Positions 1 through 64,000 of a stretch of 64,000 nucleotides of DNA are shown here, in pieces (position 1 is the first letter of the stretch; each line of letters begins with the position of its first letter). The notes beneath the pieces were generated by a model that saw only the letters and a program-made list of their open reading frames with translations, did not search any database and had not been told where the DNA came from. The translations under genes and the position numbers were made by a program. Source of the stretch: an uncultured Victivallis sp. (GTDB taxonomy: Bacteria; Verrucomicrobiota; Lentisphaeria; Victivallales; Victivallaceae); the NCBI GenBank assembly GCA_944389815.1, contig CALXNS010000076.1, positions 1 through 64,000 on the forward strand. The letters are read 5' to 3'.

Positions 1-2480
1 GCGGTTGGAAATTCTCCCGCACCGGAGGCGTCAAAACTCCGTTCCCCGAACTCCCAGGCGATTCCTTCGGTCGACGGGCGGATCTCATCGTATTGACGGA
101 ATAGCAGCGCGGTGATCCGTTCCGCCATCTGGGAGAGGGAATCCTGCGAGATGTCGAAGCGGTTGATCGGCAGTTCGTGCCGCACCCCCTGATCGTTGTG
201 GCTCCAGGCGAACCGGAAGATTCCGTCCCAGTCCTGAAATGCGGCGTATGCGCCGAGGATCGGTCCGGATTCCGCCCGGTAGCGATTGGGGAAAACATAA
301 TTGATCTCAGTGATGGTGAATGGTTTGCCGAAAATGCGCGACGGCATGATCGTGCGGGGGTTCCAGATCGCCGAACGCAAAGCGCTCATCTGATTGTGGA
401 ACATCGGCATTCCCCAGTTGTTGCCGGGCTGGAAATTGGGGTGATCCCAGTATTGATGATTGTCGACCCAGTCGAGCGTGTTGCGAATGGTGGCGAGCAC
501 GGCATTCTGCTGGAAGTTTACGTCGGTGATCAGGCCTTTGTAACCGAGGTCGCCTTTTACGTATGCGGCCAGCTCGCCGAGGACGCGGCAATTCAAGTCG
601 GCGAGAAAATAATTCCGGTTCGCGGGGGTGTCCTGCAGATTTTTCTCCGTGAGGAATTCCCGGCATTCTTCAAGATAAAGATTTTCCGGCAGTTTCAACG
701 TATGGGTTTCGTTGAGCAGCGAGACGCCGAAAAGCGCGGGATCCTCTCCCCAGGTCATGCCGGTGTAGGGATTGCGGTGCGTCAACAGCGCCCGGACGAA
801 TTTTTTCCAGTTGTCGCGCGCCTCTTCGGAAAGAAATATCGCCTGCTTGAGCGCGAAACCCTGACGGTTCGGGTACGACATCAGTTCCCCGGGGCGCAGA
901 TAGCGACTGCAATATAAATCCAGCGTAAGATAAATGCCACGTTTTTTCATGCAGGCGAAGAGATAATCCAGTTTATCGAGCATTTCCGGAATCAGTTCTC
1001 CGGAGTCGCTCCAGAGCGCATTGTCGTAATGGTGAATCCGTACTGCGTTGTATCCGATCTTCGCCAGTTCGTCTGCGAGACGTTCCGCATCGGCCTTCTC
1101 CAGATAAATCGCGCTGAAACATAAATTCGGGCCGAAGAAGCGAATCCGGCGCGCCGGATCATTTTCCGTAACAAAGTGACCGTTTTCATCGATTACGATT
1201 CGTCCATACTTTCCCGCCGGAGCGTCGTTCCACGCGGAGAAGTCCAGAGCCGATCCCGGCGCGGCAGACTTGTAAGGTTCCAGCTTCGCCCAGCGTTCGC
1301 CTTCGGCCATGAAAAAGACGCTCTCGGCGGCATCGGGAGCGAAACCGCCGGCACTGAGGGTGGCGCCGGGAATGCGCCATTCCCCTGTGCCGGCATTGGC
1401 AAAACGCAGCATGACCGGCGTTTTGTCGCCGAGGTCGAAGGCGCTGAAATAAAATCCGCCCATGGTGCGGTTGTCGGCCAGAACCGCCGCACCGTTTTTC
1501 AAACGGGGGATCGGTGTGGCGCTGGAGAAATCAATTCCTTCGGTCAGCGTGATTTTTTTTTCGGAACCGTCGGCGAAGACGGCGGTGATCTCCGGCATCG
1601 CCCCGGAGTCGGCGTTGTGTATGAGATAGAGCGTGTTGCCCGCATCGGCTGGAACTGTGATTTCCGCCGGCGTATCACTGACGACCAGTGCGGCGTTCGA
1701 TTGATTCTTCACGTCAGGAAGAAGGAATTTCACCGCACCGAGGGTCATTTCGCCGCCGCGGACTCCGGTCGGGCGAATCAGTTGCGCGGCGTCTTCTCCG
1801 GTTCGCGAGGCGGGCGTTCCGCTCAGCTCGAGCGCGGCGCTCGCGATCGGCGTGACGGAGATTTCCACTTCCAGCTTCGTGTTTTTTATGTTGCCGGATG
1901 TGGGCGAGAAACAGAGCCGCAGACCGAAACTCGGCACCTGATGAGGACGTTCGTCCTGAAGCGCAACCATGAAATTCCCCGTGATGGTGATGCGGTGACC
2001 GCCGCGGGCAAGTTCGAGTTTTCGGACATTGTAGAACGGTTCTTTCCGGTTGGTGATTTTGAAGGTTCGGTCATTGACGCGCATCTCCTTGTTGTCGAAT
2101 TCCCCCGCCGGCAGCGTGAAGTTGAGCGAAATGCTGCGGCATTCGATCCCGGGTTCGCTGGAGAGGGTCATCGAATAGGAGACTGTCGTTCCGGAAAGCT
2201 CTCGAACCCACTCGTGGAACCGGAACCCCGCCGTCTCCCGGACCGGAATGACGCCCTGATGTTCGTACACCTTCTCGGACGGTACCGGATAGCCTGGTTC
2301 ATTCCAGACATCTTTCACCATCTGATGCGAGAGGTTCCAGGAACGGTCGAAAATGTAAACCTGCGCAGTCAATCCGGCGATCTTGAGAGAACCGTTTTCA
2401 TTGACGATAATCCCCGGCGGCATTGCGCCGGCCGCAACCGCCGCCAGCAGTGCGGCGAAAAAACTCCATTTTTTGAACAT
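1..2480 (-). CDS. Secreted clan-A glycoside hydrolase (GH5-like), 3' end cut by window edge
   Basis: The frame is open from ATG 2480 to the left edge (826 codons, no stop), so the C-terminus is missing. The N-terminus (MFKKWSFFAALLAAVAAGA) is a signal peptide. Residues about 20-440 are beta-rich and of unclear family. A TIM-barrel domain follows from about residue 450, with the clan-A motif NAVRIHHYD, an acid/base candidate E591 in SLLNET and a nucleophile candidate E725 in FTITEIN. These two Glu after beta-strands 4 and 7 support a retaining glycosidase; the substrate is not readable. It is the last readable gene of a minus-strand unit behind a GntR-type regulator and a prepilin-like protein (37 bp gap). 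Exact GH family is uncertain. Confidence 0.8.
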   Translation of the reverse strand, partial: MFKKWSFFAALLAAVAAGAMPPGIIVNENGSLKIAGLTAQVYIFDRSWNLSHQMVKDVWNEPGYPVPSEKVYEHQGVIPVRETAGFRFHEWVRELSGTTVSYSMTLSSEPGIECRSISLNFTLPAGEFDNKEMRVNDRTFKITNRKEPFYNVRKLELARGGHRITITGNFMVALQDERPHQVPSFGLRLCFSPTSGNIKNTKLEVEISVTPIASAALELSGTPASRTGEDAAQLIRPTGVRGGEMTLGAVKFLLPDVKNQSNAALVVSDTPAEITVPADAGNTLYLIHNADSGAMPEITAVFADGSEKKITLTEGIDFSSATPIPRLKNGAAVLADNRTMGGFYFSAFDLGDKTPVMLRFANAGTGEWRIPGATLSAGGFAPDAAESVFFMAEGERWAKLEPYKSAAPGSALDFSAWNDAPAGKYGRIVIDENGHFVTENDPARRIRFFGPNLCFSAIYLEKADAERLADELAKIGYNAVRIHHYDNALWSDSGELIPEMLDKLDYLFACMKKRGIYLTLDLYCSRYLRPGELMSYPNRQGFALKQAIFLSEEARDNWKKFVRALLTHRNPYTGMTWGEDPALFGVSLLNETHTLKLPENLYLEECREFLTEKNLQDTPANRNYFLADLNCRVLGELAAYVKGDLGYKGLITDVNFQQNAVLATIRNTLDWVDNHQYWDHPNFQPGNNWGMPMFHNQMSALRSAIWNPRTIMPSRIFGKPFTITEINYVFPNRYRAESGPILGAYAAFQDWDGIFRFAWSHNDQGVRHELPINRFDISQDSLSQMAERITALLFRQYDEIRPSTEGIAWEFGERSFDASGAGEFPT

Positions 2481-2518
2481 GATAAATGATCTCCTGTCAA
2501 ATCACTGTATGTATGACT

Positions 2519-3271
2519 TCATCTGCGATTGCGGTCGAGTTCCCGCCACATGTCCCGGAACTCCCACCAGCGCCAGTCCACAAGAGTTGTCGTAGTCTGA
2601 AACTTCACCGCGCCATCCTGATAGAGCACGGTCAAGCCGGGCGGAGAGGCGTGGCGTCGCGGAGAGGTCGTGCCGAATCCCGGATAATCCATCGCCAGCG
2701 GCAGATTGGATTTCGTCGGACGATATCCGATGCCGGAGTAGGCTTTGGAGGGGAAATCGCTTTTGTAGGTGGTGTCAAGATCATACGGAACAAAACTGTA
2801 ACAGCTTTCCAGATAACGCGATCCGATGCTGGTATCTGCCAGACGCATATCTTTGACGCTGCCGTAGGAGCCGACCTCTTCCCAGCTGGATTTTCCGCCT
2901 AAGAGGTTGTTCTCCAGCGGGCACTGGTAAATCATCGCGTTCGGCGTGTAACCGAGTTGATAAAGCCGCCCCATGCCGTAATAGAGGTTCCACGCATGAA
3001 AACGGCTGGATTCCAGAATGGCGTAATCAGAACTTTTTGCCTGAGGATTGCTGGGAACGTTGTCGGTCCAGTAGGGGGTCATGAATCCATTGGAGTCATC
3101 GATATAACCGAGCGTTCCCTGACCGATCTGCTTGAGATTGTTGACGCACTGTGCGCTTTTGGCCTTGTTCCGCGCCTGATTGAGCGCGGGCAGCAGCATC
3201 GAGGCGAGGATGGCGATGATCGCAATTACGATAAGCAATTCGATCAATGTGAATCGTGATGAGCGTTTCAT
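2519..3271 (-). CDS. Prepilin-like (pseudopilin) protein with H-x-DG C-terminal motif
   Basis: The 250-residue protein begins MKRSSR followed by [20 protein letters not shown], the hydrophobic helix of type IV pilin-like proteins. Glu+5 is present but the residue before F is Arg, not Gly. The C-terminal part has [16 protein letters not shown], a variant of the H-x9-DG motif. ATG 3271 was chosen because AAAGGA lies 7-8 bases upstream and it avoids overlap with the regulator gene ending at 3288; an in-frame upstream ATG at 3325 lies inside that gene. Such proteins are massively expanded in Lentisphaerota and Planctomycetes; their role is unknown. It sits between a sugar-type regulator and a secreted glycosidase. 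Confidence 0.88.
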
Positions 3272-3287
3272 GGGATTGATCCTTTCC

Positions 3288-4412
3288 TTACAGATGAGAC
3301 GATGAAATAATCGGAGAACTTTCACGAATCAGCAGCAGCGGCTGGATTGTTTGAATGGTATGCGGCGCATCGGGTCTGGCGAGACGTAATGCGAGCATTT
3401 CCAGTGCGGCGTGAATCTGTTCGGAGATCGGTTGGCTGATGGCGGTGATGCCCATTTTCAAAATACGCCGGACGAGAGCATAATCATCGTACATGCCGAT
3501 GGCGACATCTTCTGGAATGCGGAGTCGATGGTTCCGCAGCACCTGAACCGCGCCCACCGTGGCCCAGTCGCCCTGAATGAGCAATGCATCGAAGGTCTGT
3601 TGTTCCGCGAGCAGCCGTTCGACGGTTTCGGCGGAGTCGTCATCGCGCTGCGACCGCACCTCATAATGACGGCGCTGCAGCGGAGCGGTAAGTTGAAATT
3701 CATCGAGTGCCTGAAAGAACCCCTTGAGTTTCTCCCGGTTGATTGCTTCATCGAGCGGGCCGTGCAGGAAGACCAGATTGCGCCGTCCACGTTCGAGCAT
3801 GTGGCGGGTGAGGGCGTATACCCCGCCGTAATTGTCGATTGTCGCATAGGAGGCCTTCACCTCTCTTTCCGGCGGCTGGAGCGCGACATAACAGTGCCCG
3901 CCGCCTTCGAGCGCGGCACCCTCTTTGGCGCTGAGCTGCTTGGCGAAGATGAACCCGTCGAACCCGCCGGCGTCGATGCCCTGACGTTCGAAGGATTCCA
4001 TGAAACTCTCCTCATCGCGCCGGAGGACGATGAAGTTCGCGGAAAAACCGAAGTTTCCGCAGTAACGGAAGAGCGCCAGCATCAGTGAATTGAAATACGG
4101 ATCCGCTTCGTTGTATCCGGGAATTCCCGCGTCGCGGGCGACCAGCGCGATGTTGCGCCGGTCATTGAAACGAGCTCCGCGGCTGCTCACGTAGGTGCCG
4201 TTGCCGCGGATCCGGCGGATCAGATTGAGCTCCTCCAGGCGCCGCAGGCTCTTTCGCACCGTGATCCGGGAACAGGCGTGCTGTTCGGCAAGTTCGTTTT
4301 CCGAAGCCAGACGTGTGCCGTGCGGCAGTTTCCCGTCCCGGATCGACGTGTAGAGCTGCTGAAAGAGCAGATCATTTTTGTTGAGCCCTTCCGGGCTGGC
4401 GAAGCGTTCCAT
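3288..4412 (-). CDS. GntR-family regulator with LacI-type sugar-sensor domain
   Basis: 374 residues. Residues about 12-80 are a GntR winged helix ([51 protein letters not shown]). Residues about 95-370 resemble the periplasmic-binding-protein-like sensor of LacI/AraR proteins ([47 protein letters not shown]). AraR of Bacillus has this GntR-plus-LacI architecture, so a sugar effector is likely. GGAGG is placed 6-8 bases before ATG 4412. First gene of the unit that continues with a prepilin-like protein and a glycosidase, so local control is inferred. Confidence 0.9.
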
Positions 4413-4433
4413 TGTTTTTCCTCCATCACTTCA

Positions 4434-4462
4434 ATTATACCATGAAGAAAAAACAATGACAA
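4434..4462 (-). promoter_or_regulatory. Sigma-70-like promoter for the GntR-pseudopilin-GH unit
   Basis: On the minus strand TTGTCA (4457-4462), a 17-bp spacer and TATAAT (4434-4439) lie about 22 bp upstream of the regulator start codon. It lies in the 96-bp gap after the GH130 stop, so the unit probably has its own start even though the upstream operon points the same way. No clear terminator is visible in the gap. Confidence 0.65.
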
Positions 4463-4508
4463 TACTTATTTTCTAAAAATGTTACTTTTCAGATATCATA
4501 TAATACTT

Positions 4509-5561
4509 TTATAATACAAGATCAAGAGAGTCGATTATTTCGTCGAGTTTGAATTCCACTCCGCAGACGACGGAGTCGGACGCTCCGTAATAGAGCAGCA
4601 GACGACTGCCGTCGACGATCTGGCCGTTGGTGAAGATGCAGTTGGCGTAGAAGCCGTTGCGTTCATACGGCGCTTCGGGTTCCATGAAAGGCCGGCTGGA
4701 GCGGGCGATGACGCGTTCCGGGTGATCGAGATCGAGGAGGAGTCCGCCGAGAGCGTATCTTCCGGAGTGATCGGCGCCGTGATAAATTTCGAGCCAGCCC
4801 GCCGATGTTTCCACCGGTGCCGCACCTGCGCCGATGCGTTCGGAATCCCATTTCCCGGGGCGGGTCATTGCAATGCAGCGATGATTGCCCCAATAGCGCA
4901 GGTCGGGAGATTCCGCCAGGTAAATGTGATTGCCGCAGGCCGGGTCGCTCGGACGGTGGAAGAGATAATAACGATCTTCGATTTTGCGCGGGAAAAGAGC
5001 GACGTCCTTATTGGAAGGCGGCAATATCAGTTCCGTCGGCGTGAAATGTTTCCAGTCAGATGTGCGGCGGCAGCCGACGGCGATCCCGGCGGCGCTGACG
5101 GCGGTGAAGGTGATGAAATATTCCTTCTCGACGCATTGAACCCGTGCGTCTTCAATGCCGTAAGCTTCACAGGGTTGTTCCGGCAGGAGACGGCAGCTGT
5201 AGTCCGGGACGAAAGTCTGCCCGCCGTCGTCGCTCCAGGCGAGCAGCAGGTGCGACATGGTGGTCAGGAGAAAGCGGCCGTTCCAGAAGAAACTGCGCGC
5301 TTCGACGTCGTGCAGGCCGGGATCGTCTTCGCGGACGCGGAGGATGGAAATTTTTCCGTCGCGGTCGAGAACCGGTGTCGACAGCATGCCGGACTGCGGC
5401 ACCGGACGTTCGGCGACGCGCAGCAGCAATCCGATCCGGCTGCCGAAACGGAATGCGCCGGGATTGAGAACGCAGCTGACTTCGAAATCCGGCCGCGACG
5501 GAAGCAGGTCGCCCGGCGTGAGCAACGGATTCCGGGCGAAGCGTTTTACATGGACACTCAT
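4509..5561 (-). CDS. GH130-family glycoside phosphorylase (mannoside-type)
   Basis: 350 residues, the usual GH130 length, forming a five-bladed beta-propeller. Family signatures include an early RNPLLTP element, GIEDARV about one third in, then DVALFPRK, FHRPS, GAAPVETSAGWLEIYHGAD, YALGGLLLDL and YYGASDSVVCG. GH130 enzymes phosphorolyse beta-1,4- or beta-1,2-linked mannosides to mannose 1-phosphate. No signal peptide is seen, so a cytoplasmic role on imported oligosaccharide is likely. Its ATG overlaps the stop of the upstream glycosidase (ATGA), so translation is coupled. Last gene of the operon led by the regulator at 9265-10332. The linkage specificity cannot be read from sequence. Confidence 0.9.
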   Translation of the reverse strand: MSVHVKRFARNPLLTPGDLLPSRPDFEVSCVLNPGAFRFGSRIGLLLRVAERPVPQSGMLSTPVLDRDGKISILRVREDDPGLHDVEARSFFWNGRFLLTTMSHLLLAWSDDGGQTFVPDYSCRLLPEQPCEAYGIEDARVQCVEKEYFITFTAVSAAGIAVGCRRTSDWKHFTPTELILPPSNKDVALFPRKIEDRYYLFHRPSDPACGNHIYLAESPDLRYWGNHRCIAMTRPGKWDSERIGAGAAPVETSAGWLEIYHGADHSGRYALGGLLLDLDHPERVIARSSRPFMEPEAPYERNGFYANCIFTNGQIVDGSRLLLYYGASDSVVCGVEFKLDEIIDSLDLVL

Positions 5562-7966
5562 TTTTCTTCCTTCATTAAAATGAACCGTGGAAATTGCGCG
5601 GGATTTTTACCGATGCAGATGCCGGGCGCCATCTCCACCCACTTCCTGCCGCCGCTGCCGCGGTCGACGTCGTTTACGGCGAAGTTCCAGCTGATCATGC
5701 TGCCGGGTTCCGGCGCGTGTTTCAACCCCGCGAGTTCCCAGGGGATCAACACGTCGTAACGGGTGATTTTTTCTTCTTCCGAACGGGTGACGGCGGCTTC
5801 GAAATCCCGACCGCCGTTACCGCTGTAAACCACTTTCTGTAACTTGTCGCCGTCGGTCAGCGCGACGCCGATTTCGACGCAGTGTTCGTCGTAATAATCC
5901 GGCACGTTTCCGGGAACGGGACGGAACGCCAGCTGCAGGGAGTCCCCCGCCCAGATATTGGAAGCTTCAAAGGGATTGTGATGATCGTCATCGCGGACTT
6001 CGGCCTGGAAGAGCAATCCCTGTTCATTCCAGCTGAATTGCGCCCGGCAGCTGAGATCGTCTGGAGAACGCCACTCCTTCTGCATGTCCGCCGGGCCGAT
6101 GTCGGAAACCGAATTGAGCTGAAGTTCGGAACCGTATTTCCCGAAAGCGGCCTGTTCCACGCGAAGCGGGATCTCTTCGGTCTGCACCGCATCCGCCGTC
6201 CGCAGCGTCAGCTTTGCCGTTCCGCGGAAGGCGCCGCCGGGATAATTGAGTTTGAGTAGAAGTTCCTTCGGGGCGTTCCGCATCTGAAATTTGAAGCCGT
6301 CGGCGATGGCCGGGTTGCGGAACGTCACTCCGGAAGGAAGTTCCAGCGATGCTTCGACCGGCAGTTCGCGCCCGGCGCGGTTGCGCAGCAGCAGAAGCAC
6401 TCCTTCCGGCGTTAATGTTGCGCTTTCCAACCGGAGCGGTCGGGCGAGCGAAAGATGCGCCTTCTCCAGCGAGGCGGAGGCATCGACCTGGTCAAGGAAA
6501 ATCGGCAGTGCTCCCACTTCCAGCTCCGGTTCGACCGGAAGAAGCGAACCGTCGCCGCGGCGGATGCGGATACCTTCCGGCCAAGCGGCGGAAAGTTTCA
6601 CGGCATCTCCGGTCGCCCAGAGGACCTGGAATTTTTTCCCGTCTCTCCCGGCGAATTCGAGACAGCAAACCGCTTCGCCGAGGGGAATTTCGCGGACGAA
6701 CTCCATTTTGTCGAGCATCCGGATCAGGAATGCGTAAGCCGCCAGCGCCGGTTTCGGCGTCAGATCGAACCGGAAAAGACCGTATTCATTTTCGTGATAA
6801 GTGGGGTCGCCGCCGCTGTATGGCATGTACCAGACGAATTTCTTCACTCCGGCGGCGATTCCGAGCAGTGCGGCGCGCTGAAGGTAGGCGGCCTGTTCGA
6901 GTTCGGAGACCCCGAGCGCGTCGGTGGAGGTCGGCCAGCCGAGTTCGCTGATCCAGAGATCTTTGCCGGGAGCGATGCGTTCCAGCAATGCATGAATGTT
7001 GGACATGTGTTCCAGAAAACGGTTGTCGTCCGGGGAACGCGGTCGGCTGTACGGGTGCATCCCGAGCGCGTCGAACGGAATTTCTCCGTTGAGCGGGGCG
7101 AGGTTTTCGAGCGTGTAGGAGCGCAGTTCCTCCTCGAACGGGTGACCGTTGAAGACGACGGTCGATTCCGGCTGAATTTCCTTGATGATGTGGTATGCGT
7201 CGCGCATGACCAGACCGAATTCGGTTTTTGACCCGTTCCAGGAATATTGCGGCTCATTCCAGAGATCCCAGAAGAAGATGTCGTTGCAATAGCGCGTTAC
7301 GGTTCGCCTGACGTAGTCGAGAAATTTTTCGCGATCGGTTCCCTGTCCTTCAGGCAGCGCAAGCCACGGCGGATTTTTGCCGAGGATTGCGAGCACCAGC
7401 ACGCCGTCCCGGCGGGACGCCGCGGCGATCCGGTCGGATTTTTCAAAATTCCATACTCCGGGCTGGGGCTCCAGATCCCGCCAGGAAATATCCAGCCGCG
7501 ACATGGTGACGCCGAGTTTGCGCAGAATGGGATATTCTTCAGTTCGGCTGTGTCCGTTGACCGCCCAGCGCCCCTGCCGGTCGAAGGAGTTTGCCGTCTG
7601 GAACGCGGTGCGGACGATGCCGGTGGCTGCTTCGCCGTGCGGGATGCCGTCGGCGGAACTCAACGCGACTTGAAATTGATAATAACCGTCACCGGGCAGC
7701 GAAAGCGGGATGGATTGCGTCGTTTCGGCCGCGACGAACGAACCGTCTTCCACGGTTGCGCCGTCAATATCGAGAAGTTTCCATTTTGCCTGCAACGTTT
7801 CCTGCGGCAGGTCGGAGAGCGCAACGTTGACGGTAAGTTGCGGCGCTTCTCCAATCTGATATTTCCCATACTCTTCTTCTGTGGAGAGCCGAATTCCGAC
7901 CCCGGCAACAGGGAGGGACAATCCCGCAGCCAGCAAAAGGGAAATTCCGGAATGCAGACGCATCAA
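5558..7966 (-). CDS. Secreted clan-A glycosidase with C-terminal CBM9-like domain
   Basis: 802 residues starting with a signal peptide (MMRLHSGISLLLAAGLSLPVAG). Residues about 25-125 look Ig-like. A TIM barrel (about 130-470) carries GVTMSRLDISWRDLEPQPG, acid/base candidate E238 in WDLWNEP and nucleophile candidate E341 in WISELGWPTS, the GH39/GH5-type pattern. A beta-rich linker region follows, then about residues 610-800 resemble a CBM9-type domain (SWNEQGLLFQAEVRDDDHHNP, WAGDSLQLAF, NFAVNDVD). It overlaps both neighbours by ATGA. Context with a GH130 phosphorylase suggests a mannose-containing polysaccharide, but this is inference. Confidence 0.85.
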   Translation of the reverse strand: MMRLHSGISLLLAAGLSLPVAGVGIRLSTEEEYGKYQIGEAPQLTVNVALSDLPQETLQAKWKLLDIDGATVEDGSFVAAETTQSIPLSLPGDGYYQFQVALSSADGIPHGEAATGIVRTAFQTANSFDRQGRWAVNGHSRTEEYPILRKLGVTMSRLDISWRDLEPQPGVWNFEKSDRIAAASRRDGVLVLAILGKNPPWLALPEGQGTDREKFLDYVRRTVTRYCNDIFFWDLWNEPQYSWNGSKTEFGLVMRDAYHIIKEIQPESTVVFNGHPFEEELRSYTLENLAPLNGEIPFDALGMHPYSRPRSPDDNRFLEHMSNIHALLERIAPGKDLWISELGWPTSTDALGVSELEQAAYLQRAALLGIAAGVKKFVWYMPYSGGDPTYHENEYGLFRFDLTPKPALAAYAFLIRMLDKMEFVREIPLGEAVCCLEFAGRDGKKFQVLWATGDAVKLSAAWPEGIRIRRGDGSLLPVEPELEVGALPIFLDQVDASASLEKAHLSLARPLRLESATLTPEGVLLLLRNRAGRELPVEASLELPSGVTFRNPAIADGFKFQMRNAPKELLLKLNYPGGAFRGTAKLTLRTADAVQTEEIPLRVEQAAFGKYGSELQLNSVSDIGPADMQKEWRSPDDLSCRAQFSWNEQGLLFQAEVRDDDHHNPFEASNIWAGDSLQLAFRPVPGNVPDYYDEHCVEIGVALTDGDKLQKVVYSGNGGRDFEAAVTRSEEEKITRYDVLIPWELAGLKHAPEPGSMISWNFAVNDVDRGSGGRKWVEMAPGICIGKNPAQFPRFILMKEEK

Positions 7967-8562
7967 AATTCCTCCCGTTCAACAGCTTCACCGAAAAATT
8001 GCAGATCATCGATAATCAGTTCGCCTTTCACCTTTGCTGCCGGTTTTCCGTAATCGAGCAGAAATTCTTCGAAACGCAGCGGGAAAGAGAAGCCCTTGTC
8101 CTGCCGCACGGTACCGCCCCAGGCGTAGGCTTTGGCCGGATCGAGCGTAACATCGAACTCCTTCCAGCCGTCGAAATCGATTTTCCCGAGGCCGAACTGC
8201 CAGAATCTGCCGGAAGCATCCCGCAACCGGTATCCCAGCGGCAATCCGGAGTTGTCTCCCTTGATTCTGACGGTGAAGCGGAGCGGTTTTCCCGGAATGT
8301 CCAGCCGCGGCCGGATACGGACGTAGGTATTGCCCGCCGGTTGATCCATCGAGAAATCGTAATGCCAGACGATGGCGGCGGAATTTTCCGTACCGGTTTG
8401 GGGCTTTTCCTCCGCGGTGGAGATGCTCGCGCCGCGTTCACCGCGTCCGGTTCCCCATTTTGCGGGAGCTCCATCGAAATTTTCACCGGTCAAAACGGTT
8501 TCCGCGCCTCCGGCAAAGAGTGCGGCCACAAGGATTCCGAGGATCGAATTGATTTTTTTCAT
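7963..8562 (-). CDS. Small exported carbohydrate-binding-like (jelly-roll) protein
   Basis: 199 residues with an N-terminal signal (MKKINSILGILVAALFAGGA). The rest is beta-rich with features of a carbohydrate-binding jelly roll: VLTGENFDGAPAKWG, RPRLDIPGKPLRFTVRIKGD, LGKIDFDGWKEFDVTLD, GELIIDDLQFFGE. No catalytic motif is visible. It ends in an ATGA overlap with the glycosidase and starts 6 bp after the prepilin-like gene, so it belongs to the same operon. It may be a detached binding module for the same substrate; no family was recognised with certainty. Confidence 0.7.
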   Translation of the reverse strand: MKKINSILGILVAALFAGGAETVLTGENFDGAPAKWGTGRGERGASISTAEEKPQTGTENSAAIVWHYDFSMDQPAGNTYVRIRPRLDIPGKPLRFTVRIKGDNSGLPLGYRLRDASGRFWQFGLGKIDFDGWKEFDVTLDPAKAYAWGGTVRQDKGFSFPLRFEEFLLDYGKPAAKVKGELIIDDLQFFGEAVEREEF

Positions 8563-8568
8563 GATGTG

Positions 8569-9261
8569 TTATTCTCCTGTCATGCACCATTTCCAGATCA
8601 TATGCCGTTCGGCGTCATTGGAACCGAAATCCGCCTTGGTGCGGAAATTGTCGCAATGACCGTCCAGAAAACTCAGGTTGATTGAATATGCGTGTCGCCA
8701 GTTGACGTTGCCGCTGGCCTTGTAGGGGTCTCCTGTGCCCGTAATGAAGTTCAATGGATTGACATAAGGTTCTCCGTACCAGCCGTAATCGGTCGCGTCG
8801 ATGAAGAACGCATTGCGCCCCGGCTGCCTGAGGCGGGTGAGTTTTTTCGGGGCGGAGTCATCGTTGTCCAAGCCGCCGTTGAAGATCGCGATGCCGTAAT
8901 CACAGGGAGGATTGCTGCCGTACCCGCCGGTCATATTCGCTCCGCTGACCCGGGGAAGCCGCATGGATGGACAGAGCAGCAGTTTCTCGGTGACTCCATA
9001 ATTTGCGGTCAGCGGCGCTTTGGAGTAACACCAGGCTTTGTCCCACGGGCGGGCGGGATAATATGGACACACCGGCGGCAGGAAATCACCGTTGTCTCCG
9101 GCGTAAAGCAGCGCGGATTGCTGAAGCTGCCGCAGATTGCCGAGGCAGTTGCTCTTAAAAGCCGCATCCCGGGCCCGGTTCAGCGCAGGCAACAGCATCG
9201 AGGCGAGAATAGCGATGATCGCAATGACGACGAGAAGTTCAATTAAGGTAAATTTCTTCAT
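8569..9261 (-). CDS. Prepilin-like (pseudopilin) protein with H-x9-DG motif
   Basis: 230 residues beginning MKK followed by [20 protein letters not shown]. Glu+5 is kept; the residue before F is Lys rather than Gly. The C-terminal [14 protein letters not shown] fits H-x9-DG exactly. The start is 3 bp downstream of the regulator stop, so the two are surely co-transcribed. The middle ([22 protein letters not shown]) is conserved in the other copies of this window. Function unknown; placed between regulator and exported carbohydrate-active proteins. Confidence 0.9.
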
Positions 9262-9264
9262 ACG

Positions 9265-10332
9265 TTATGCCTCCAGTTGAGTATTTCTGTTGAATACGGA
9301 ATCGCGTTCAAGTAATTTTACCGGCAATACGACCGATTCGGCTTCTTTGCCCTCGATCTGGCGCAGCAGCGCGGCGACTGCGGCACGCCCCATTTCCCGG
9401 CGGGGAACTTCCATGGTCGTCAAGCGCGGAATGCATTGCGTGGCGATGTAATCGCCGTCAAACCCGGCGACGCTGATGTTGCCCGGAACATGAATATGAT
9501 GCTTGTTCAACACTTTGCATACCGCTGCGGCCATCGTGTCGTTGGCGCAGAAGAAAGCGCTCGGCAGTTTCGGAAGCGAAAGAATGCGTTCGAGATCGGC
9601 TTCGGCACTTTCAAAATGGAAGAAACGCTGCACAATGGAGCCGTCCACGGGAATTCCATTTGCAAGCAGCGCATTACAATATCCGATGTAGCGCTCAAGG
9701 AATGTCGTATGCAGCGGCGTGCTGACGAATCCGATCCGCCGGTGACCGTGACGAATGAGATAATCAACCATGGTGAAGGCGCCGCGTTCGCTGTCGCCGG
9801 AAATGCAGCAGACGCCCGGCGAATCGATCCAGTTGTCCACGACGACGAAGGGCATTCTGACGCGTTTCAGTTCGACGGCGAGTTCCTCCGGAATGCGGTT
9901 GATCAGAATTGCGCCGCGAAAACGGCCGCCTTCGGTGAGGTGGCGGACGAGTTCGCGGGGCGTCGCGCTTTCATCGGTGTAGAAATAAGCGAAACTGCAC
10001 CCGGCCGCGGAGAGGCGGTCGTTGATTTCGAAAAGAATTTCCGCGTAGAATGCGTGAGCATTGCAGGTGACGTTGCGGGCGAGCAACAGCGCAATCTGGT
10101 TCCCGGTCGGGCGTGTGACGGACGTCTCTTTTCGAACGAAGGTGCCGCGTCCCTGAAAACGCATCAATACGCCATCGGCCACCAGTTCGCGCAGCGCACG
10201 GTCCACGGTGGAAAGCGATGCGCCGTATTCGCTCATCAACGCCCGCTGCGTGGGAAATTTCTCCCCGGGGGCGAAATCGTGCCGGGCGCGTTTCCGCAGG
10301 GTCTCCCGCAATAATTCATACTTGGCGGCCAT
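9265..10332 (-). CDS. GntR-family regulator with LacI-type sensor domain
   Basis: 355 residues. An N-terminal GntR winged helix (KYELLRETLRKRARHDFAPGEKFPTQ, SEYGASLSTVDRALRELVADGV, RFQGRGTFVRKE) is followed by a LacI-type sensor from about residue 80 (GAILINRIP, DYLIRHGHRRIGFVSTPL, AFFCANDTMAAAVCKVL, VAGFDGDYIA, LTTMEVPRREMGRAAVAALL). First gene of a five-gene operon with a prepilin-like protein, a binding protein, a glycosidase and a GH130 phosphorylase. A perfect 8-bp inverted repeat lies between its promoter and start codon, suggesting autoregulation. Confidence 0.92.
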   Translation of the reverse strand: MAAKYELLRETLRKRARHDFAPGEKFPTQRALMSEYGASLSTVDRALRELVADGVLMRFQGRGTFVRKETSVTRPTGNQIALLLARNVTCNAHAFYAEILFEINDRLSAAGCSFAYFYTDESATPRELVRHLTEGGRFRGAILINRIPEELAVELKRVRMPFVVVDNWIDSPGVCCISGDSERGAFTMVDYLIRHGHRRIGFVSTPLHTTFLERYIGYCNALLANGIPVDGSIVQRFFHFESAEADLERILSLPKLPSAFFCANDTMAAAVCKVLNKHHIHVPGNISVAGFDGDYIATQCIPRLTTMEVPRREMGRAAVAALLRQIEGKEAESVVLPVKLLERDSVFNRNTQLEA

Positions 10333-10334
10333 GA

Positions 10335-10355
10335 ATTCATTTCCTTCAAATGAAT
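10335..10355. promoter_or_regulatory. Candidate operator: perfect 8-bp inverted repeat over the leader
   Basis: ATTCATTT, 5 bp, AAATGAAT is a perfect inverted repeat ending 3 bp before the regulator start codon and including the GAAGGA ribosome-binding region. Its placement downstream of the -10 box suits autorepression by the GntR-type protein it precedes. Seen directly; the binding is inferred. Confidence 0.55.
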
Positions 10356-10372
10356 GGAATCATTTTAAGGAA

Positions 10373-10401
10373 ATTATACCGGGAATGCGGAAAAAATCCA
10401 A
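10373..10401 (-). promoter_or_regulatory. Candidate promoter for the 9265-10332 operon
   Basis: On the minus strand TTGGAT (10396-10401), 17 bp, TATAAT (10373-10378). The -35 box is imperfect. It lies in the 155-bp gap after uvrB, which otherwise shows only AT-rich sequence and no clear terminator. Confidence 0.5.
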
Positions 10402-10487
10402 GCTTTTTCAGGAAAAAAGGGCAAATTTCACCCGAAATCAGGGAAAAAACCGCCGTCAACCCTTCGATTCCGGAAAATTGAATCGGA

Positions 10488-12524
10488 TCATTTCGCTTCC
10501 CGCAGCGCTTTGATCTTATCGCGCAGGTCGGCGGCGCGTTCGAATTCGAGCGCCTCGGCGGCGGCGAGCATCTCGCGGGAAAGTTCATCGATCAGCGCGT
10601 CAAGCTCCTGCGCGTCGAGCCCGAGATCGTCGAGCCGGACGGCGCCGGACCCGTCGTCGGTGAACATCGTCCCGGCGAGTTTCGGCATCTTCCGTTTGCC
10701 GTGAATCGAATCGCTCTCCTTCGCCGGAGCGACGACATCGGCGATCGAGAGCGACCGCGCCTTGCGGATGGTTTGCGGAATGATGCCGTGTTCCTTGTTG
10801 TAGGCGAGCTGCTTTTTCCGGCGCGCGGCGGTGGAGTCGATCAATCCGCGCATGCTCGGCGTGATCGTGTCGGCATACAAAATGACCCGTCCTGCGCTGT
10901 TTCTCGCGGCGCGCCCGGCGGTCTGGATGAGCGAACGCTCCGACCGGAGAAACCCCTCCTTGTCGGCATCGAGAATCGCCACCAGCGCCACCTCCGGCAG
11001 GTCGATGCCTTCGCGCAGAAGGTTGATGCCGATGATGCAGTCGAAGGCGCCGTCGCGCAATTTGTTCAGCACGCGAACCCGTTCGAGCGCGTCAAGTTCA
11101 CTGTGCAGATAGCCGGCCTTGACGTTGAGTTCGGCCAGATAATCGGCGATCCGTTCGGCGCTCTTCTTGGTCATGGTGGTCACGAGGGTGCGTTCTCCGG
11201 CGGCGGAGGCCTTGCGGATTTCGCCGATCACGTCATCGATCTGTCCTTCGAGCGGACGCACTTCGATTTCCGGATCCGGCAAGCCGGTCGGACGCACCAC
11301 CAGTTCGACCGGTTTCCCGGAATGACTGCATTCATAATCGCCCGGCGTGGCGGAGACGAAGACCGTGTCGCCCGATAACGCTTCGAACTCTTCGAACCGC
11401 AGCGGCCGGTTGTCCAGCGCCGACGGCAGCCGGAATCCGTGATCGATCAACACCTGTTTGCGGCTGCGGTCGGCCTTGTACATCGCCTGAAGCTGCGGAA
11501 GCGTGACGTGCGATTCATCGATCACCGTAAGAAAATCGCGCGGAAAAAAGTCGAAAAGGCAGAACGGCCTGCTCCCCGGAAGGCGTTTGGACAGATGTGC
11601 GGAGTAATTCTCAATTCCGCTGCAATATCCGATCTCCTTCATCATTTCGATGTCGTAGGTGACGCGCTGATAGAGCCGCTGCGCTTCGACCAGAAGGTTG
11701 TTTTTTTCGAACCACGCGACCCGTTCGGCCATTTCCGCGAGGATGGCGTCGGCGGCTTCGTTGATCCGTTCCTGCGGGAGGACGAAGTGGCGGCAGGGGA
11801 AGAGCGTCACCGCCGCCGGGCGGGTCTTGACTTTGCCGGAGACGGCGTCGCGCCGTTCGAGCGATTCGATTTCGTCGCCGAAGAAGGCGATGCGGATGAA
11901 GTCGTCGCGCTGCGGTTCGTAAACGTCGACCACGTCGCCGCGCACCCGGAACTGCCCTTTCTCCGGGGCGGTGTCGTTGCGGGCGTATTGAATGTCGACC
12001 AGGCGCCGGAGGATATCGTCCCGCCCGGTACAGCCGCCGACTTCGAGTCGGACGCAGAGATCGGCGTAGTCGTCCGGCGAACCCAATCCATAGATGCACG
12101 ACACGCTGGCCACGACGATGACGTCGCGCCGTTCGACCAGACTGGCGGTGGCGGAGAGGCGGAGTTTTTCGATGTTTTCGTTGATCGATGCGTCTTTGGC
12201 GATGTAGGTGTCGGTCTGTGGAATGTAGGATTCCGGCAGATAGTAATCGTAATAACTGATGAAATATTCGACCGCGTTTTCCGGGAAGAACCCCTTGAAC
12301 TCGCTGTACAACTGGGCCGCAAGGGTTTTGTTGTGCGACAAAACCAGCACCGGGCGGTCGAGCTGGGCAATCACGTTGGCCAGCGTGAAGGTTTTTCCCG
12401 AACCGGTGACGCCGAGCAGGGTCTGATATTTGCGGTGTTCGGCGAAATTCCGGAGCATGGCGGCGATCGCCGCAGGCTGATCGCCGGCCGGAGAGTAGGG
12501 GGCGTGGAGTTGAAAAAGGCTCAT
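10488..12524 (-). CDS. uvrB: Excinuclease ABC subunit B
   Basis: 678 residues, normal UvrB length. UvrB receives damaged DNA from UvrA and positions UvrC for incision in nucleotide excision repair. Seen here: Walker A GVTGSGKTFT near residue 40, the beta-hairpin region with YYDYYLPESY, LRLSATASLVERRDVIVVASVSCIYGLG, DESHVTLPQ (DEAD-like Walker B), the C-terminal helicase lobe with LREGIDLPEVALVAILDADKEG and QTAGRAARN, and a UVR domain at the end (FERAADLRDKIKALREA). Stands alone, with the cupin gene 41 bp upstream on the same strand. Confidence 0.98.
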   Translation of the reverse strand: MSLFQLHAPYSPAGDQPAAIAAMLRNFAEHRKYQTLLGVTGSGKTFTLANVIAQLDRPVLVLSHNKTLAAQLYSEFKGFFPENAVEYFISYYDYYLPESYIPQTDTYIAKDASINENIEKLRLSATASLVERRDVIVVASVSCIYGLGSPDDYADLCVRLEVGGCTGRDDILRRLVDIQYARNDTAPEKGQFRVRGDVVDVYEPQRDDFIRIAFFGDEIESLERRDAVSGKVKTRPAAVTLFPCRHFVLPQERINEAADAILAEMAERVAWFEKNNLLVEAQRLYQRVTYDIEMMKEIGYCSGIENYSAHLSKRLPGSRPFCLFDFFPRDFLTVIDESHVTLPQLQAMYKADRSRKQVLIDHGFRLPSALDNRPLRFEEFEALSGDTVFVSATPGDYECSHSGKPVELVVRPTGLPDPEIEVRPLEGQIDDVIGEIRKASAAGERTLVTTMTKKSAERIADYLAELNVKAGYLHSELDALERVRVLNKLRDGAFDCIIGINLLREGIDLPEVALVAILDADKEGFLRSERSLIQTAGRAARNSAGRVILYADTITPSMRGLIDSTAARRKKQLAYNKEHGIIPQTIRKARSLSIADVVAPAKESDSIHGKRKMPKLAGTMFTDDGSGAVRLDDLGLDAQELDALIDELSREMLAAAEALEFERAADLRDKIKALREAK

Positions 12525-12565
12525 GAATTCATCCGTTCCTTTCCGGGGGAGGGAAAAAACGGCAC

Positions 12566-12979
12566 TCAGTCGGCCGCCTGCACGCCGTCGAACGGGGCGA
12601 AATCCTCCGGCGCGGTCGGAGTGTAGGGCCCCGCTTTCACTTCGAGGAAAATTCCCGGGGAGTGGATGACCATGTTGTGCCAGCAGTCCGGCGGCAGTTC
12701 GACGGAATTTGCGCCGTCGGTGCCAAGTCTTGTTGCCGAGAGAACCGTTCCTTTGTCGTCATAGGTGTAAAGGGTCATTTCGCCCTGCAGCACGGTGACG
12801 AGTTCCCATTTGCCGCGATGGCGGTGCGGCTGGAAACGTGTCTCCGGCAACACCGCCACGCAGAGGCGCTGAATCGGGTCTTCGAGCGTCTCATGCAGAT
12901 TGTAATGGGTTCTGCGGCGGGGGGATTCGGCGGCGCGGGCGAGAAGTTCGGCGCGGAGCGCGGCATCGATGATTTTCAT
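12566..12979 (-). CDS. WbuC-family cupin-fold metalloprotein
   Basis: 137 residues with a C-terminal cupin barrel: FQPHRHRGKWELVTVLQGEM supplies the His/Glu metal ligands, followed by LYTYDDKGTV and PPDCWHNMVIHSPGIFLEVKAGPY. The N-terminal part (ARAAESPRRRTHYNLHETLEDPIQRLCVAVLP) matches the WbuC arrangement. WbuC proteins are linked to sugar or surface-polysaccharide genes but their reaction is not established. It is divergent from a GntR-type regulator with a 245-bp shared upstream region and an AGAGGAA ribosome-binding site. Confidence 0.8.
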   Translation of the reverse strand: MKIIDAALRAELLARAAESPRRRTHYNLHETLEDPIQRLCVAVLPETRFQPHRHRGKWELVTVLQGEMTLYTYDDKGTVLSATRLGTDGANSVELPPDCWHNMVIHSPGIFLEVKAGPYTPTAPEDFAPFDGVQAAD

Positions 12980-13114
12980 GGGAGATTCCTCTGGGTTTGA
13001 AATGATGGTTTCGTACTTTCAGATAAATAAAATAACACGATCCGATGCTTTTTTCCATCCCGTAATGTTCCCGGAATACAAAAAACGGATTCGTTTCGGT
13101 GGCGGGAATGATCG

Positions 13115-13130
13115 AGTTGTATGTACAACT
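13115..13130. promoter_or_regulatory. Candidate operator palindrome AGTTGTATGTACAACT
   Basis: A 16-bp near-perfect palindrome (7-bp arms) in the divergent region between the cupin gene and the GntR-type regulator. A related element, GTTGTAGACAAG (13181-13192), lies inside the spacer of the regulator's promoter, and a half site TGTACAAC occurs at 13228-13235 just inside the coding start. The clustering suggests autoregulation and possibly control of the cupin gene. Confidence 0.55.
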
Positions 13131-13174
13131 TTGGTGAAAATATGTCTTTTTTGATGAAAAAATTCCTGAAAATC

Positions 13175-13203
13175 TTGGATGTTGTAGACAAGTTCTGTAT
13201 AAT
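13175..13203 (+). promoter_or_regulatory. Promoter of the GntR-type regulator at 13225
   Basis: TTGGAT (13175-13180), 17 bp, TATAAT (13198-13203), about 22 bp before the start codon, with GGAAAGG as ribosome-binding site. The spacer holds the second operator-like element. Confidence 0.6.
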
Positions 13204-13224
13204 TTAAATGGAAAGGCCGAAAAA

Positions 13225-14364
13225 ATGAATGTACAACCTAAATATAAGCAGATCTATGACGTACTGACCGGCGAAATTGCCGAGGGGATGTTTGCCGCAG
13301 GAGAAAAACTGCCGACCGAATGCGCTCTTGCGGGGCGGTTTGGCGTGACGCGTCAGACGGTGCTGAAGGCGCTCGATGCGATGAAGCACGACGGTGTGAT
13401 CACTTCCGAACGTGGCCGTGGGACATTTGTGGCGGTTACGCAGGGGCGGCGAAGCGCGGGGAATGATTCGGAGCGCAGGATTTATTTCATTGCATCGAAT
13501 CTTGAGGACTCCTTCGCCCACCGGGTGCTGATCGGCGTCGAACGCGCTTCGCATCGCACGGGTTATTCCCTGGTGTTGTGCAATACGCGCAACGATCCGG
13601 AACGGGAAGCTGAATCGCTTCGGCGGGCGCGGAATACCGGCGCACAGGGAATATTGCTCATTCCGTATCTGCGGCGTCCGAATCAGGCGCTGGTCAGACG
13701 GGTCGCCGCGGAGATGCCGCTGGTGTTTCTCGACAACGCATTGCCGGGGGTTGATGCGCCGCTGGTGGCCTCGGACCATTATCGTTCGATGTACGATGCG
13801 GTTTCGACATTGCTGGAGATGGGACATCGCCGGATTGGTTTCATTCTCACATTATTGGAATATCTTGAACATCCCGGTTCGATTCGTGACCGTTACCGGG
13901 CGTATCGTCAGGCGCTGGTCGACGGCGGCGTGCCGTTCCGGGAAGAGTGGGTGGTCGAACTGGGGCAGACGCTTTCCGACAGCCGGCCGCGCGATGTGGG
14001 GCTGGATTTGTACGGTTATCCTGCGATGCATCGGATGATGCATTGTGAAGAGGTTCCGACGGCGGTGGTCTTGTTGTGGGACGAACTCGCCCCCGGGGCG
14101 ATGGCGGCGATCCGGGATGGGAAGAAGCGGGTGCCGGAGGATTTCTCGCTGATCGGTTTCAACGATGACGAATTGTGTGTATATCTTTCGCCGAAACTCT
14201 CAAGCGTCCGTCAGCCGGCAGAGGAGATCGGAGAGAAGGGGTTCGAATTGCTGTCGGGGATGATTGCTGCCGGGAAAAGAGCGTCTGAGAGAACGATTCT
14301 CTCCTGCCGGCTGATGATACGGGAAAGTGTGCGGTCCATGCAGGGAGAGAATATTGAAAAATGA
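13225..14364 (+). CDS. GntR-family regulator with LacI-type sensor domain
   Basis: 379 residues. GntR winged helix at about 5-75 (KYKQIYDVLTGEIAEGMFAA, LAGRFGVTRQTVLKALDAMK, SERGRGTFVAV), then a LacI-type sensor from about 85 (RRIYFIASN, LVLCNTRNDPEREAESL, GAQGILLIPYLR, VFLDNALPGVDAPLVASDH, MGHRRIGFIL, AVVLLWDELAPGAMAAI, SLIGFNDDELCVYLSPKLSSV). No glycosidase gene adjoins it, unlike the other regulators here. The only near partner is the divergent cupin gene, so its target may be that gene, itself, or a distant locus. Confidence 0.9.
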   Translation: MNVQPKYKQIYDVLTGEIAEGMFAAGEKLPTECALAGRFGVTRQTVLKALDAMKHDGVITSERGRGTFVAVTQGRRSAGNDSERRIYFIASNLEDSFAHRVLIGVERASHRTGYSLVLCNTRNDPEREAESLRRARNTGAQGILLIPYLRRPNQALVRRVAAEMPLVFLDNALPGVDAPLVASDHYRSMYDAVSTLLEMGHRRIGFILTLLEYLEHPGSIRDRYRAYRQALVDGGVPFREEWVVELGQTLSDSRPRDVGLDLYGYPAMHRMMHCEEVPTAVVLLWDELAPGAMAAIRDGKKRVPEDFSLIGFNDDELCVYLSPKLSSVRQPAEEIGEKGFELLSGMIAAGKRASERTILSCRLMIRESVRSMQGENIEK

Positions 14365-14571
14365 GATGGAATTATTTACATCGATCTGCGGGGAATGATT
14401 GTGAGGATCGCCGTATTCGTCTTGAAGCTGTTTCCTGCGTTGAGTCGGGCGTGGGAACGGGCGAAAAATACGCATTCGTTTATTGAGTTTACAACAAACT
14501 GAAAAAATACTGATTCTTTACCGAGGAAATCTCGCTGGGGCATTCCCCGCTGCGAATGAGGCGGCGAAATG

Positions 14572-16158
14572 TTATTTTCGCGCCGCAACATCCTTGCGGA
14601 GGAAAAAGAGAATTCCGGTGTCGGCGTTGTATTCAAGCTGATACTCCGGATCCCGAAGCAACGTTTCAAGCAATGCGTTGATCGCCTCCGGACGGTCATG
14701 TCCCGCGTGATTGATCTTATCGAAAAGATAGAATTCAGGTTTCTCCCCCTCCGGACCCGGCAGCGAATGAACCCGCCCCCGCCGGAGAAATTCTTCGCCG
14801 ATGTCGTTTTGGCAGACGATGTCGTCATCCGGCCGGATCGGCAGTTTCGCCGCCGCCCGACGGAAGGTTTCCGCATGATCGGCCATGTACAGAAGTTCAT
14901 GCCAGTAGGCCGGATTGAGCGGAAGCGACAGAACGCCGCCGTGAACATCCGGATTGCAGCCGGTCACATAATTGTAGTACCGGCCGAGCGGCAGTTCACA
15001 GTACGCTACGTGCATGACGATGACCATCGCGGACATCCCGGCGTAAATTTTTCGCCGCAATTGATTGGTGTAACACCCCTTCCTGCGCAGAATGATCCGC
15101 AGCGAACGCGCCCCCCAGAGCGCCGCAAGCGGCGTCACCGCGAGCACCGCCGAACTGTAATGACTCATCAGCAGCTGCTGATGTTCGAATCCCGAAATCA
15201 GTTGAATCGCCAATGTCGGAAACCAGAAGAGCAACGCTGCACGCCAGTTGATGAGCGGCAAAAGCGCGAAGGGCAGCACCACACTCAAAACAACCGCCAG
15301 GGTGTTGCGCGTGAAAATCCGGCCGGCCATGACGAGGACGTTGTGTGCCGTCTCCTGAAACGTCGGCGCAAAAAGTTCGAATCTGCCGTAATGCCAGTAG
15401 GCGGTGCCGAGGATGTGCGGGTAATAGATTTTCAAGACGAAGAATGTCCAGAAGAGCGCCGCCGCGAAAACGATTCCGCCATGAAAACGCGTCCGCCTCC
15501 GGCTCAGAAGCAGCAGCCCCGCCGCCGCCGCCGGCACGACGAAATCCTCCTTGATGAGCGGTGCGGCCGCAAGAAGCAGTGTCATCCAGCTGAAGCGGTT
15601 GCGCGCGTAACAGTAAAATGCGGCAAAGAGCAGCGGCGCGAAGAGGCATTCGATGTGAAAATCGTAGAGCGCCATGCGCGAATAATATGGATTGAGGCAG
15701 TACATCACCGTCACCAGAAACGGGAACGCCCCCTGCCGGAAGTAACGTCGCGCCGTGAGATAGAGCAGCGGTGCCGCCGCCGCCATTGCCGCCGCCTGCA
15801 ATGCGATCAGCCAGACCGGATGATCGTAGAGTTTGTAGAACGGCACCAGCAGCAGAACCACCGGCGAAAAGTGATCGAACCAGCCGCCGCGGTAATCGCG
15901 CATCCAGATTCCGTCGTTCGCCGCGATCGAGAGCATGGAGTCATAAATGCCGAAATCCCATAACCCGCATTGCATCGCGTAATATTTATATAGTCCGAGC
16001 AGAAAATAAACAACTGCCACCACGATGGTCAGGATCTTGAGCAGCGGCAGGGACCATTGATCATTCCAATGCAGTTTCATGGCGAGAAAGAGCCGCTGCA
16101 GCAGCCAGGCGACGATCAGCACCGGCGGAAGCGTCCAGAAATAATTGATCAAGGTCAT
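14572..16158 (-). CDS. DUF2079 polytopic membrane protein
   Basis: 528 residues with about ten hydrophobic segments. The DUF2079 signature is clear: GLWDFGIYDSMLSIAANDG, RGGWFDHFSPVVLLLVPFY, YCLNPYYSRMALYDFHIECLFAPL, and LIKEDFVV. DUF2079 proteins resemble GT-C-fold membrane glycosyltransferases, the Asp/His-rich loop after helix 1 standing where those enzymes hold catalytic residues, but no reaction is proven. The C-terminal soluble part (about 425-528) contains DDDIVCQNDIGEEFLRRGRV, a typical extracytoplasmic tail. It is divergent, with a 101-bp gap, from another large membrane protein of the same general kind. The 207 bp between its end and the regulator at 14364 holds nothing recognisable beyond a hairpin spanning the stop. 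Confidence 0.85.
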   Translation of the reverse strand: MTLINYFWTLPPVLIVAWLLQRLFLAMKLHWNDQWSLPLLKILTIVVAVVYFLLGLYKYYAMQCGLWDFGIYDSMLSIAANDGIWMRDYRGGWFDHFSPVVLLLVPFYKLYDHPVWLIALQAAAMAAAAPLLYLTARRYFRQGAFPFLVTVMYCLNPYYSRMALYDFHIECLFAPLLFAAFYCYARNRFSWMTLLLAAAPLIKEDFVVPAAAAGLLLLSRRRTRFHGGIVFAAALFWTFFVLKIYYPHILGTAYWHYGRFELFAPTFQETAHNVLVMAGRIFTRNTLAVVLSVVLPFALLPLINWRAALLFWFPTLAIQLISGFEHQQLLMSHYSSAVLAVTPLAALWGARSLRIILRRKGCYTNQLRRKIYAGMSAMVIVMHVAYCELPLGRYYNYVTGCNPDVHGGVLSLPLNPAYWHELLYMADHAETFRRAAAKLPIRPDDDIVCQNDIGEEFLRRGRVHSLPGPEGEKPEFYLFDKINHAGHDRPEAINALLETLLRDPEYQLEYNADTGILFFLRKDVAARK

Positions 16159-16223
16159 GATGTTTCGTTCCCTGCGGGAGTGATTTTTTTGTTAATTTAT
16201 CGGCGATTGGTGTTTTTTTCCAG

Positions 16224-16252
16224 TTGCAAGGCGGGGGATTTGCCGTTATTTT
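16224..16252 (+). promoter_or_regulatory. Weak promoter candidate, possibly giving a leaderless mRNA
   Basis: TTGCAA (16224-16229), 17 bp, TATTTT (16247-16252). If used, transcription would begin near the ATG at 16260, giving almost no leader. The -10 match is modest. Confidence 0.3.
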
Positions 16253-16259
16253 AAAAATT

Positions 16260-17675
16260 ATGGATCGGAAATGGTGGAAATCGGTGAATTTTTTCGGCGT
16301 CGCCGCCGGCGCGGGCATGCTTCTGGGGCTGCTCTACCCGGGCGACGCCGTGTTTCTGCGTGACGAGGCGCTGTTGCACGCGCTGGCGCTGACGGCGAAC
16401 GAAGCCGGCGTACCCGCCTCCACCGGTTTGACCGGAACCGTCGGAACCAGTTATGGCGCGTTGATTGTCTGGTTCAATCAATTGTTGCTGCTTCTGACGT
16501 GCGACCCGGTCTGGATGGCGTCGGTGAAATGCCTGATTGCGACATTTCTTTCGTTGGCCGGAATTGTCCTGATCGCGCGCACCCGGCTGCTGCCGGTCGC
16601 TCCCGCGGCGGCGTTGTGGTTCACTTCGCCCTTCATCTGGTTTTACAACCGTATACCGTGGGACAATGTCTGGCTGCTTCCGCTTTCGCTTCTGGCGTTC
16701 GCCGGGGCGGCGCGTTATCTGCGGGACGGGAGAATTCGGGATCTGATTTTATGTGCATTGATGTTGGATGCAATGGTTTTTCTGCATCCGGTGGCGCTGC
16801 CGGTGCCGCTGGGGTTCGCCGTCGGTCTGGGGGTGCTGCGATTCCGCGCCGGGCGGCGGGAATGGGCGAAACTCCTCGCAACCGGCTGCGGCGCGCTGCT
16901 GTTGATTGCGCCGTATCTGCTGCACCTCGCGCGGGAGTTCGCCATGGAACCATTGCCGCCGCAGCCGTGGCTGGAAACGATTACGGCGGCATGTTCGGGG
17001 GTGTTCAATCTGACCGGAGTCGGTTTTCTGGTGCGTTTCCTGCCGGAGACGATCGAAATTTTTCCGGAATGGTGGCTGCTGCCGGGAGCGTTGCTGATCG
17101 TCGGGCTCGCGCTGACCGGGCTGATCGCGTTTATCCAGGCGGCGTGCCGCAAACGGGAATGGCACGGAATGGATTCGCTCTGTACGATCGCACTGGCGGT
17201 GATTGCGGCGTTCGCAATGATGGTGCTCCTGCTGCGTCGGGAGCATCAGGTGCATTATAATTCTGCGGTGACGGCGGCGTACTGGATTTTCGCGTGGCGT
17301 GGATTTCTTGCGCTTCAGATTGATTATCGGCGTACTGCCCGGGCGGTTCTGGCGCTGGCGGTGACGGTGAATCTTTTTGTCATTGCCGCGAGTGAAGGTT
17401 ACCTGCATCGGATGCGCGGGAGCGCATCGCCGCACGTCGGCCCGGTTCTGGCCGAACAGTGGAACGCCGCGCGGGTGCTGCTGGCCGCTTACCGGAAGAA
17501 TCCGAATCTGGAAGTGAGAATGGAAATCGAACGCTTCCGCACCTCTCCAGAGTCGCTCCAGATTCTGATCCGTCTGGCGGAACGGTCGCCGCTGCCGGAA
17601 ATTCCGGCGTTCCGGCGCATCACGGTGGCGCCGTCTCCGGAAAATTTCGGCATTTTACTGATCGGCGGGGAGTGA
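16260..17675 (+). CDS. Polytopic membrane protein, glycosyltransferase-39/ArnT-like
   Basis: 471 residues from ATG 16260 (MDRKWWKSVNFFGVAAGAGM); an in-frame TTG at 16224 would add 12 residues but lies on a promoter-like sequence. About ten membrane helices are visible. An acidic element after the first helix (PGDAVFLRDEALLHALALTA) stands where GT-C enzymes of the PMT/ArnT type carry their catalytic Asp/Glu, and TSPFIWFYNRIPWDNVWLLP fits the same layout. It may transfer a lipid-linked sugar on the outer face of the cytoplasmic membrane, an inference from fold only. No strong ribosome-binding site is seen. Its 3' end overlaps the convergent cinA gene by 21 bp. Confidence 0.65.
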   Translation: MDRKWWKSVNFFGVAAGAGMLLGLLYPGDAVFLRDEALLHALALTANEAGVPASTGLTGTVGTSYGALIVWFNQLLLLLTCDPVWMASVKCLIATFLSLAGIVLIARTRLLPVAPAAALWFTSPFIWFYNRIPWDNVWLLPLSLLAFAGAARYLRDGRIRDLILCALMLDAMVFLHPVALPVPLGFAVGLGVLRFRAGRREWAKLLATGCGALLLIAPYLLHLAREFAMEPLPPQPWLETITAACSGVFNLTGVGFLVRFLPETIEIFPEWWLLPGALLIVGLALTGLIAFIQAACRKREWHGMDSLCTIALAVIAAFAMMVLLLRREHQVHYNSAVTAAYWIFAWRGFLALQIDYRRTARAVLALAVTVNLFVIAASEGYLHRMRGSASPHVGPVLAEQWNAARVLLAAYRKNPNLEVRMEIERFRTSPESLQILIRLAERSPLPEIPAFRRITVAPSPENFGILLIGGE

Positions 17676-18902
17676 GAGCAGCAGTTTCCGAAGCATCCGG
17701 AAGGCGTGGGCGCGGGCTTGTTCGCGCACGGCGTTGCGGTTTCCGGAGAAATGGAATTCGCGTACCATGCGCTCCGCTCCCGCCGCCGCACCGATGAAGA
17801 CCAGTCCGACCGGTTTTGTCGCGGTACCGCCGTCCGGGCCGGCGATGCCGGTTACCGAGAGTGCCGCATTGCAGTTGAGATTGCGCAGCGTGCCTTCGAG
17901 CATGGCTCCGGCGCATTCGGCGCTGACGGCGCCATGTTCGGCAAGGAGAGATTCCGGCACGTCGAGCAGTTTATTTTTCAACTCATTGCTGTAAACCACA
18001 ACCCCTCCCTTGAAAAATGCGGAAACCCCCGGATAATCGGTGATTGTCGCGGCGATCATGCCTCCGGTACAGGATTCGGCACAGCCGAGTGAAAGATTCC
18101 GTCGCCGCAGGAGACGGAAAATTTCCGGCGGCAGTTCCAGTTCGCCCACATCGAGCGCGTCGATTCCGATCAATTCACGTGCGGCTGCGGCCGCGGCGTC
18201 CGCGATTTTTGCGGTGGCGGCGCGGAAGAAGACGCGCGTCCCCTCCGGCCGGGCGCAGAAGCCGATTTCAAATGGATCATTGACGGCGAGTCTTTCAAGC
18301 ATGCGCTGCAGTTGGAGTTCGCCGTGGCCGACGACGAGAAAGCCGCGCGTGATTTGTTCGGCCGCACAAGAGCTGCGGAGGCGCGGGAGGAGTTCCTTCT
18401 CCAGCATCGGCAGGAATTCGCGCGGCGGCCCCGGCAGTAGAATGACGATCCGGTCGAGTTCGTCGTAACGGCAGCGGACGAAATATCCGGAGGCGGATCC
18501 GTTGTCATTCTCCAGAATCTCCGCACCGCTCGGGACGAGTGCCTGACGCAGAACCGCCGTCGGCACATGTGTCGCATTCGGGTGGCGGCTGTACCAGAAT
18601 TGTTCGACTTTCCGACGGAGTCCGGGTTGTTCGGCAAGTTCCCAGCCGAAGAAACGCGCGACGCATTCAAGCGTCACATCGTCGCGCGTGCCTCCAAGTC
18701 CGCCGGTTACGATGACGCAGTCGGCCCGATGGAGCGCATCGCCGAGCGCTTCGTAGAGCGACTGCGGACGGTCTCCGGCGACGAATCCGAGTTCGATGGG
18801 AATCCCGGCGGCGGTGAGCGCCTGACCGAGTGCGGTGAAATTCGAATTGACGGTACTGCCGTTGAGCAGTTCGTCTCCGGTGTTGATGACGGCGATTTTC
18901 AT
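17655..18902 (-). CDS. cinA: CinA family protein (nicotinamide-nucleotide amidase)
   Basis: 415 residues starting MKIAVINTGDELLNGS. The N-terminal domain (about 1-170) is MoaB/MogA-like with GGLGGTRDDVTLECVARFFG; the C-terminal domain (about 255-415) has AESCTGGMIAATITDYPGVS, GGVVVYSNELKNKLL and SVTGIAGPDGGTATKPVGLV, the PncC-type NMN deamidase core. Full-length CinA hydrolyses NMN and ADP-ribose in pyridine nucleotide repair. The frame extends far upstream, but ATG 18902 matches the family N-terminus and overlaps the glycerate kinase stop as ATGA; the extension is only a shadow of that gene. Confidence 0.95.
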   Translation of the reverse strand: MKIAVINTGDELLNGSTVNSNFTALGQALTAAGIPIELGFVAGDRPQSLYEALGDALHRADCVIVTGGLGGTRDDVTLECVARFFGWELAEQPGLRRKVEQFWYSRHPNATHVPTAVLRQALVPSGAEILENDNGSASGYFVRCRYDELDRIVILLPGPPREFLPMLEKELLPRLRSSCAAEQITRGFLVVGHGELQLQRMLERLAVNDPFEIGFCARPEGTRVFFRAATAKIADAAAAAARELIGIDALDVGELELPPEIFRLLRRRNLSLGCAESCTGGMIAATITDYPGVSAFFKGGVVVYSNELKNKLLDVPESLLAEHGAVSAECAGAMLEGTLRNLNCNAALSVTGIAGPDGGTATKPVGLVFIGAAAGAERMVREFHFSGNRNAVREQARAHAFRMLRKLLLSLPADQ

Positions 18903-20032
18903 TTGTGTTTCCTGAATGTGGTTGCAAGGGCGGCCAGATTGCGCCCGATTCGTTGCAGGTTTTCCGGAGCGCGTGCGATGGCGTCGGACAAGGCGCCCGG
19001 CCCGGAGGCGATGCTGAATGCGGCGGTGAAAAGTTCCGATTCCTTCAGACCGGGCGCGAGCGCGCCGGAGATCAGAATGACCGGAATTCCGAGTCGGGCG
19101 GCGTGAATTGCCACGCGCGAACAGAGTTTTCCGTGGATGCTCTGGAAATCGGTACGGCCTTCGCCGGTGATGACGCAGTCGCCGCCCGAGGCGCGCTGAT
19201 CGAACCGGGTTAATTCGAGCATACGTTCCGCGCCGGATTCGATGGCGGCGTTGAAAAGTTTGCGAAGAAGAAACGCCGTTCCGCCGGCGGCTCCATCGCC
19301 GGGCACGTCGCCGGAATCGTTCCATAAATGCGCCCAGTGCCGAAGATTGTTTTCAAGTTCCGTAACCATTTCCGGCGTCGCCCCCTTCTGCGGAGCGAAT
19401 ACCGCGGCAGCTCCCCGCGGACCGGTCAGGGGATTGGTGACGTCGGCGGCGATCCGGAGTTTCACTTCAGAGAGCTCCTTCGGCAGTTGCGCAAGGTCGA
19501 TCCGGGCGGCACGGACAAGTCCGGCGCCGCCGATCCCCGGTGGAAGCAGCCGGTTTTGTTCGTCGTAGAGCCGGCCGCCGAGCGCCTGGAACAAACCGGC
19601 GCCGCCGTCGGAACTGGCGCTGCCGCCGAGCATGATGGTGATGTTGCGCGCACCGCATTCGAGGATGGCGTGTCGGAGTTGTTCTCCGGTGCCGAAGGTT
19701 GTGGCGCGTCCGGCGTCGCGCCGGGCAGGTTCAATGAGTTCGAGACCTGAGGCCTGCGCAAGTTCGATCACGCCGGTTTGTTCCGGCAGAAGAAGGAACG
19801 CGCCGTTGACACATGCCCCGCCCGGGAGCGGACCGTGAACCGTGCTGCGGATGCGTTTCGCGCCGGGGAGCGTTTCGAGCACTTCGAGCGAACCTTCGCC
19901 GCCGTCGGCGAGGGGAATGGATTCAATTTCCGCATTCGGGTCGGCTTGACGGATGCCGGCGGCAAGTGCGGCACAGACCCGATGGGCGCGGAGGCACTCC
20001 TTGAAGGAGTCGGGTGCGAGGACGAATTTCAT
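18899..20032 (-). CDS. Glycerate kinase (GlxK/GarK family)
   Basis: 377 residues, the family's usual size. It opens MKFVLAPDSFKECLRAHRVC, with PLADGGEGSLEVL, the nucleotide-binding-like GGSASSDGGAGLFQALG, PQKGAT, GAAGGTAFLL and ITGEGRTDFQSIHGKL, all hallmarks of this kinase. It phosphorylates D-glycerate, mostly to 2-phosphoglycerate in this family, in glycerate or glyoxylate use. Its ATG overlaps the upstream TadE-like stop (ATGA) and its stop overlaps cinA, so it is translationally coupled within an operon whose first genes encode pilus-like proteins, which is unexpected. Confidence 0.95.
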   Translation of the reverse strand: MKFVLAPDSFKECLRAHRVCAALAAGIRQADPNAEIESIPLADGGEGSLEVLETLPGAKRIRSTVHGPLPGGACVNGAFLLLPEQTGVIELAQASGLELIEPARRDAGRATTFGTGEQLRHAILECGARNITIMLGGSASSDGGAGLFQALGGRLYDEQNRLLPPGIGGAGLVRAARIDLAQLPKELSEVKLRIAADVTNPLTGPRGAAAVFAPQKGATPEMVTELENNLRHWAHLWNDSGDVPGDGAAGGTAFLLRKLFNAAIESGAERMLELTRFDQRASGGDCVITGEGRTDFQSIHGKLCSRVAIHAARLGIPVILISGALAPGLKESELFTAAFSIASGPGALSDAIARAPENLQRIGRNLAALATTFRKHK

Positions 20033-20694
20033 CGGGAAATTTCTCCAGTGGGCATGTAAACGGTGTTGGTTGGATTCAACCGCACGGAGTCGGCATCAAT
20101 TTTTACGCCGAACCAGGTGAACATGGCATTGCGCATCGCTGCTGCTGCACCGTCGGCGTAACCGGTTTCGAACCCGGCAGCCGGTTGGTTGCTCGTGCTG
20201 GTTGCGCCGACCAGAGTGGCCGCATTAAGGGCGTTGCCGAAGGCCGCGGTCGCGTCGGCGCGGAAGGCGTCGGAATCGAAATTCCCCGGCGCCATCCATT
20301 CGTAATGATAACGGGTCGCTTCCGAATAGATCGGCGTTCGGAACTCCCAGCTCGCGTTCTGGATGGAGTTGATGTCGGTGCGCACCTGCCGGTCGAGCGC
20401 CGAAAACGGGATCGACGCTTTCGAGGTTGCCGAAAAGGAATACGAACCGTATTCCCAGCGGGAATATTCCCATGCCCCCGGTTGTGGTTCGGTCTGGAAA
20501 AACCGGGCGGCCCGTTCGGCGTTGCGTTTGGCTTCGAGCAGGACTTTGTTGTCCGTGATCGCCAGCCCGGCGGTGAATATCACGCCTAAAATAATCGCGA
20601 CAAGAGCGACAAGCATGATCGTCAATTCCACGATGGCCTGTCCGGATTCGCCGTGTCTCCCGCGCCTGGTGGTGCAATGAGCTGATCTTCGCAT
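20029..20694 (-). CDS. TadE-like pilus-assembly/pseudopilin protein
   Basis: 221 residues from ATG 20694, chosen because CAGGAGG stands 9-10 bases upstream; the longer open frame runs into the preceding gene. The N-terminal basic stretch is followed by GESGQAIVELTIMLVALVAIILGVIF, the TadE-type single helix with its Glu. The rest is a soluble domain of no recognised family, ending in a segment with TWFGVKIDADSVRLNPTN. TadE/TadF-like minor pseudopilins belong to Flp/Tad pili or related secretion systems. It overlaps glycerate kinase by ATGA and follows the TadG-like gene by 20 bp. Confidence 0.75.
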   Translation of the reverse strand: MRRSAHCTTRRGRHGESGQAIVELTIMLVALVAIILGVIFTAGLAITDNKVLLEAKRNAERAARFFQTEPQPGAWEYSRWEYGSYSFSATSKASIPFSALDRQVRTDINSIQNASWEFRTPIYSEATRYHYEWMAPGNFDSDAFRADATAAFGNALNAATLVGATSTSNQPAAGFETGYADGAAAAMRNAMFTWFGVKIDADSVRLNPTNTVYMPTGEISR

Positions 20695-20714
20695 GAATAT
20701 TGAATCCTCCTGCA

Positions 20715-22667
20715 TTACAGTCGCGGCGGTCCGGTTTGCAGATCCGGCTGATATGATCCGCTGTCGTAACCGTTGCCGCCGCCGGGCCCGCCGATGGTGC
20801 CGTAACGCCGGGTCGGATCGGGTTCGTCGTTGGTGACCACGTGTTTTTTTGAGTCGACGACGAAGTAGGTCGATGAGGTAATGAAAATCCGCTGTGCCAT
20901 GCCGCCGTTGGCATAATCGACCGCCGGTACCGTTTTGCCGGCTTCTCCGGCAGGATCGCCACGCGGAACAGTACAGACCTGCGGCAGTTGCAGCCAGCCC
21001 GCTCCGGATGGGTTGGCCCCTTCGTCGTAAACGAAATCCCATTCTTTGAGAAGGTCGCGCGGGGAAGAGGCATAACGGTTGTCGAATCCATCCGCATCGA
21101 AGGAGGGATTGAACCCGTAATAGCGGAATCCCGGGCCGTCGCAGAGGGTCTGGAGCATGGTCAGATACTCCTCGGTGCCGCCCGGGGGATCGTATTTGTA
21201 ATCGAAGAGGGAGTCTTCGTTCGCGAGCCAGTTCAGGAAGCGTTCGAGGAGGGAATTCCCCGTGCGCAGCACGCCGAAGCCGTAGGGCAGCGGCAGATAG
21301 GTCGGCATCAGTGAAGTCTGATCGAACACCGGAAGAATGAGGGGAATCGCGATCGGGGCGGTGTTGCCGCGCAATTCTCCGAGCGCTTTTGCGATCGCTC
21401 CCGGACGGTAACTGCTGGTGATCGGTTGAGAGGACTTTTGCGCGTATCGGCGGCTGCCGACCCGGGTTGTCCGGATGCCGCTGTCGTAAAGTCTCCGGTC
21501 GAAATCGGCGTTCTCCGGGTAACGCGACAGTCGGTAGCGCGAAATGCTGTCGACGTCGACCGAACTTTCCGCATAAGCCGCCGGGCCTTCGTAACGGTAC
21601 TGATTTTTGAGCGGCCGGCGCAGCGCGGAACCTTCGAACCAGTAATTGTAGTGATCCGCATCGTAATTTTCATAATTGGCGTCGTAATAGGAGGGGTACC
21701 AGAATTCATCATAGCGGCACCAGCGCATTCCCTGCGGGAGATTCTCTTCCATGTAGACGCTCTGGCGCGGCACCAGATGCTGCAATTCACTGCGATAGTT
21801 GGTGAAATTTCCGCTGTTGCCGAAAGAGCCGGCGGCGAAATCAACGCCGAGAGTATAAATTTCGCTCTCTTCCGGGAACTGGGCCATGCTGTAATCGATC
21901 TGCCACCATTTGTCCTTGAAATCCGACTGACGCCAGGATTTGACGAAGGTGTACGTCGCGTCATGCCATGAACTGTGGCCGGTGACCGGCGTTTCCGCGG
22001 AGATTTCCGCCGCGTGTTTCCGGATGGCTTCATAAAGTTCCGGATCGGCCAGTTCGCCCGGTTCCACCACGGGATTGTTCGCGAGTCTGGCATTCGGGAA
22101 AATCGCGATTCCCCGGTTGCCGATGTCGCGAATCAATCCGGTATACGGCGTGCGCCAGCGGTAGTTGCGGATCACGTCATCCGCTCCACCGTAGGCGGAC
22201 TGGTAACGCCAGTCGTTGTCGAGCAGCCAGAGATAATCGGAAAGCGCATCCTGCGGATTGAGACCGTTGGCCTTGGCGGCCTGCTGGGCGGCGGCGAATC
22301 CGATCAGGGGGCCGATGAAACTGATGCGGGTCTGCATTTCCGTGAGCAGTTCGATCCGGCCGCGGAGCCGGTCGGGGTTCTCGACCGGGGCGGCGGGGAG
22401 ATTCGGCCAGTGAGCGTCGTTGTCGAGCAAGGTTTCGCATGCTTTGATCAGATTGATTTCGCCGATCAAATTGAGCGATTCGCGCTGCCATTCGGCACCG
22501 GCGAGCGCGGCGGATTGCTGGGCGGTTTCGAGTTTGAACTTGGCGCGGATGACGTTATGCACGTCGAAGAGAAAGAAAATCGCCACGAGCACGATCAACA
22601 TCATGGCGATGCCGACGATCAGCACCTGCCCGCTCTCATGTCCCGCGCGCCGCACCATGAATCTCAC
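20715..22667 (-). CDS. TadG-like large pilus-associated protein
   Basis: 650 residues. After RRAGHESG comes QVLIVGIAMMLIVLVAIFFLFDV, a TadE/TadG-type membrane helix, then AKFKLETAQQSAALAGAEWQ, as in Tad-secretion minor proteins (helix followed by an Ala-rich segment of the kind seen after TadG helices). The remaining 600 residues are a large Tyr-, Asn- and Pro-rich extracytoplasmic region without a recognised domain. No von Willebrand motif could be identified. The start may be the internal ATG 9 bp downstream. Coupled to the upstream TadE-like gene by ATGA. The Tad ATPase and prepilin peptidase genes are not in this window. Confidence 0.7.
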   Translation of the reverse strand: MRFMVRRAGHESGQVLIVGIAMMLIVLVAIFFLFDVHNVIRAKFKLETAQQSAALAGAEWQRESLNLIGEINLIKACETLLDNDAHWPNLPAAPVENPDRLRGRIELLTEMQTRISFIGPLIGFAAAQQAAKANGLNPQDALSDYLWLLDNDWRYQSAYGGADDVIRNYRWRTPYTGLIRDIGNRGIAIFPNARLANNPVVEPGELADPELYEAIRKHAAEISAETPVTGHSSWHDATYTFVKSWRQSDFKDKWWQIDYSMAQFPEESEIYTLGVDFAAGSFGNSGNFTNYRSELQHLVPRQSVYMEENLPQGMRWCRYDEFWYPSYYDANYENYDADHYNYWFEGSALRRPLKNQYRYEGPAAYAESSVDVDSISRYRLSRYPENADFDRRLYDSGIRTTRVGSRRYAQKSSQPITSSYRPGAIAKALGELRGNTAPIAIPLILPVFDQTSLMPTYLPLPYGFGVLRTGNSLLERFLNWLANEDSLFDYKYDPPGGTEEYLTMLQTLCDGPGFRYYGFNPSFDADGFDNRYASSPRDLLKEWDFVYDEGANPSGAGWLQLPQVCTVPRGDPAGEAGKTVPAVDYANGGMAQRIFITSSTYFVVDSKKHVVTNDEPDPTRRYGTIGGPGGGNGYDSGSYQPDLQTGPPRL

Positions 22668-23203
22668 TCCATGTAAATAGAGGAATAATTATAGGTTGTC
22701 ACCGTCGCCGCCGGCTCCGGATTCTCCGTGATGCCGAGCAATCGCGCGAAGTTCGGAGAAAGGAGCGGCGCATTTTCCAGCCGAACCGTGCCGACGGCCT
22801 CTTCCCCCGGCGTCGGGCCGTAGAGACGCAGCGCCGGTTCATCGTCGGTGTTGCCCGCCCAGTATTCGTACCAGACACCGCTGGCGTCGCCGCGGGTCAG
22901 ATAAGTGCTGATGCGTTCATATTCGTCGTCGCTGTCGCCGCCGGCGGAACGATCCGGCCCGGAGATGCCGATTGCCGCGACGCGGGCGCTGCGGAGCGCG
23001 AGATTGTAATTGTAACCGAGTGCGACCCCCTTTGCCGCGTAAAAGGCGGAATATTCACAGAAGAGCCGCGCAATCGCCCAGTGATAGATTTGAATCAGTC
23101 CGAAGAACGCCAGCAGCAGAATCCCCAGCGCCATGACCGTTTCCACCATGGTGCTGCCCCGCTGTCGGCGGTGTCGTCCGGCTTCCGGCGCCTTTTTGCG
23201 CAT
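22664..23203 (-). CDS. TadE-like pseudopilin, first gene of the operon
   Basis: 179 residues: a basic leader (MRKKAPEAGRHRRQRG) then STMVETVMALGILLLAFFGL, a TadE-like helix with Glu near its start and Gly before it. The soluble part contains EYSAFYAAKGVALGYNYNLALRSARVAAIGISG, like the helix-adjacent region of TadE proteins. GAGGAGAAG precedes ATG 23203. It heads the unit TadE-like, TadG-like, TadE-like, glycerate kinase, cinA. Confidence 0.75.
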   Translation of the reverse strand: MRKKAPEAGRHRRQRGSTMVETVMALGILLLAFFGLIQIYHWAIARLFCEYSAFYAAKGVALGYNYNLALRSARVAAIGISGPDRSAGGDSDDEYERISTYLTRGDASGVWYEYWAGNTDDEPALRLYGPTPGEEAVGTVRLENAPLLSPNFARLLGITENPEPAATVTTYNYSSIYME

Positions 23204-23307
23204 GACACTTCTCCTCGATCGGCGGAGAGGCGGATATCCTTGCCCCCCCGATTTTGCATTTGCGGTTTTACGCCGTCCGGTCGCCCGGGACGGATTCGTC
23301 TTCCGTT

Positions 23308-23340
23308 CCCGGCTCGCGGAAAATTTCCGCGGGAACCGGG
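23308..23340 (-). terminator. Hairpin after the acyl-CoA synthetase gene
   Basis: CGCGGAAA, one base, TTTCCGCG (23315-23331) is a perfect inverted repeat, extended outside by CCCGG and CCGGG (23308-23312, 23336-23340). It stands 12 bp after the stop at 23353. There is no long T-run, so factor-independent termination is uncertain. Confidence 0.45.
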
Positions 23341-23352
23341 AACCGTGTGACG

Positions 23353-25068
23353 TCAGCAGTGTTCCTCGAAACTCTCTCCGGTTTCGGCATGGCGGCGCAG
23401 AACGTCGCGCTTGATCTTGCCGGAGAAGGTTTTCGGCATTCGCTTGATGAATTCGATTTCGCGCGGATACTTGTAAGGCGCGGTCTCCTGCTTGACGAAT
23501 TTCTGCAGTTCGCGCACCAGCGACTCGGTCGCTTCGAATTCCGGTTTCAGCACGATGTAAGCCTTGACCCGGGCGCCGCGCAGCGGGTCGGGCGCGCCGA
23601 CGACCGCCGCCTCATAAACCGCCGGGTGATGTGTCAACACATCCTCGACCTCCGACGGACCGATCCGGTACCCCGAACTCTTGATGATGTCGTCGGTCCG
23701 GCCGACGAACCAGTAATAGCCGTCCTCATCCTGATAGGCCCGGTCGCCGGTGTAGTAGAAATCGCCGATGAAGCAGCTTTTGTTCTCCGCTTCGTTGTAG
23801 AGATATTGGGTGAAAAGCCCGACCGGCCGCGCGGATGAAATGCGCACGGCAATTCTCCCGTCGTGCTCCTGCGGAACCGGGTGGCCTTCATCGTCGTGAA
23901 TTTCCACCTCCCACCCGGGGGCGGGGACTCCCATCGAACCGGGTTTGACCTTCATGCCGCGAAAGGTGCCGATCATGCAGATGGTTTCAGTCTGACCGTA
24001 GGCTTCGCGGATGGTCAACCCGGTGCCTTCCTTCCAGAGACGGATCGTTTCGGTCGGCATCGGTTCGCCGGCGGTCGTGCAGTGGCGCAGCTGGGTGAAG
24101 TCGAATTTGGTCAGGTCGTTGAGCGCCATCATCCGGTAAATGGTCGGCGGCGCGCAGAAGCTGGTCACCTCATATTTTTCGATGATCGGCAGAAGTTCGT
24201 CGGCGTGGAACTTGCCCCGGATGTCATAAATGAGCAGACAGGCGCCGACAATCCACTGCCCGAAGTAATTTCCCCAGAGATTCTTTCCCCATCCGGTGTC
24301 GGATACGGTCATGTGCAGATCGTTCGGCGTCAATGCGTGCCACAGTTCGGCGGTCACCTGGTGGCCGAGCGGATAGCTGCAGGAGTGGAGCACCATCTTG
24401 GGATATTTGCTCGTGCCGCTGGTGAACATCAGCAGCAGCGGCGCGTCGGACCTGGTCTTGATCCGAACGGGACTCTTGACCGCGTGGCGCGAGAGCGCCG
24501 AATGCGTTCCGCCGATTTCCGCCTGATAACTGATCCAGTTCGGGCGGTCGCCGTCGACCAGAACCCGCGCCGCGAGGCTCGGGCAGTCGTCGTAGATTTC
24601 GTCGAATTTGTGGGCGTTCTCGCTGTCGGTGATGACCATTTTGAATTTTCCGAAGCGGACGCGATGCTGGAGATCAGCCGGGGTCAGCAAGGTCGGCGAC
24701 GGGCACTGAACCGCGCCGAGTTTGATCAACGCCAGAGAGAAGATCCACCATTCCGGAATCCGCGGCAGCATCAGAAACACCCGGTCCCCCCTGGTGATGC
24801 CGTGTTTGATGAGCAAATTTGCGGCCTGGTTGGAGAGTTTGCTGAAGTCGTAGAAGGTGAAGCGTTTTTCGTCGCCGTGCTGATTGACCCAGATCATTGC
24901 GAGCTTGTTGCGATCTTCGGCGGCGATCCGGTCGACGACGTCGTAGCCGAAGTTGTAATATTCGGGGGCGACGACCGGGAATTTTCCGTTGGGATCGAGT
25001 TTCAGACGGGTAGTTTCGTTGTTGTTTTTTTCCATGATGTTCTGACCGGACGGTGCCGGATTCCTCAT
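23353..25068 (-). CDS. AMP-forming acyl-CoA synthetase (medium-chain/ACSM-like)
   Basis: 571 residues of the ANL superfamily; activates a carboxylic acid as acyl-AMP and transfers it to CoA. Core motifs are visible: LLMFTSGTSKYPKMV (A3), REAYGQTE (A5), YYTGDRAYQDEDGYYWFVGRTDD (A7), IKSSGYRIGPSEVE (A8) and TFSGKIKR (A10). The N-terminal EYYNFGYDVVDR fits the medium-chain acyl-CoA synthetase branch. ATG 25068 is taken with a GAGAGAAA ribosome-binding site; an in-frame ATG at 25035 would give MEKNNN. It is monocistronic with its own promoter. Substrate unknown. Confidence 0.9.
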   Translation of the reverse strand: MRNPAPSGQNIMEKNNNETTRLKLDPNGKFPVVAPEYYNFGYDVVDRIAAEDRNKLAMIWVNQHGDEKRFTFYDFSKLSNQAANLLIKHGITRGDRVFLMLPRIPEWWIFSLALIKLGAVQCPSPTLLTPADLQHRVRFGKFKMVITDSENAHKFDEIYDDCPSLAARVLVDGDRPNWISYQAEIGGTHSALSRHAVKSPVRIKTRSDAPLLLMFTSGTSKYPKMVLHSCSYPLGHQVTAELWHALTPNDLHMTVSDTGWGKNLWGNYFGQWIVGACLLIYDIRGKFHADELLPIIEKYEVTSFCAPPTIYRMMALNDLTKFDFTQLRHCTTAGEPMPTETIRLWKEGTGLTIREAYGQTETICMIGTFRGMKVKPGSMGVPAPGWEVEIHDDEGHPVPQEHDGRIAVRISSARPVGLFTQYLYNEAENKSCFIGDFYYTGDRAYQDEDGYYWFVGRTDDIIKSSGYRIGPSEVEDVLTHHPAVYEAAVVGAPDPLRGARVKAYIVLKPEFEATESLVRELQKFVKQETAPYKYPREIEFIKRMPKTFSGKIKRDVLRRHAETGESFEEHC

Positions 25069-25097
25069 GTTTCTCTCAAAAAAATTGCATTGTAGAT

Positions 25098-25126
25098 ACT
25101 ATACACGGTGATTTTGAAAATGACAA
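25098..25126 (-). promoter_or_regulatory. Promoter of the acyl-CoA synthetase gene
   Basis: On the minus strand TTGTCA (25121-25126), 17 bp, TATAGT (25098-25103), about 30 bp before the start codon. Confidence 0.6.
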
Positions 25127-25197
25127 TATTTTCCGTGGCGGGCAGCGTTTTTTTTGACGTTTTTTCATTGTCTCCGGTTTTTTACCGCTTCGCGGAA

Positions 25198-25226
25198 TTG
25201 AAAAAAACATATTTCCGGGTTATCTT
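25198..25226 (+). promoter_or_regulatory. Promoter of the diaminopimelate dehydrogenase gene
   Basis: TTGAAA (25198-25203), 17 bp, TATCTT (25221-25226), about 39 bp before the start codon, followed by the ribosome-binding site AAAGGA. Confidence 0.55.
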
Positions 25227-25264
25227 TAGATAATGAAAATTTTTCGGAAAGGAATTCTTGAATC

Positions 25265-26263
25265 ATGCAGAAAATTCGTGTCATGATCGTCGGTTACGGG
25301 AACGTCGGCCGCGGTGTCCGCCTCTCGCTTCAGAAAAACACCGATCTCGAACTGGTCGGCATCGTCAGCCGTTCTCCGGAGCGCGTCGCCCGCGAGGTGA
25401 CCGACGTTCCGGTTCTGCCGGTGTCGGAGCCGGATCGTTTCCTCGCGGAACTGCGTCCCGATGTGGCGATCCTCTGCGGCGGTTCCAAGAACGACCTCCC
25501 CGCGCAGGGCCCGGTGCTCGCGAAACTGGTCAACACCGTCGACAGTTTCGACAATCACAGCCGGATCCCGGAATATTTCAAGATGATGAATGAAGCCGCA
25601 ACGCAGAGCGGTCACGTTTCGGTGATTTCGACCGGGTGGGATCCGGGGATCTTCTCGCTCGAACGCGTCCTCGCCAACGCCTTCATTCCCGGCGCCCGCG
25701 CCTACGGCTTCTACGGGCTCGGCGAAAAAGGCGGTTTGAGCATGGGGCACTCCGATGCGCTCCGTACGATTCCGGGGGTGAAGGATGCCCGGCAGTTCAC
25801 GCACGCGATTCCGGCGGCGATCGAAGCGGTCCGCAACGGCGAAAACCCCGCCTTCGAACCCGGTGATATGCATACGCGCGAGTGTTTCGTCGTGCTGGAG
25901 GAGGGGGCCGATCCCGAGGCGGTTTCGCGGACGATCCGGGAGATGCCCGGATATTTCGCGCCGTATCAGACGACGATTCACTTCGTTTCACAGGAGGAGC
26001 TTGACACCCGTTACAAAGGCTTCCCGCACGACGGGCTGGCCGTCGCCGCCGGAGTTACCGGAAACGATCATACCGCCCGGGTCGAATATCGCTGCGTATG
26101 GGGAAGCAATCCGGAGGCGACCGCCAACGTGCTCGTCGCCCATGCGCGGGCGGTGGCGCGCCTGGCGCGGGAAGGACGCCGGGGAGCGTTCACGATTCTG
26201 GATATTCCGGCAAGTTATTTCTCGACGCTGTCGCGCGAGGAGATGCTCGCTCACTGGATGTGA
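25265..26263 (+). CDS. ddh: meso-Diaminopimelate D-dehydrogenase
   Basis: 332 residues (family about 320-330). It reductively aminates tetrahydrodipicolinate to meso-diaminopimelate with NADPH, a one-step shortcut in lysine and peptidoglycan synthesis. Seen: Rossmann motif IVGYGNVGRGV, then CGGSKNDLPAQGP, NTVDSFDNHSRIPEYF, STGWDPGIFSLERVL, GLGEKGGLSMGHSDALR and a C-terminal HDGLAVAAGVTGND, all typical of Ddh. The start ATG has AAAGGA upstream. Together with murC and ftsI in this window it indicates DAP-type peptidoglycan. Confidence 0.95.
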   Translation: MQKIRVMIVGYGNVGRGVRLSLQKNTDLELVGIVSRSPERVAREVTDVPVLPVSEPDRFLAELRPDVAILCGGSKNDLPAQGPVLAKLVNTVDSFDNHSRIPEYFKMMNEAATQSGHVSVISTGWDPGIFSLERVLANAFIPGARAYGFYGLGEKGGLSMGHSDALRTIPGVKDARQFTHAIPAAIEAVRNGENPAFEPGDMHTRECFVVLEEGADPEAVSRTIREMPGYFAPYQTTIHFVSQEELDTRYKGFPHDGLAVAAGVTGNDHTARVEYRCVWGSNPEATANVLVAHARAVARLAREGRRGAFTILDIPASYFSTLSREEMLAHWM

Positions 26264-26284
26264 TGCGGAATGCATGTGCGTACA

Positions 26285-26303
26285 CGGGACGGGCGCCGTC
26301 CCG
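26285..26303 (+). terminator. GC-rich hairpin between ddh and thi4
   Basis: CGGGACGG, 3 bases, CCGTCCCG is a perfect 8-bp stem starting 22 bp after the ddh stop, followed by GCGGATGTTTGATTT rather than a clean T-run. Could be a weak terminator or an mRNA end-stabilising hairpin. Confidence 0.5.
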
Positions 26304-26356
26304 CGGATGTTTGATTTGAATGGACGAATGAATGAGTGTAAGGATCATTGGTTGAA

Positions 26357-27142
26357 ATGTCGATTGAGAATGTGATTTCCAGCGCCATCGTGCGGAGTTT
26401 TTCCGAGAAGCTGCTTGAGAATCTGGTTGTGGACGTGGCGATCGTCGGCGGCGGGCCGTCGGCGCTGGTCGCGGCGAAATACATGTGTGAAGCGGGATTG
26501 AAGGTCGCGATCTTCGAACGCAAACTCGCGCCCGGCGGCGGCACCTGGGGCGGCGGAATGCTGTTCAATGAAGTGGTCGTGCAGGAGTCGGCGGTGTTCA
26601 TTCTCGACGCGTTCGGCATCCGCCATCAGCCGATCGCCGGGGAGGAGGGGTATTACACGCTCGACTCGGTGGAGATGGCTTCCGCATTGATTTACGGCGC
26701 GGTTCACGCCGGGGCGCGGATCTTCAATGCGATGAGCGTCGAGGATATCGTTTTCAAGGAGGGGAAGGTCAACGGGCTGGTCGTCAACTGGACGCCGGTG
26801 GAACGGCTCGGAATGCACGTCGATCCGCTGACCGTGATCGCCGATGCGGTGCTTGACGGCACCGGGCATCCGAGCGAAATCATCCGCCTGGCGTCGGAGA
26901 AGGCGCAGATCAAGCTCGATACGCCGACCGGAAGCATTCTCGGCGAACGGCCGATGTGGGTGGACAGCGGCGAAGCTTCGACCGTGGAGAACACCCGTGA
27001 ATATTTTCCGGGGCTTTTCGCCTGCGGCATGAGTGCGAACAACGTCGCCGGCGGGTACCGGATGGGGCCGATTTTCGGCGGGATGATGCTCTCCGGACAC
27101 AAGGTGGCCGGGTTGATCATCGAGCGCTGCCGTAAAAAATAA
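26357..27142 (+). CDS. thi4: Sulfide-dependent thiazole synthase, Thi4 family
   Basis: 261 residues from ATG 26357; an in-frame TTG at 26348 is possible because AAGGA lies 4 bases before it. Thi4 builds the ADP-thiazole moiety of thiamine from NAD and glycine. Motifs: [19 protein letters not shown] (FAD/NAD-type fold), [19 protein letters not shown], and the C-terminal [26 protein letters not shown]. The residue corresponding to the sulfur-donor Cys of yeast THI4 is His (H154, GMHVDPLT), as in methanogen enzymes that use free sulfide and act catalytically. This fits an anaerobe. No TPP riboswitch was recognised upstream. Confidence 0.93.
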
Positions 27143-27194
27143 TTGCTGATTTGTGCAATTCCGGCGGTGGGAGGCGTGTCATGGGAAGGCGAGA

Positions 27195-27271
27195 CCGGGA
27201 GCAATTGACCGGACATTGGTCCGGATTGTGGTGGATGTCGCCAGTGGCGGCGTCGGGCGCAATGCTCCCGG
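27195..27271. other. Nested inverted repeats, possible structured RNA or attenuator
   Basis: CCGGGAGCA (27195-27203) pairs perfectly with TGCTCCCGG (27263-27271). Inside lie CCGGAC-ATTG-GTCCGG (27209-27224) and CGCC-AGT-GGCG (27239-27249), giving a closed junction with two arms. It occupies the gap between thi4 and the next regulator. No known RNA family was recognised and the strand is undecided. Confidence 0.4.
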
Positions 27272-27311
27272 CGGGTGATATTGATGCTGACAAGTGATAC
27301 GGCAGGCGACG

Positions 27312-28412
27312 ATGAGCGGCGGGAATTCCACGGTCAAATATCGGCAGATCGCAGGAATATTGCGCGAACGGATCCGGCGCGGGCGTTATCCGGTCGGCAA
27401 AACGATTCCGTCGTATCCGCAGCTGTGTGCGTTTTTCGACGTGAGTGAAATCACGATCCGCAAAGCGGTTGCGCTGCTGGTTTCCGAAGGTTTGCTCCGG
27501 ATGGAGCCGGGGCGCGGCAAAGGATTTTTCGTGACGGCTCCGAAACGGCCTGAACATGGCGACGTGGCGCTCCGGAAACTTGCCATTCTTTCCGCCGGCG
27601 TCACTCCGAGCGACGATCCGCCGATTCAGGATGGATTGACCGCGGCGGTGGAGTCGCGCGAGACCGGCGTGCTGCTGATTCCGAAACTGGAGGGGGCGGC
27701 GCGGCTGGAATATCTCAAACATCTGGTTGCCGGGCAGGGGGCGGACGGTTTCCTGATCAACGGTCAGATTTTCCATTCCGACGGGGAGGCGCTCGACGTG
27801 ACCGACTGGCTCGACGGCGCAGGGATCCGTTATGTGCTGGCGTTCTCGGCCGAATGCGGAGCGGCGGATGATTTTCTCGCCCGGCGCCATCCGGGAGTCT
27901 ACATGAACGAGCGCAATGCGCTCGGACGGGCACTCCGTCGCGGATTGCGCCGCGGCTGCCGGAGATTGCTGTTTCTCGGTTCAGATGATTACGCGGTGCG
28001 CCGTTCGGTGACGGTGGCGCGCAAGACGCCCGAGGCGGAACAATTCACGATCGATCTTCGCATCGTCAACGATCTGGAACGCAAGGATTTCTTCCACGCC
28101 TTCGAACAGACGGTGCTCGGTGCGGATTCGGGGACGCTTTTCGTCGTCGAGGGGAGCAATCTGCCCCTGGCGTATTTCGATGCGGTGCTGCGGGCTCATC
28201 ATCTGGAGCCGGGCGCGGATTGTCCGGTGTTTTTTTTCGAACACTACTGCGGTCTGGATCCGGTGTTCCTCAACCGGTTTTCCGCGGTGACGCGACCCTA
28301 TTTCGATCTGGGCTGGCGGGCCGGTGTGATGCTCGAAGCGATGGTGCGCGGCGCAAGCGCCGGTGAAGTGACCGAACTTGAGGCGGAGTTTCACGATTTC
28401 GGCACGATTTGA
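27312..28412 (+). CDS. GntR-family regulator, probable fucose-locus regulator
   Basis: 366 residues from ATG 27312; a GTG at 27294 is an alternative. A GntR winged helix at about 7-75 (KYRQIAGILRERIRRGRYPV, CAFFDVSEITIRKAVALLVS, EPGRGKGFFVT) precedes a divergent LacI-type sensor (LRKLAILSAG, AVESRETGVLLIPKLEGAARLEYL, GADGFLINGQIF, CRRLLFLGSDDYA, FFFEHYCGLDPVFLNRFSAVTRP). It lies 133 bp upstream of fucI in the same direction, and a perfect 7-bp inverted repeat covers the fucI promoter, so control of fucose use is likely. Confidence 0.88.
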   Translation: MSGGNSTVKYRQIAGILRERIRRGRYPVGKTIPSYPQLCAFFDVSEITIRKAVALLVSEGLLRMEPGRGKGFFVTAPKRPEHGDVALRKLAILSAGVTPSDDPPIQDGLTAAVESRETGVLLIPKLEGAARLEYLKHLVAGQGADGFLINGQIFHSDGEALDVTDWLDGAGIRYVLAFSAECGAADDFLARRHPGVYMNERNALGRALRRGLRRGCRRLLFLGSDDYAVRRSVTVARKTPEAEQFTIDLRIVNDLERKDFFHAFEQTVLGADSGTLFVVEGSNLPLAYFDAVLRAHHLEPGADCPVFFFEHYCGLDPVFLNRFSAVTRPYFDLGWRAGVMLEAMVRGASAGEVTELEAEFHDFGTI

Positions 28413-28452
28413 GACGAAACGCTTTTTTTATTGAAAAAATTTTCCCTCCCGC

Positions 28453-28480
28453 TTGATTTTTAGATGGAATCGTCTAAAAT
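28453..28480 (+). promoter_or_regulatory. fucI promoter with overlapping operator
   Basis: TTGATT (28453-28458), 16 bp, TAAAAT (28475-28480). TTTTAGA, 8 bp, TCTAAAA (28458-28479) is a perfect inverted repeat covering spacer and -10 box. Downstream, TGTATACA (28484-28491) and TGTTG/CAACA (28496-28509) are further small palindromes. Well placed for repression by the upstream GntR-type regulator. Confidence 0.6.
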
Positions 28481-28545
28481 AACTGTATACACTTTTGTTG
28501 ATTGCAACAGGCGTCGCTCAAATTTTACAAAACGGGAGGTAAGTC

Positions 28546-30306
28546 ATGACGCGAAACATGCCGAAGATCGGGATTCGTCCAACCATCGACGGACGACGCC
28601 GGGGCGTGCGTGAATCACTGGAAGAACAGACGATGAACATGGCGCGCGCAGCTGCGGAACTGATTTCGAATACGTTGCGCTATCCGAACGGCGAAGCGGT
28701 TCAATGCGTGCTTGCGGATACGACGATCGGTGGAGTGAACGAAGCGGCGCGCTGTGCGGAGAAGTTCTCCCGCGAGGGGGTGACTGCGACGTTGACGGTG
28801 ACGCCCTGCTGGTGTTACGGTTCGGAAACGATGGACATGGATCCGCTGACGCAGAAGGCGGTGTGGGGATTCAACGGCACCGAGCGTCCCGGCGCGGTCT
28901 ATCTGGCTGCGGTGCTGGCGGCGCATGCGCAGAAGGGGCTGCCGGCCTTCGGGATTTACGGGCGGAATGTTCAGGATGCCGATGACACGACCATCCCGGA
29001 AGATGTGGCGGAAAAAATCATCGCCTTTGCGCGTGCGGCGGTGGCGGTCGGCATGATGCGCGGAAAATCCTACCTCTCGATGGGAAACGTGGCGATGGGA
29101 ATCGCCGGTTCGATCGTCAACCCGGCGTTCTTCGAGGAATATTTGAACATGCGGTGCGAGTACGTCGACATGAGCGAATTCATCCGGCGCATGGAGGAGA
29201 AGATTTACGATCCGGCCGAATTCGAACGGGCGATAAAGTGGGTCGAACTCAACTGCCGTGAAGGCGCCGACCGCAATCCGTCGGAAGTGCAGCGTTCGGC
29301 GAAGGAGAAACAGGCCGTCTGGGAGTTCGTCGTCAAAATGGCCATGATCGGACGCGATCTGATGGTCGGCAATCCGCGTCTGGCCGAACTCGGTTTCCGC
29401 GAGGAGGCGGAAGGCCACAATGCGATCGCTGGCGGTTTCCAGGGCCAGCGGCAGTGGACGGACCATTTCCCGAACGGGGACTTCATGGAGTCGATGCTCT
29501 GCAGTTCTTTTGACTGGAACGGCTTGCGTGAGGCGTTCGTCGTCGCGACCGAAAACGATTCGCTCAATGGCGTCGCGATGCTTTTCGGCCATCTGCTCAC
29601 CGGGACCGCGCAGGGCTTCTCCGATGTACGCACCTTCTGGAGCCGGGAGGCGGTCAAACGCGTCACCGGTTACGACCTGGAGGTGCCCGGTTTGATTCAC
29701 CTGATCAATTCCGGAGCGACGACGCTGGACGCGACCGGACGCCAGATCGGACCGGACGGGAAACCGGCGATGAAACCTTTCTGGGAGATCACCGAAGCGG
29801 AGGCGAAATCGTGCCTGGAGGCGACGCAGTGGTGCGCGGCCAGCCACGGATATTTCCGCGGTGGCGGTTTTTCGAGCAAATTCATCAGCCGCGGCGGAAT
29901 GCCGATCACGATGAGCCGCGTCAATCTGGTCAAGGGGCTTGGTCCGGTGCTGCAGATTGCCGAAGGTTACACCTGTGAACTGCCGGAAGAGGTGCATCGG
30001 AAACTCGATGAACGCACCGATCCGACCTGGCCGACGACATGGTTCGTGCCGAATCTGACCGGAGAGGGAGCCTTCCGTGACGTTTACAGTGTGATGGCGA
30101 ACTGGGGCGCGAATCACGGCGCGTTCAGTTACGGTCACATCGGCGCGTCGCTGATTACGCTCGCGTCGATGCTGCGGATTCCGGTGTGTATGCACAACGT
30201 GCCGGAAGAAAAAATCTTCCGCCCGGCGGTGTGGAATGCGTTCGGCATGGACAGGGAAGGCGCCGATTACCGGGCCTGCCAGGCGCTGGGGCCGGTTTAC
30301 CGCTGA
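28546..30306 (+). CDS. fucI: L-fucose isomerase
   Basis: 586 residues, close to E. coli FucI (591), with near-identical blocks: [118 protein letters not shown] and [10 protein letters not shown]. It interconverts L-fucose and L-fuculose, also D-arabinose and D-ribulose, using Mn2+. Metal ligands E336 (ATENDSLNG) and D360 (SDVRTFW) match E337 and D361 of E. coli. GGGAGG is the ribosome-binding site. No fuculokinase or aldolase gene lies in the window. Confidence 0.99.
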
Positions 30307-30320
30307 AATTGCGCTGAGAG

Positions 30321-30385
30321 CCGGGGGAAGAAGAGCGGGGGGCGGAAGGAAACATTGCCGTCGGCCTCTTCTTCCGGATTTTTTC
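30321..30385 (+). terminator. Factor-independent terminator after fucI
   Basis: GGAAGAAGAG (30326-30335) pairs with CTCTTCTTCC (30366-30375), with CCGG flanks, followed by ATTTTTTC. The loop is long (about 30 bases) and can itself fold. It may let only part of the transcripts reach the next gene. Confidence 0.65.
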
Positions 30386-30432
30386 GTTTGATTTGAAGAA
30401 AGAAACACACCACAATCGGGATTGTTGAAGTT

Positions 30433-32454
30433 ATGGGATTGCGTTACAGGCAGATTCATCTTGATTTTCATACATCGCCGGACATTCCGGAAATCGGAGC
30501 GTTGTTTGACCGGAAGGAGTTTCAGGAGGCGCTCAAAACCGCCGAAGTCGATTCGATCACCTGTTTTTCCTGCTGTCATCACGGGTTGAGTTATCATCCG
30601 ACCCGGATCGGAAAAATGCATCCCGGATTGAAGTTCAATCTGCTGCGCGAACAGATCGACGCATGCCATGAGATCGGCGTCAACGTGCCTGTGTACATCA
30701 CCGCCGGCGTGAATTCCGTCGCGGCCGCCGCACATCCGGAATGGCGCGAAATCTCGCGCGACGGTCAGTGGAACGGCTGGCGGCATTCGCCGCTGGAGGC
30801 CGGGTTCGACAAACTCTGCTTCAACACGCCGTATCTGGATTATCTCTGCGCGCTGATCGAGGAGACCGTGACGATGTTTCCCGATTGCGACGGCATTTTT
30901 CTGGACATCATCTCCCAGGGGCAGTGCTGCTGCCGGGAGTGTATGGAAGAGATGGTGCGTGACGGATTGAATCCGGAAGTCGAAGCCGACCGCATCGCCC
31001 ATGCGCGGAAAGTGCTGCTGAAATATTATGAACGTTCCACCGCGGCGGCGCGGGTTCACCGCCCGGATATGCCGGTATTCCACAACTCCGGACATGTGAC
31101 GATGGGCGATACGGAAATTCTGCGTTATTTCAGCCACCTCGAACTCGAATCGCTGCCGACCGGCGGCTGGGGATACGACCATTATCCGATGTCCGCCGCC
31201 TACAGCCGGAATCTCGGGATGGAATTTCTCGGCATGACCGGGAAATTTCAGACCACGTGGGGCGAATTCGGCGGACTCAAGCACCCGAACGCCCTCCGTT
31301 ACGAATGCGCGGCGATGCTTGCCAACGGTTCCCGTTGCAGCATCGGCGATCAATTGCATCCCTCCGGGAAGTTCGACGCCTCCACTGCTGCGGTGATCGG
31401 CGCCGCCTACCGCGAAGTGAAGGAGAAGGAAGCCTACTGTCGGGGGGCGGAGTCGGTTGCTGCCGTCGCGGTGCTCGGCAGGGAGTCGATCACCCGGATT
31501 CACGCCTGGTTTCCCGAGGATTCCGGTGCGGCGCGGGTGCTGTTGGAGGAACACATTCCGTTCGACTTCGTCGACACGCAAATGGACTGGTCGAAATACC
31601 GTTTTCTCCTGCTGCCGGACGAAGTGTGCGTGACGCCGGAGCTGGCCGTGAAACTGGACGCGTTCCGCGCGGACGGCGGGAAATTGATCCTCTCCGGAGA
31701 ATCGGGCATGAATCCGGAAAAGAATTGTTTTGCATTGAAGAATCTGCCGTTCGACTGGGAGGGGCCAAGTTCGTATTCGCCCGACTACGTTCAGGCCGCC
31801 GCCGCCTTCGCGCCGGAATTCGCGACGACGCCGTTTGTGATGTACACCCGTTCGCAGCGGATCCATGCGAAGCCGGGCGCGGTTTCGCTCGGATCGGTTT
31901 ACGATCCGTATTTCAACCGCGACTGGCGGCACTTCTGCAGCCATCAGCACACGCCGTACCGGCCGGAACCTTCCGGATACGATGCGGGCGCGATGGGCGA
32001 CGACGTGCTTTATTTCGCGCATCCGGTGTTCACGCTCTACCGCGGCTGGGGCGCTGTGGCGGTGCGCGAATTCATCGGACGGGCGTTGCGCGCCTTCCTG
32101 GGAGATGCATTGCAGTTGAAAACCGAACTGCCGTCGACCGGACGGGTGACGCTGATGCGACAGAAGGAGGAGTCGCGTTACATTCTGCATCTGCTTTACG
32201 CGAACACCATCATTCGCGGCGGCAGCGTGACGACTCTTTCCGGAGAGACCATCGGCCGCGACGGGTTGGAGGTGATCGAAGAATTGAATCCGCTGCCGGC
32301 GGGCCGCGTGGTGGTGAACGTGCCCGAACCGGTGCGCCGCGTGGTGCTGGTACCGGAGAATCGGGAAATCGAATTCACCCGCACGTCCGGCGGTGAAATC
32401 GAATTTTTCGCGCCGGAATTCCGTTGTCACCGGATGGTGGCGCTGGAATATTAA
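30433..32454 (+). CDS. GH151-like putative alpha-L-fucosidase
   Basis: 673 residues, no signal peptide. The N-terminal barrel (RYRQIHLDFHTSPDIPEIG, SITCFSCCHHGLSYHPT, GVNVPVYITAGVNS, DGIFLDIISQGQCCCREC, ELESLPTGGWGYDHYP, GMTGKFQTTWGEFGG) is the GHL6 type known from GH151; the middle (about 345-560) is a beta-galactosidase trimerisation-like domain (FDFVDTQMDWSKYRFLLLPD, LILSGESGMN) and the C-terminus is beta-rich. GH151 includes alpha-L-fucosidases. Position after fucI supports that activity; family assignment is from memory of motifs. It acts inside the cell, so it would need imported fuco-oligosaccharides. Confidence 0.72.
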   Translation: MGLRYRQIHLDFHTSPDIPEIGALFDRKEFQEALKTAEVDSITCFSCCHHGLSYHPTRIGKMHPGLKFNLLREQIDACHEIGVNVPVYITAGVNSVAAAAHPEWREISRDGQWNGWRHSPLEAGFDKLCFNTPYLDYLCALIEETVTMFPDCDGIFLDIISQGQCCCRECMEEMVRDGLNPEVEADRIAHARKVLLKYYERSTAAARVHRPDMPVFHNSGHVTMGDTEILRYFSHLELESLPTGGWGYDHYPMSAAYSRNLGMEFLGMTGKFQTTWGEFGGLKHPNALRYECAAMLANGSRCSIGDQLHPSGKFDASTAAVIGAAYREVKEKEAYCRGAESVAAVAVLGRESITRIHAWFPEDSGAARVLLEEHIPFDFVDTQMDWSKYRFLLLPDEVCVTPELAVKLDAFRADGGKLILSGESGMNPEKNCFALKNLPFDWEGPSSYSPDYVQAAAAFAPEFATTPFVMYTRSQRIHAKPGAVSLGSVYDPYFNRDWRHFCSHQHTPYRPEPSGYDAGAMGDDVLYFAHPVFTLYRGWGAVAVREFIGRALRAFLGDALQLKTELPSTGRVTLMRQKEESRYILHLLYANTIIRGGSVTTLSGETIGRDGLEVIEELNPLPAGRVVVNVPEPVRRVVLVPENREIEFTRTSGGEIEFFAPEFRCHRMVALEY

Positions 32455-32472
32455 ACCGGAACAGAATGTCTT

Positions 32473-32509
32473 CGGCGGAGGAAGGCAATGTTTTCCTCCG
32501 CCGTTTTTT
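32473..32509 (+). terminator. Strong factor-independent terminator
   Basis: CGGCGGAGGAA (32473-32483) and TTCCTCCGCCG (32493-32503) form a perfect 11-bp stem with a 9-base loop followed by TTTTTT. It closes the fucI-fucosidase unit. Confidence 0.9.
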
Positions 32510-32539
32510 GCTTTGAAATGAAAAATTTTCCCGGATTTC

Positions 32540-32569
32540 TTGAAATGGATCGTAATCGTGCCATACTAT
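32540..32569 (+). promoter_or_regulatory. Promoter candidate for the M14 peptidase gene
   Basis: TTGAAA (32540-32545), 18 bp, TACTAT (32564-32569), placed just after the terminator, so the peptidase gene is probably transcribed separately. Confidence 0.45.
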
Positions 32570-32640
32570 AAAACAGTTCATCAAACCTGATGGAGAAACA
32601 TCGTATCCAACAGTATCCGGTAAGAAAAGGGGGAGACTGT

Positions 32641-33735
32641 ATGATTACAGCAGCGATCCCGGGAGGAAACATTCAACTTTTCGGCATATCCGGGAACCGG
32701 ATCGAGTTGGACGTGGAGTTGCGCGACACGACGACGGATTGGTTCTACTGGAGCTTCAAGGCGGAATTTCCCCGTCCGGGGCGGTATGAATTTTATTTCG
32801 TCAAACCGAATCGGATCGGGCCGCGCGGTCCGGCGTACAGTCTTGACGGAGGGCGTTCGTGGCGCTGGCTCGGAGAGAATACCGACGGGCGCAGTTTCGT
32901 CTTCGATTATGATGGTTCGGCGCCGGAAGTGTTGTTCTGCATGGGGATGGCGTATCTTGAACGGGATTTCGACGCATTCCGGCGCGAATTTTCCGGGAAT
33001 GCGCTGTTGCAGGTCGAAACGCTCTGCCGGAGCCGTCAGGGCCGGGCGGTGGAAATTGCGACGATTCGCGAGGGGGCTCCGGAATTCACGCTGCTGCTGA
33101 CTTCGCGTCACCACGCGGGTGAAATGATGGCGACATATGTTCTGGAGGGAATGCTGCGTTATGCGTTGATACATGAGGAGTTCCGGCGTTCGATCGGCAT
33201 CACGGCTGTGCCGTTCGTCGACAAGGACGGCGTGGAAAACGGCGACCAGGGCAAGAACCGCGCTCCGCACGATCACGCGCGGGATTACGAGGGAGAATCG
33301 ATTTATCCTGAAGTTGCGGCGATCCGGGAACTCTTTCTGCAGCTCCGCCCCGCGGCGGTGATGGATCTGCACTGTCCGTGGCTTCGGGGTGGTTGTAATG
33401 AATGGATCTACGTGGTCGGTTCCGAGAAGCCGGAGCGCGAACTTCAAATGACGCGCTTCGGACGGATTCTGGAGACGGAAACCCCGCCGTGCTGTCCCTA
33501 TCATGAGAGGGACAACGTCCGCTTCGGCACCTTGTGGAATACGGCGGAAAACTATACCGGCGGCTGGACGATCCGCCATTTCGCCGAGAATTATCCCTTT
33601 GTGAAGGGGGCGTTTTCAATGGAAATACCGTTCGCCAACGCCCGCGAGGTGACGCTCGACCGGGCGGCGGCGCTGGAACTCGGCGCGGCGTTCTGCCGGG
33701 CGATGGCGCGTTATCTGAAAGAAGAAGCGAAGTGA
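32641..33735 (+). CDS. M14-family zinc carboxypeptidase-like protein
   Basis: 364 residues from ATG 32641, chosen for GGGGGAGA just upstream; the frame extends 17 codons further. The N-terminal half-domain (about 1-115) is beta-rich (WFYWSFKAEFPRPGRYEFYF). The M14 core follows: SRHHAGEMM gives the zinc ligands His and Glu, NRAPHDHARDY takes the place of the usual N-P-x-D-x-N-R segment, DLHCPW supplies the third ligand, and FSMEIPFAN the catalytic Glu. No signal peptide is visible, so it is likely cytoplasmic. Substrate unknown; some M14 relatives are amidases or deacylases rather than peptidases. A short ACCAGG/CCTGGT hairpin (33779-33800) lies between its end and the convergent gene. Confidence 0.8.
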   Translation: MITAAIPGGNIQLFGISGNRIELDVELRDTTTDWFYWSFKAEFPRPGRYEFYFVKPNRIGPRGPAYSLDGGRSWRWLGENTDGRSFVFDYDGSAPEVLFCMGMAYLERDFDAFRREFSGNALLQVETLCRSRQGRAVEIATIREGAPEFTLLLTSRHHAGEMMATYVLEGMLRYALIHEEFRRSIGITAVPFVDKDGVENGDQGKNRAPHDHARDYEGESIYPEVAAIRELFLQLRPAAVMDLHCPWLRGGCNEWIYVVGSEKPERELQMTRFGRILETETPPCCPYHERDNVRFGTLWNTAENYTGGWTIRHFAENYPFVKGAFSMEIPFANAREVTLDRAAALELGAAFCRAMARYLKEEAK

Positions 33736-33811
33736 AGAATTTTGCTTTGCTTCACTTCGCTTCAAATTCACTGATTTGACCAGGCTTCACGTCACCTGGT
33801 TTCGAGAAGGA

Positions 33812-36391
33812 TCATTTCCCGGTGTAGAGTCCCGGTCCGTCGCCGATGTGGAGGAAGACCGAACGCCAGATGCCGCCGCCGAGGGTGAAGTCGTCGACCC
33901 GGACGACCAGCACGTTTTCTTCGCCCTCCGGTTTGAGTGCGTCAGTCGCGTCGAAGCGGAAGGGTTCCTTCCACCAGGTCGAATCGGTTTCCCCCTCTTT
34001 GGTATGAAGCCCGAGGCGCTGTCCGTTGAGAAAAACTTCCGCTTCGTCGTCGACGGCGCCGAAGAGCAGTTTGACCGCTTTGCCTTTCCAGCCTGCTGGC
34101 GTCGGGAATGTTACAGCGTACCACACCTGACCGTCGTAATCGGCGGTGCCGGGAAGGCCGCTCTGTTCGAAATAGGACGGAACGGAAATCGTCTGCCATT
34201 CGGCGGCGGGAAATTCGCGAAGATTGAAATATTTCGCATCCATTCCCACCCGGTCCGGATCGAGCCGGAATTTCCAGCGTCCGTCCAGCCGTTCGGTCCC
34301 CGGGGGATCGGGTTCGACCTCCGCGCCGTAGAGGGAGATGCCGGAGAGAATCATGTCCGGCCGCTCCACCTTCGACCAATCCCAGCCGCGGCGGAAAAGA
34401 AGACGGACTTTGCTGGTGCGGACATCTTCGAAGTCTGCAAGCATGCGTCCGGCTCCCTTCAGCGGTCCGAGAGTGCGCCAGTTGCCGAAGACGTATGCCT
34501 GCGCTTCGGCGTCGCTCCAGCTGTAACCGCCGTTGCCCGGTGCTTTGACCAGAATCCGGTTGAGGGTGTAGGTGCCGGGAAGTTCGATTTCAACGAAATG
34601 AGGAGCCTCCGAGCGGCCGCTCGACCAGCCGACCTGACCGTCGGAGAGGGCGGCGCGCCGAAGGAGGTTCGCGTCACCGGTATCGGCGGAGAAACGGGCC
34701 TTCTCCAACGGCACGAGCCGGCTGTATTTTTCCAGGGCGGTCGTGACGATTTCGAGATATTTGGTGACGGCGTCGCGTTGAACGTCGATCAGCCACTGTG
34801 CGTAATAATTTGCTTTCGGAGTTTTCTTTTTTGCCGCATCCAGAAGGGTGATGGCTTTCTCGGCGTCGGCTTTGCGGGCGGAAAGAACCCGGGAATTGTC
34901 CTCCGTGACGATGGATTTGTTGTTCAAATTCATCCGGATGACGTCGAGCATCTCCTTCCAGCCGTCCCCGAAAAGCAGAAACGCGGCGCGCGGCGCGACG
35001 TTTTCGACGATCCACTCCTCCTCGGTCGGCAGATCCGGGTTCCAGAAATACTGTGCCGCGATCGCCGCGAGAAGTCCCCATGCCTCGTAATGGTAAGCAT
35101 TGGTTCTGCCGTCGTGTCCCTTTGCCTCGGTGAAGTTGAGATCCCAGGTCGAGCCGGTCCAGGCGGAAGTATAACGGAACTGGCAGACCTTGAGGTTTTC
35201 CATATATTTACGGTAGGCGGCGACATCTTCGGGGGTGCGTTCCTCAAGCATGACGTAGAAGTGATCGCGCATCTCCTGCGGCACAGTGGCGGCGGTGCGC
35301 CGGAGATATTCGCGGAAGTTCTCGACATCTTCAAGATCGTCGTTTCCGGGGGAATCGTAATAGACCGGCACGGTCCAGATTACGGTCACGTCGGGACATT
35401 TTTCCTGAAGAGCGTTGAAAATCTGTCGGAAACGGATTACATCCGGTTCAACCGGGGAGGGATCATCGGGATAATTCTTCCGGTCAAGATCGTCGCGCTT
35501 GTCCCAGAACTGCTTGATGTAGACGTGCCACCAGCCGGCGTCGGTGACGTCGTGCCAGCAATATCCGCCGACACCGGGCGCGCTGGAATATTGAAGCGCC
35601 ATATCGACATATTGCTGATTGAGCGCAGGGTCGGACCAGTTCCACGGATGGAGCGGCGGTTCGCCCTTGGGACGGTTCCAGCCGCCGGAGCAGAGCCGCA
35701 GATAACGATCCAGCGCGTATTGCTGGCATGATGTGTCGCTGGGATAACCGTAGCGGCCGTAATTGTAACGCATGAGCATACTGGAGAGGAGCAGTGCATC
35801 CTTCTGGCGTTCGACCGGAGCGTGACCGCCGCCGACCTGGGCGGCGGTGCCGAGGCGCATTTCGAATCCGGGGAAATCGGTGGCGTCGACGCCGCGGAAA
35901 GTCCAGGAATCGTTTTCCGCCGGGCGGAGGAGCTGGATCAATCCGGCGAGCGCATAGGCCGCGCCCTGGGTGTCGGAGGCGACCACGTAAACGGCGTCGG
36001 GGCGGGAACGGATGATGAAACTTTGTGCATTGCGTTCATCCTGCGGAAGTTTGGCGATTTCCGAGTCGGGAATGAGATTTTTCAGTTCAGCGGAGCGTTC
36101 TTCGGGGGTGAGAATCTTCACCGGCAAGCCGTCGCCGCCGTCGAATCGGATCGGAAACGTCTTTTCCCAGTGGCGCGCCAGATAATCGGAGAGGTCGTCG
36201 GTGACGAGCTTGAGCCGTTCGCGGTCGAATTGATCCGAGAGGTGCAGCGAAAACCCCGTCAACGGTATTTCCGCGTCACTGTAATGCGCCTGCCGGGGGA
36301 TGGGGAACATTTCGCGGAAACGGTCAAATTCCACGGCGCTGAGCCCGACGGCGACGAGACCCAGTAAAAAGATGAAAACGATTTTTTTCAT
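33812..36391 (-). CDS. Secreted multidomain GH84-like enzyme, paralog 1
   Basis: 859 residues with signal peptide (MKKIVFIFLLGLVAVGLSA). Residues about 20-165 are a GH20/GH84 N-terminal-type domain (FPIPRQAHYSD, AQSFIIRSRPDAVYVVASDT, GAAYALAGLIQLL). A barrel at about 170-480 resembles GH84 (PGVGGYCWHDVTDAGWW, VIWTVPVYYD, FYVMLEERTPEDV, CQFRYTSAWTGSTWDLNF), a helical region follows, then an F5/8-C-like domain (about 610-710) and a GH2-type sugar-binding jelly roll (about 725-855). In GH84 the catalytic pair is W-D-D; here it reads W-H-D, so activity may differ. Very similar over its full length to the gene at 36833-39430. Own promoter with LacI-type operators. Confidence 0.75.
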   Translation of the reverse strand: MKKIVFIFLLGLVAVGLSAVEFDRFREMFPIPRQAHYSDAEIPLTGFSLHLSDQFDRERLKLVTDDLSDYLARHWEKTFPIRFDGGDGLPVKILTPEERSAELKNLIPDSEIAKLPQDERNAQSFIIRSRPDAVYVVASDTQGAAYALAGLIQLLRPAENDSWTFRGVDATDFPGFEMRLGTAAQVGGGHAPVERQKDALLLSSMLMRYNYGRYGYPSDTSCQQYALDRYLRLCSGGWNRPKGEPPLHPWNWSDPALNQQYVDMALQYSSAPGVGGYCWHDVTDAGWWHVYIKQFWDKRDDLDRKNYPDDPSPVEPDVIRFRQIFNALQEKCPDVTVIWTVPVYYDSPGNDDLEDVENFREYLRRTAATVPQEMRDHFYVMLEERTPEDVAAYRKYMENLKVCQFRYTSAWTGSTWDLNFTEAKGHDGRTNAYHYEAWGLLAAIAAQYFWNPDLPTEEEWIVENVAPRAAFLLFGDGWKEMLDVIRMNLNNKSIVTEDNSRVLSARKADAEKAITLLDAAKKKTPKANYYAQWLIDVQRDAVTKYLEIVTTALEKYSRLVPLEKARFSADTGDANLLRRAALSDGQVGWSSGRSEAPHFVEIELPGTYTLNRILVKAPGNGGYSWSDAEAQAYVFGNWRTLGPLKGAGRMLADFEDVRTSKVRLLFRRGWDWSKVERPDMILSGISLYGAEVEPDPPGTERLDGRWKFRLDPDRVGMDAKYFNLREFPAAEWQTISVPSYFEQSGLPGTADYDGQVWYAVTFPTPAGWKGKAVKLLFGAVDDEAEVFLNGQRLGLHTKEGETDSTWWKEPFRFDATDALKPEGEENVLVVRVDDFTLGGGIWRSVFLHIGDGPGLYTGK

Positions 36392-36549
36392 GAAAAAACT
36401 CTTCCTTCAGGATTGACCTCAATGGCCGGATTGTAAAATTTCCCCGTTTCCCGCACGCCCGCATTTCTTTTTTCCGGGAGCCGGAACGATTCGATGAATC
36501 TCTTGCTGTCTGCCGCTCTCCGTCCTTTCTGCAACGAACGCGTTTTTTT

Positions 36550-36648
36550 GTTAAAAGGTTTTAACAGTTCAAGTCAAAAAAAACACCTTTCCAACATGTG
36601 AAAGGTTCTAATACAGGTAATTATAGTTGATTTTTCCGATGGTGTCAA
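36550..36648 (-). promoter_or_regulatory. Promoter and two operators of GH84-like paralog 1
   Basis: On the minus strand TTGACA (36643-36648), 17 bp, TATAAT (36620-36625). Operator-like palindromes follow downstream: TGTGAAAGGTTCTAAT (36597-36612) and GTTAAAAGGTTTTAAC (36550-36565, perfect 7-bp arms). The spacing from the -10 box (8 bp and about 55 bp) equals that at the LacI promoter near 41300. The transcript has a leader of about 220 bases; the part 36392-36549 holds nothing else recognisable. Confidence 0.8.
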
Positions 36649-36748
36649 GCGGGGAGGCGATTTTTTTTGCGGAAAAATACGGAAATTCGTGTGACGGGAG
36701 GATCGGCGAGGCGAAACGTTTTCCATTGGACGGTGAAGGTCGTGGAAA

Positions 36749-36786
36749 GCCGCGCTTCCGCCGTTTCGAGCGGGCGGAGGCGCGGC
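36749..36786 (-). terminator. Large hairpin between the two paralogs
   Basis: GCCGCGC (36749-36755) pairs with GCGCGGC (36780-36786), with an inner CCGCC/GGCGG stem. It stands about 50 bp after the stop of paralog 2; only a short T-run follows on the minus strand. Probably ends the upstream transcript, so paralog 1 depends on its own promoter. Confidence 0.5.
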
Positions 36787-36832
36787 GTGAAGGGGAATTT
36801 GCTGTGTTTTCAGCAGGAAAGGCTCTCTCTCC

Positions 36833-39430
36833 TCATTTTCCGGAGTAAAGTCCCGGTCCGTCTCCGATGTGAAGGAAGACCGAACGCCAGATTCCACCCT
36901 CCAGAGTGAAATCATCGACCCGGACGACCAGCACGTTTTCCTCTCCGGCGGGTTTGAGTGCGGCGGTCACGTCGAATCGGAATGGTTCCTCCCACCAGGT
37001 GGAATCATTTTCCCCCTCTTTGGTGTGGAGTCCGAGGCGTTGTCCGTTGAGGAAAACTTCCGCTTCATCATCGACGGCGCCGAAGAGCAGTTTGACCGCT
37101 TTTCCCTCCCAGCCGGCGGGCGTCGGGAACGTCACTGCGTACCACACCTGACCGTCGTAATCGGCGGAGCCGGGAATGCCGCTCTGTTCGAAATGGGAGG
37201 GGACGGTGGTGTCATGCCATTCCGATGCGGGGAATTCGCGAAGTTCGAACCATTTCGCGCCCATTCCGGCTCGATCGGGATCGAGCCGGAATTTCCAGCG
37301 CCCGTCCAGCCGGGCCGTCCCCGGGGGATCCGGTTCTACTTTGTTGCCGTAGAGGGTGATGCCGGAAAGAATCATATCGGGGCGCTCCACCTTCGACCAG
37401 TCCCAGCCGCGCCGGAAGAGGAGACGGATTTTATCGGTGCGGACGTCGTTGAATTCCGCAAGCAACCGCTCCCGGCCGGTGATCGGAGCAAGTTTGCGCC
37501 AGATTCCGAAAAAGTTCGCCTGCACTTCGGCATCGGTCCAGCTGTAACCGCCGTTGCCCGGCGCCTTGATCAGAATCCGGTTGACGTTGTAGACGCCGGG
37601 TAATTCGATTTCCACGAAATGCGGCGCCGCCGACCGGCCGCTCGACCACGAAATTTGTCCGTCGGAAAGCGCCGCGCTCCGGAGGCGGTTCGCATCGCCG
37701 CCGTCGGCGGTGAAACGCGCCGCGTCGAGGGCGATGAGTTGATTGGCCTTCTCCAGCCCGGAATTGACCAGTTCAAGATATTGTGTGAGTTTCGTGCGCC
37801 AGTTGCCGATGAGATAGTGGGCATAGGAGTTGGCTGCGGGGGTTTTCTTTTCCGCCGCGTCGAGAAGCGTCAACGCTTTTTCGGCGTCGCGTTTGCGTGC
37901 GTTCAATGTCTGAGTGTTGTTCTCCTTGACGATGGTTTTGTTGTTCAAGTTCAACCGGAGCACATCGAGCATCTCCTTCCAGCCGTCGCCGAAGATGAGG
38001 AACAACGCCCGCGGCGCGACGTTTTCGACGATCCACGCTTCATCGGTCGGCAGCTGCGGATTCCAGAGATATTGCGCGGCGATTGCCGCAAGTGGATCGG
38101 ACGCTTCGTAGAGATATCCCTCGGTTTTGCCGTCATGTTTTTGCGCATCGGTGAAATTGAGATCCCAGGTGGTGCCCGACCAGACCGAGGTATAACGATA
38201 TTGACACATCTTGAGATTGTCCATGTACTTGCGGTAATCGGCAACGGTTTCCGGAGAACGTTCCTCCAGCATCACGTAGAAACGGTCACGCATCTTCTGC
38301 GGCACGGTCGCGGCGACCAGCCGGAGATATTCACGGAAATTCTTCACATCCTTGAGATCGTCCTTCCCCGGCAGATCGTAATAGACCGGCACGGTCCAGA
38401 TGACGGAAACAGCAGGACATTTTTCCTGAAGCGCATCGAACATCGCCTTGAACCGGATTGCGTCCGGCCGCGCCGGGGAGGGATCATTCGGATAATTTTT
38501 CCGGTCGAGGTCGTCACGCTTGTTCCAGAAGTCATCGATGTAAACATGCCACCAGCCCGCATCGGTGACGTCGTGCCAGAAATATGCACCGACGCCGGGC
38601 GCTCCCGCGTATTGGAGCGCGAGATCGACATATTGCTGATTGACCGCCGGGTCGGACCAGTTCCACGGGCGGAGCGGCGGTTCGCCTTTCGGGCGGTTCC
38701 AGTAACCGGAGCAGAGCCGGAGAAAACAGCGGTCGATCGCGAACTGATGCTGCGAGGTGTCTCCCGGGTATCCGGCTTTGCCGTAATTGTAACGCAGCAA
38801 CATTCCCGCCAGTTGCAGCGCCTGCTGCTGGCGTTGGACGGGAGCGTCTTTGCCGCCGGCTCCAATGGCCGACCCCATGCGCAGTTCGAAGGCCGGGAAA
38901 TCGGTGGCGTCGACGCCGCGGAACGTCCAGGCGTGATTCTCCGCCGGGCGGAGGAGTTGAATGATTCCGGCAAGCGCGTAAGCCGCCCCGCAGGTGTCGT
39001 TGGCAACGATGTAAACCGCGTCGGACGTCGAACGGATGATGAAACTTTGACGACCGCGTTCCCCCTGCGGAAGTCGGGCAAGTTCGGCGGCGGGGATGAG
39101 CGCTTTCAAGGCCGGAGTACGTTCGGCGGGGGTGAGAATGTTTACCGGGAATCCACCGGGAACATTCGTTTTGATTGGGAAGGGTAACCCCCATTGCCGT
39201 TCCAGATAGGCGGCCAGATCGCCTGCAATGAGTTCGAGCCGTTCGCGATCGAATCGATCCGAGATTCGCAGTGAGAATCCCGTCACCGGAATTTCCCGGT
39301 CGCTGTAACGCGCCTGCCGCGGGATGGGGAAGATTTCACGGAAGCGGTCGAATTCCGCCGCGACGGCCCCGGTATTGAAGAGGAACGGCAACGTGAAGCA
39401 GAGAAGAAGGAGATGGAAAAGGTTTTTCAT
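36833..39430 (-). CDS. Secreted multidomain GH84-like enzyme, paralog 2
   Basis: 865 residues with signal peptide (MKNLFHLLLLCFTLPFLFNTGAVA). Domain order is the same as in paralog 1: GH20/GH84-type N-terminal domain, GH84-like barrel (GAYFWHDVTDAGWW, VIWTVPVYYD, FYVMLEERSPETV), helical part, F5/8-C-like domain (SDGQISWSSGRSAAPHFVEI, NGGYSWTDAEVQ), GH2-type sugar-binding domain (WYAVTFPTPAGWEGKAVKLL). The last 250 residues are almost identical between the two. The catalytic position again reads W-H-D. It follows the prepilin-like gene by 24 bp, third gene of the LacI-led operon. Substrate not readable; a hexosaminide is the family expectation. Confidence 0.75.
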   Translation of the reverse strand: MKNLFHLLLLCFTLPFLFNTGAVAAEFDRFREIFPIPRQARYSDREIPVTGFSLRISDRFDRERLELIAGDLAAYLERQWGLPFPIKTNVPGGFPVNILTPAERTPALKALIPAAELARLPQGERGRQSFIIRSTSDAVYIVANDTCGAAYALAGIIQLLRPAENHAWTFRGVDATDFPAFELRMGSAIGAGGKDAPVQRQQQALQLAGMLLRYNYGKAGYPGDTSQHQFAIDRCFLRLCSGYWNRPKGEPPLRPWNWSDPAVNQQYVDLALQYAGAPGVGAYFWHDVTDAGWWHVYIDDFWNKRDDLDRKNYPNDPSPARPDAIRFKAMFDALQEKCPAVSVIWTVPVYYDLPGKDDLKDVKNFREYLRLVAATVPQKMRDRFYVMLEERSPETVADYRKYMDNLKMCQYRYTSVWSGTTWDLNFTDAQKHDGKTEGYLYEASDPLAAIAAQYLWNPQLPTDEAWIVENVAPRALFLIFGDGWKEMLDVLRLNLNNKTIVKENNTQTLNARKRDAEKALTLLDAAEKKTPAANSYAHYLIGNWRTKLTQYLELVNSGLEKANQLIALDAARFTADGGDANRLRSAALSDGQISWSSGRSAAPHFVEIELPGVYNVNRILIKAPGNGGYSWTDAEVQANFFGIWRKLAPITGRERLLAEFNDVRTDKIRLLFRRGWDWSKVERPDMILSGITLYGNKVEPDPPGTARLDGRWKFRLDPDRAGMGAKWFELREFPASEWHDTTVPSHFEQSGIPGSADYDGQVWYAVTFPTPAGWEGKAVKLLFGAVDDEAEVFLNGQRLGLHTKEGENDSTWWEEPFRFDVTAALKPAGEENVLVVRVDDFTLEGGIWRSVFLHIGDGPGLYSGK

Positions 39431-39454
39431 GCGTCACCTGATTGAAGAAAATTA

Positions 39455-40111
39455 TTATTTCCAGAGAACGTCGAAGCTCATTTCGTCATGGCTGCCGTGC
39501 GGATGTTCGCCGATGTGCGTTTTGTCGACGTGCCAGTCCAGATAAAGAATGTTGGTGAAGCCGCCGTGCCGGACGTCGATGCTCTGGACGTTGTTGCGAT
39601 ATTGCCAGTAATACCAGTTGCACCATTGGTTGCCGATGGAGAATTCTCCGCCGTCGAGCATGCCGACTTTGCGTGACGGATAGACCCAGCGGGTGGATTT
39701 TCCGGCTCCGCTTGCATAACGCTCAACGCCGCTTGCATCGTAAAAAGACTGAAACATGAATTTCCCTTCCCGCGGATCGCTGTCATAAAGCAACGTCAGG
39801 GGTTTGCTGCAGCGCAGAACTTCGTTGCTCGGCGCATATTTCAGCGTAACAAGATAGTTATCCCACTGAACGCCGCCCCATAACGCTCCTTCGTAGCTGC
39901 CGTTCATCCAGCCTGTAAGGCTCCATTCGTTGTTGTCGGCGATATACTGGGCGTGAGAAAGTCCGGTCTGGCGCATGTTGTTGATACAGGTGGCGGTCCG
40001 GCCCCGCTCCCGGGCCTGATTCAATGCCGGAAGCAGCATCGAGGCGAGAATGGCGATGATCGCAATCACAACCAATAATTCAATCAGTGTAAAAATGCGG
40101 TGTAATTTCAT
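39455..40111 (-). CDS. Prepilin-like (pseudopilin) protein with H-x9-D motif
   Basis: 218 residues: MKLHRI then [20 protein letters not shown]. Glu+5 is kept; the residue before F is Ile rather than Gly. The C-terminal [14 protein letters not shown] fits H-x9-D with Trp in place of Gly. It starts 52 bp after the LacI gene; a hairpin (ATGAAACCG with CGGACGATTTCAT, 40137-40167) spans the LacI stop. Second gene in the operon, before the GH84-like enzyme. Confidence 0.9.
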
Positions 40112-40163
40112 GATATTCTCCCTGTTGAATGTTGCGATGAAACCGATTGAAAAACGGACGATT

Positions 40164-41168
40164 TCATAATTTCACCTTGATGCTATTTCTGATCTCCAGA
40201 CGCGAAGGAACGCGGATGGTACGGATTTCCGGAATGCCGTTGATTTTCCGTTCCAGTTCGTCGAAGACTTCCCCGATGAAGAGCGCCGGATCGACCCGGA
40301 TGCCGGAGAGCGGCGGATTGTAGAGCGAACTCAGCTGCGAACAGTCGATGACCGCAATCGAAAGATCCTCCGGAATGCGGATGCCCGCCTGGCCGGCGCA
40401 GGAACAGAAATGCATCGCCGTAAGATCGGATGTTGCAAGAACCGCATCCGGCCGGTCGGCGAAAATTCTCTCGGCAGCACGTTTCAACGTCTCCATATCC
40501 CGGAAGGAGAAGTCGACGAGACGCGGTTCCAATCCGAATTCTCCGGCCAGCCGGGAGAAAACCTGCCGTTTGGGCGGGAACTCCGGATCATCGAGCAGCA
40601 CCACAGAACGAATGCCGTTTTGACGGAGATATTCGAAAAGTTCCGCCATGCCCGGTTCATAATCGTACTGAACCGTGCTGATGTCCACGGATTCGGCATT
40701 GATCGTGACCAGCGGCACGACGCCGTGATAGGCCCGTTTGATCCGTTCGGTGCTTTCGGAACAGTTTTCAAACGCCTGCGAACACATGATGACGCCATCC
40801 ACTGCGCGGGTGAGCAGCATCTCCATGGTATCGATCTCCCGCCTGGTATCCCAGACCGTCGGCGTCATCAGCAGTTGACAGCCGCGGCGGTTGGCCTCGT
40901 TCGCAAGTTGTTCAGTCAGCTCCGCGTAATACGGCGTGGCGCTGTCGCCGCAGACAAAGCCGATAATTCCGGTTGACTGGCGCTGCATCGCCAGTGCCAG
41001 GCGATTCGGACGGTAGGAGAGCGACTCGGCCAGTTCCCAGATGCGCTTCCTGGTGTTCTCCGAAACCCGCCGGGCCTGCGGTTTCCGGTTGAGCACGATC
41101 GATACGGTCGTAGTGGAAACTCCCGCCTTTTGTGCCAGCTCGGTGATGGTTACGACTCTTCCTGACAT
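40164..41168 (-). CDS. LacI-family regulator of the GH84-like locus
   Basis: 334 residues from ATG 41168; the frame extends 11 codons upstream, across the nearest operator. The LacI helix-turn-helix is plain ([50 protein letters not shown] is spread over residues 5-54), then a sugar-sensor domain ([78 protein letters not shown]). Three copies of one palindrome precede it and two more lie before paralog 1, so it probably represses both units and itself. No strong ribosome-binding site is seen. Confidence 0.93.
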
Positions 41169-41183
41169 GATTTCAATTTTTCT

Positions 41184-41291
41184 GGTGAAAGGTTTTACCA
41201 ACGCAACTCAAAAAAATCTTCCACCCCGGTGAAAGGTTTTACCATTTCGGCTGTAAAAACCGGACGCATACCGTAGGTGAAAGGTTTTACC
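41184..41291 (-). promoter_or_regulatory. Three LacI-type operators GGTGAAAGGTTTTACC
   Basis: The identical 16-bp sequence occurs at 41184-41199, 41228-41243 and 41276-41291, spaced 44 and 48 bp apart. It is a palindrome of form GGTnAAAnnTTTnACC. The copy at 41276 starts right after the expected transcription start. Roughly four to five helical turns separate the sites, which would allow looping. Confidence 0.85.
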
Positions 41292-41298
41292 TGTACTA

Positions 41299-41327
41299 AT
41301 TATACTCGATTTCGGCGTCGATGTCAA
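41299..41327 (-). promoter_or_regulatory. Consensus promoter of the LacI-pseudopilin-GH operon
   Basis: On the minus strand TTGACA (41322-41327), 17 bp, TATAAT (41299-41304): a full-consensus sigma-70 promoter, directly upstream of the three operators. Confidence 0.9.
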
Positions 41328-41361
41328 GAGTTCCGGCTGCTTTTTTGAGAGAAAAAACGCT

Positions 41362-42713
41362 TCTTCTCCGTTTTGAGCCATAAATCATGGTTGTTTTTGA
41401 GGTAGATAGAGGGGAGCTGAAATATCTTCAATTTGAGATAGGTTATGTTTCTGAAGCCATATGCCTGGTGAATGAGCCGCCGTATTTTGTTGTTGAATCC
41501 TTCGGTGGAGGCATTGTTCATTCGGTCGAAAGTCCAGTATTTGATGATTTTCGATAGTCTTTCGCGGATCGTTTTGCCATAGCGATCAACTCTCTACTTC
41601 CGGTAGCGGCAGCCTGGGGGGCCAACGGCGAGATGCCGCTTTTGCTTCAAGAGCATTGGACGCGGTTGCATAGATGCTTCTTAATGCTCTTTCAATAGAT
41701 ATGCATCGCTCAACTCCGTGAAATGTTTTCGCATGTTCCTGAGAATCAGGAGGCTGTCCTCGGCCTGGTCTTCCATGTTTCGGAGAAACAACATGCGAAG
41801 TTTCTTGAACTGATTGCGTTGAGAAGCATCAAGTTCAGCGACGTATCGCCTTCGAAGTTTATCCAACCGCTCATTCATCAGCTTGATGACATGAAAATGG
41901 TCGAATACGATTCGAGCTTTCGAGAAATGCTTTCCCTCCCAACTGGCATAAGTGTTGGACATGTCCATTGTAACGACTTGTAACTTTTTTTGAGCAACTT
42001 CTTATGTAATCAATCCAGTGCGGAAACGTCCTTTTCGTTTCCGACATGAAGCACCGCTTCGCTTTGCAGGTCACGAACAATCATCAGAAAAGCGGAAGAT
42101 TCGGTCGGGATTCTGACCGATATGGATTTCATCAATGCCGATCTGCCTGACATGGGCCGCAGATACACGGGCATACTTTCGTTCCAGAGACCGTTTCTCT
42201 ATTTCCTTGACCAACTCCCATCGCAAATGATATTTTATCGCGATGGAACGAATGCTCATCTCATGACGTTCCTCGATGATTTTCCATTCAAAATTCCTGG
42301 TAATTCGAGCGTTGCCGGAAGAGAGAAAATGCAGATGTTCAAAGTTGTGACAGGCAGGTCTGACAATACAATCGATGGATTTTGATTCAGAGATGGAATC
42401 AGATGCCGCCCCGTCGGCAAGCCCTGCATATCACGAATGCGAATACATTCCGATCGTACCTTCAACTAACCACATCGGGGACAGTGAAAATCCTTGTGTT
42501 TGATGATCCAAATCAATTTTTCTTTGCAATATTCAAATCTCTGGTGTTGAAATTCGCGGATTCTCTGTATATTTTGAAGTATGTGGTCGACGTTTTGCCT
42601 CCTTGGTTTTCGTTTTCAGAGGAAAAATTTATAAGGCAAGTGTTTACCTTTTTCCAGTTTTTATGATTTCGCTACCCCGTTTTGAGGTCATTTATGGCTC
42701 AAACGGGAGAAGA
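41362..42713 (-). mobile_element. Decayed ISL3-family insertion sequence
   Basis: About 1.35 kb bounded by inverted repeats: TCTTCTCCGTTTTGAGCC at 41362 onward (to 41385) and its near-complement ending at 42713 (from 42690). Minus-strand fragments of an ISL3 transposase remain: an N-terminal part with GIDEIHIGQ (42071-42259), a DDE-core part DMSNTYASWEGKHF, ARIVFDHFHVIKLMNERLDKLRR (41681-41968) and the C-terminal ASTEGFNNKIRRLIHQAYGF (41324-41521). Stops separate the fragments and at least one frameshift splits off the N-terminal zinc-finger part (42256-42465). It is AT-richer than its surroundings. No flanking target duplication was found. Non-functional. Confidence 0.82.
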
Positions 42714-42756
42714 GTCATCTTTTATTGCAATTGAGCACAAATCTGAGGAGTGAAAT

Positions 42757-43659
42757 ATGCAGAACGCAAAGACAAATTCCACAGGCTGGGTTAAATTCAA
42801 GGGGAATCCCGTATTGGGATCGACCGAACTGGGTACCTGCTTTGACGTGCATGTCCACCGGATTGAGACGGGATTCCGTATGTATTTCTCCTGGAGACCG
42901 CAATGCTCTCTGGCTTTTGTGGAGAGTTCCGACGGCATCAACTGGAACGAGCCGCAGATCATTCTCGGACCGAATCCGGAATCGGGCTGGGAAGACAACC
43001 TCAACCGTAACTGTGTTGTCATACGCAACGGGATTCATCATATGTGGTATACCGGACAGGCTCGCGGATTCAGCCGCATTGGTTATGCCGAAAGTTCCGA
43101 CGGCGTGAATTATCGCCGGGTCAGCTGCGAACCGGTGATGATACCGGAATTCCCGTGGGAAAAGGAATCGGTGATGAATCCATTTGTGAAATGGGATGAA
43201 AAACGCGGAATCTATCGCATGTGGTATGCTGCCGGGGAAACCTATGAACCCAATGCACTCGGTTATGCCGAGAGCCGGGACGGCATCCGCTGGCAGAAAT
43301 CCCCGCTGAATCCGATTCTGGTTCACGGTGACGATTTCTGGGATCGAAACCGGGTCGGCGGTTGCGAAGTGGTCGAATGCTGCGACGGCAGCTGGCTGAT
43401 GTTTTACATCGGATATGAGGATATCGATACCGCCCGGATTTGCGCCGCTCGTTCCCCTGACGGTGTCACCCGGTGGCAGCGCCTGAAGACCAATCCGCTG
43501 ATCTCTCCGGATCCGGGATCTTGGGATGCCGCAGCCTGCTACAAACCTTCCCCCTGGTATGATCCCTCCAAAAAACGCTGGATGATCTGGTACAACGGAC
43601 GCAACGGGAACGCTGAATATGTCGGTCTGGCCATCCACGAGGGCTATGAACTGGAGTGA
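42757..43659 (+). CDS. Five-bladed beta-propeller glycosidase (GH43/GH32/GH130-like)
   Basis: 300 residues, no signal peptide, ribosome-binding site GAGGAG 8 bases before ATG. Repeated propeller blades of the form Y-A-E-S-x-D-G-I-x-W are clear (FVESSDGINWNEP, GYAESSDGVNYRRV, GYAESRDGIRWQKS, CAARSPDGVTRWQRL), with MWYTGQ, MWYAAG, MFYIGY and MIWYNGR strand ends. Acidic residues suited to a glycosidase are present (CFDVHV, DRNRVGGCEVVE), but no single family could be fixed. It lies between two ISL3 remnants and is unlinked to a regulator, so it may have been moved there. Likely cytoplasmic. Confidence 0.7.
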   Translation: MQNAKTNSTGWVKFKGNPVLGSTELGTCFDVHVHRIETGFRMYFSWRPQCSLAFVESSDGINWNEPQIILGPNPESGWEDNLNRNCVVIRNGIHHMWYTGQARGFSRIGYAESSDGVNYRRVSCEPVMIPEFPWEKESVMNPFVKWDEKRGIYRMWYAAGETYEPNALGYAESRDGIRWQKSPLNPILVHGDDFWDRNRVGGCEVVECCDGSWLMFYIGYEDIDTARICAARSPDGVTRWQRLKTNPLISPDPGSWDAAACYKPSPWYDPSKKRWMIWYNGRNGNAEYVGLAIHEGYELE

Positions 43660-43740
43660 GCCCGACCGGACGGAAATGCTGGAATGCATCCGTCAGAGGA
43701 GTTGCTTTTGAATTGAGAAAGATCCAGTCAATCGCCGGAG

Positions 43741-44068
43741 AATGAGGCGGGGGAAAGATATTCGCGGCAGGATTGGATATCACGAATGCAAATAATACAT
43801 TCCGGTCGTACTTTCAACGAACCGCAGCGGGGGGAGGTGAAACTCCCCGCGTTGATGACCCAAATCAATTTTTCTTTGCAATATTCAAATTTTTGGTGTT
43901 GAAATCCGCGGCTTCTCTGTGTATTTTGAGGCAATGTGGTCGACATTTTGCCTCCTTGGTTTTCGTTTGGCGAGACAAAACTATAAGGCAAGTATCGACC
44001 TTTATCCAGTCGTTATGATTTTCTCTGCCCCCCGTTGTGAGGTTATTCATGGCTCAAGCCGGAGAAGA
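43741..44068 (-). mobile_element. Second ISL3 remnant (transposase N-terminal end only)
   Basis: Bases 43775-44068 match 42429-42713 of the other element closely, including the stretch AAATCAATTTTTCTTTGCAA and the terminal repeat (44045-44068). Only the 5' part of the transposase and one inverted repeat remain; the other end is missing. Same orientation as the first copy. Bases 43660-43740, between the glycosidase gene and the remnant, hold nothing recognisable. Confidence 0.75.
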
Positions 44069-44303
44069 ACCGAAAAAACAGAAATTGTAACGCGAATGAA
44101 ATCATTTCCGAACCGGACGGGCTTCTGTCAAAACGGGAGCCGCCGCCGGGGAACGTTCATCCTGCCGGGCGGCGCCGGGAACCGGTCGGAGAGTGGAGAA
44201 CGCTTCAAAAAAATATCCTCCGCGGAAACCGGGAGGAAACGCAAGCCGCATGGCCGCAGAGGGCGGAGGAAACGCCCGTTTCGGACGCTCCTTCGCATTT
44301 TTT
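44069..44303. other. Intergenic stretch downstream of GH42 gene
   Basis: No convincing gene, RNA or clean terminator was seen here. Open frames are short and resemble neither neighbour. GC-rich small inverted repeats occur but none is followed by a T-run on the minus strand. Confidence 0.5.
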
Positions 44304-46418
44304 TCATATCCGGACGAACAGCTCCGCACTCTCCCGGGGCAGCCGGAATTCGTCCGCGCCATGGAATACGCCGCGCCATTTGCCCGGCAATCCCGGATCG
44401 AAGACGGCCTCCTTGTCATGCGAATTGACCGCGACGATGAAACATGGTTCGCCGTCCTCGGTTAAAATATCCACGTGAATGCCGGGGGCGACCGCCTCCG
44501 GTTGAATGCCCGCCGCCGCCGCCGCCTTAAACAGCCAGCTCGCCAGGAGGGAACGTTCGAGTCGGAAACCGCGCCCGAGCAACGTCCCGGCGTGGAACCA
44601 GCGTCCATTGCCGACCGTTTTGGAGATCATGCACACTTTGTCCCGGAACCGTCCCTCGATGACGCAGTCTTCGCCGGCAAGTTCGGCAAATTGCAGCGAA
44701 CCGAACCCTGCGGTGCCGTCCGGCGCGGAAATCGGGAAATATTCTCCGCCGGAAACGCCGTCCGTCTTCATCGCTTTGGCGACGTCCCCGGAAACCTCCG
44801 CCGCCAGCCCGCCGTATTCTCCGGTGCGCGGCAGATGGTAGGAGGAGGTGCTCTCCACTTCCCGTGCGCCCCATCTTTCCGCGAGTCCGCAGCCGGGCAG
44901 AATTTCACTGTGACGCCCGGTGGTGGCGTTGTAACCGGCCAGATGCCCCTCGGTGACCAGAATGCCGCCGGAACGGAGAAACGCGTCGAGACGGTCGGCT
45001 TCCTCTTCGGCAAGGAAGTAGGGCGACGGCATCACGATCATTGCGATTTCTTCCGGGAAATCGCGCTTCGAATCGATGATGCGAAACGGCAGATTTTCCT
45101 CGTAAAGACAATCGGCATACGCGGAAACGCTTTCCCGGAAGCGTTTCAAATTGCCGTCCATGCAGAAATGGAACACTTCGTTTGCATTGCTTCTCCAGAT
45201 GCCGATTTGCGGCGTGCGCCTGCGTGCGCGCATCAGCCCCGGCAGATGCGGCCGCAGCTTTTCGATGAACTCCGCCGCGTGGAGCGTCACCGGCCGGGAG
45301 GAACCGTCCGGATGAATCAACCCCCACGCCGGCGATTCGATGCCGAGCGTTTCCGGGCGGAACTGCCAGAAGAGAAAGCCGCGCACCCCCCAGCCGAGCT
45401 GAGGAATTCCTTCGCGCAGGAAGGTATCGCGGTCGATGATTCTCTGGTGCATTGCCGTCGAACCGTAATTGATGTGCCATTCGGCGTTGTAGAAGACGCG
45501 GTTTCCGGCGGCGCTGACCGCCTGCGCGGCCAGCAACGTGTCGGATGTGATGGTCGACGCGAAAACGTCACACAAGTCCGCGAGGGCGAAGTCGTCCACA
45601 CAGCTGACCGCGTTGAAGCAGTCGATCGAATTGGCCACGACATGCAGATAACAGACGTGCGCGGGGTCGAGTTTCCGGATTATTTCCGTCCGCCATCGAC
45701 CATCCGCGGTCAATTTTTCCAGATGGAACATCCGCCAGTCGATGAAGTCGCTGACGGTCGTCGGGTCGCGGGGCAGTTCCACTTCGTCGAAGGAAGCGTA
45801 ACAGCGTCCCCATACCGTATTGAGCCGTTCGATGGAACGGTTGTATTTATTCTGGAGGAATTTCTGAAATCCGCGGTGGCATTCCGGACAGTAGCAGAGC
45901 AGTTTTTCCATATCTGGACTGCGTCGCATCAGGTTGTTTTCTGGTTCATTCCAGACATCCCACATTGCCAGCGCCGGATGATTGCGGAAATGTTCTGCGG
46001 CGGCTTCTGTGAAGCGTTTGCGCGCCTCCAGCGCCCCGGGATGTGAATGGCACGGACCGGGATAACCGCCGAGCTGGCGACAGATGTTTGCGACCGGTTC
46101 GAGGGTATGGCCGGAAGCGTCGACCATGCGGCAGTCGGGATATTTTTCAAAAATCCATCCGGGCGCGACGTCGAGGATCAAGTTGAGTGTGACCGCAAGA
46201 TTGTTGCCGGCGGCGAGATCCATCAATTGGTCGAGATCGTCCCAGAAGTATTGTCCTTCGCGCCGTTCGCTCCATCGCCACTGAACCCAGAATTTCACCG
46301 AATCGAATCCGAGTTCGCGCATTTTCTTCAGGTCGTCGGCCCAGTGTTTCGGGTCGGGGGAGGGCGCGCGATAATATTGCGCCCCGTAAATAAAGGGAAA
46401 AGTTTGATCTTGTCTCAT
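44304..46418 (-). CDS. GH42 beta-galactosidase
   Basis: 704 residues, usual GH42 length, without signal peptide. N-terminal barrel: GAQYYRAPSPDPKHWADDL, KFWVQWRWSERREGQYFWDD, PAWIFEKYPDCRMVDASG-like segment, acid/base candidate in WDVWNEPENN, nucleophile candidate in VFYNAEWHINYG. A Cys-containing loop LCYCPECHRGF suggests the structural zinc site of GH42. The trimerisation domain (about 400-620: FRIIDSKRDFPEEIAMIVMPSPYFL, GGILVTEGHLAGYNATTGRH) and a C-terminal beta domain follow. It hydrolyses terminal beta-galactosides, or arabinosides in some members. It starts 8 bp after the GH39-like gene, so they are co-transcribed. Confidence 0.93.
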   Translation of the reverse strand: MRQDQTFPFIYGAQYYRAPSPDPKHWADDLKKMRELGFDSVKFWVQWRWSERREGQYFWDDLDQLMDLAAGNNLAVTLNLILDVAPGWIFEKYPDCRMVDASGHTLEPVANICRQLGGYPGPCHSHPGALEARKRFTEAAAEHFRNHPALAMWDVWNEPENNLMRRSPDMEKLLCYCPECHRGFQKFLQNKYNRSIERLNTVWGRCYASFDEVELPRDPTTVSDFIDWRMFHLEKLTADGRWRTEIIRKLDPAHVCYLHVVANSIDCFNAVSCVDDFALADLCDVFASTITSDTLLAAQAVSAAGNRVFYNAEWHINYGSTAMHQRIIDRDTFLREGIPQLGWGVRGFLFWQFRPETLGIESPAWGLIHPDGSSRPVTLHAAEFIEKLRPHLPGLMRARRRTPQIGIWRSNANEVFHFCMDGNLKRFRESVSAYADCLYEENLPFRIIDSKRDFPEEIAMIVMPSPYFLAEEEADRLDAFLRSGGILVTEGHLAGYNATTGRHSEILPGCGLAERWGAREVESTSSYHLPRTGEYGGLAAEVSGDVAKAMKTDGVSGGEYFPISAPDGTAGFGSLQFAELAGEDCVIEGRFRDKVCMISKTVGNGRWFHAGTLLGRGFRLERSLLASWLFKAAAAAGIQPEAVAPGIHVDILTEDGEPCFIVAVNSHDKEAVFDPGLPGKWRGVFHGADEFRLPRESAELFVRI

Positions 46419-46426
46419 TTCTTATT

Positions 46427-49087
46427 CTATTGTTCCAACAGTTCCTTCAACCGGATCAAACAGATTGACTCCGGTTGCATCTGAATTTCCAAATAGGGGA
46501 AGCCTTCCTCTGAAAATTTTCGCTCAGAATATGTTACGGGAAGCTCAATTGCGCCGCCTTCCGGAATGTAACTTATGTGTCGGGACATGTCAAAAACATA
46601 TTGTGCGATTTGACAGTTCCTCCAGTTTTCTCTTATTTCAACAATCACCTTGCGCGGCACACTGCACTCTTCTGCCAGATTCCAGCACAACAGGAAGATT
46701 TGCCCGTCTTTTTCAAACGCGGCTCCGCGAATCATGGCATCCTCTCCGTCCAGATGAAGTCTGATTGCATCATCCGGCAATTGCGCCCAAAGCCACTGTC
46801 CCCAATATGCCGGTTTCAACAATCCATCAGTGGTAATCAGTCCCCATTGCCAGTTCGCCGCAGGAAGATCCCGGATGCAGAATAATCCTCCAATATCCAC
46901 ATCGGCGTCCATCAGAGCCCGGATCATTTCCGCGTTGTAGAGAACACTCCGCATGTCGGCACGATAATGAGGCGAGCCACTGCTGGAAATTCCCCATTCA
47001 GTCAGTGCAATTTTCATGTCACCTGCTCCGCGCTCCGTGAGTTCTCTGCGGAGAGTGCTGACAATTTCCGTTAAGCGCTGTGGAGAGGTCTGGTATTGAT
47101 GAAAGTCGAAAATATCGACCAGTCCGGGATTTTTTTCGATCAAATCCAGAAACGCCTTCCAGATCCGATTGATTCCGTCGCCGCAGCCGATACCGGAAAT
47201 CAGTGCATCCGGATCCGCCTGTTTCAACGCCCTGGCCGCCACCTCAAATACGGCAATCGCCGCTTCGGGATGATCAGCGTAACCGGCAAAATCCGGCTCG
47301 TTGAAACATTGATAATATTTCACTTCAAGCCGTTCCTTTGTCAGTGCGGAAACGAAATTTTCCACCGTCATTGCCCAATCCCGGCGAAATGTTTCATTTT
47401 CCGCCCAGAGCTCCTTCGGCAGCCAGTCGTGTCCGTCGATCCGCTGGAGAAGTGCGGGCGGCAAGACGTCAAGTCCGACGATCGGCTGCGCTCCCACTTT
47501 CTGAATGGCTTTTATGGTCATGATTCCGGAAGAGAAGTCAAAGGAGAGTTTTCCATTCTCGTCTTTTGTGACCGAATTGTCAAGGCAGTGATCCTTGCGG
47601 ATGAATCGCGGACGCAACGGTTTTACCAGCCGCGGCAGGAAAAAATCCTCTTCCGGAATTACTCCGCCTTCGGCATAATCACGCCATACGGCGTTCGGAA
47701 TTCCACTTTGACGCGCGGGATCCACCGACAACAGAAGCGGTTCGACATATTCTCCCTTCAGGAAAACCTGCCGTATGGGACGCACATTCGTCGCCGAGTC
47801 TCCCCCCAGATGCACCCCGCGGGCCGCCTGGGGGTCATACGCCAGAAGTGCGCTCCCCGTCGGAGTGAACTTCAATTTTTCCGGACTCAAAATTACCTTC
47901 CACAGACGAAATGACCATGCATCATCCGGATGCCGACGACGCCCGGAAAGCTCAAAACGAATGGTATGTTCTCCCTGCGCCAGATCGATCTTTCCCAATT
48001 TAATCCAGCGCGGCACCCCGTTCCCGGATCCTTCGAGAGCGTGTCCGGCGACTGCGGGCGCACCATCGATGCTCCAGACAAAATCCGACACCCAGCTTTC
48101 ATTGCATCCGAGCAGCAGCGCCCAGACATCATAATTACCAGCATCGTCGGTCACCGGGAAATCGAAATCCGCAAAGTATGGTTCCGATAATTGAAAACTC
48201 TGCTGCACTTCCAGTACCGATTCCCATGTGCCGTTTCCATTCTGCCCGCCGAGATGCATATTGGTTCGGGCAACGGCCGAAGCGTCGATATTGATGACCG
48301 CAGGCCCGGTCGGCTTCTCCTCAACCACGGCAATCAGCTCTCCGGCTTTCAGCTCGGCGAAGAAATTCCGGATTCTTAATTTATCATCCACCGGCTGATT
48401 GACCATAAAGCCGACGCTTTTGATTGGCGCGGAGAAAAACGATTCGGGCAACTTCGCATTTTCCACCGCTTTGAACTCATTGAGCATCAGGGAAAACGTG
48501 CTGCCGGGACGATCTATCTCAAGCGTGAGCCGGACCGGTCGAGCCGGATCAAACCCGTACTCTTCCGGCATGATCGTCTTGACGAGAGTGCTCATGCCGT
48601 CAAGAAAAACCTCACACCGGCCGGCCAGGGAAGCGTTGAGAGAACCGCGAATCGTAATTGCAATCGCCGCGCCGCCGTCGGCGGGGCGATTCCAGAAGTA
48701 CTCTCCGCCTCCTCCCGCACCCAACGCGACCCAGTCACACCCGCCGGGAAGAACTTCGGCGCCGATCGAGAACCGGTAGTTTCCCGTCACCTGAAACGGG
48801 ATCGTTGCTGCCGCCTTTCCTCCGAGCGCTCCGGAGTTGGTTATGCCACCGTCCTCAGCAAAAGTCAAACCTGCCTCCTCCGCTTTCACCTGCCACAGCA
48901 GATCGGCGCCCTCGGTCCGCGTACCGGCCAGCGGAAAACCAGGCAGCCGATCCGGCAGTTTTCTTGCAAACGAATCCTGAACTCCATCGGCGCCGCAGAG
49001 TGCGGCCATCCACACCGATATTCCGAACATCATACACGCGAATGCCCGCCTGAACATATTTGAAAACCGCATTCCCATAAAACACAT
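46427..49087 (-). CDS. Secreted GH39-like glycosidase with N-terminal beta domains
   Basis: About 886 residues from ATG 49087; in-frame ATGs at 49078 and 49072 are equally possible and the frame is open to 49129. A signal peptide is visible (FRRAFACMMFGISVWMAALCGA). Residues about 40-240 are laminin-G/concanavalin-like, about 250-410 another beta domain (YDVWALLLGCNESWVSDFVW). The clan-A barrel has RPRFIRKDHCLD, acid/base candidate in YQCFNEPDF (Glu codon 47297-47299) and nucleophile candidate in IALTEWGIS (46997-46999), 100 residues apart. A small C-terminal beta domain ends the protein. Family GH39 is the best guess. Partner of the GH42 enzyme in one operon. Confidence 0.8.
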   Translation of the reverse strand: MCFMGMRFSNMFRRAFACMMFGISVWMAALCGADGVQDSFARKLPDRLPGFPLAGTRTEGADLLWQVKAEEAGLTFAEDGGITNSGALGGKAAATIPFQVTGNYRFSIGAEVLPGGCDWVALGAGGGGEYFWNRPADGGAAIAITIRGSLNASLAGRCEVFLDGMSTLVKTIMPEEYGFDPARPVRLTLEIDRPGSTFSLMLNEFKAVENAKLPESFFSAPIKSVGFMVNQPVDDKLRIRNFFAELKAGELIAVVEEKPTGPAVINIDASAVARTNMHLGGQNGNGTWESVLEVQQSFQLSEPYFADFDFPVTDDAGNYDVWALLLGCNESWVSDFVWSIDGAPAVAGHALEGSGNGVPRWIKLGKIDLAQGEHTIRFELSGRRRHPDDAWSFRLWKVILSPEKLKFTPTGSALLAYDPQAARGVHLGGDSATNVRPIRQVFLKGEYVEPLLLSVDPARQSGIPNAVWRDYAEGGVIPEEDFFLPRLVKPLRPRFIRKDHCLDNSVTKDENGKLSFDFSSGIMTIKAIQKVGAQPIVGLDVLPPALLQRIDGHDWLPKELWAENETFRRDWAMTVENFVSALTKERLEVKYYQCFNEPDFAGYADHPEAAIAVFEVAARALKQADPDALISGIGCGDGINRIWKAFLDLIEKNPGLVDIFDFHQYQTSPQRLTEIVSTLRRELTERGAGDMKIALTEWGISSSGSPHYRADMRSVLYNAEMIRALMDADVDIGGLFCIRDLPAANWQWGLITTDGLLKPAYWGQWLWAQLPDDAIRLHLDGEDAMIRGAAFEKDGQIFLLCWNLAEECSVPRKVIVEIRENWRNCQIAQYVFDMSRHISYIPEGGAIELPVTYSERKFSEEGFPYLEIQMQPESICLIRLKELLEQ

Positions 49088-49122
49088 AGTTGTTGCATCA
49101 CTGTCCAGCTCTCGCCGGTTTC

Positions 49123-49827
49123 TCACCATTCGCCGTAAGCGAAAAAAGAATACTCGCTCGTCGATATGCCGTAATAGACGTTTGGCACATTGCGATATGC
49201 CACATGACCGTCGGCAAACATCAGATTATTAAATTCTCCGCGGGAGGCATGCCAGGAATATTTTCCAACACCACACGGCCATCCATAGCCCGCCATGTTG
49301 GAACTCCACATGGTCGTCTCTCCCATGAGGACGATCCGGGAGGGCATTTTAATCTGAGTAAACTTCCCGATCACTCGCCATCCTCCGTTCGGCAGTGAGG
49401 TCAACATGGTGTTGAATGAATAGCTCGTCGCTGAAGTCGGATCCAGATAAGTTGATTCATAACCGCTGGGAATACAATTCCGGAAATTGTCCGAAGGGCA
49501 TTTATACAGGCCGTCGGCGGAAATATACGGGGAAAGATAACGATCCGGCTGATCGATTCCGCCCCAGGCAAACCAGTTACTCGCCTCCGGTGATGTATTG
49601 AAATTATCCCCGTTGTCGTCGAAATACAGACGCCAGACGATCGCCAATTGCTTCAGATTGCTGGCGCACTGGGAGATGCGCGCCCGCTCGCGAGCCTGAC
49701 CCAATGCCGGAAGCAACATACTTGCAAGGATGGCGATGATCGCAATTACAACTAAAAGTTCTATCAGTGTGAAATTGCTTTGGTTCCGCTTCGCCCGGCC
49801 TTCTCTCCTCTGGTCGACCAATCTCAT
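49123..49827 (-). CDS. Prepilin-like (pseudopilin) protein with H-x-DGHV motif
   Basis: 234 residues from ATG 49827, fixed by AAAGGAGAA 7 bases upstream; the open frame continues 27 codons further without a site. An unusually long basic leader ([18 protein letters not shown]) precedes [20 protein letters not shown]; the residue before F is Asn, not Gly. C-terminal [21 protein letters not shown] holds the DGHV motif. First gene of the operon with the GH39-like and GH42 genes, divergent from a LacI gene. Confidence 0.9.
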
Positions 49828-49850
49828 AAAACTTCTCCTTTCTGGATAAT

Positions 49851-49878
49851 GATAATCGTTTTTTCTTTTTCGATTATC
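49851..49878 (-). promoter_or_regulatory. Leader hairpin just upstream of the pseudopilin ribosome-binding site
   Basis: GATAATCG (49851-49858) and CGATTATC (49871-49878) are perfect inverted repeats with a 12-base loop of T on this strand (A-rich in the RNA). It ends about 8 bases before the ribosome-binding site, so it might affect translation or mRNA stability. Confidence 0.45.
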
Positions 49879-49942
49879 TTTTGCCGGTTGCCTCATCATC
49901 AACGCCATACAGGAATATGACCCGGGTGTTTGAGAAACATTA

Positions 49943-50043
49943 TGTAACTCTTACAGTCAATATTATAGTATATTCCGGAACGAAAGTCAATAGGTTGTGA
50001 AAAAAAAGAGAAGTTTTTTATTTGCGGGGCTGTAACTCTTGCA
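49943..50043. promoter_or_regulatory. Two LacI-type operators flanking the divergent promoter
   Basis: TGTAACTCTTACA (49943-49955) is a perfect TGTAA-n3-TTACA palindrome; TGTAACTCTTGCA (50031-50043) differs by one base. The first sits directly after the -10 box of the leftward promoter; the second lies towards the LacI gene. Spacing of 88 bp would allow looping. The rest of the 361-bp intergenic region (49828-50188) is AT-rich with no further gene seen. Confidence 0.75.
49962..49990 (-). promoter_or_regulatory. Promoter of the pseudopilin-GH39-GH42 operon
   Basis: On the minus strand TTGACT (49985-49990), 17 bp, TATAAT (49962-49967), giving a leader of about 125 bases before ATG 49827. Confidence 0.85.
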
Positions 50044-50188
50044 ATCTGACACGCACCGTGGTATGGTAAAAACGTCAAATATGGGAGGTCGGCCGGAAAT
50101 CATCCGCCCCCGTGAACGTGAAGAAGAGAAGAAGGATTATCAACGTGTGCCGGATAATCAGGTGAACCCGAATGTGCGTGGTGATCAA

Positions 50189-51109
50189 ATGAAAGAAAAA
50201 TGCAATTCAATTTATGATCTGGCGCGGATCGCGGGGGTGTCGTACGGCACCGTGAGCCGGGTGCTGAATGGGCGTGGGAATGTCTCTCCTGCAACGCGGC
50301 AGGTGGTGCTGGAGGCGGCGACCCGGTATAATTTCAAGCCCCGCATGCAGGCGCGCAAACCGACGGTCGGGTTCCTGCTCGATCTGGAGCGGAGCATTGC
50401 GCAGCAGCGCGCGGGATATATCGAAACAGTATTGCTCCAATTGCTGAATGCGCTTTCCGTTCGAGGTGTCACGATTGAAATCTTCACCAGTTACAACCGC
50501 GGCAATATCAACGGCGGGCTGCTCGACGGGCTGATTTCTCTCGATGACAACCTTGGCGACCTTGCGGAAAAGGTCAGAAATATTCCGGTTCTGGTGCTGA
50601 ACGGGTGCGAGGATGACCGGTTCTCCCGGGTGGTGAGCGACCATTTTCAGAGCGGCGTTCTGGCGGCGGAATATCTGCGCGAACGCAAGTGCCGCAAATG
50701 TGGGATCCTTCTCGACGGCCGCAACTGGGGCAATCTTGAACGGTTGCGGGGATTTGAGGAAACTTTGCCGGAGGTGTGCTCCGGTTTCGTGGCGGAAACG
50801 CCGGCACATGCGCTGCTGCATCAGATGATCTCCGGCGGCATTGACGGACTTTTCCTTGCCGGAGAGGACAATATTCTTGAACACTTGAATATTCTGGACT
50901 CCATTCTTCCCGGGACTCAACCCCGGCCTGTGCTCGTCACGATGGAAAATGCTTCCATTTCGCGTTTTTTGAATCCGCCGCTCACGACCGTGGCGCAGCC
51001 TTTCTCCGAGATGGTGCGTTTCGCGACGGAGCTGATTGTCGGACAAATCCAGGAAAAACAGCCGCGGCGGATTGAGAAGATATTCCCGAATACCCTGATC
51101 CGCCGTTGA
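50189..51109 (+). CDS. LacI-family regulator of the GH39/GH42 locus
   Basis: 306 residues from ATG 50189. The helix-turn-helix reads NSIYDLARIAGVSYGTVSRVLNG and NVSPATRQVVLEAATRYNFKP, so this start fits the family; in-frame ATGs further upstream (50039-50083) would add an unrelated basic segment. The sensor domain is short (VGFLLDLERSIAQQRAGYIE, GLISLDDNLGDL, VLVLNGCEDDRFSRVVSDH, KCGILLDGRN, LFLAGEDNILEH, PPLTTVAQPFSEM). It is divergent from the pseudopilin-GH39-GH42 operon, with matching palindromes in between. Confidence 0.9.
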   Translation: MKEKCNSIYDLARIAGVSYGTVSRVLNGRGNVSPATRQVVLEAATRYNFKPRMQARKPTVGFLLDLERSIAQQRAGYIETVLLQLLNALSVRGVTIEIFTSYNRGNINGGLLDGLISLDDNLGDLAEKVRNIPVLVLNGCEDDRFSRVVSDHFQSGVLAAEYLRERKCRKCGILLDGRNWGNLERLRGFEETLPEVCSGFVAETPAHALLHQMISGGIDGLFLAGEDNILEHLNILDSILPGTQPRPVLVTMENASISRFLNPPLTTVAQPFSEMVRFATELIVGQIQEKQPRRIEKIFPNTLIRR

Positions 51110-51241
51110 AGCGCCCGGCTGGAGCGTTTGCGGTTCACGATATTTTTCTTGAATCGGGTTTGTAACCGTGCGGGAACGGGTGTATTTTAACCAAATGAAA
51201 AAAAAGTAGCTGTTTTTCGATAGAGGAAAGGCATTTTCAGC

Positions 51242-54211
51242 ATGAATTACCGTATTGAAATTTCTCCGCTGCCGAAGTGGAGCGACGCTCGGGGCGAGGG
51301 GGTGCGCAAGCAGGTTGTCAAGTTTCTCGGATTTCCGGTGGAGAAAGTCTGGACGCGCGATGTCTATACCATCTCCGGATCGTTGACGGACGAGGAGGCC
51401 CGGAAGGTCGCCGCGCTGCTTTATAATCCGGTTCTGCAGGGCTGGCGCGTCGGCGCGGCGAAATCGGAGAATTTCACCGCACTGCCGCCGTGCTCCTACC
51501 TGGCGGTAGTCGGATTCCGCCCCGGTGTGACTGACAACGTCGGCCGTTCGGCGCGCGCGGCGATCGGGGATATTCTCGGACGAAAACTGCGCGAGGACGA
51601 ACATGTCTTCAGTTCAACCGAATATCTCTTCTATGGCCCGGAGCTTACCCGGGAGCAGGTGGAGACCATCGGCCGCAAGCTGCTCGCCAACGAACTGATT
51701 CAATCGGTTCTGGTTTTGAGCGGCGAAGAGGCCGCCGACGGCATTCCGATGAATCTGCCGCTGGTTTCCGGGCGCGGCGGCGGCGAAGTGCGCAGCTGTT
51801 CGCTGGAGGTCTCCGATGAGGAACTTGTGGAACTCAGCCGCAAGGGGACGCTCGCATTGTCGCTTGAGGAGATGAAGGCGATTCAGAAATATTTCCGTTC
51901 CGCCCGGGGGCGCGAAAAATACGGACTGGGGACGGATCCAACCGATGTGGAACTGGAAATTCTCGCCCAGACCTGGAGCGAACACTGCAAACACAAGATC
52001 TTCAGCGCCGAGATCGATTACGAAAACTGCGAAACCGGCGAAAAGGAGACGATCGTTTCCTGTTACAAGACCTTCATCCAGAAGAGCACGAAGGAGATTG
52101 CAAAAAAGGTCGACTGGCTTGTTTCGGTGTTCAGCGACAACGCCGGCGTGATCGATTTCAACGACCGGCTCGATCTGGTCTACAAGGTTGAAACCCACAA
52201 CAGCCCGTCGGCGCTCGACCCCTACGGCGGCGCGATGACCGGCATCGTCGGGGTCAACCGCGACCCGCTCGGGACGGGGCAGGGGGCGGATCTGCTCATC
52301 AACGTCTGGGGGTATTGCCTCGGGTCGCCGTTCACGGACGACAAGGACGTACCGGAGGGGCTGCTGCATCCGCGGCGGCTGCGCGACGGCGTGCACAAAG
52401 GGGTGATCGACGGCGGCAACCAGAGCGGCATTCCCTACGGGAACGGATTTGAATATTTCGACGAGCGCTACATCGGCAAACCCCTGGTCTACTGCGGCAC
52501 GGTCGGGACGCTGCCCAAGAGCATCAACGGCGTTCCCGGCGCGAGCAAGACGATCCGTCCCGGCGATCTGATCGTCATGGGCGGCGGCCGCATCGGCAAG
52601 GACGGCATTCACGGTGCGACCTTCTCCAGCGAGGAGTTGCACAAGGACAGCCCGGTGCAGGCGGTTCAGATCGGCGACCCGATTACGCAGAAGAAACTCG
52701 GCGACTTCATCCGCGAGGCGCGTGATCGCGGTCTTTACCGGTTCATCACCGACAACGGTGCGGGCGGGCTGTCGTCGAGCGTCGGCGAAATGGCGGAACT
52801 CTGCGGCGGATGTCGGATGGATCTCGCGCTGGCGCCGGTGAAGTATGCCGGGCTGCAGCCGTGGGAGATTCTGGTCTCCGAGGCGCAGGAACGGATGAGT
52901 TTTGCGGTGCCGCCGGAGAAGATCGACGAATTCAAACGCCTCGCCGCGGAACGTGACGTCGAAGTGTCGGTGCTCGGTGAGTTCACCGACGACGGCAAGT
53001 TCCATATTCAATACGACGGCAAAACCGTGGCGTTGCTCGATATCGAGTTCATGCACAAGGGATTGCCCCGGCTTCACCTGAAGGCGAAGTGGCGCAGGCC
53101 GCACTTCGAGGAACCGAAACTGGCCGGACGCGACGCCGCCGCCGATCTGATTGCGATGATGGGACGGCTCAACATCTGTTCGGATGAATACAAGGCGCGG
53201 CAGTACGATCACGAAGTCAAAGGCTTGAGCGTAATCAAACCCTTCGTCGGCAAGGAACGCGATGTTCAGAGCGACGCCACGGTGACGATGATCGAACCAT
53301 TGAGCCATGAAGGGGTGATTCTCTCGTCGGCGATCTTGCCGCGTTACAGTGACATCAACACTTACGCGATGGCGGCGAGCTGCGTGGATCTGGGGATCCG
53401 CCGGGTGATCGCGGTCGGCGGCAAACTCGACCGGGTTGCGGGATTGGACAACTTCTGCTGGCCGGATCCGGTTCAGAGCGAAAAGACGCCCGACGGCGAA
53501 TACAAGCTTGCGCAGCTGGTGCGCGCCAACCAGGCGCTCAGCGATTATACGCAGGCGTTCACGGTGCCGTTGATTTCCGGAAAGGATTCGATGAAGAACG
53601 ACAGCACGCGCGGCGGGCGCCGGATTTCGATTCCGCCGTCGCTGCTCTTCAGCGTGATTGCCCGGATGGAGGACGTTTCCAAGGCGGTGACGCTTGACGC
53701 CAAGTGCGCCGGAGACTTTGTTTATGTGATCGGCATGACGTATCCGGAGCTTGGCGGGAGTGAATATTTCGCGATGCTCGATGCGACGGGCAACCGCGTT
53801 CCGGAGGTTGATGCGCAGCGTGCGCTGCGGACGTACCGTGCGCTCGGGGCGGCGACGGAGGCGGAGTTGTTGCATTCGCTGCATACGCCGGCGCTGGGCG
53901 GATTGGGGGTCGGTTTCGCCAAGGTTGCGATGGGAGGTCGTCTTGGTTTGGAAATTGACCTCAGAAAGGTGCCGGCGGAAAATTGTTCGGATCTGGAAGT
54001 GCTGTTTTCCGAATCGAACAGTCGGTTCATTGCGACGGTGTCGCCGGAGAAGGCGGCCGCGTTCGAGAAGCTGCTTGACGGGGTGCCTTTTGCCCGGGTA
54101 GGCGTGGTGACCGAAGCGGAAGTTCTTGCATTGCAGGGGAAGGACGGAAAATACGTCATTCCGGTGGAGAGGCTGGTACAGGCCTACAAGGAGACTTTGG
54201 ATCAAATTTAA
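51242..54211 (+). CDS. purL: Phosphoribosylformylglycinamidine synthase without glutaminase domain
   Basis: 989 residues. Residues about 1-155 are two PurS-like halves (the second with VGFRPGVTDNVGRSARAAI); the synthase core follows with TWSEHCKHKIF (W245), YKVETHNSPSALDPYGGA, GTGQGADLLINVWGY, VMGGGRIGKDGIHGATFSS, ITDNGAGGLSSSVGE, SGKDSMKND and LGGLGVGFAKVA. It makes FGAM from FGAR in purine synthesis. The large PurL type (about 1,290) has a C-terminal glutaminase that is absent here, so a separate PurQ must supply ammonia; none is in the window. Ribosome-binding site GAGGAAAGG. Confidence 0.95.
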   Translation: MNYRIEISPLPKWSDARGEGVRKQVVKFLGFPVEKVWTRDVYTISGSLTDEEARKVAALLYNPVLQGWRVGAAKSENFTALPPCSYLAVVGFRPGVTDNVGRSARAAIGDILGRKLREDEHVFSSTEYLFYGPELTREQVETIGRKLLANELIQSVLVLSGEEAADGIPMNLPLVSGRGGGEVRSCSLEVSDEELVELSRKGTLALSLEEMKAIQKYFRSARGREKYGLGTDPTDVELEILAQTWSEHCKHKIFSAEIDYENCETGEKETIVSCYKTFIQKSTKEIAKKVDWLVSVFSDNAGVIDFNDRLDLVYKVETHNSPSALDPYGGAMTGIVGVNRDPLGTGQGADLLINVWGYCLGSPFTDDKDVPEGLLHPRRLRDGVHKGVIDGGNQSGIPYGNGFEYFDERYIGKPLVYCGTVGTLPKSINGVPGASKTIRPGDLIVMGGGRIGKDGIHGATFSSEELHKDSPVQAVQIGDPITQKKLGDFIREARDRGLYRFITDNGAGGLSSSVGEMAELCGGCRMDLALAPVKYAGLQPWEILVSEAQERMSFAVPPEKIDEFKRLAAERDVEVSVLGEFTDDGKFHIQYDGKTVALLDIEFMHKGLPRLHLKAKWRRPHFEEPKLAGRDAAADLIAMMGRLNICSDEYKARQYDHEVKGLSVIKPFVGKERDVQSDATVTMIEPLSHEGVILSSAILPRYSDINTYAMAASCVDLGIRRVIAVGGKLDRVAGLDNFCWPDPVQSEKTPDGEYKLAQLVRANQALSDYTQAFTVPLISGKDSMKNDSTRGGRRISIPPSLLFSVIARMEDVSKAVTLDAKCAGDFVYVIGMTYPELGGSEYFAMLDATGNRVPEVDAQRALRTYRALGAATEAELLHSLHTPALGGLGVGFAKVAMGGRLGLEIDLRKVPAENCSDLEVLFSESNSRFIATVSPEKAAAFEKLLDGVPFARVGVVTEAEVLALQGKDGKYVIPVERLVQAYKETLDQI

Positions 54212-54248
54212 CTTGCGACGATCGCGTCAGGGGATGGACGGGGCCGAA

Positions 54249-54995
54249 ATGAAAAAAACTCCGGTCGAGACGGGGCGGAATGAAGCCGAAGTCAACGCAT
54301 TGATCGAGGAGAATTTGCGGCTGGTTCAGAAAATCGCCAACGATTTTCTGGGTCGTGGCCTGTCGTGGGACGACCTCGTTTCCGAAGGCAATCGCGGACT
54401 GGTGACCGCCGCGCGGCGTTACAATCCGACGAAGGGGGCGCGGTTCAGCACCTACAGTGCTTGGTGGATCAAGCAGGCGATTCGTCAGGCGATTTCCGAG
54501 CAGGGGCGGACGGTTCGGGTGCCGATCGGTACCGAATTGAACTGGCGCAAGGTGCGGCGTTCCGTCCGGAAACTTGCCGAAGAGCTGGGGCGGGAACCGA
54601 CGGATGACGAGGTGGCGGCAGATACCGAACTGCCGCTGGCGACGGTGACGCGGCTGCGCGGCGCGAATCTGGTCGAAGTGCATTCGCTCAATGCGCCGCT
54701 GGACAGCGACGATCCGGACGGCAACAGCTTTATGGATTCCCTGACCGATTCCGCCGAGCCCGGCCCGGATCAGCAGATGGTGCGACTGGAGGATGTCGAA
54801 CAGCTGCTTAAATTGCTCGACACTCTTCCGGAACGGGAACGGCGCGTGCTGCAGCTCCGTTTCGGGCTCGACGGCGAACCGGTGCTCACGCTCGACGAAG
54901 TCGGCTCCATGCTGCATTGCACCAACGAACGGGTCCGGCAGATTCAGAACAAGGCGCTGCGCGAACTGCATCGCAAACTGGAGGCGCTCCGGTGA
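54249..54995 (+). CDS. Short sigma-70 family RNA polymerase sigma factor
   Basis: 248 residues from ATG 54249 (GGACGGGG upstream; ATG 54234 is an alternative). Regions 2, 3 and 4 are present and region 1.1 is absent: IEENLRLVQKIANDFLGRGLSWDDLVSEG (2.1-2.2), FSTYSAWWIKQAIRQAISEQ (2.3-2.4), RTVRVPIGTELNWRKVRRS (3), LPERERRVLQLRFGLDG and CTNERVRQIQNKALRELHRKL (4.2). RpoD-like recognition residues suggest a group 2 factor rather than an ECF factor. It lies 37 bp after purL and overlaps dus by GTGA. Confidence 0.93.
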   Translation: MKKTPVETGRNEAEVNALIEENLRLVQKIANDFLGRGLSWDDLVSEGNRGLVTAARRYNPTKGARFSTYSAWWIKQAIRQAISEQGRTVRVPIGTELNWRKVRRSVRKLAEELGREPTDDEVAADTELPLATVTRLRGANLVEVHSLNAPLDSDDPDGNSFMDSLTDSAEPGPDQQMVRLEDVEQLLKLLDTLPERERRVLQLRFGLDGEPVLTLDEVGSMLHCTNERVRQIQNKALRELHRKLEALR

Positions 54996-56011
54996 AGTTG
55001 GGGAATTTTCCTTACCCGGAAAATGCGTTGATTCTTGCACCGTTGTCCGGGTACACTGATCTTGCGTACCGGCATGCGGCGCGCCGTTGCGGTTGTCGAT
55101 TTGCGTTCACGGAGATGGTTGATGTCGCATCGCTCACCTATGCGCGGAAGCGTTCGGAGGGGATGCTGCGCCGGGGGGAGGACGAGGATTTTCTCGGAGT
55201 TCAACTGGTCGGCGCCGATCATGAATTCATCCGGCGCGCGGTGGATGTCGTCAATGAATATTCGTTCGATCTGCTCGACTTCAATCTGGGGTGCCCGGTG
55301 CCGAAGGTGGCGAAAAAGGGAGCCGGAGCGGAGTTGGGACGGCATTGCGACCGGGCGCTGGCGTGTTTTGAGATTCTTGCGTCGCGTTCGCGTTTTCCGT
55401 TGAGCGCCAAGATCAGAATCGTCTCGGAGAGCGAGCCGGAGCTGACGCTGGAACTGGCGCGCGGATTGGCGGAACTGGGGGCGCGGGCGATCACTGTGCA
55501 TGGGCGGGTGAAGGAGGCGTATTATTCCGGAGAGGTGCATTTTGAACTCATCCGGATGGTGCGTGAAGCGTTGCCCGAGGTTCAGGTCGTTGCCAACGGC
55601 GGTGTGACCGGATTGGCGAAATATGAGGAGATCCGGAGCCGAACCGGTTGCAGCGCGGTGATGCTTGCGCGCGGCGCGATGGGGAATCCCTGGATTTTCC
55701 GGGAGCTGCGTGACGGGGCGGGATATCTGCCGCCGACGCTCGACGAATGGTTTGAAGTTGTTCATGGCCATGTGCGGGAGATGATTGCGCTCTACGGAGA
55801 AGAGTCGGCGATGCGGATGGCGCGGAAGATACTGCACGATTATTTCAAGGGGCGGGGGTTCCGCAGCGAGTTCAAGGCGAAAATTTCTTTTTTGAATACG
55901 GCGGCGCAGTTCGAAGCGTTTCTTTGCGAAGCCCGTCGCGAGCATTCGGAAAGTTACTGGCGTCGGGTTGAAAACGATCCCGTCTGCGAACGCCGCCTGC
56001 GTCGGGAGTAG
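54992..56011 (+). CDS. tRNA-dihydrouridine synthase
   Basis: 339 residues from GTG 54992, which overlaps the sigma-factor stop (GTGA); no ATG fits the family N-terminus (LILAPLSGYTDLAYRHAARR). Dus enzymes reduce uridines in tRNA with FMN and NADPH. Seen: FTEMVDVASLTY, GVQLVGADHEFI, FNLGCPVPKVAKKGAGAELG with catalytic C101, AKIRI, ITVHGR, VVANGGVTG, VMLARGAMGNPWIF. Resembles the DusB group, but the subfamily is not certain. Confidence 0.94.
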   Translation: MKLGNFPYPENALILAPLSGYTDLAYRHAARRCGCRFAFTEMVDVASLTYARKRSEGMLRRGEDEDFLGVQLVGADHEFIRRAVDVVNEYSFDLLDFNLGCPVPKVAKKGAGAELGRHCDRALACFEILASRSRFPLSAKIRIVSESEPELTLELARGLAELGARAITVHGRVKEAYYSGEVHFELIRMVREALPEVQVVANGGVTGLAKYEEIRSRTGCSAVMLARGAMGNPWIFRELRDGAGYLPPTLDEWFEVVHGHVREMIALYGEESAMRMARKILHDYFKGRGFRSEFKAKISFLNTAAQFEAFLCEARREHSESYWRRVENDPVCERRLRRE

Positions 56012-56019
56012 AAGTCGAA

Positions 56020-56796
56020 ATGTTGCTGCGCGAAGCGATGCGGTTGCTGGAAACGCAACTGGATGCGGTGATTGATTGTGAAGCGCTCCATCCCGCGTTC
56101 GCAGAGAGCGATGCGTTGCAGTTGTCCCCTGACCAGTACCATCACCACGGCAATTATTGCCGGCGGCGGAAATTCGCTCCCGGCGGAATGGCCGGATGCG
56201 CCGCCAACAAGGAACGCAGCAAGGAAGTTGCCGCATACGGGCGGGAGTTTCATGGGTGTTGTCCCTTCGGCGTCTGGGATTGTGCCGCGCCGGTGCTGTT
56301 GGACGGGCGTCTGGCGGCGATACTCTACGTCGGTTACGGACGGGAACCGGGTTCGCCCGGGAAAGAGGCGCGCCGCGCGGCGGCGGCCGCGGCACGATGG
56401 CTGCGGGAACTGGTGCGGCTCGAACTTGAACAGTGGAAGATGCAGCAATTTCTGCATCCGCGCAAAAAGCGCGACGAAACATATTATCTTGAACAGGCAC
56501 GCCGTTTCATCGACCGCCGGTACCCCTTCGATCCGTCGTTGTCCGATCTGGCGGAGATGCTTCATGTCAACGAAAATTATCTGGGCGGCGTCATCCGTCA
56601 CGCCGCCGGGTGTTCGTTCCGCGAAATGTTGCTGGCAACCCGCTTGCGCGAAGCCGAACTTCTGCTGATCGCCTATCGGTCAATGCCGGTCGGCGAGGTG
56701 GCGAACCGGTGCGGGTTCCGGGACGGGAATTATTTTTCCACGGTGTTTTCGCGGAAATTCGGATGTTCGCCCCGCGATTACCGCCGCCGGAAATGA
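56020..56796 (+). CDS. AraC-family regulator with PocR-like sensor domain
   Basis: 258 residues. Residues about 10-130 resemble a PocR ligand domain with its Cys pattern (GMAGCAANKER, FHGCCPFGVWDCAAPVLLDGRLAAILYVG). Residues about 155-258 are an AraC double helix-turn-helix (PSLSDLAEMLHVNENYLGGVIRHAAGCSF, PVGEVANRCGFRDGNYFSTVFSRKFGCSPRDYRR). It starts 8 bp after dus, so it is probably co-transcribed with purL, sigma and dus. Target unknown; no carbohydrate gene adjoins it directly. Confidence 0.88.
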   Translation: MLLREAMRLLETQLDAVIDCEALHPAFAESDALQLSPDQYHHHGNYCRRRKFAPGGMAGCAANKERSKEVAAYGREFHGCCPFGVWDCAAPVLLDGRLAAILYVGYGREPGSPGKEARRAAAAAARWLRELVRLELEQWKMQQFLHPRKKRDETYYLEQARRFIDRRYPFDPSLSDLAEMLHVNENYLGGVIRHAAGCSFREMLLATRLREAELLLIAYRSMPVGEVANRCGFRDGNYFSTVFSRKFGCSPRDYRRRK

Positions 56797-56837
56797 GAAC
56801 ACGTGAACGAGTCGGATGAAAAATTTTTTCGGCGGAC

Positions 56838-56866
56838 TTGCAATTGTTTCCATGATGTTTTATTTT
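56838..56866 (+). promoter_or_regulatory. Promoter candidate for the GDPD gene
   Basis: TTGCAA (56838-56843), 17 bp, TATTTT (56861-56866), about 41 bp before the start codon; the -10 box is imperfect. Confidence 0.4.
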
Positions 56867-56907
56867 AAGAAAACTTTCAATGAAACAAACACGGGAATTT
56901 CAAAAAA

Positions 56908-57765
56908 ATGGATGACCGGATCATTCTGTGGGAAGCGCATCGTGGTGGCGGCGGTTTTGAGTTGCCGGAGAGTACTCCGATGGGGTTCGAATACGCGTGG
57001 ATGCTTGGCGGCACGCCGGAGGCGGATGTGAATGCGACTGCGGACGGAATATTGCTCAGCTTGCATGATGGAAAACTCGAACGGACCGGGCGGAACGTGC
57101 CGCCGGAGATCGGCCGCACGCCGATTGCCGCATTGAGCAGCGAGACGGTGCGGCGTTACGATATCGGGAGCGACGCGTATCCGGATCAGGTCGTTCCGGC
57201 GATCGGGGAGCTGCTGGAGAAACTGCGCGCCGATTCGCGCAAGGAGATCATCATCGATTACAAGAGTGCGCCGCTGGACAAGCTCGCATGTGAGATTTCC
57301 CGACGCGGCGTCGGACGCCAGGTGACGCTGGCGACGACCGACGAGGAGGTCGCGGCCGAATTCAAACGTCTGGCGCCGGAGGTGAGGATCAAGATCTGGC
57401 TGGGCGGTTCGCCGGAAGAGATCATGCGGCGGTTCGATGCGCTGGCGGCGCGGAACTTCGGCGGGTTTGAGCAGTTGCAGCTGCATTTGAATGAGGATGG
57501 CGCGCGGCGCTGTAACTGGCGCTATCAATTGCCTCCGGCGGAGGTGAAGCGCGCGTTGGAAACGACCCGCGCAGCGGGGGTGCTGCTTCAGGTGCTGCCG
57601 TGGCAGTTCGAGCGCGCGGATCTCTTCGCGATCCTGGATTTGGGGGTGCGTTCGTTCGCGGTGGATTATCCGAATAAATTCTGTCTGCTTACGGCGGAAT
57701 ATTTTGCCGTGCGCACCTGGGCGAAACCCGGCGAAAAAATTCAAACGCAGAGCGACCCGGCGTAA
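56908..57765 (+). CDS. Glycerophosphodiester phosphodiesterase-family protein
   Basis: 285 residues of the GDPD barrel: AHRGGGGFELPESTPMGFEYAWMLG gives the first catalytic His and the E-N-T-like element, EADVNATADGILLSLHD gives the second (usually E-x-D...HD), then LLEKLRADSRKEIIIDYKS and LDLGVRSFAVDYPNKF. It may hydrolyse glycerophosphodiesters to glycerol 3-phosphate and an alcohol. The first motif has P-E-S-T where P-E-N-T is typical. No signal peptide, so cytoplasmic. Its 3' end overlaps the convergent murC by 25 bp. Confidence 0.88.
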   Translation: MDDRIILWEAHRGGGGFELPESTPMGFEYAWMLGGTPEADVNATADGILLSLHDGKLERTGRNVPPEIGRTPIAALSSETVRRYDIGSDAYPDQVVPAIGELLEKLRADSRKEIIIDYKSAPLDKLACEISRRGVGRQVTLATTDEEVAAEFKRLAPEVRIKIWLGGSPEEIMRRFDALAARNFGGFEQLQLHLNEDGARRCNWRYQLPPAEVKRALETTRAAGVLLQVLPWQFERADLFAILDLGVRSFAVDYPNKFCLLTAEYFAVRTWAKPGEKIQTQSDPA

Positions 57766-59270
57766 TCCGAAAGCGAATTGTCCCGCGCGCCCATGATGAC
57801 GATGAGATCGCCTGGTTTTGTGGCGGTGAGGAGATAATCCGTCAGCAGTTCCCGGTCGGGGAAACTCTCGTAATGTTCGGGATGGCGGGCGCGGCTTCTC
57901 CAGTCGTCGGCGACTTCGCGCGAAGTCGGAGTGAAGCTGGAAGTGCCGCCGGCGTAGAATGGTTCGAGCAGCAGGAAGCGATCATTTCGCTTCAACTCCT
58001 TTTCGAGATCTTCGAACAACGTCTCGCGCATGAATCCGAACGGCTTGTAACCGTGCGGCTGGAAAACTGCGAAAATCCGGCCGTCGCAGAGTTCGCGCAT
58101 TGCGCGCAGACAGGAGATGATTTTTTCCGGGTTGTGCGCGTAATCGTCGTAAACCAGCGCTCCGGTCGCAGTTGTTCCAGCGAGGTCGTTACGGCGCCAG
58201 ATGCCGTCGAAACGCGTCAGCGCTTCCAGCGCGTCGGCGGTGGGGATGTGCAGCATTTCTTCAAGCATCGCATCGACTGCGAGCGCGTTCAGCGCGGTGT
58301 GAAATCCCGGCTGCGGAAGCGGGAGGCTCCGGTTTCCGGTGAATTCGGCCACGGGGACGCGGTTCATCAGCCGGCAGTCTTCCGCGGGGATGCCGTAGAT
58401 GACGGAGAGAAAATTATCCTGGAATTGCCGGAGCGTTTCCGGCGATTTGCGGCGGCCGTCGCGATATACGGCGCTGGTCTGTTCCTCCATGCAATAATGT
58501 TTGACCGCCCATTGCGAATCCGGGCGCGGGACGGCGTCGAAAACGGCGATTTTCAACGGATTTTCGGGCGGAAGAAGCGGTTGAATCGCCTCCCAGCATT
58601 CGCGTTCGACGACCGCGCCGCGGCGGACGCGGGAGAGAAATTGCGCGAAAACGCGGGCGAGTTCCTCCTTGCTGTAATGGTCGGTGCCGATGTTGAGGAG
58701 GATGGCGTAATCCGGAGCGTAATGAACGAGACTCTTGTCGCTCTCGTCGGCTTCGAAGACAAAATATTTCCCGCTTCCGGAACGGTAGTTTCCGGCGAAA
58801 CGCCCCCCGCGGAACCGTTTGCTCAGCGCTCCATTGAGACAGGTCGGATCGGCGCCGAGGTTGGTCAGCGCTTCCGCAAGATAGGCGGTGACGCTGCTTT
58901 TGCCGCAGCTTCCGGAGACGGCGATGGTGGTTTCGAAACGGTTTTCTTCGAGCAGCATCGCGAGCAGTTCGGAACGGTGGAGTCGCGGAATTCCCGCCGC
59001 CGCGACGAAGTCGGCGTTGTCCTCCTCGATCGCCGTCGAATAGACCAGACAGTCGGGACGGCTCGATTGAATGAAACTGCCGTCTTGAGGGAAAATGGTG
59101 ATGCCCTGCAATTCGAGCGCATCGATGATGCGGCGGTTTTCCGGTCGGTCGGCGCCGCGGTCGCTGCCGCTGACAACGTAACCGAAATCGGCACACATGG
59201 CGGCCAGCCCGCTCATGCCGATGCCGCCGATGCCGACAAAATGAATGCGAAAATCGGGTTTGAGATTCAT
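57741..59270 (-). CDS. murC: UDP-N-acetylmuramate-L-alanine ligase
   Basis: 509 residues, slightly longer than most MurC (about 460-490). N-terminal FVGIGGIGMSGLAAMCADFG and GSDRGADRPENRRIIDALELQGI are typical, followed by the ATP loop GSCGKSSVTAYL (G-T-H-G-K-T-T in most relatives), FEADESDKSLVHYAPDYAILLNIGTDHY, VYDDYAHNPEKI and AVFQPHGYKPFGFM. It adds L-Ala to UDP-MurNAc in the cytoplasm. The related ligase Mpl is the alternative, but position next to ftsI favours MurC. 117 bp separate it from ftsI. Confidence 0.9.
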   Translation of the reverse strand: MNLKPDFRIHFVGIGGIGMSGLAAMCADFGYVVSGSDRGADRPENRRIIDALELQGITIFPQDGSFIQSSRPDCLVYSTAIEEDNADFVAAAGIPRLHRSELLAMLLEENRFETTIAVSGSCGKSSVTAYLAEALTNLGADPTCLNGALSKRFRGGRFAGNYRSGSGKYFVFEADESDKSLVHYAPDYAILLNIGTDHYSKEELARVFAQFLSRVRRGAVVERECWEAIQPLLPPENPLKIAVFDAVPRPDSQWAVKHYCMEEQTSAVYRDGRRKSPETLRQFQDNFLSVIYGIPAEDCRLMNRVPVAEFTGNRSLPLPQPGFHTALNALAVDAMLEEMLHIPTADALEALTRFDGIWRRNDLAGTTATGALVYDDYAHNPEKIISCLRAMRELCDGRIFAVFQPHGYKPFGFMRETLFEDLEKELKRNDRFLLLEPFYAGGTSSFTPTSREVADDWRSRARHPEHYESFPDRELLTDYLLTATKPGDLIVIMGARDNSLSDYAGSLCV

Positions 59271-59387
59271 AGTTCACCTCTCCCGGGAAAATGGGAATGC
59301 GCCGCGCGGCCGGAAATGAAACCGCTTCGGGGCGGAATCGAATTTTCCCATCAGAAATTCATAAATCAATATTTCCTTGCACTCGAG

Positions 59388-61217
59388 TTACTTTTTGGGG
59401 AGCAGCGCCGGATCCGGCGGGATGTTCATGAGCCGCAGGAGCCGTTCTCCGACCGCGCGGAAGGTCGGCGCCGCCACCGTCGAGCCGTAATAGGCGCCTT
59501 TGGGTTCGTCCATGGTGACAAGCATCACAAATGCCGGATCTCGGGCGGGGACGAAGCCGACGAAACTTGAGAAATATTTTCCCGAAGCATAACCGTGTCC
59601 CGGGATATATTTTCTGCTGGTTCCGGTTTTGCCCGCCACTTCATATCCGGGGATCGCCGCCTTCACCGCGGTGCCGCCGGTTTTCGTAACCATTGTCATC
59701 ATCTCCACCAGCGTCTGGTGGGCCGCCGGGTGTTCGAACATCTGAACCGGCGGCGGCGTCTTCACCTTGACCGTTTCTCCTGTGGCGGGGTCCTCCACGC
59801 GATCGACCAGCCGCAGCGTCGGCAGCCAGCCGTGATTGGCCAGCGCGCAATAGGCGCGCAGCATCTGAAGCGGCGAAACCCGTACCCCGTATCCGATGGG
59901 GAATCGGGTGATCGACAATCCGTCCCAGCGTTTCACCTTCGGCAGAAGTCCGGCGGTCTCCAGCGGGAAAGGCAATCCGGTTTTCTGACCGAAGCCGAAG
60001 GAGGAGAGCGCCTGGTAAACCTTTTCCTCGCCGAGGAGGAGGGCCACTTTGGCGGTGCCGATGTTGCTCGATTTCTGAATGACACCGGCGACGGTCAGCG
60101 TATCGTAGGGATGGGAGTCGCGCAGCGGCCGCCCCAGATAGAACCAGGTTCCCTTGTCGCAGTCGATGACGGTGTCGGCAGTCACGTACCCCCAGTCGAG
60201 CGCTTTTCCGATGGTGAAGGGTTTGATGATCGAACCCGGTTCGATGCCGTCTTCGGCGATTCGGGTGCGGGCCGCTTCCGGGGTGAAGGTCGAGCGGACG
60301 TTCGGGTCGAAATTCGGCCGCTGGGCGATGGCGAGAATGTTTCCGGTTTTCGGGTCGGCGATTGCCGCGTAGAGCGTGGCCGGGCGCCATTCGGCGAAGG
60401 CGGCGTCGAGCTCCTCCTCCAGAATCGCCTGAATGGGTTCGCTGATGGTGAGGTAGACGTTGTGGCCGTCGCGGCTCTCCTGGAATTCGCGCATGCCGTA
60501 GGGGAGGGGGCGTCCGGTGCGGTCGCGTTCGAAACGTTCCCTGCCGCGGGCGGCGGTCATCTGGGTGTCGTAATATTTTTCCAGACCGATCTGGGCGATG
60601 CTGGCGTCGTTGACGACGTTGGTGTAACCGAGGACGTTGGCCAGCATCCGGCCTTTGGGATAGATGCGCATGTAACCGTCGGAAAAGGTCAGAACGTTGT
60701 TGATTTTGTTGACCTTGACCTGTTCCTTGAGTTTTTCGGCGACGTCAAGCGGGACGTTGCGGGCGATGACGGCGTAACGGTTGGGAAGAAGTTCCGCTTT
60801 GCCGTTTTCACCGATGACCGGATTGCCGTCCTTGTCGCGCCGGAAACGGGTGGGGGAGAGCTTCTGATAGAATTCGTCATAACTATCTTCGAAGGTGCGT
60901 GAAAGCAGAAAGGCAAGTTTACGGCGTTTACTCTGATCGTCGGGCCGTTTGGGGTTGCGCAGATTCATCGGGTCGGCGACGATGTGGACGCAGGGGATGT
61001 TGCTTACGAGCAGATTTCCGGAAACGTCGTAAATTTCGCCGCGCTTGCCGCTGGTCACGCGCGTGGTGGTGTAACGGGCACGCGCTTTTTCCAGATATTC
61101 CTGATGGTCGCGTATCTGAATGACGTAGAGCCGGACGATCAGTGCCACGGCGAGCGGCACCAGAAGGAACGTCAACCATTTCATCCGGATTCGGATGGTG
61201 TCGTTGTTGCTCAACAT
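59388..61217 (-). CDS. ftsI: Septal penicillin-binding protein, FtsI/PBP3 type
   Basis: 609 residues. One N-terminal membrane helix (WLTFLLVPLAVALIVRLYVIQ), a dimerisation domain (GKRGEIYDVSGNLLVSN), then the transpeptidase: active-site S329 in EPGSIIKPF (S-x-x-K), second motif KSSN, third motif KTGTSRK. It crosslinks septal peptidoglycan in the periplasm. A PASTA domain is absent. Located 42 bp after ftsL in the division cluster, in the expected order. Confidence 0.94.
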   Translation of the reverse strand: MLSNNDTIRIRMKWLTFLLVPLAVALIVRLYVIQIRDHQEYLEKARARYTTTRVTSGKRGEIYDVSGNLLVSNIPCVHIVADPMNLRNPKRPDDQSKRRKLAFLLSRTFEDSYDEFYQKLSPTRFRRDKDGNPVIGENGKAELLPNRYAVIARNVPLDVAEKLKEQVKVNKINNVLTFSDGYMRIYPKGRMLANVLGYTNVVNDASIAQIGLEKYYDTQMTAARGRERFERDRTGRPLPYGMREFQESRDGHNVYLTISEPIQAILEEELDAAFAEWRPATLYAAIADPKTGNILAIAQRPNFDPNVRSTFTPEAARTRIAEDGIEPGSIIKPFTIGKALDWGYVTADTVIDCDKGTWFYLGRPLRDSHPYDTLTVAGVIQKSSNIGTAKVALLLGEEKVYQALSSFGFGQKTGLPFPLETAGLLPKVKRWDGLSITRFPIGYGVRVSPLQMLRAYCALANHGWLPTLRLVDRVEDPATGETVKVKTPPPVQMFEHPAAHQTLVEMMTMVTKTGGTAVKAAIPGYEVAGKTGTSRKYIPGHGYASGKYFSSFVGFVPARDPAFVMLVTMDEPKGAYYGSTVAAPTFRAVGERLLRLMNIPPDPALLPKK

Positions 61218-61259
61218 CGGTGCCGCATTTCCTTTATCGGGTTCAGAGAAAACGCCCCG

Positions 61260-61721
61260 TCAGTTGCGGCTGACCCGCCGGAGCGGCGTTTGCGGCACCG
61301 TTCCCGGAGCGGGAGCTGCCGGGTTGAAATTCGAAGCGTTTTCAAGCGGAATCACCGCGGCCTGCGCGGGAGAGAGCACGGCGATGTTGGCGACCTGGCC
61401 GGGGGCGGGTTCGCGCAGGTCGAGATCGAAACGCAGAATCATCGCGCGGATGTGCGGCCAGGCGCTCAACTGTTCCTTGTGGATGCGCAACTGTTCGATC
61501 TCCCGGATGGTGCGGCTCAACTGCTGGCGGTTGTTCAGAATGGCGCGTTCGGTCTCGGCGATTTTCTGGTTGAGGTAGATGTAATAATCGACCAGCCCGG
61601 TCAGGATGGCGAGCATCACCAGGAATTTCAACCCGGTCAGCAGCATGCCGCCGATCGGGGCGGTTTGGTTCCGTGCCTGACGGCGCGGTTTGTTTTTCAT
61701 TTTTCCGGATTGAATGTTCAT
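61260..61721 (-). CDS. ftsL: FtsL-like division protein
   Basis: 153 residues with a short basic N-terminus, one membrane helix (GGMLLTGLKFLVMLAILTGLVDYYIYL) and a coiled coil (NQKIAETERAILNNRQQLSRTIREIEQLRIHKEQL), then WPHIRAMILRFDLDLREPAPGQV and a Pro/Ala-rich tail. Sequence alone would not name it; position between rsmH and ftsI and the bitopic coiled-coil build are typical of FtsL. The tail is longer than in E. coli FtsL (121 residues). Confidence 0.8.
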   Translation of the reverse strand: MNIQSGKMKNKPRRQARNQTAPIGGMLLTGLKFLVMLAILTGLVDYYIYLNQKIAETERAILNNRQQLSRTIREIEQLRIHKEQLSAWPHIRAMILRFDLDLREPAPGQVANIAVLSPAQAAVIPLENASNFNPAAPAPGTVPQTPLRRVSRN

Positions 61722-61739
61722 TTTACCCAGGTATTCCAG

Positions 61740-62681
61740 TTAAATCACCTTTTCCGCCGCCCGCAGTTTAGCGCAGGCGGCCCGACGGTTTTCCTTTAAT
61801 TCGTCAGGCTGCGCGGTCAACGCTTTCCGCGTCAGGATCCGCAACGTCGGAACCTTGCCGCAGACGCACACCGGCAATCCCGGCGGACAACTGCAGCTTG
61901 CCGCTTCGTCGCGGAAAAAATTCTTCACGATCCGGTCTTCCAGCGAATGAAACGAAATCACCGCAATCCGACCGTTCTTCTTCAACAACCGCACCGCTTC
62001 GGGCAGCGCGGTTTCCAACTCCGTCAATTCCCCGTTCACCGCGATCCTCAGCGCCTGAAACGGCAGCGTCGGCGACGGCAGCCGTCCCGGGCGCGCATGT
62101 CCGAGAACTTCATCGCACAACGCGGCGAAATCCGCCGTCGTCGCGAAGGGTTTCGTTTCGCGCGCGGCGACGATCGCCGCCGCAAGTTTCCGCGATTTCG
62201 GCACTTCACCGTAAACGCGGAACACCCGTTCCAGCTCCGCTTCCGCGGAGAAATTCAAAAGCCGGCTCGCCGTCAACGGCGACCGTCGATCCATGCGCAT
62301 ATCCAGCGGACCATCGCTCCGCCAGGAAAATCCCCGTTCCGGGGAATCCAGCTGCGGCGACGATACTCCGATATCCAGCAGTACGCCGTCCACCTCGCTC
62401 CAACCGATGTCGGCGGCGATCGCACTCATCGCCGAATAATCGCCGCGAATGAGTTTGACCCGTTCTCCGGCGAAGGCGAGTTTCTCCTTCGCCGCCGCCA
62501 GCGCCGCGTCGTCGCGGTCGATGCCGAGCACCTCCAGCTGCGGAAAACGCTGCAGCAGAAGTGCACTGTGCCCGCCGCCGCCGACGGTTCCGTCGATCAG
62601 CCGCGCCTGTCCGGAGGGGAAATCAAAAGACGCCGCCACCTCCCGGTAAAGTACCGGTATGTGGAAGAATGTGTCCGTCAT
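61740..62681 (-). CDS. rsmH: 16S rRNA (cytosine-1402-N4)-methyltransferase
   Basis: 313 residues from ATG 62681 (MTDTFFHIPVLYREV), the family N-terminus; the frame extends over mraZ and that part is a shadow. SAM-binding motif IDGTVGGGGHSALLL, then VLLDIGVSSPQLDSPERGFSWR, DGPLDMRMD, LPFQALRIAVNGEL and ISFHSLEDRIVKNFF are hallmark RsmH blocks. A Cys-rich stretch (CSCPPGLPVCVC) near the C-terminus is common in the family. It lies 17 bp after mraZ. Confidence 0.97.
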   Translation of the reverse strand: MTDTFFHIPVLYREVAASFDFPSGQARLIDGTVGGGGHSALLLQRFPQLEVLGIDRDDAALAAAKEKLAFAGERVKLIRGDYSAMSAIAADIGWSEVDGVLLDIGVSSPQLDSPERGFSWRSDGPLDMRMDRRSPLTASRLLNFSAEAELERVFRVYGEVPKSRKLAAAIVAARETKPFATTADFAALCDEVLGHARPGRLPSPTLPFQALRIAVNGELTELETALPEAVRLLKKNGRIAVISFHSLEDRIVKNFFRDEAASCSCPPGLPVCVCGKVPTLRILTRKALTAQPDELKENRRAACAKLRAAEKVI

Positions 62682-62698
62682 ACCTGATTGCCCTCCGA

Positions 62699-63163
62699 TC
62701 AGGCGAAGTCGACGACTCCGTCGCTGATCTTCTGAATCTCGTCCAGATACATATCCAGGCCCGTTCCATTGTCGGGCGACTGCCAATTCTGCGGCGCACA
62801 GAGCCGGATGTGCGTCAAAGCGCCGATCAATTTGAGCTGATTGCCCACCTCGATGCCGTCGAGCATTTTCCGGTCGAGCGCGATGCGCCCCTGCCGGTCG
62901 CAGCGGCACTGCCGCGACGACGCGCCGAGCCGGGCGAACGCCATCTGCATTTTCGGGTTCGCGATCGCCAGTTTCTTCGCCTTGTTCACGAACTCCATGA
63001 ATGTCGCCAGCGGGAGCAGCACCAGCGCCTTGTCGCGCGCCGGAATCAGGACCAGTTCGGTTTCTCCCTCACGGTTCCGCCAGTCGCTCGGCAGCGTGAC
63101 ACGGCACTGGCTGTCCAATGCATGCTCGTATTCACCGAGATAAAGTTCCGAACCCTGATTCAT
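62699..63163 (-). CDS. mraZ: Transcriptional regulator MraZ
   Basis: 154 residues with the two AbrB-like half-domains and their D-x-x-x-R motifs: HALDSQCRVTLPSDWR near the N-terminus and RQCRCDRQGRIALDRKM in the second half. MraZ binds repeats upstream of its own gene and regulates the division cluster. It is the first gene of mraZ-rsmH-ftsL-ftsI-murC. Confidence 0.95.
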   Translation of the reverse strand: MNQGSELYLGEYEHALDSQCRVTLPSDWRNREGETELVLIPARDKALVLLPLATFMEFVNKAKKLAIANPKMQMAFARLGASSRQCRCDRQGRIALDRKMLDGIEVGNQLKLIGALTHIRLCAPQNWQSPDNGTGLDMYLDEIQKISDGVVDFA

Positions 63164-63197
63164 ACCTTTTTGTTCCTAATCCTCCCTACTCTTACCT

Positions 63198-63226
63198 ATT
63201 GTACCACAAAAGCGGCCTGAATGCAA
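63198..63226 (-). promoter_or_regulatory. Promoter of the division cluster
   Basis: On the minus strand TTGCAT (63221-63226), 17 bp, TACAAT (63198-63203). The leader holds GTAAGAGTAGGGAGGATTAGG; its G-rich repeats might be MraZ-binding sites, which is inference. Confidence 0.6.
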
Positions 63227-63308
63227 CCCGGAAAGAGATTTTTTTCGAAAAATTTGATATATTTCCGTTCCGGGTTGAAGAAATGGGGAAAAACGGAAAT
63301 TGAAAAGC

Positions 63309-63336
63309 TTTACATTTGCCGTTTTGAGATTATAAT
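63309..63336 (+). promoter_or_regulatory. Promoter of the flavoprotein gene
   Basis: TTTACA (63309-63314), 16 bp, TATAAT (63331-63336), about 30 bp before ATG 63367, with AGGAGG as ribosome-binding site. Confidence 0.6.
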
Positions 63337-63366
63337 TGATGTGAAACTGCATGAGGAGGCGTGACG

Positions 63367-64000
63367 ATGTCGAAGTTGAAATTTGATCTGATTGTCGTGG
63401 GAGCCGGGGTTGCTGGAATTGCCGGTGCGATCGCCGCCGCCCGGCGTGGGCTGCGCGTGGTGCTGCTGGAGAAAACACTGCTGACCGGCGGACTGGCGAC
63501 GGGCGGGAACGTCAATATCTATCTGCCGCTCTGCGACGGGAACGGCACGCAGGTGTCGTTCGGGATCACCGCGGAGATGCTGCACAATTCGCTTCGATAC
63601 GGTCCCGGGGAAATTCCGGGCGACTGGAACCATCGCGCCCCGGGGGGAGGAGTGCACGGTCGTTATCAGGCGCCGTTCGCACCGGCGTCGTTCACACTGG
63701 CGCTGGATGAGATGCTTGAAGAGGCCGGCGTCGAACTCTGGCTCGATACCGTTCTGATCGGCGTGCGGCGGGAGAACCGGCACTTGACTGCGGTTGAGGT
63801 GTTCAACAAAAGCGGCCGTCTGGAGCTGGAGGGATCGTATTTCATCGATGCGACCGGCGACGCCGATCTGGCACTTCTGGCGCAACTTCCCTGCCGGAAC
63901 GGCGCGAATGCGCTCGCTTCGTGGACGCTGGAATACCGGCGCGGTGCACCAGGGCTGGCGGAACACTGCACCGTGGAGATGCGCGGGTTTGCCGATGCGC
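63367..64000 (+). CDS. FAD-dependent oxidoreductase, 3' end cut by window edge
   Basis: The first 211 residues are visible. A dinucleotide-binding fold opens the protein (FDLIVVGAGVAGIAGAIAAARRGLRVVLLEK), followed by TGGLATGGNVNIYLPLCDG and, later, YFIDATGDADLALLAQLPC. This is the pattern of the FAD_oxidored family (pfam12831 type), which in PVC bacteria is often found beside sugar-degradation genes. Substrate unknown. It is divergent from mraZ with a 203-bp gap containing both promoters. Confidence 0.85.
   Translation, partial: MSKLKFDLIVVGAGVAGIAGAIAAARRGLRVVLLEKTLLTGGLATGGNVNIYLPLCDGNGTQVSFGITAEMLHNSLRYGPGEIPGDWNHRAPGGGVHGRYQAPFAPASFTLALDEMLEEAGVELWLDTVLIGVRRENRHLTAVEVFNKSGRLELEGSYFIDATGDADLALLAQLPCRNGANALASWTLEYRRGAPGLAEHCTVEMRGFADA

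Follow-up and report, generated by a model that had tools for sequence, protein, structure and literature searches.

We found that enzymes A and B, two large proteins encoded in tandem in the window (the whole stretch of 64,000 nucleotides analysed here), may represent a glycosidase-type family, apparently without a name, that is kin to both GH84 and GH163, with a candidate acid/base pair and a substrate class that are proposed below. We give this reading as a whole a probability of about 0.5.

Twin genes and their domains

The two genes, their parts and the associated genes are located as follows, with domain limits and residue numbers for enzyme A.

33812..36391, minus strand: enzyme A, open reading frame of 859 residues
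Residues 28-172: GH20b-like domain (Pfam, above cut-off)
Residues ~173-480: GH84-related barrel (inferred from models and alignment)
Residues ~481-575: helical region (inferred from models and alignment)
Residues ~579-673: F5/8-C-like domain (Pfam, sub-threshold)
Residues 700-832: C-terminal GH2-type jelly roll (Pfam, above cut-off)
35540..35554, minus strand: motif H280-D281-V282-T283-D284, after β4 (from the reading-frame numbering)
35240..35242, minus strand: codon of the conserved E384 at the end of β6, candidate second catalytic group
36833..39430, minus strand: enzyme B, open reading frame of 865 residues, tandem paralog with the architecture of enzyme A
N-terminus of enzymes A and B: apparent signal peptide, judged by eye
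39455..40111, minus strand: gene next upstream of enzyme B, for a prepilin-like protein whose N-terminal methylation motif scored slightly under the Pfam cut-off
40164..41201, minus strand: LacI-family regulator, first gene of a putative operon
49123-49908: second prepilin-like gene

Both open reading frames were confirmed, and the two proteins are 74% identical over their full length, in agreement with the earlier note, which had described two similar enzymes of these sizes. Its count of five domains was fair: the GH20b domain and the jelly roll lie above the Pfam cut-offs, the F5/8-C-like match is sub-threshold, and the barrel and helical regions are inferred. The GH20b match is barely over its cut-off in both proteins (E ~1e-5), no Pfam or NCBIfam model matched the barrel of either protein above cut-off, and the jelly roll was the sole match of the window protein in a phmmer search of the PDB. 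Comparison of the two genes by the NG86 method gave a dN of 0.17 and a dS of 0.83 (dN/dS ~0.2); both genes are real and under purifying selection. Very long antisense open reading frames, of up to 1271 residues, lie opposite real genes at 28615-32430 (minus strand), 33776-35731 (plus strand) and 37619-39187 (plus strand). All three are probably a by-product of high GC3 and not genes, and those over the enzyme genes were judged to be spurious.

A sister species carries one ortholog of enzymes A and B, which is 67-72% identical to them in the barrel and 40-42% identical in the GH20b domain. Since this species has a single copy and enzymes A and B group with each other in the tree, the pair arose by tandem duplication within the source lineage. 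The ortholog reads HDVTDAG, as do both window proteins. The earlier note had argued that a change common to both copies is not random; the change is indeed found in both, but it was simply inherited, as the duplication and the sister species indicate.

The H-x-x-D family and its relation to GH84 and GH163

Single-sequence searches with the window proteins recovered almost no relatives, and a single-protein scan of the genome-contig collection and two viral-contig scans recovered zero. The weak single-sequence matches were built into a family profile (A3), and an HMM search of 388 genomes of the phylum with this profile revealed about 30 full-length homologs. A further profile scan of the genome-contig collection revealed 14 loci with several phylum labels, namely Lentisphaerae, Planctomycetota, WS1, Armatimonadota/Zipacnadia and Gammaproteobacteria (labels as given by the MAGs). 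The family is widespread and apparently unnamed; its members, mainly from Lentisphaeria, are secreted and combine a GH20b domain with a barrel. Pfam and NCBIfam recognised only the N-terminal GH20b part and accessory C-terminal domains of its members. The NCBIfam names 'GlcNAcase' and 'alpha-d-galacturonidase' were rejected as functional clues, as these matches covered essentially the N-terminal domain only and were far below cut-off.

In a barrel-only hhalign comparison, the window clade matched the remaining family with a probability of 98.6% (E 1.3e-15), against 3.3% for the reversed-profile control; by this profile match, the window barrel belongs to the unnamed H-x-x-D family. In the tree, the window trio formed a clade with full support, and its stem was very long, at 3.47 changes per column. 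L116, which comes from another genome of the same genus, yielded no H-x-x-D motif.

The earlier note had aligned the barrel by eye with GH84. The barrel-only profile of the family matched GH84 with a probability of 97.1% (E 7e-11) and DUF4838/GH163 with 94.2%, while the reversed-profile controls for these known-family comparisons gave 0.1-0.4% (0.4% for GH84). Kinship with GH67 was rejected at an hhalign probability of below 1% (0.5%). With the window clade left out, the family still gave a probability of 90.3% for strict GH84 and 89.5% for DUF4838. As the family matches both, and DUF4838 matched strict GH84 at only 1%, we place the family between the two. The structural models pointed in the same direction: the model of the family member L064 (pLDDT 84, pTM 0.86) had GH84 structures as its top Foldseek matches in the PDB (E 2.9e-17, TM ~0.5). 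The structure prediction that the earlier note had called for thus gave GH84 as the best match, and Foldseek with the window protein agreed, but that model is weak, with a pLDDT of 65 that falls below 50 directly after the motif. Searched against the PDB, the family profile matched the GH20b domain, and it reached barrel stretches of NagJ and CpGH84B at non-significant scores only. The GH84 model PF07555 matched neither enzymes A and B nor 25 family members nor any protein of the window's own genome. The GH84 likeness of the earlier note therefore holds as a remote kinship, judged from profiles and models, and not as GH84 membership.

The same barrel lies close to DUF4838, which is annotated as GH163 (PMC9870897), and enzymes A and B could be GH163 members instead of a separate family. 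The barrels are homologous at profile level (94%), DUF4838 has a lone Asp at the β4 site as the family does, and its C-x-C-P-x-C stretch is reminiscent of the C-x-x-C that follows W-x-x-R in some family members. However, DUF4838 reads S-Q-N-D where the family reads H-x-x-D with an invariant His, and the C-terminal domains differ. Moreover, PF16126 (DUF4838/GH163) had no match in the window proteins or their genome and touched only one of the 25 family members (E 0.06), and without the window clade the two known families matched about equally well. We regard GH163 membership as highly improbable. Some relatives (G094, G099 and G102) show a huge expansion of DUF4838 (GH163-type) genes, with at least 30 matches per genome, and the window genome has zero.

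Other glycosidases were similar in part. The GH20 hexosaminidases have the GH20b domain and a D-x-P-x-x-x-x-R junction into the barrel, as in the family, but their catalytic D-E pair was not seen in it, and PF00728 (GH20 catalytic domain) matched neither enzymes A and B nor the 25 family members. The uronidases of GH67, GH115 and GH138 appeared further down the Foldseek list for the window model and have a comparable large domain layout. The likeness to GH115 and GH138 is one of Foldseek match and layout; the GH67 barrel is without profile similarity, and PF07488 (GH67) had no match in the window's own genome.

The active-site motif

In GH84, an adjacent Asp pair acts with participation of the N-acetyl group (PMC4263850), and in the Clostridium perfringens enzyme NagJ the role of catalytic acid falls to the second one, Asp298 (PMC3476531, PMC2828546). 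The strings CWHDVTD and FWHDVTD, which the earlier note had read as this pair with His in place of the first Asp, are present in the two window proteins, but it was not confirmed that their His-Asp stands at the sites of the GH84 pair. Among the family members outside the window trio, the His and an Asp at exactly H+3 were found in 39 of 39, whereas Asp was found at H+2, the position of the GH84 first Asp, in 0 of 39. In the profile alignment, GH84 F-F-D-D-I pairs with family H-x-x-D-x, with the window clade in or out, so that the catalytic acid Asp of GH84 aligns with the Asp after β4 in the family, whereas at the site of the first Asp the family residue varies. The His comes two residues ahead of that site. 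By these alignments, the His is a hallmark of the family and not a substitute for an Asp; replacement of the GH84 Asp by His was rejected on the family-wide conservation of the His. The W-H-D of the window proteins is only a local resemblance to the W-D-D in the NagJ motif IYWDDIQD.

The window trio alone reads H-D-V-T-D-A-G, i.e., H-x-x-x-D, and thus departs from the exact family spacing. In the ungapped hhalign alignment, T283 falls in the column that holds Asp in all 39 members, and the alignment score cannot decide between T283 and a gap that places D284 there. D284 is favoured because D-x-G follows, as in most family members. Most likely, the window clade carries a one-residue insertion and the acid position is D284, not D281 as the earlier note had supposed; D281 has no conserved equivalent in the family.

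If T283 does stand in place of the family Asp, the window clade would have lost ordinary catalysis at this site, and enzymes A and B would be binding proteins or would use relocated acids. The ungapped alignment, the very long stem of the clade and a change after β6 agree with such a loss: where GH84 has its WTG stretch, the family reads R-E and the window clade E-E. In contrast, an Asp follows one residue later in a family-like D-x-G context, W296, R299, Y344, E384, W450 and N451 are kept, and the barrel shows strong conservation from one sister species to the other. The His and G475 are likewise conserved in the window clade along with the family. We consider this loss decidedly unlikely and retain D284 as the putative acid. 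Given its very long stem and its E-E, the window clade may nevertheless differ from the family in its chemistry.

Active-site placement was judged from the strand ends of the models. In the L064 model, H302 is the last residue of β4, D305 follows in the loop, and E413 stands directly after β6. Outside the window trio, W296 and R299 were conserved in 39 of 39 members and E384 in 35 of 39, and this β6 Glu (E384) is the best candidate for the second catalytic group.

Proposed catalysis, substrate and gene neighbourhood

The first Asp of GH84 orients the acetamido group of the substrate. With an Asp after β4, a Glu after β6 and no equivalent of that first Asp, the family enzymes would hydrolyse glycosides without help from a 2-acetamido group; D284 (or, if there is no indel, a neighbouring acid in HDVTD) would serve as general acid and E384 as base or nucleophile. 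It is plausible from the alignments that classical N-acetyl-assisted catalysis was lost in the whole family and not in the window pair alone. The earlier note had linked the loss of the first Asp to a different sugar or mechanism; the absence of an equivalent residue makes this plausible, but the His is not its replacement. On the same grounds, the family probably acts on another sugar and by another mechanism. The invariant R299 and H280, together with frequent Arg elsewhere, point weakly to an anionic substrate, such as a uronic acid or a sulfated sugar.

Alternatively, the proteins could still be GH84-type hexosaminidases, in which H280 or another polar residue (E384 or D281) orients the N-acetyl group and substrate-assisted catalysis stays. 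GH84 is the best fold match and the best profile match, the GH20b-plus-barrel layout is common to the family and the GH84 O-GlcNAcases (NagJ, BtGH84; PF07555), and W-H-D is locally like W-D-D. However, PF07555 found no match, the first-Asp position held no Asp in any of the 39 members, and the GH84 WTG after β6 aligns with R-E. We consider this rather unlikely and return to hydrolysis without acetamido help. In its most specific form, which we hold as a tentative view at less than even odds, an unclassified family would link GH84 and GH163, a single β4 Asp and a β6 Glu would have replaced N-acetyl-assisted catalysis, the substrates would be acidic or non-acetamido sugars, and the window clade would have shifted the Asp by one residue.

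The order of LacI regulator, prepilin-like gene and enzyme is also kept in the sister species. This putative operon is consistent with sugar-induced expression and supports it. A recurrent set of a LacI/GntR-type (or AraC) regulator, a prepilin-like gene and a large enzyme was observed in the window (39455-41201) and at L016:7863-9572, L064:2916-4779, L067:3037-4802, L071:1260-4591 and L075:2058-4911. At L064 and L067, a GntR-type regulator and a prepilin-like gene precede the enzyme; at L071 and L075, the prepilin-like gene is directly upstream of the enzyme and the regulator lies further off on the other strand. Genes for an L-fucose isomerase, a GHL6/GH42M protein, and GH130/GH32-like, GH42 and GH39-like enzymes occupy 28546-33735 and 42757-49908, and these neighbours suggest that the region around enzymes A and B is glycan-degrading. 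A cell-wall/division cluster with MraW, a penicillin-binding transpeptidase and a Mur ligase lies at 57741-62909 (minus strand).

If the proposed reading is true, a barrel whose known enzymes rely on substrate-assisted catalysis also has a widespread branch that lacks the enabling residue. Such a branch would be a natural experiment on the change of mechanism and substrate in these enzymes, and it would provide a ready set of uncharacterised, candidate polysaccharide-degrading enzymes in Lentisphaeria and their relatives.

Follow-up and report, generated by a model that had tools for sequence, protein, structure and literature searches.

A duplicated promoter in a Victivallis glycoside-hydrolase locus may answer to two related LacI-family repressors

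The window considered here, a 64,000-nucleotide stretch of the draft genome of an uncultured Victivallis sp. (135 contigs, 95% complete), carries on its minus strand, in this order, genes for a LacI-family regulator, a prepilin-type protein and a glycoside-hydrolase-like protein (paralog 2), then a further promoter and a second glycoside-hydrolase-like gene (paralog 1). The regulator (40164..41168, 334 aa) has the domain pair of LacI/GalR proteins, an N-terminal LacI helix-turn-helix (HTH; PF00356, 4.4e-14; 52.4 bits against a cut-off of 27) and a C-terminal periplasmic-binding-protein-like domain (PF13377, 1.3e-18; 68.1 bits, cut-off 26.5), and its recognition helix reads T19 T20 T21 V22 S23 I24. 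The second gene of its operon encodes a prepilin-type N-methylation protein (39455..40111), matched weakly by PF07963 and above cut-off by TIGR02532; the third is paralog 2 (36833..39430), with matches to GH20 domain 2 and a GH2 sugar-binding domain. Paralog 1 (33812..36391), placed by its own domain matches and by alignment, is 75% identical to paralog 2 in protein (residues 12-859) and 77% in DNA.

A scan of 13.5 kb gave 14 promoter-like sites (6.2 expected), of which just two agree with the sigma-70-type consensus at 12/12 positions: promoter 2 (41299..41327, minus strand), which serves the LacI operon, and promoter 1 (36620..36648, minus strand), which serves paralog 1. Both are TTGACA-17-TATAAT, the form already read for promoter 1 by the first-pass annotation. 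Directly upstream of the LacI promoter lies a broken ISL3-type transposase (41341-42760; DDE_Tnp_ISL3, 2.8e-24 for one piece), with a partial copy at 43774-44068 (82.8% over 297 bases).

Downstream of promoter 2, also on the minus strand, are three putative operators: O1 (GGTAAAACCTTTCACC, 41276..41291), which would span about +2 to +17 given an assumed start site 7 nt past the -10 box, O2 (41228..41243), and O3 (41184..41199), 15 nt before the LacI ATG. All three are the same 16-mer, as had been claimed, GGTGAAAGGTTTTACC occurring exactly at 41184, 41228 and 41276; with up to three mismatches it has four places in the window (0.38 expected), the fourth being 36550. Promoter 1 has two sites on the minus strand: a proximal one, ATTAGAACCTTTCACA (36597..36612; plus-strand spelling TGTGAAAGGTTCTAAT), with one half of the window-LacI type and one of the GTT type, and a distal one, GTTAAAACCTTTTAAC (36550..36565; plus-strand spelling GTTAAAAGGTTTTAAC), which is a perfect palindrome. 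They differ from the promoter 2 16-mer at four and three positions, respectively. The gaps from the -10 box are 7 and 54 nt at promoter 1, essentially the 8 and about 55 first reported, and 7, 55 and 99 nt at promoter 2. The 16-mers of promoter 2 are even palindromes near the regulator's own promoter, within the 16-22 bp range of LacI/GalR operators and symmetric at 6 of 7 outer pairs; their centre is GG rather than the CG that is usual in the family, although not defining for it. The half-sites at the LacI promoter are all GGT (6/6), against one of four at the paralog 1 promoter, where the other three are of the GTT type. Operator centres are 44, 48 and 47 bp apart by our own arithmetic, which are not whole helical turns, and neither looping nor phasing is claimed.

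How unusual is this layout? The genome has 48 LacI-type HTH matches in 3.38 Mb, 24 of them with a promoter scoring at least 10/12 at 17-bp spacing within 300 bp. A palindrome 2-15 bp past the -10 box follows 8 of these 24 promoters, compared with 6 of 480 coding control segments, and by eye the arrangement was present in 11 of 15 LacI upstream regions inspected. A consensus promoter with a palindrome just past the -10 box is a common autorepression design among the LacI genes of this genome. The idea that paralog 1 copies the layout of promoter 2 needs restating accordingly: the leaders are homologous (below), but the layout is generic and is not itself evidence of duplication, and the register of the copy is O2/O3, not O1/O2.

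That register comes from aligning the transcribed leaders, which gives a score of 47 against a best of 32 among 1000 dinucleotide shuffles (0/1000 as good) and pairs the operators of promoter 1 with O2 and O3, together with a T-run that both have between the operators. Between-operator sequence had been described as shared, and CAA-TCAAAAAAA does occur in both leaders, as CAAGTCAAAAAAA between the promoter 1 operators (36570..36582) and as CAACTCAAAAAAA at 41204..41216, although the latter lies between O2 and O3; taken alone this segment is weak as evidence of homology, with 77 of 2000 shuffles as good. Spacer plus 7 nt is identical at 11 of 24 positions between the two promoters (at most 10 with any of the 23 other LacI promoters), and for the spacer alone the likeness is matched by 2 of those 23. 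The leader alignment is in part clade-wide, because the A-tract past the distal operator occurs both at O3 and at C11, a contig of the same genome with a related LacI gene: the promoter 1 leader scores 43 against the C11 leader alone, operator and A-tract being common there too. Proof that the whole operon had been duplicated was sought in LacI or prepilin remnants in the paralog 1 leader, where a short-word BLAST found none, and no similar DNA was found in plasmids.

The leader score and the likeness of the two proteins bear out the suggestion that the promoter was duplicated with the gene: the sequence comparisons support the paralog 1 promoter and leader as a diverged copy of those of LacI, and the genes as duplicates. 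The first operator of the copy sits 7 nt past the -10 box as O1 does, yet aligns with O2, which is most simply explained by the loss or gain of one repeat through recombination between the operators. Among relatives elsewhere, the best is G005:C27, a LacI/prepilin/hydrolase operon in the same gene order (LacI 63%, hydrolase 60%); since it has one hydrolase copy, the duplication probably postdates the split from it. The G005 ortholog locus has two near-copy promoters of its own (L037:6480-6560 and L037:7715-7775), one before LacI and the other before a gene whose close homolog, on contig C52 of the window genome, is DUF4434, and more than one event of promoter copying may therefore have occurred in this local regulon. 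The best two relatives of that DUF4434-like G005 gene in the window genome (on C52 and C113) have no such site just upstream.

A genome scan with the operator motif, proposed in the first-pass annotation, found it to be rare: the LacI promoter accounts for three of the four places of GGTNAAANNTTTNACC in 3.38 Mb, and an ORF contains the other. The pattern of the distal site, GTTAAAANNTTTTAAC, with up to one mismatch has only three places in its own genome: 36550; C11:15235, before a polysaccharide-deacetylase gene; and C11:17191, upstream of a LacI gene that has 43% identity to the window LacI and is followed by a prepilin-type gene. The distal operator, three positions off the window LacI operator, is letter-for-letter the operator of this C11 LacI. 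With three and four mismatches, the sites of promoter 1 may or may not be of the same operator type as those of promoter 2, and the proposal that a single LacI regulator governs both transcription units fits poorly with a distal site identical to the operator of another LacI in the genome. At the C11 locus (L035:6222-10261), the deacetylase and LacI/prepilin promoters have one exact operator in common, and the prepilin gene is the last before the contig end.

The broader pattern TGAAAGGTTTTA with up to one mismatch has 13 places in the genome, five in the window and two in the C11 promoters; among the others, one is at an ORF start (C7), those in C109, C23, C25 and C70 are inside ORFs, and C16 has one as well. 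Of 12 relatives searched, three have GTTAAAASSTTTTAAC with up to one mismatch: G099 exactly, before its clade LacI; G005 with one mismatch, before a gene adjoining the ortholog LacI; and G039 at one place. When a looser GGT pattern was sought with one mismatch allowed, 11 of these 12 genomes had it, with similar control counts in many, and this search does not discriminate. LacI relatives were also sought in the genome contig collection, where none was confirmed.

In the tree, the window LacI is sister to that of G005:C27 (100/99) within a six-member clade (97/99). LacI, a prepilin-type gene and a gene for a large, probably carbohydrate-active protein follow one another in five of the six loci (the window, G005:C27, G005:C3, G003:C19 and G099:C83); in the sixth, C11, a prepilin gene follows LacI and then the contig ends. 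The ortholog of the window LacI and other clade members likewise have operators of the GTT type; the clade operators include GTTAAAAGGTTTTAAC again at G099:C83, GTTAAAACGTTTAGAG and GTTAAAACCTTTAAAC at G005:C27, and TATTAAAAGCATTTAATA at G005:C3 and G003:C19. Seven positions from the centre, at the outer second position, the other five LacI promoters have T in their best half-sites, and the window LacI promoter has G in 6/6 half-sites. The recognition helix begins with TT only in the window LacI, with AA in G005:C27 and with PA in the other four, and its sixth residue is I in all six; from lac repressor work, we take these helix positions to be operator readers. Since the other five members combine T with AA or PA, and the window LacI combines GGT with TT, the GTT operator looks ancestral and the GGT sites and helix TT derived. 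The LacI promoter of the G005:C27 ortholog also has degenerate half-sites that fit neither type well, so this polarity rests on few sequences.

What the analysis shows is sequence, homology and exact identity of sites; from these we infer a mechanism, with its binding, repression, ligand and acting repressor, that would run as follows. LacI-family repressors would shut both promoters from palindromes beginning about 2 nt into the transcript: a dimer on O1, or on the proximal site, would block initiation, operators lying some 50 and 95 nt beyond it would be extra sites or elongation roadblocks, and a predicted sugar ligand would release the repressors. The window LacI would repress its own operon through the three identical GGTRAAA operators. 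Paralog 1 would stem from a tandem duplication that brought along a copy of promoter and leader matching the O2-O3 part of the LacI leader; its distal site would be of the older GTTAAAA type and its proximal site a hybrid. The C11 repressor would most likely bind the distal site, and the window LacI would bind the paralog 1 promoter more weakly. On these sequences, we put the chance that both repressors act at paralog 1 at about even. A further, more tentative step, which we hold to be possible at somewhat under an even chance, is rewiring: the window LacI and its three operators would have changed together (PA or AA to TT in the helix, GTTAAAA to GGTRAAA in the operators), with the paralog 1 promoter keeping one old-type and one hybrid operator and now answering to C11 also or instead.

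The window LacI could instead control both promoters alone, the paralog 1 sites being weaker, drifted operator copies in a graded two-operon local regulon. One repressor may serve all five sites, since the distal site is only three changes off and LacI proteins tolerate some mismatch, and proximity, the homologous leaders and a proximal site slightly nearer the window operator (four mismatches) than the C11 operator (five) all favor this, as does the G005 ortholog LacI, which also heads a local set of two near-copy promoters (49/65 identical). The exact match to C11 may likewise be retained ancestry without present C11 binding, because three changes within the palindrome suffice to reach the operator common to the clade, a path that is not very improbable. 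Yet the distal site is fully palindromic, of the other clade type and exactly the C11 operator, where drift would rather break symmetry, and the split in half-sites (GGT 6/6 at the LacI promoter, non-GGT 3/4 at paralog 1) also counts against it; as judged from the sites, we regard sole control by the window LacI as less likely than joint action. Carried to the other extreme, the paralog 1 promoter would have passed wholly to the C11 LacI, with the window LacI no longer acting there. The identity of the distal 16-mer to the operators of both C11 promoters and the changed helix start of the window LacI would suit such a transfer, but the proximal site retains a GTGAAAGG half of the window type, and complete transfer seems improbable.

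A different kind of control would operate in the RNA: the leaders could also be attenuators, with operator RNA as the 5' side of a hairpin stem that precedes a U-run, and LacI or another factor setting termination. Weak terminator-like coding-strand hairpins, partly of operator sequence, do precede T-runs at 41235-41218 and 36606-36585, and that of promoter 1 folds at -8.3 kcal/mol, with 205 of 5000 segment shuffles as good. However, terminator-like sites are no more frequent in the scan than in shuffles (17 vs 17.9), the promoter 2 hairpin is ordinary (1342/5000 shuffles as good, z 0.03), the stems pair in different registers, and by eye neither the G005 ortholog leader nor the C11 leader has a T-run. 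With no support from scan, folding and segment shuffles, and no stable G+C-rich hairpin with a U-run kept in the ortholog leader, we rejected attenuation as very improbable. The preferred reading remains the joint action of the window and C11 repressors at paralog 1; taken together, control by both or by the C11 repressor only is probable, as against one LacI over two operons.

How does this arrangement compare with known systems? In the E. coli lac layout, as in the putative one here, an operator lies just past the start site. By analogy with lac repressor roadblocking, in which LacI bound downstream can stall RNA polymerase (PMC4132739), the further sites could act similarly; unlike the E. 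coli case as that paper presents it in the parts used here, the window has several putative operators within 100 bp, at spacings of 44-48 bp. In the sections of PMC4052901 on which we draw, autoregulation is reported for 72% of the LacI transcription factors studied and a CG operator centre for 1173 of 1303, with another or a degenerate centre in the minority. The window resembles the local regulons described there in its LacI HTH and periplasmic-binding-protein-like domains, even palindromic operators, predicted autoregulation and local carbohydrate genes, and differs from them in its GG centre, its three identical operators at one promoter and its duplicated promoter with a distal site that is another LacI's operator. 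The same sections describe ThuR and AglR, related repressors whose operator sequences came to differ once both regulator and target had been duplicated (PMC4052901); unlike that pair as described, one duplicated target promoter in the window has both site types side by side. Literature searches found no regulon study of LacI proteins in Victivallis or Lentisphaerae, and nothing on crosstalk between LacI paralogs.

The system is of an ordinary kind, with a testable twist. With 48 LacI-type HTH matches in one genome, there is a real question of how sister repressors are kept apart. If the rewiring reading is true, one small locus would combine a helix change, three co-changed operators, and a duplicate promoter in which an old-type site lies beside a hybrid one, and drift in operator specificity could be tested directly, using two proteins and a few DNA sites: paralog 1 may be a duplicated gene caught being rewired between related repressors.
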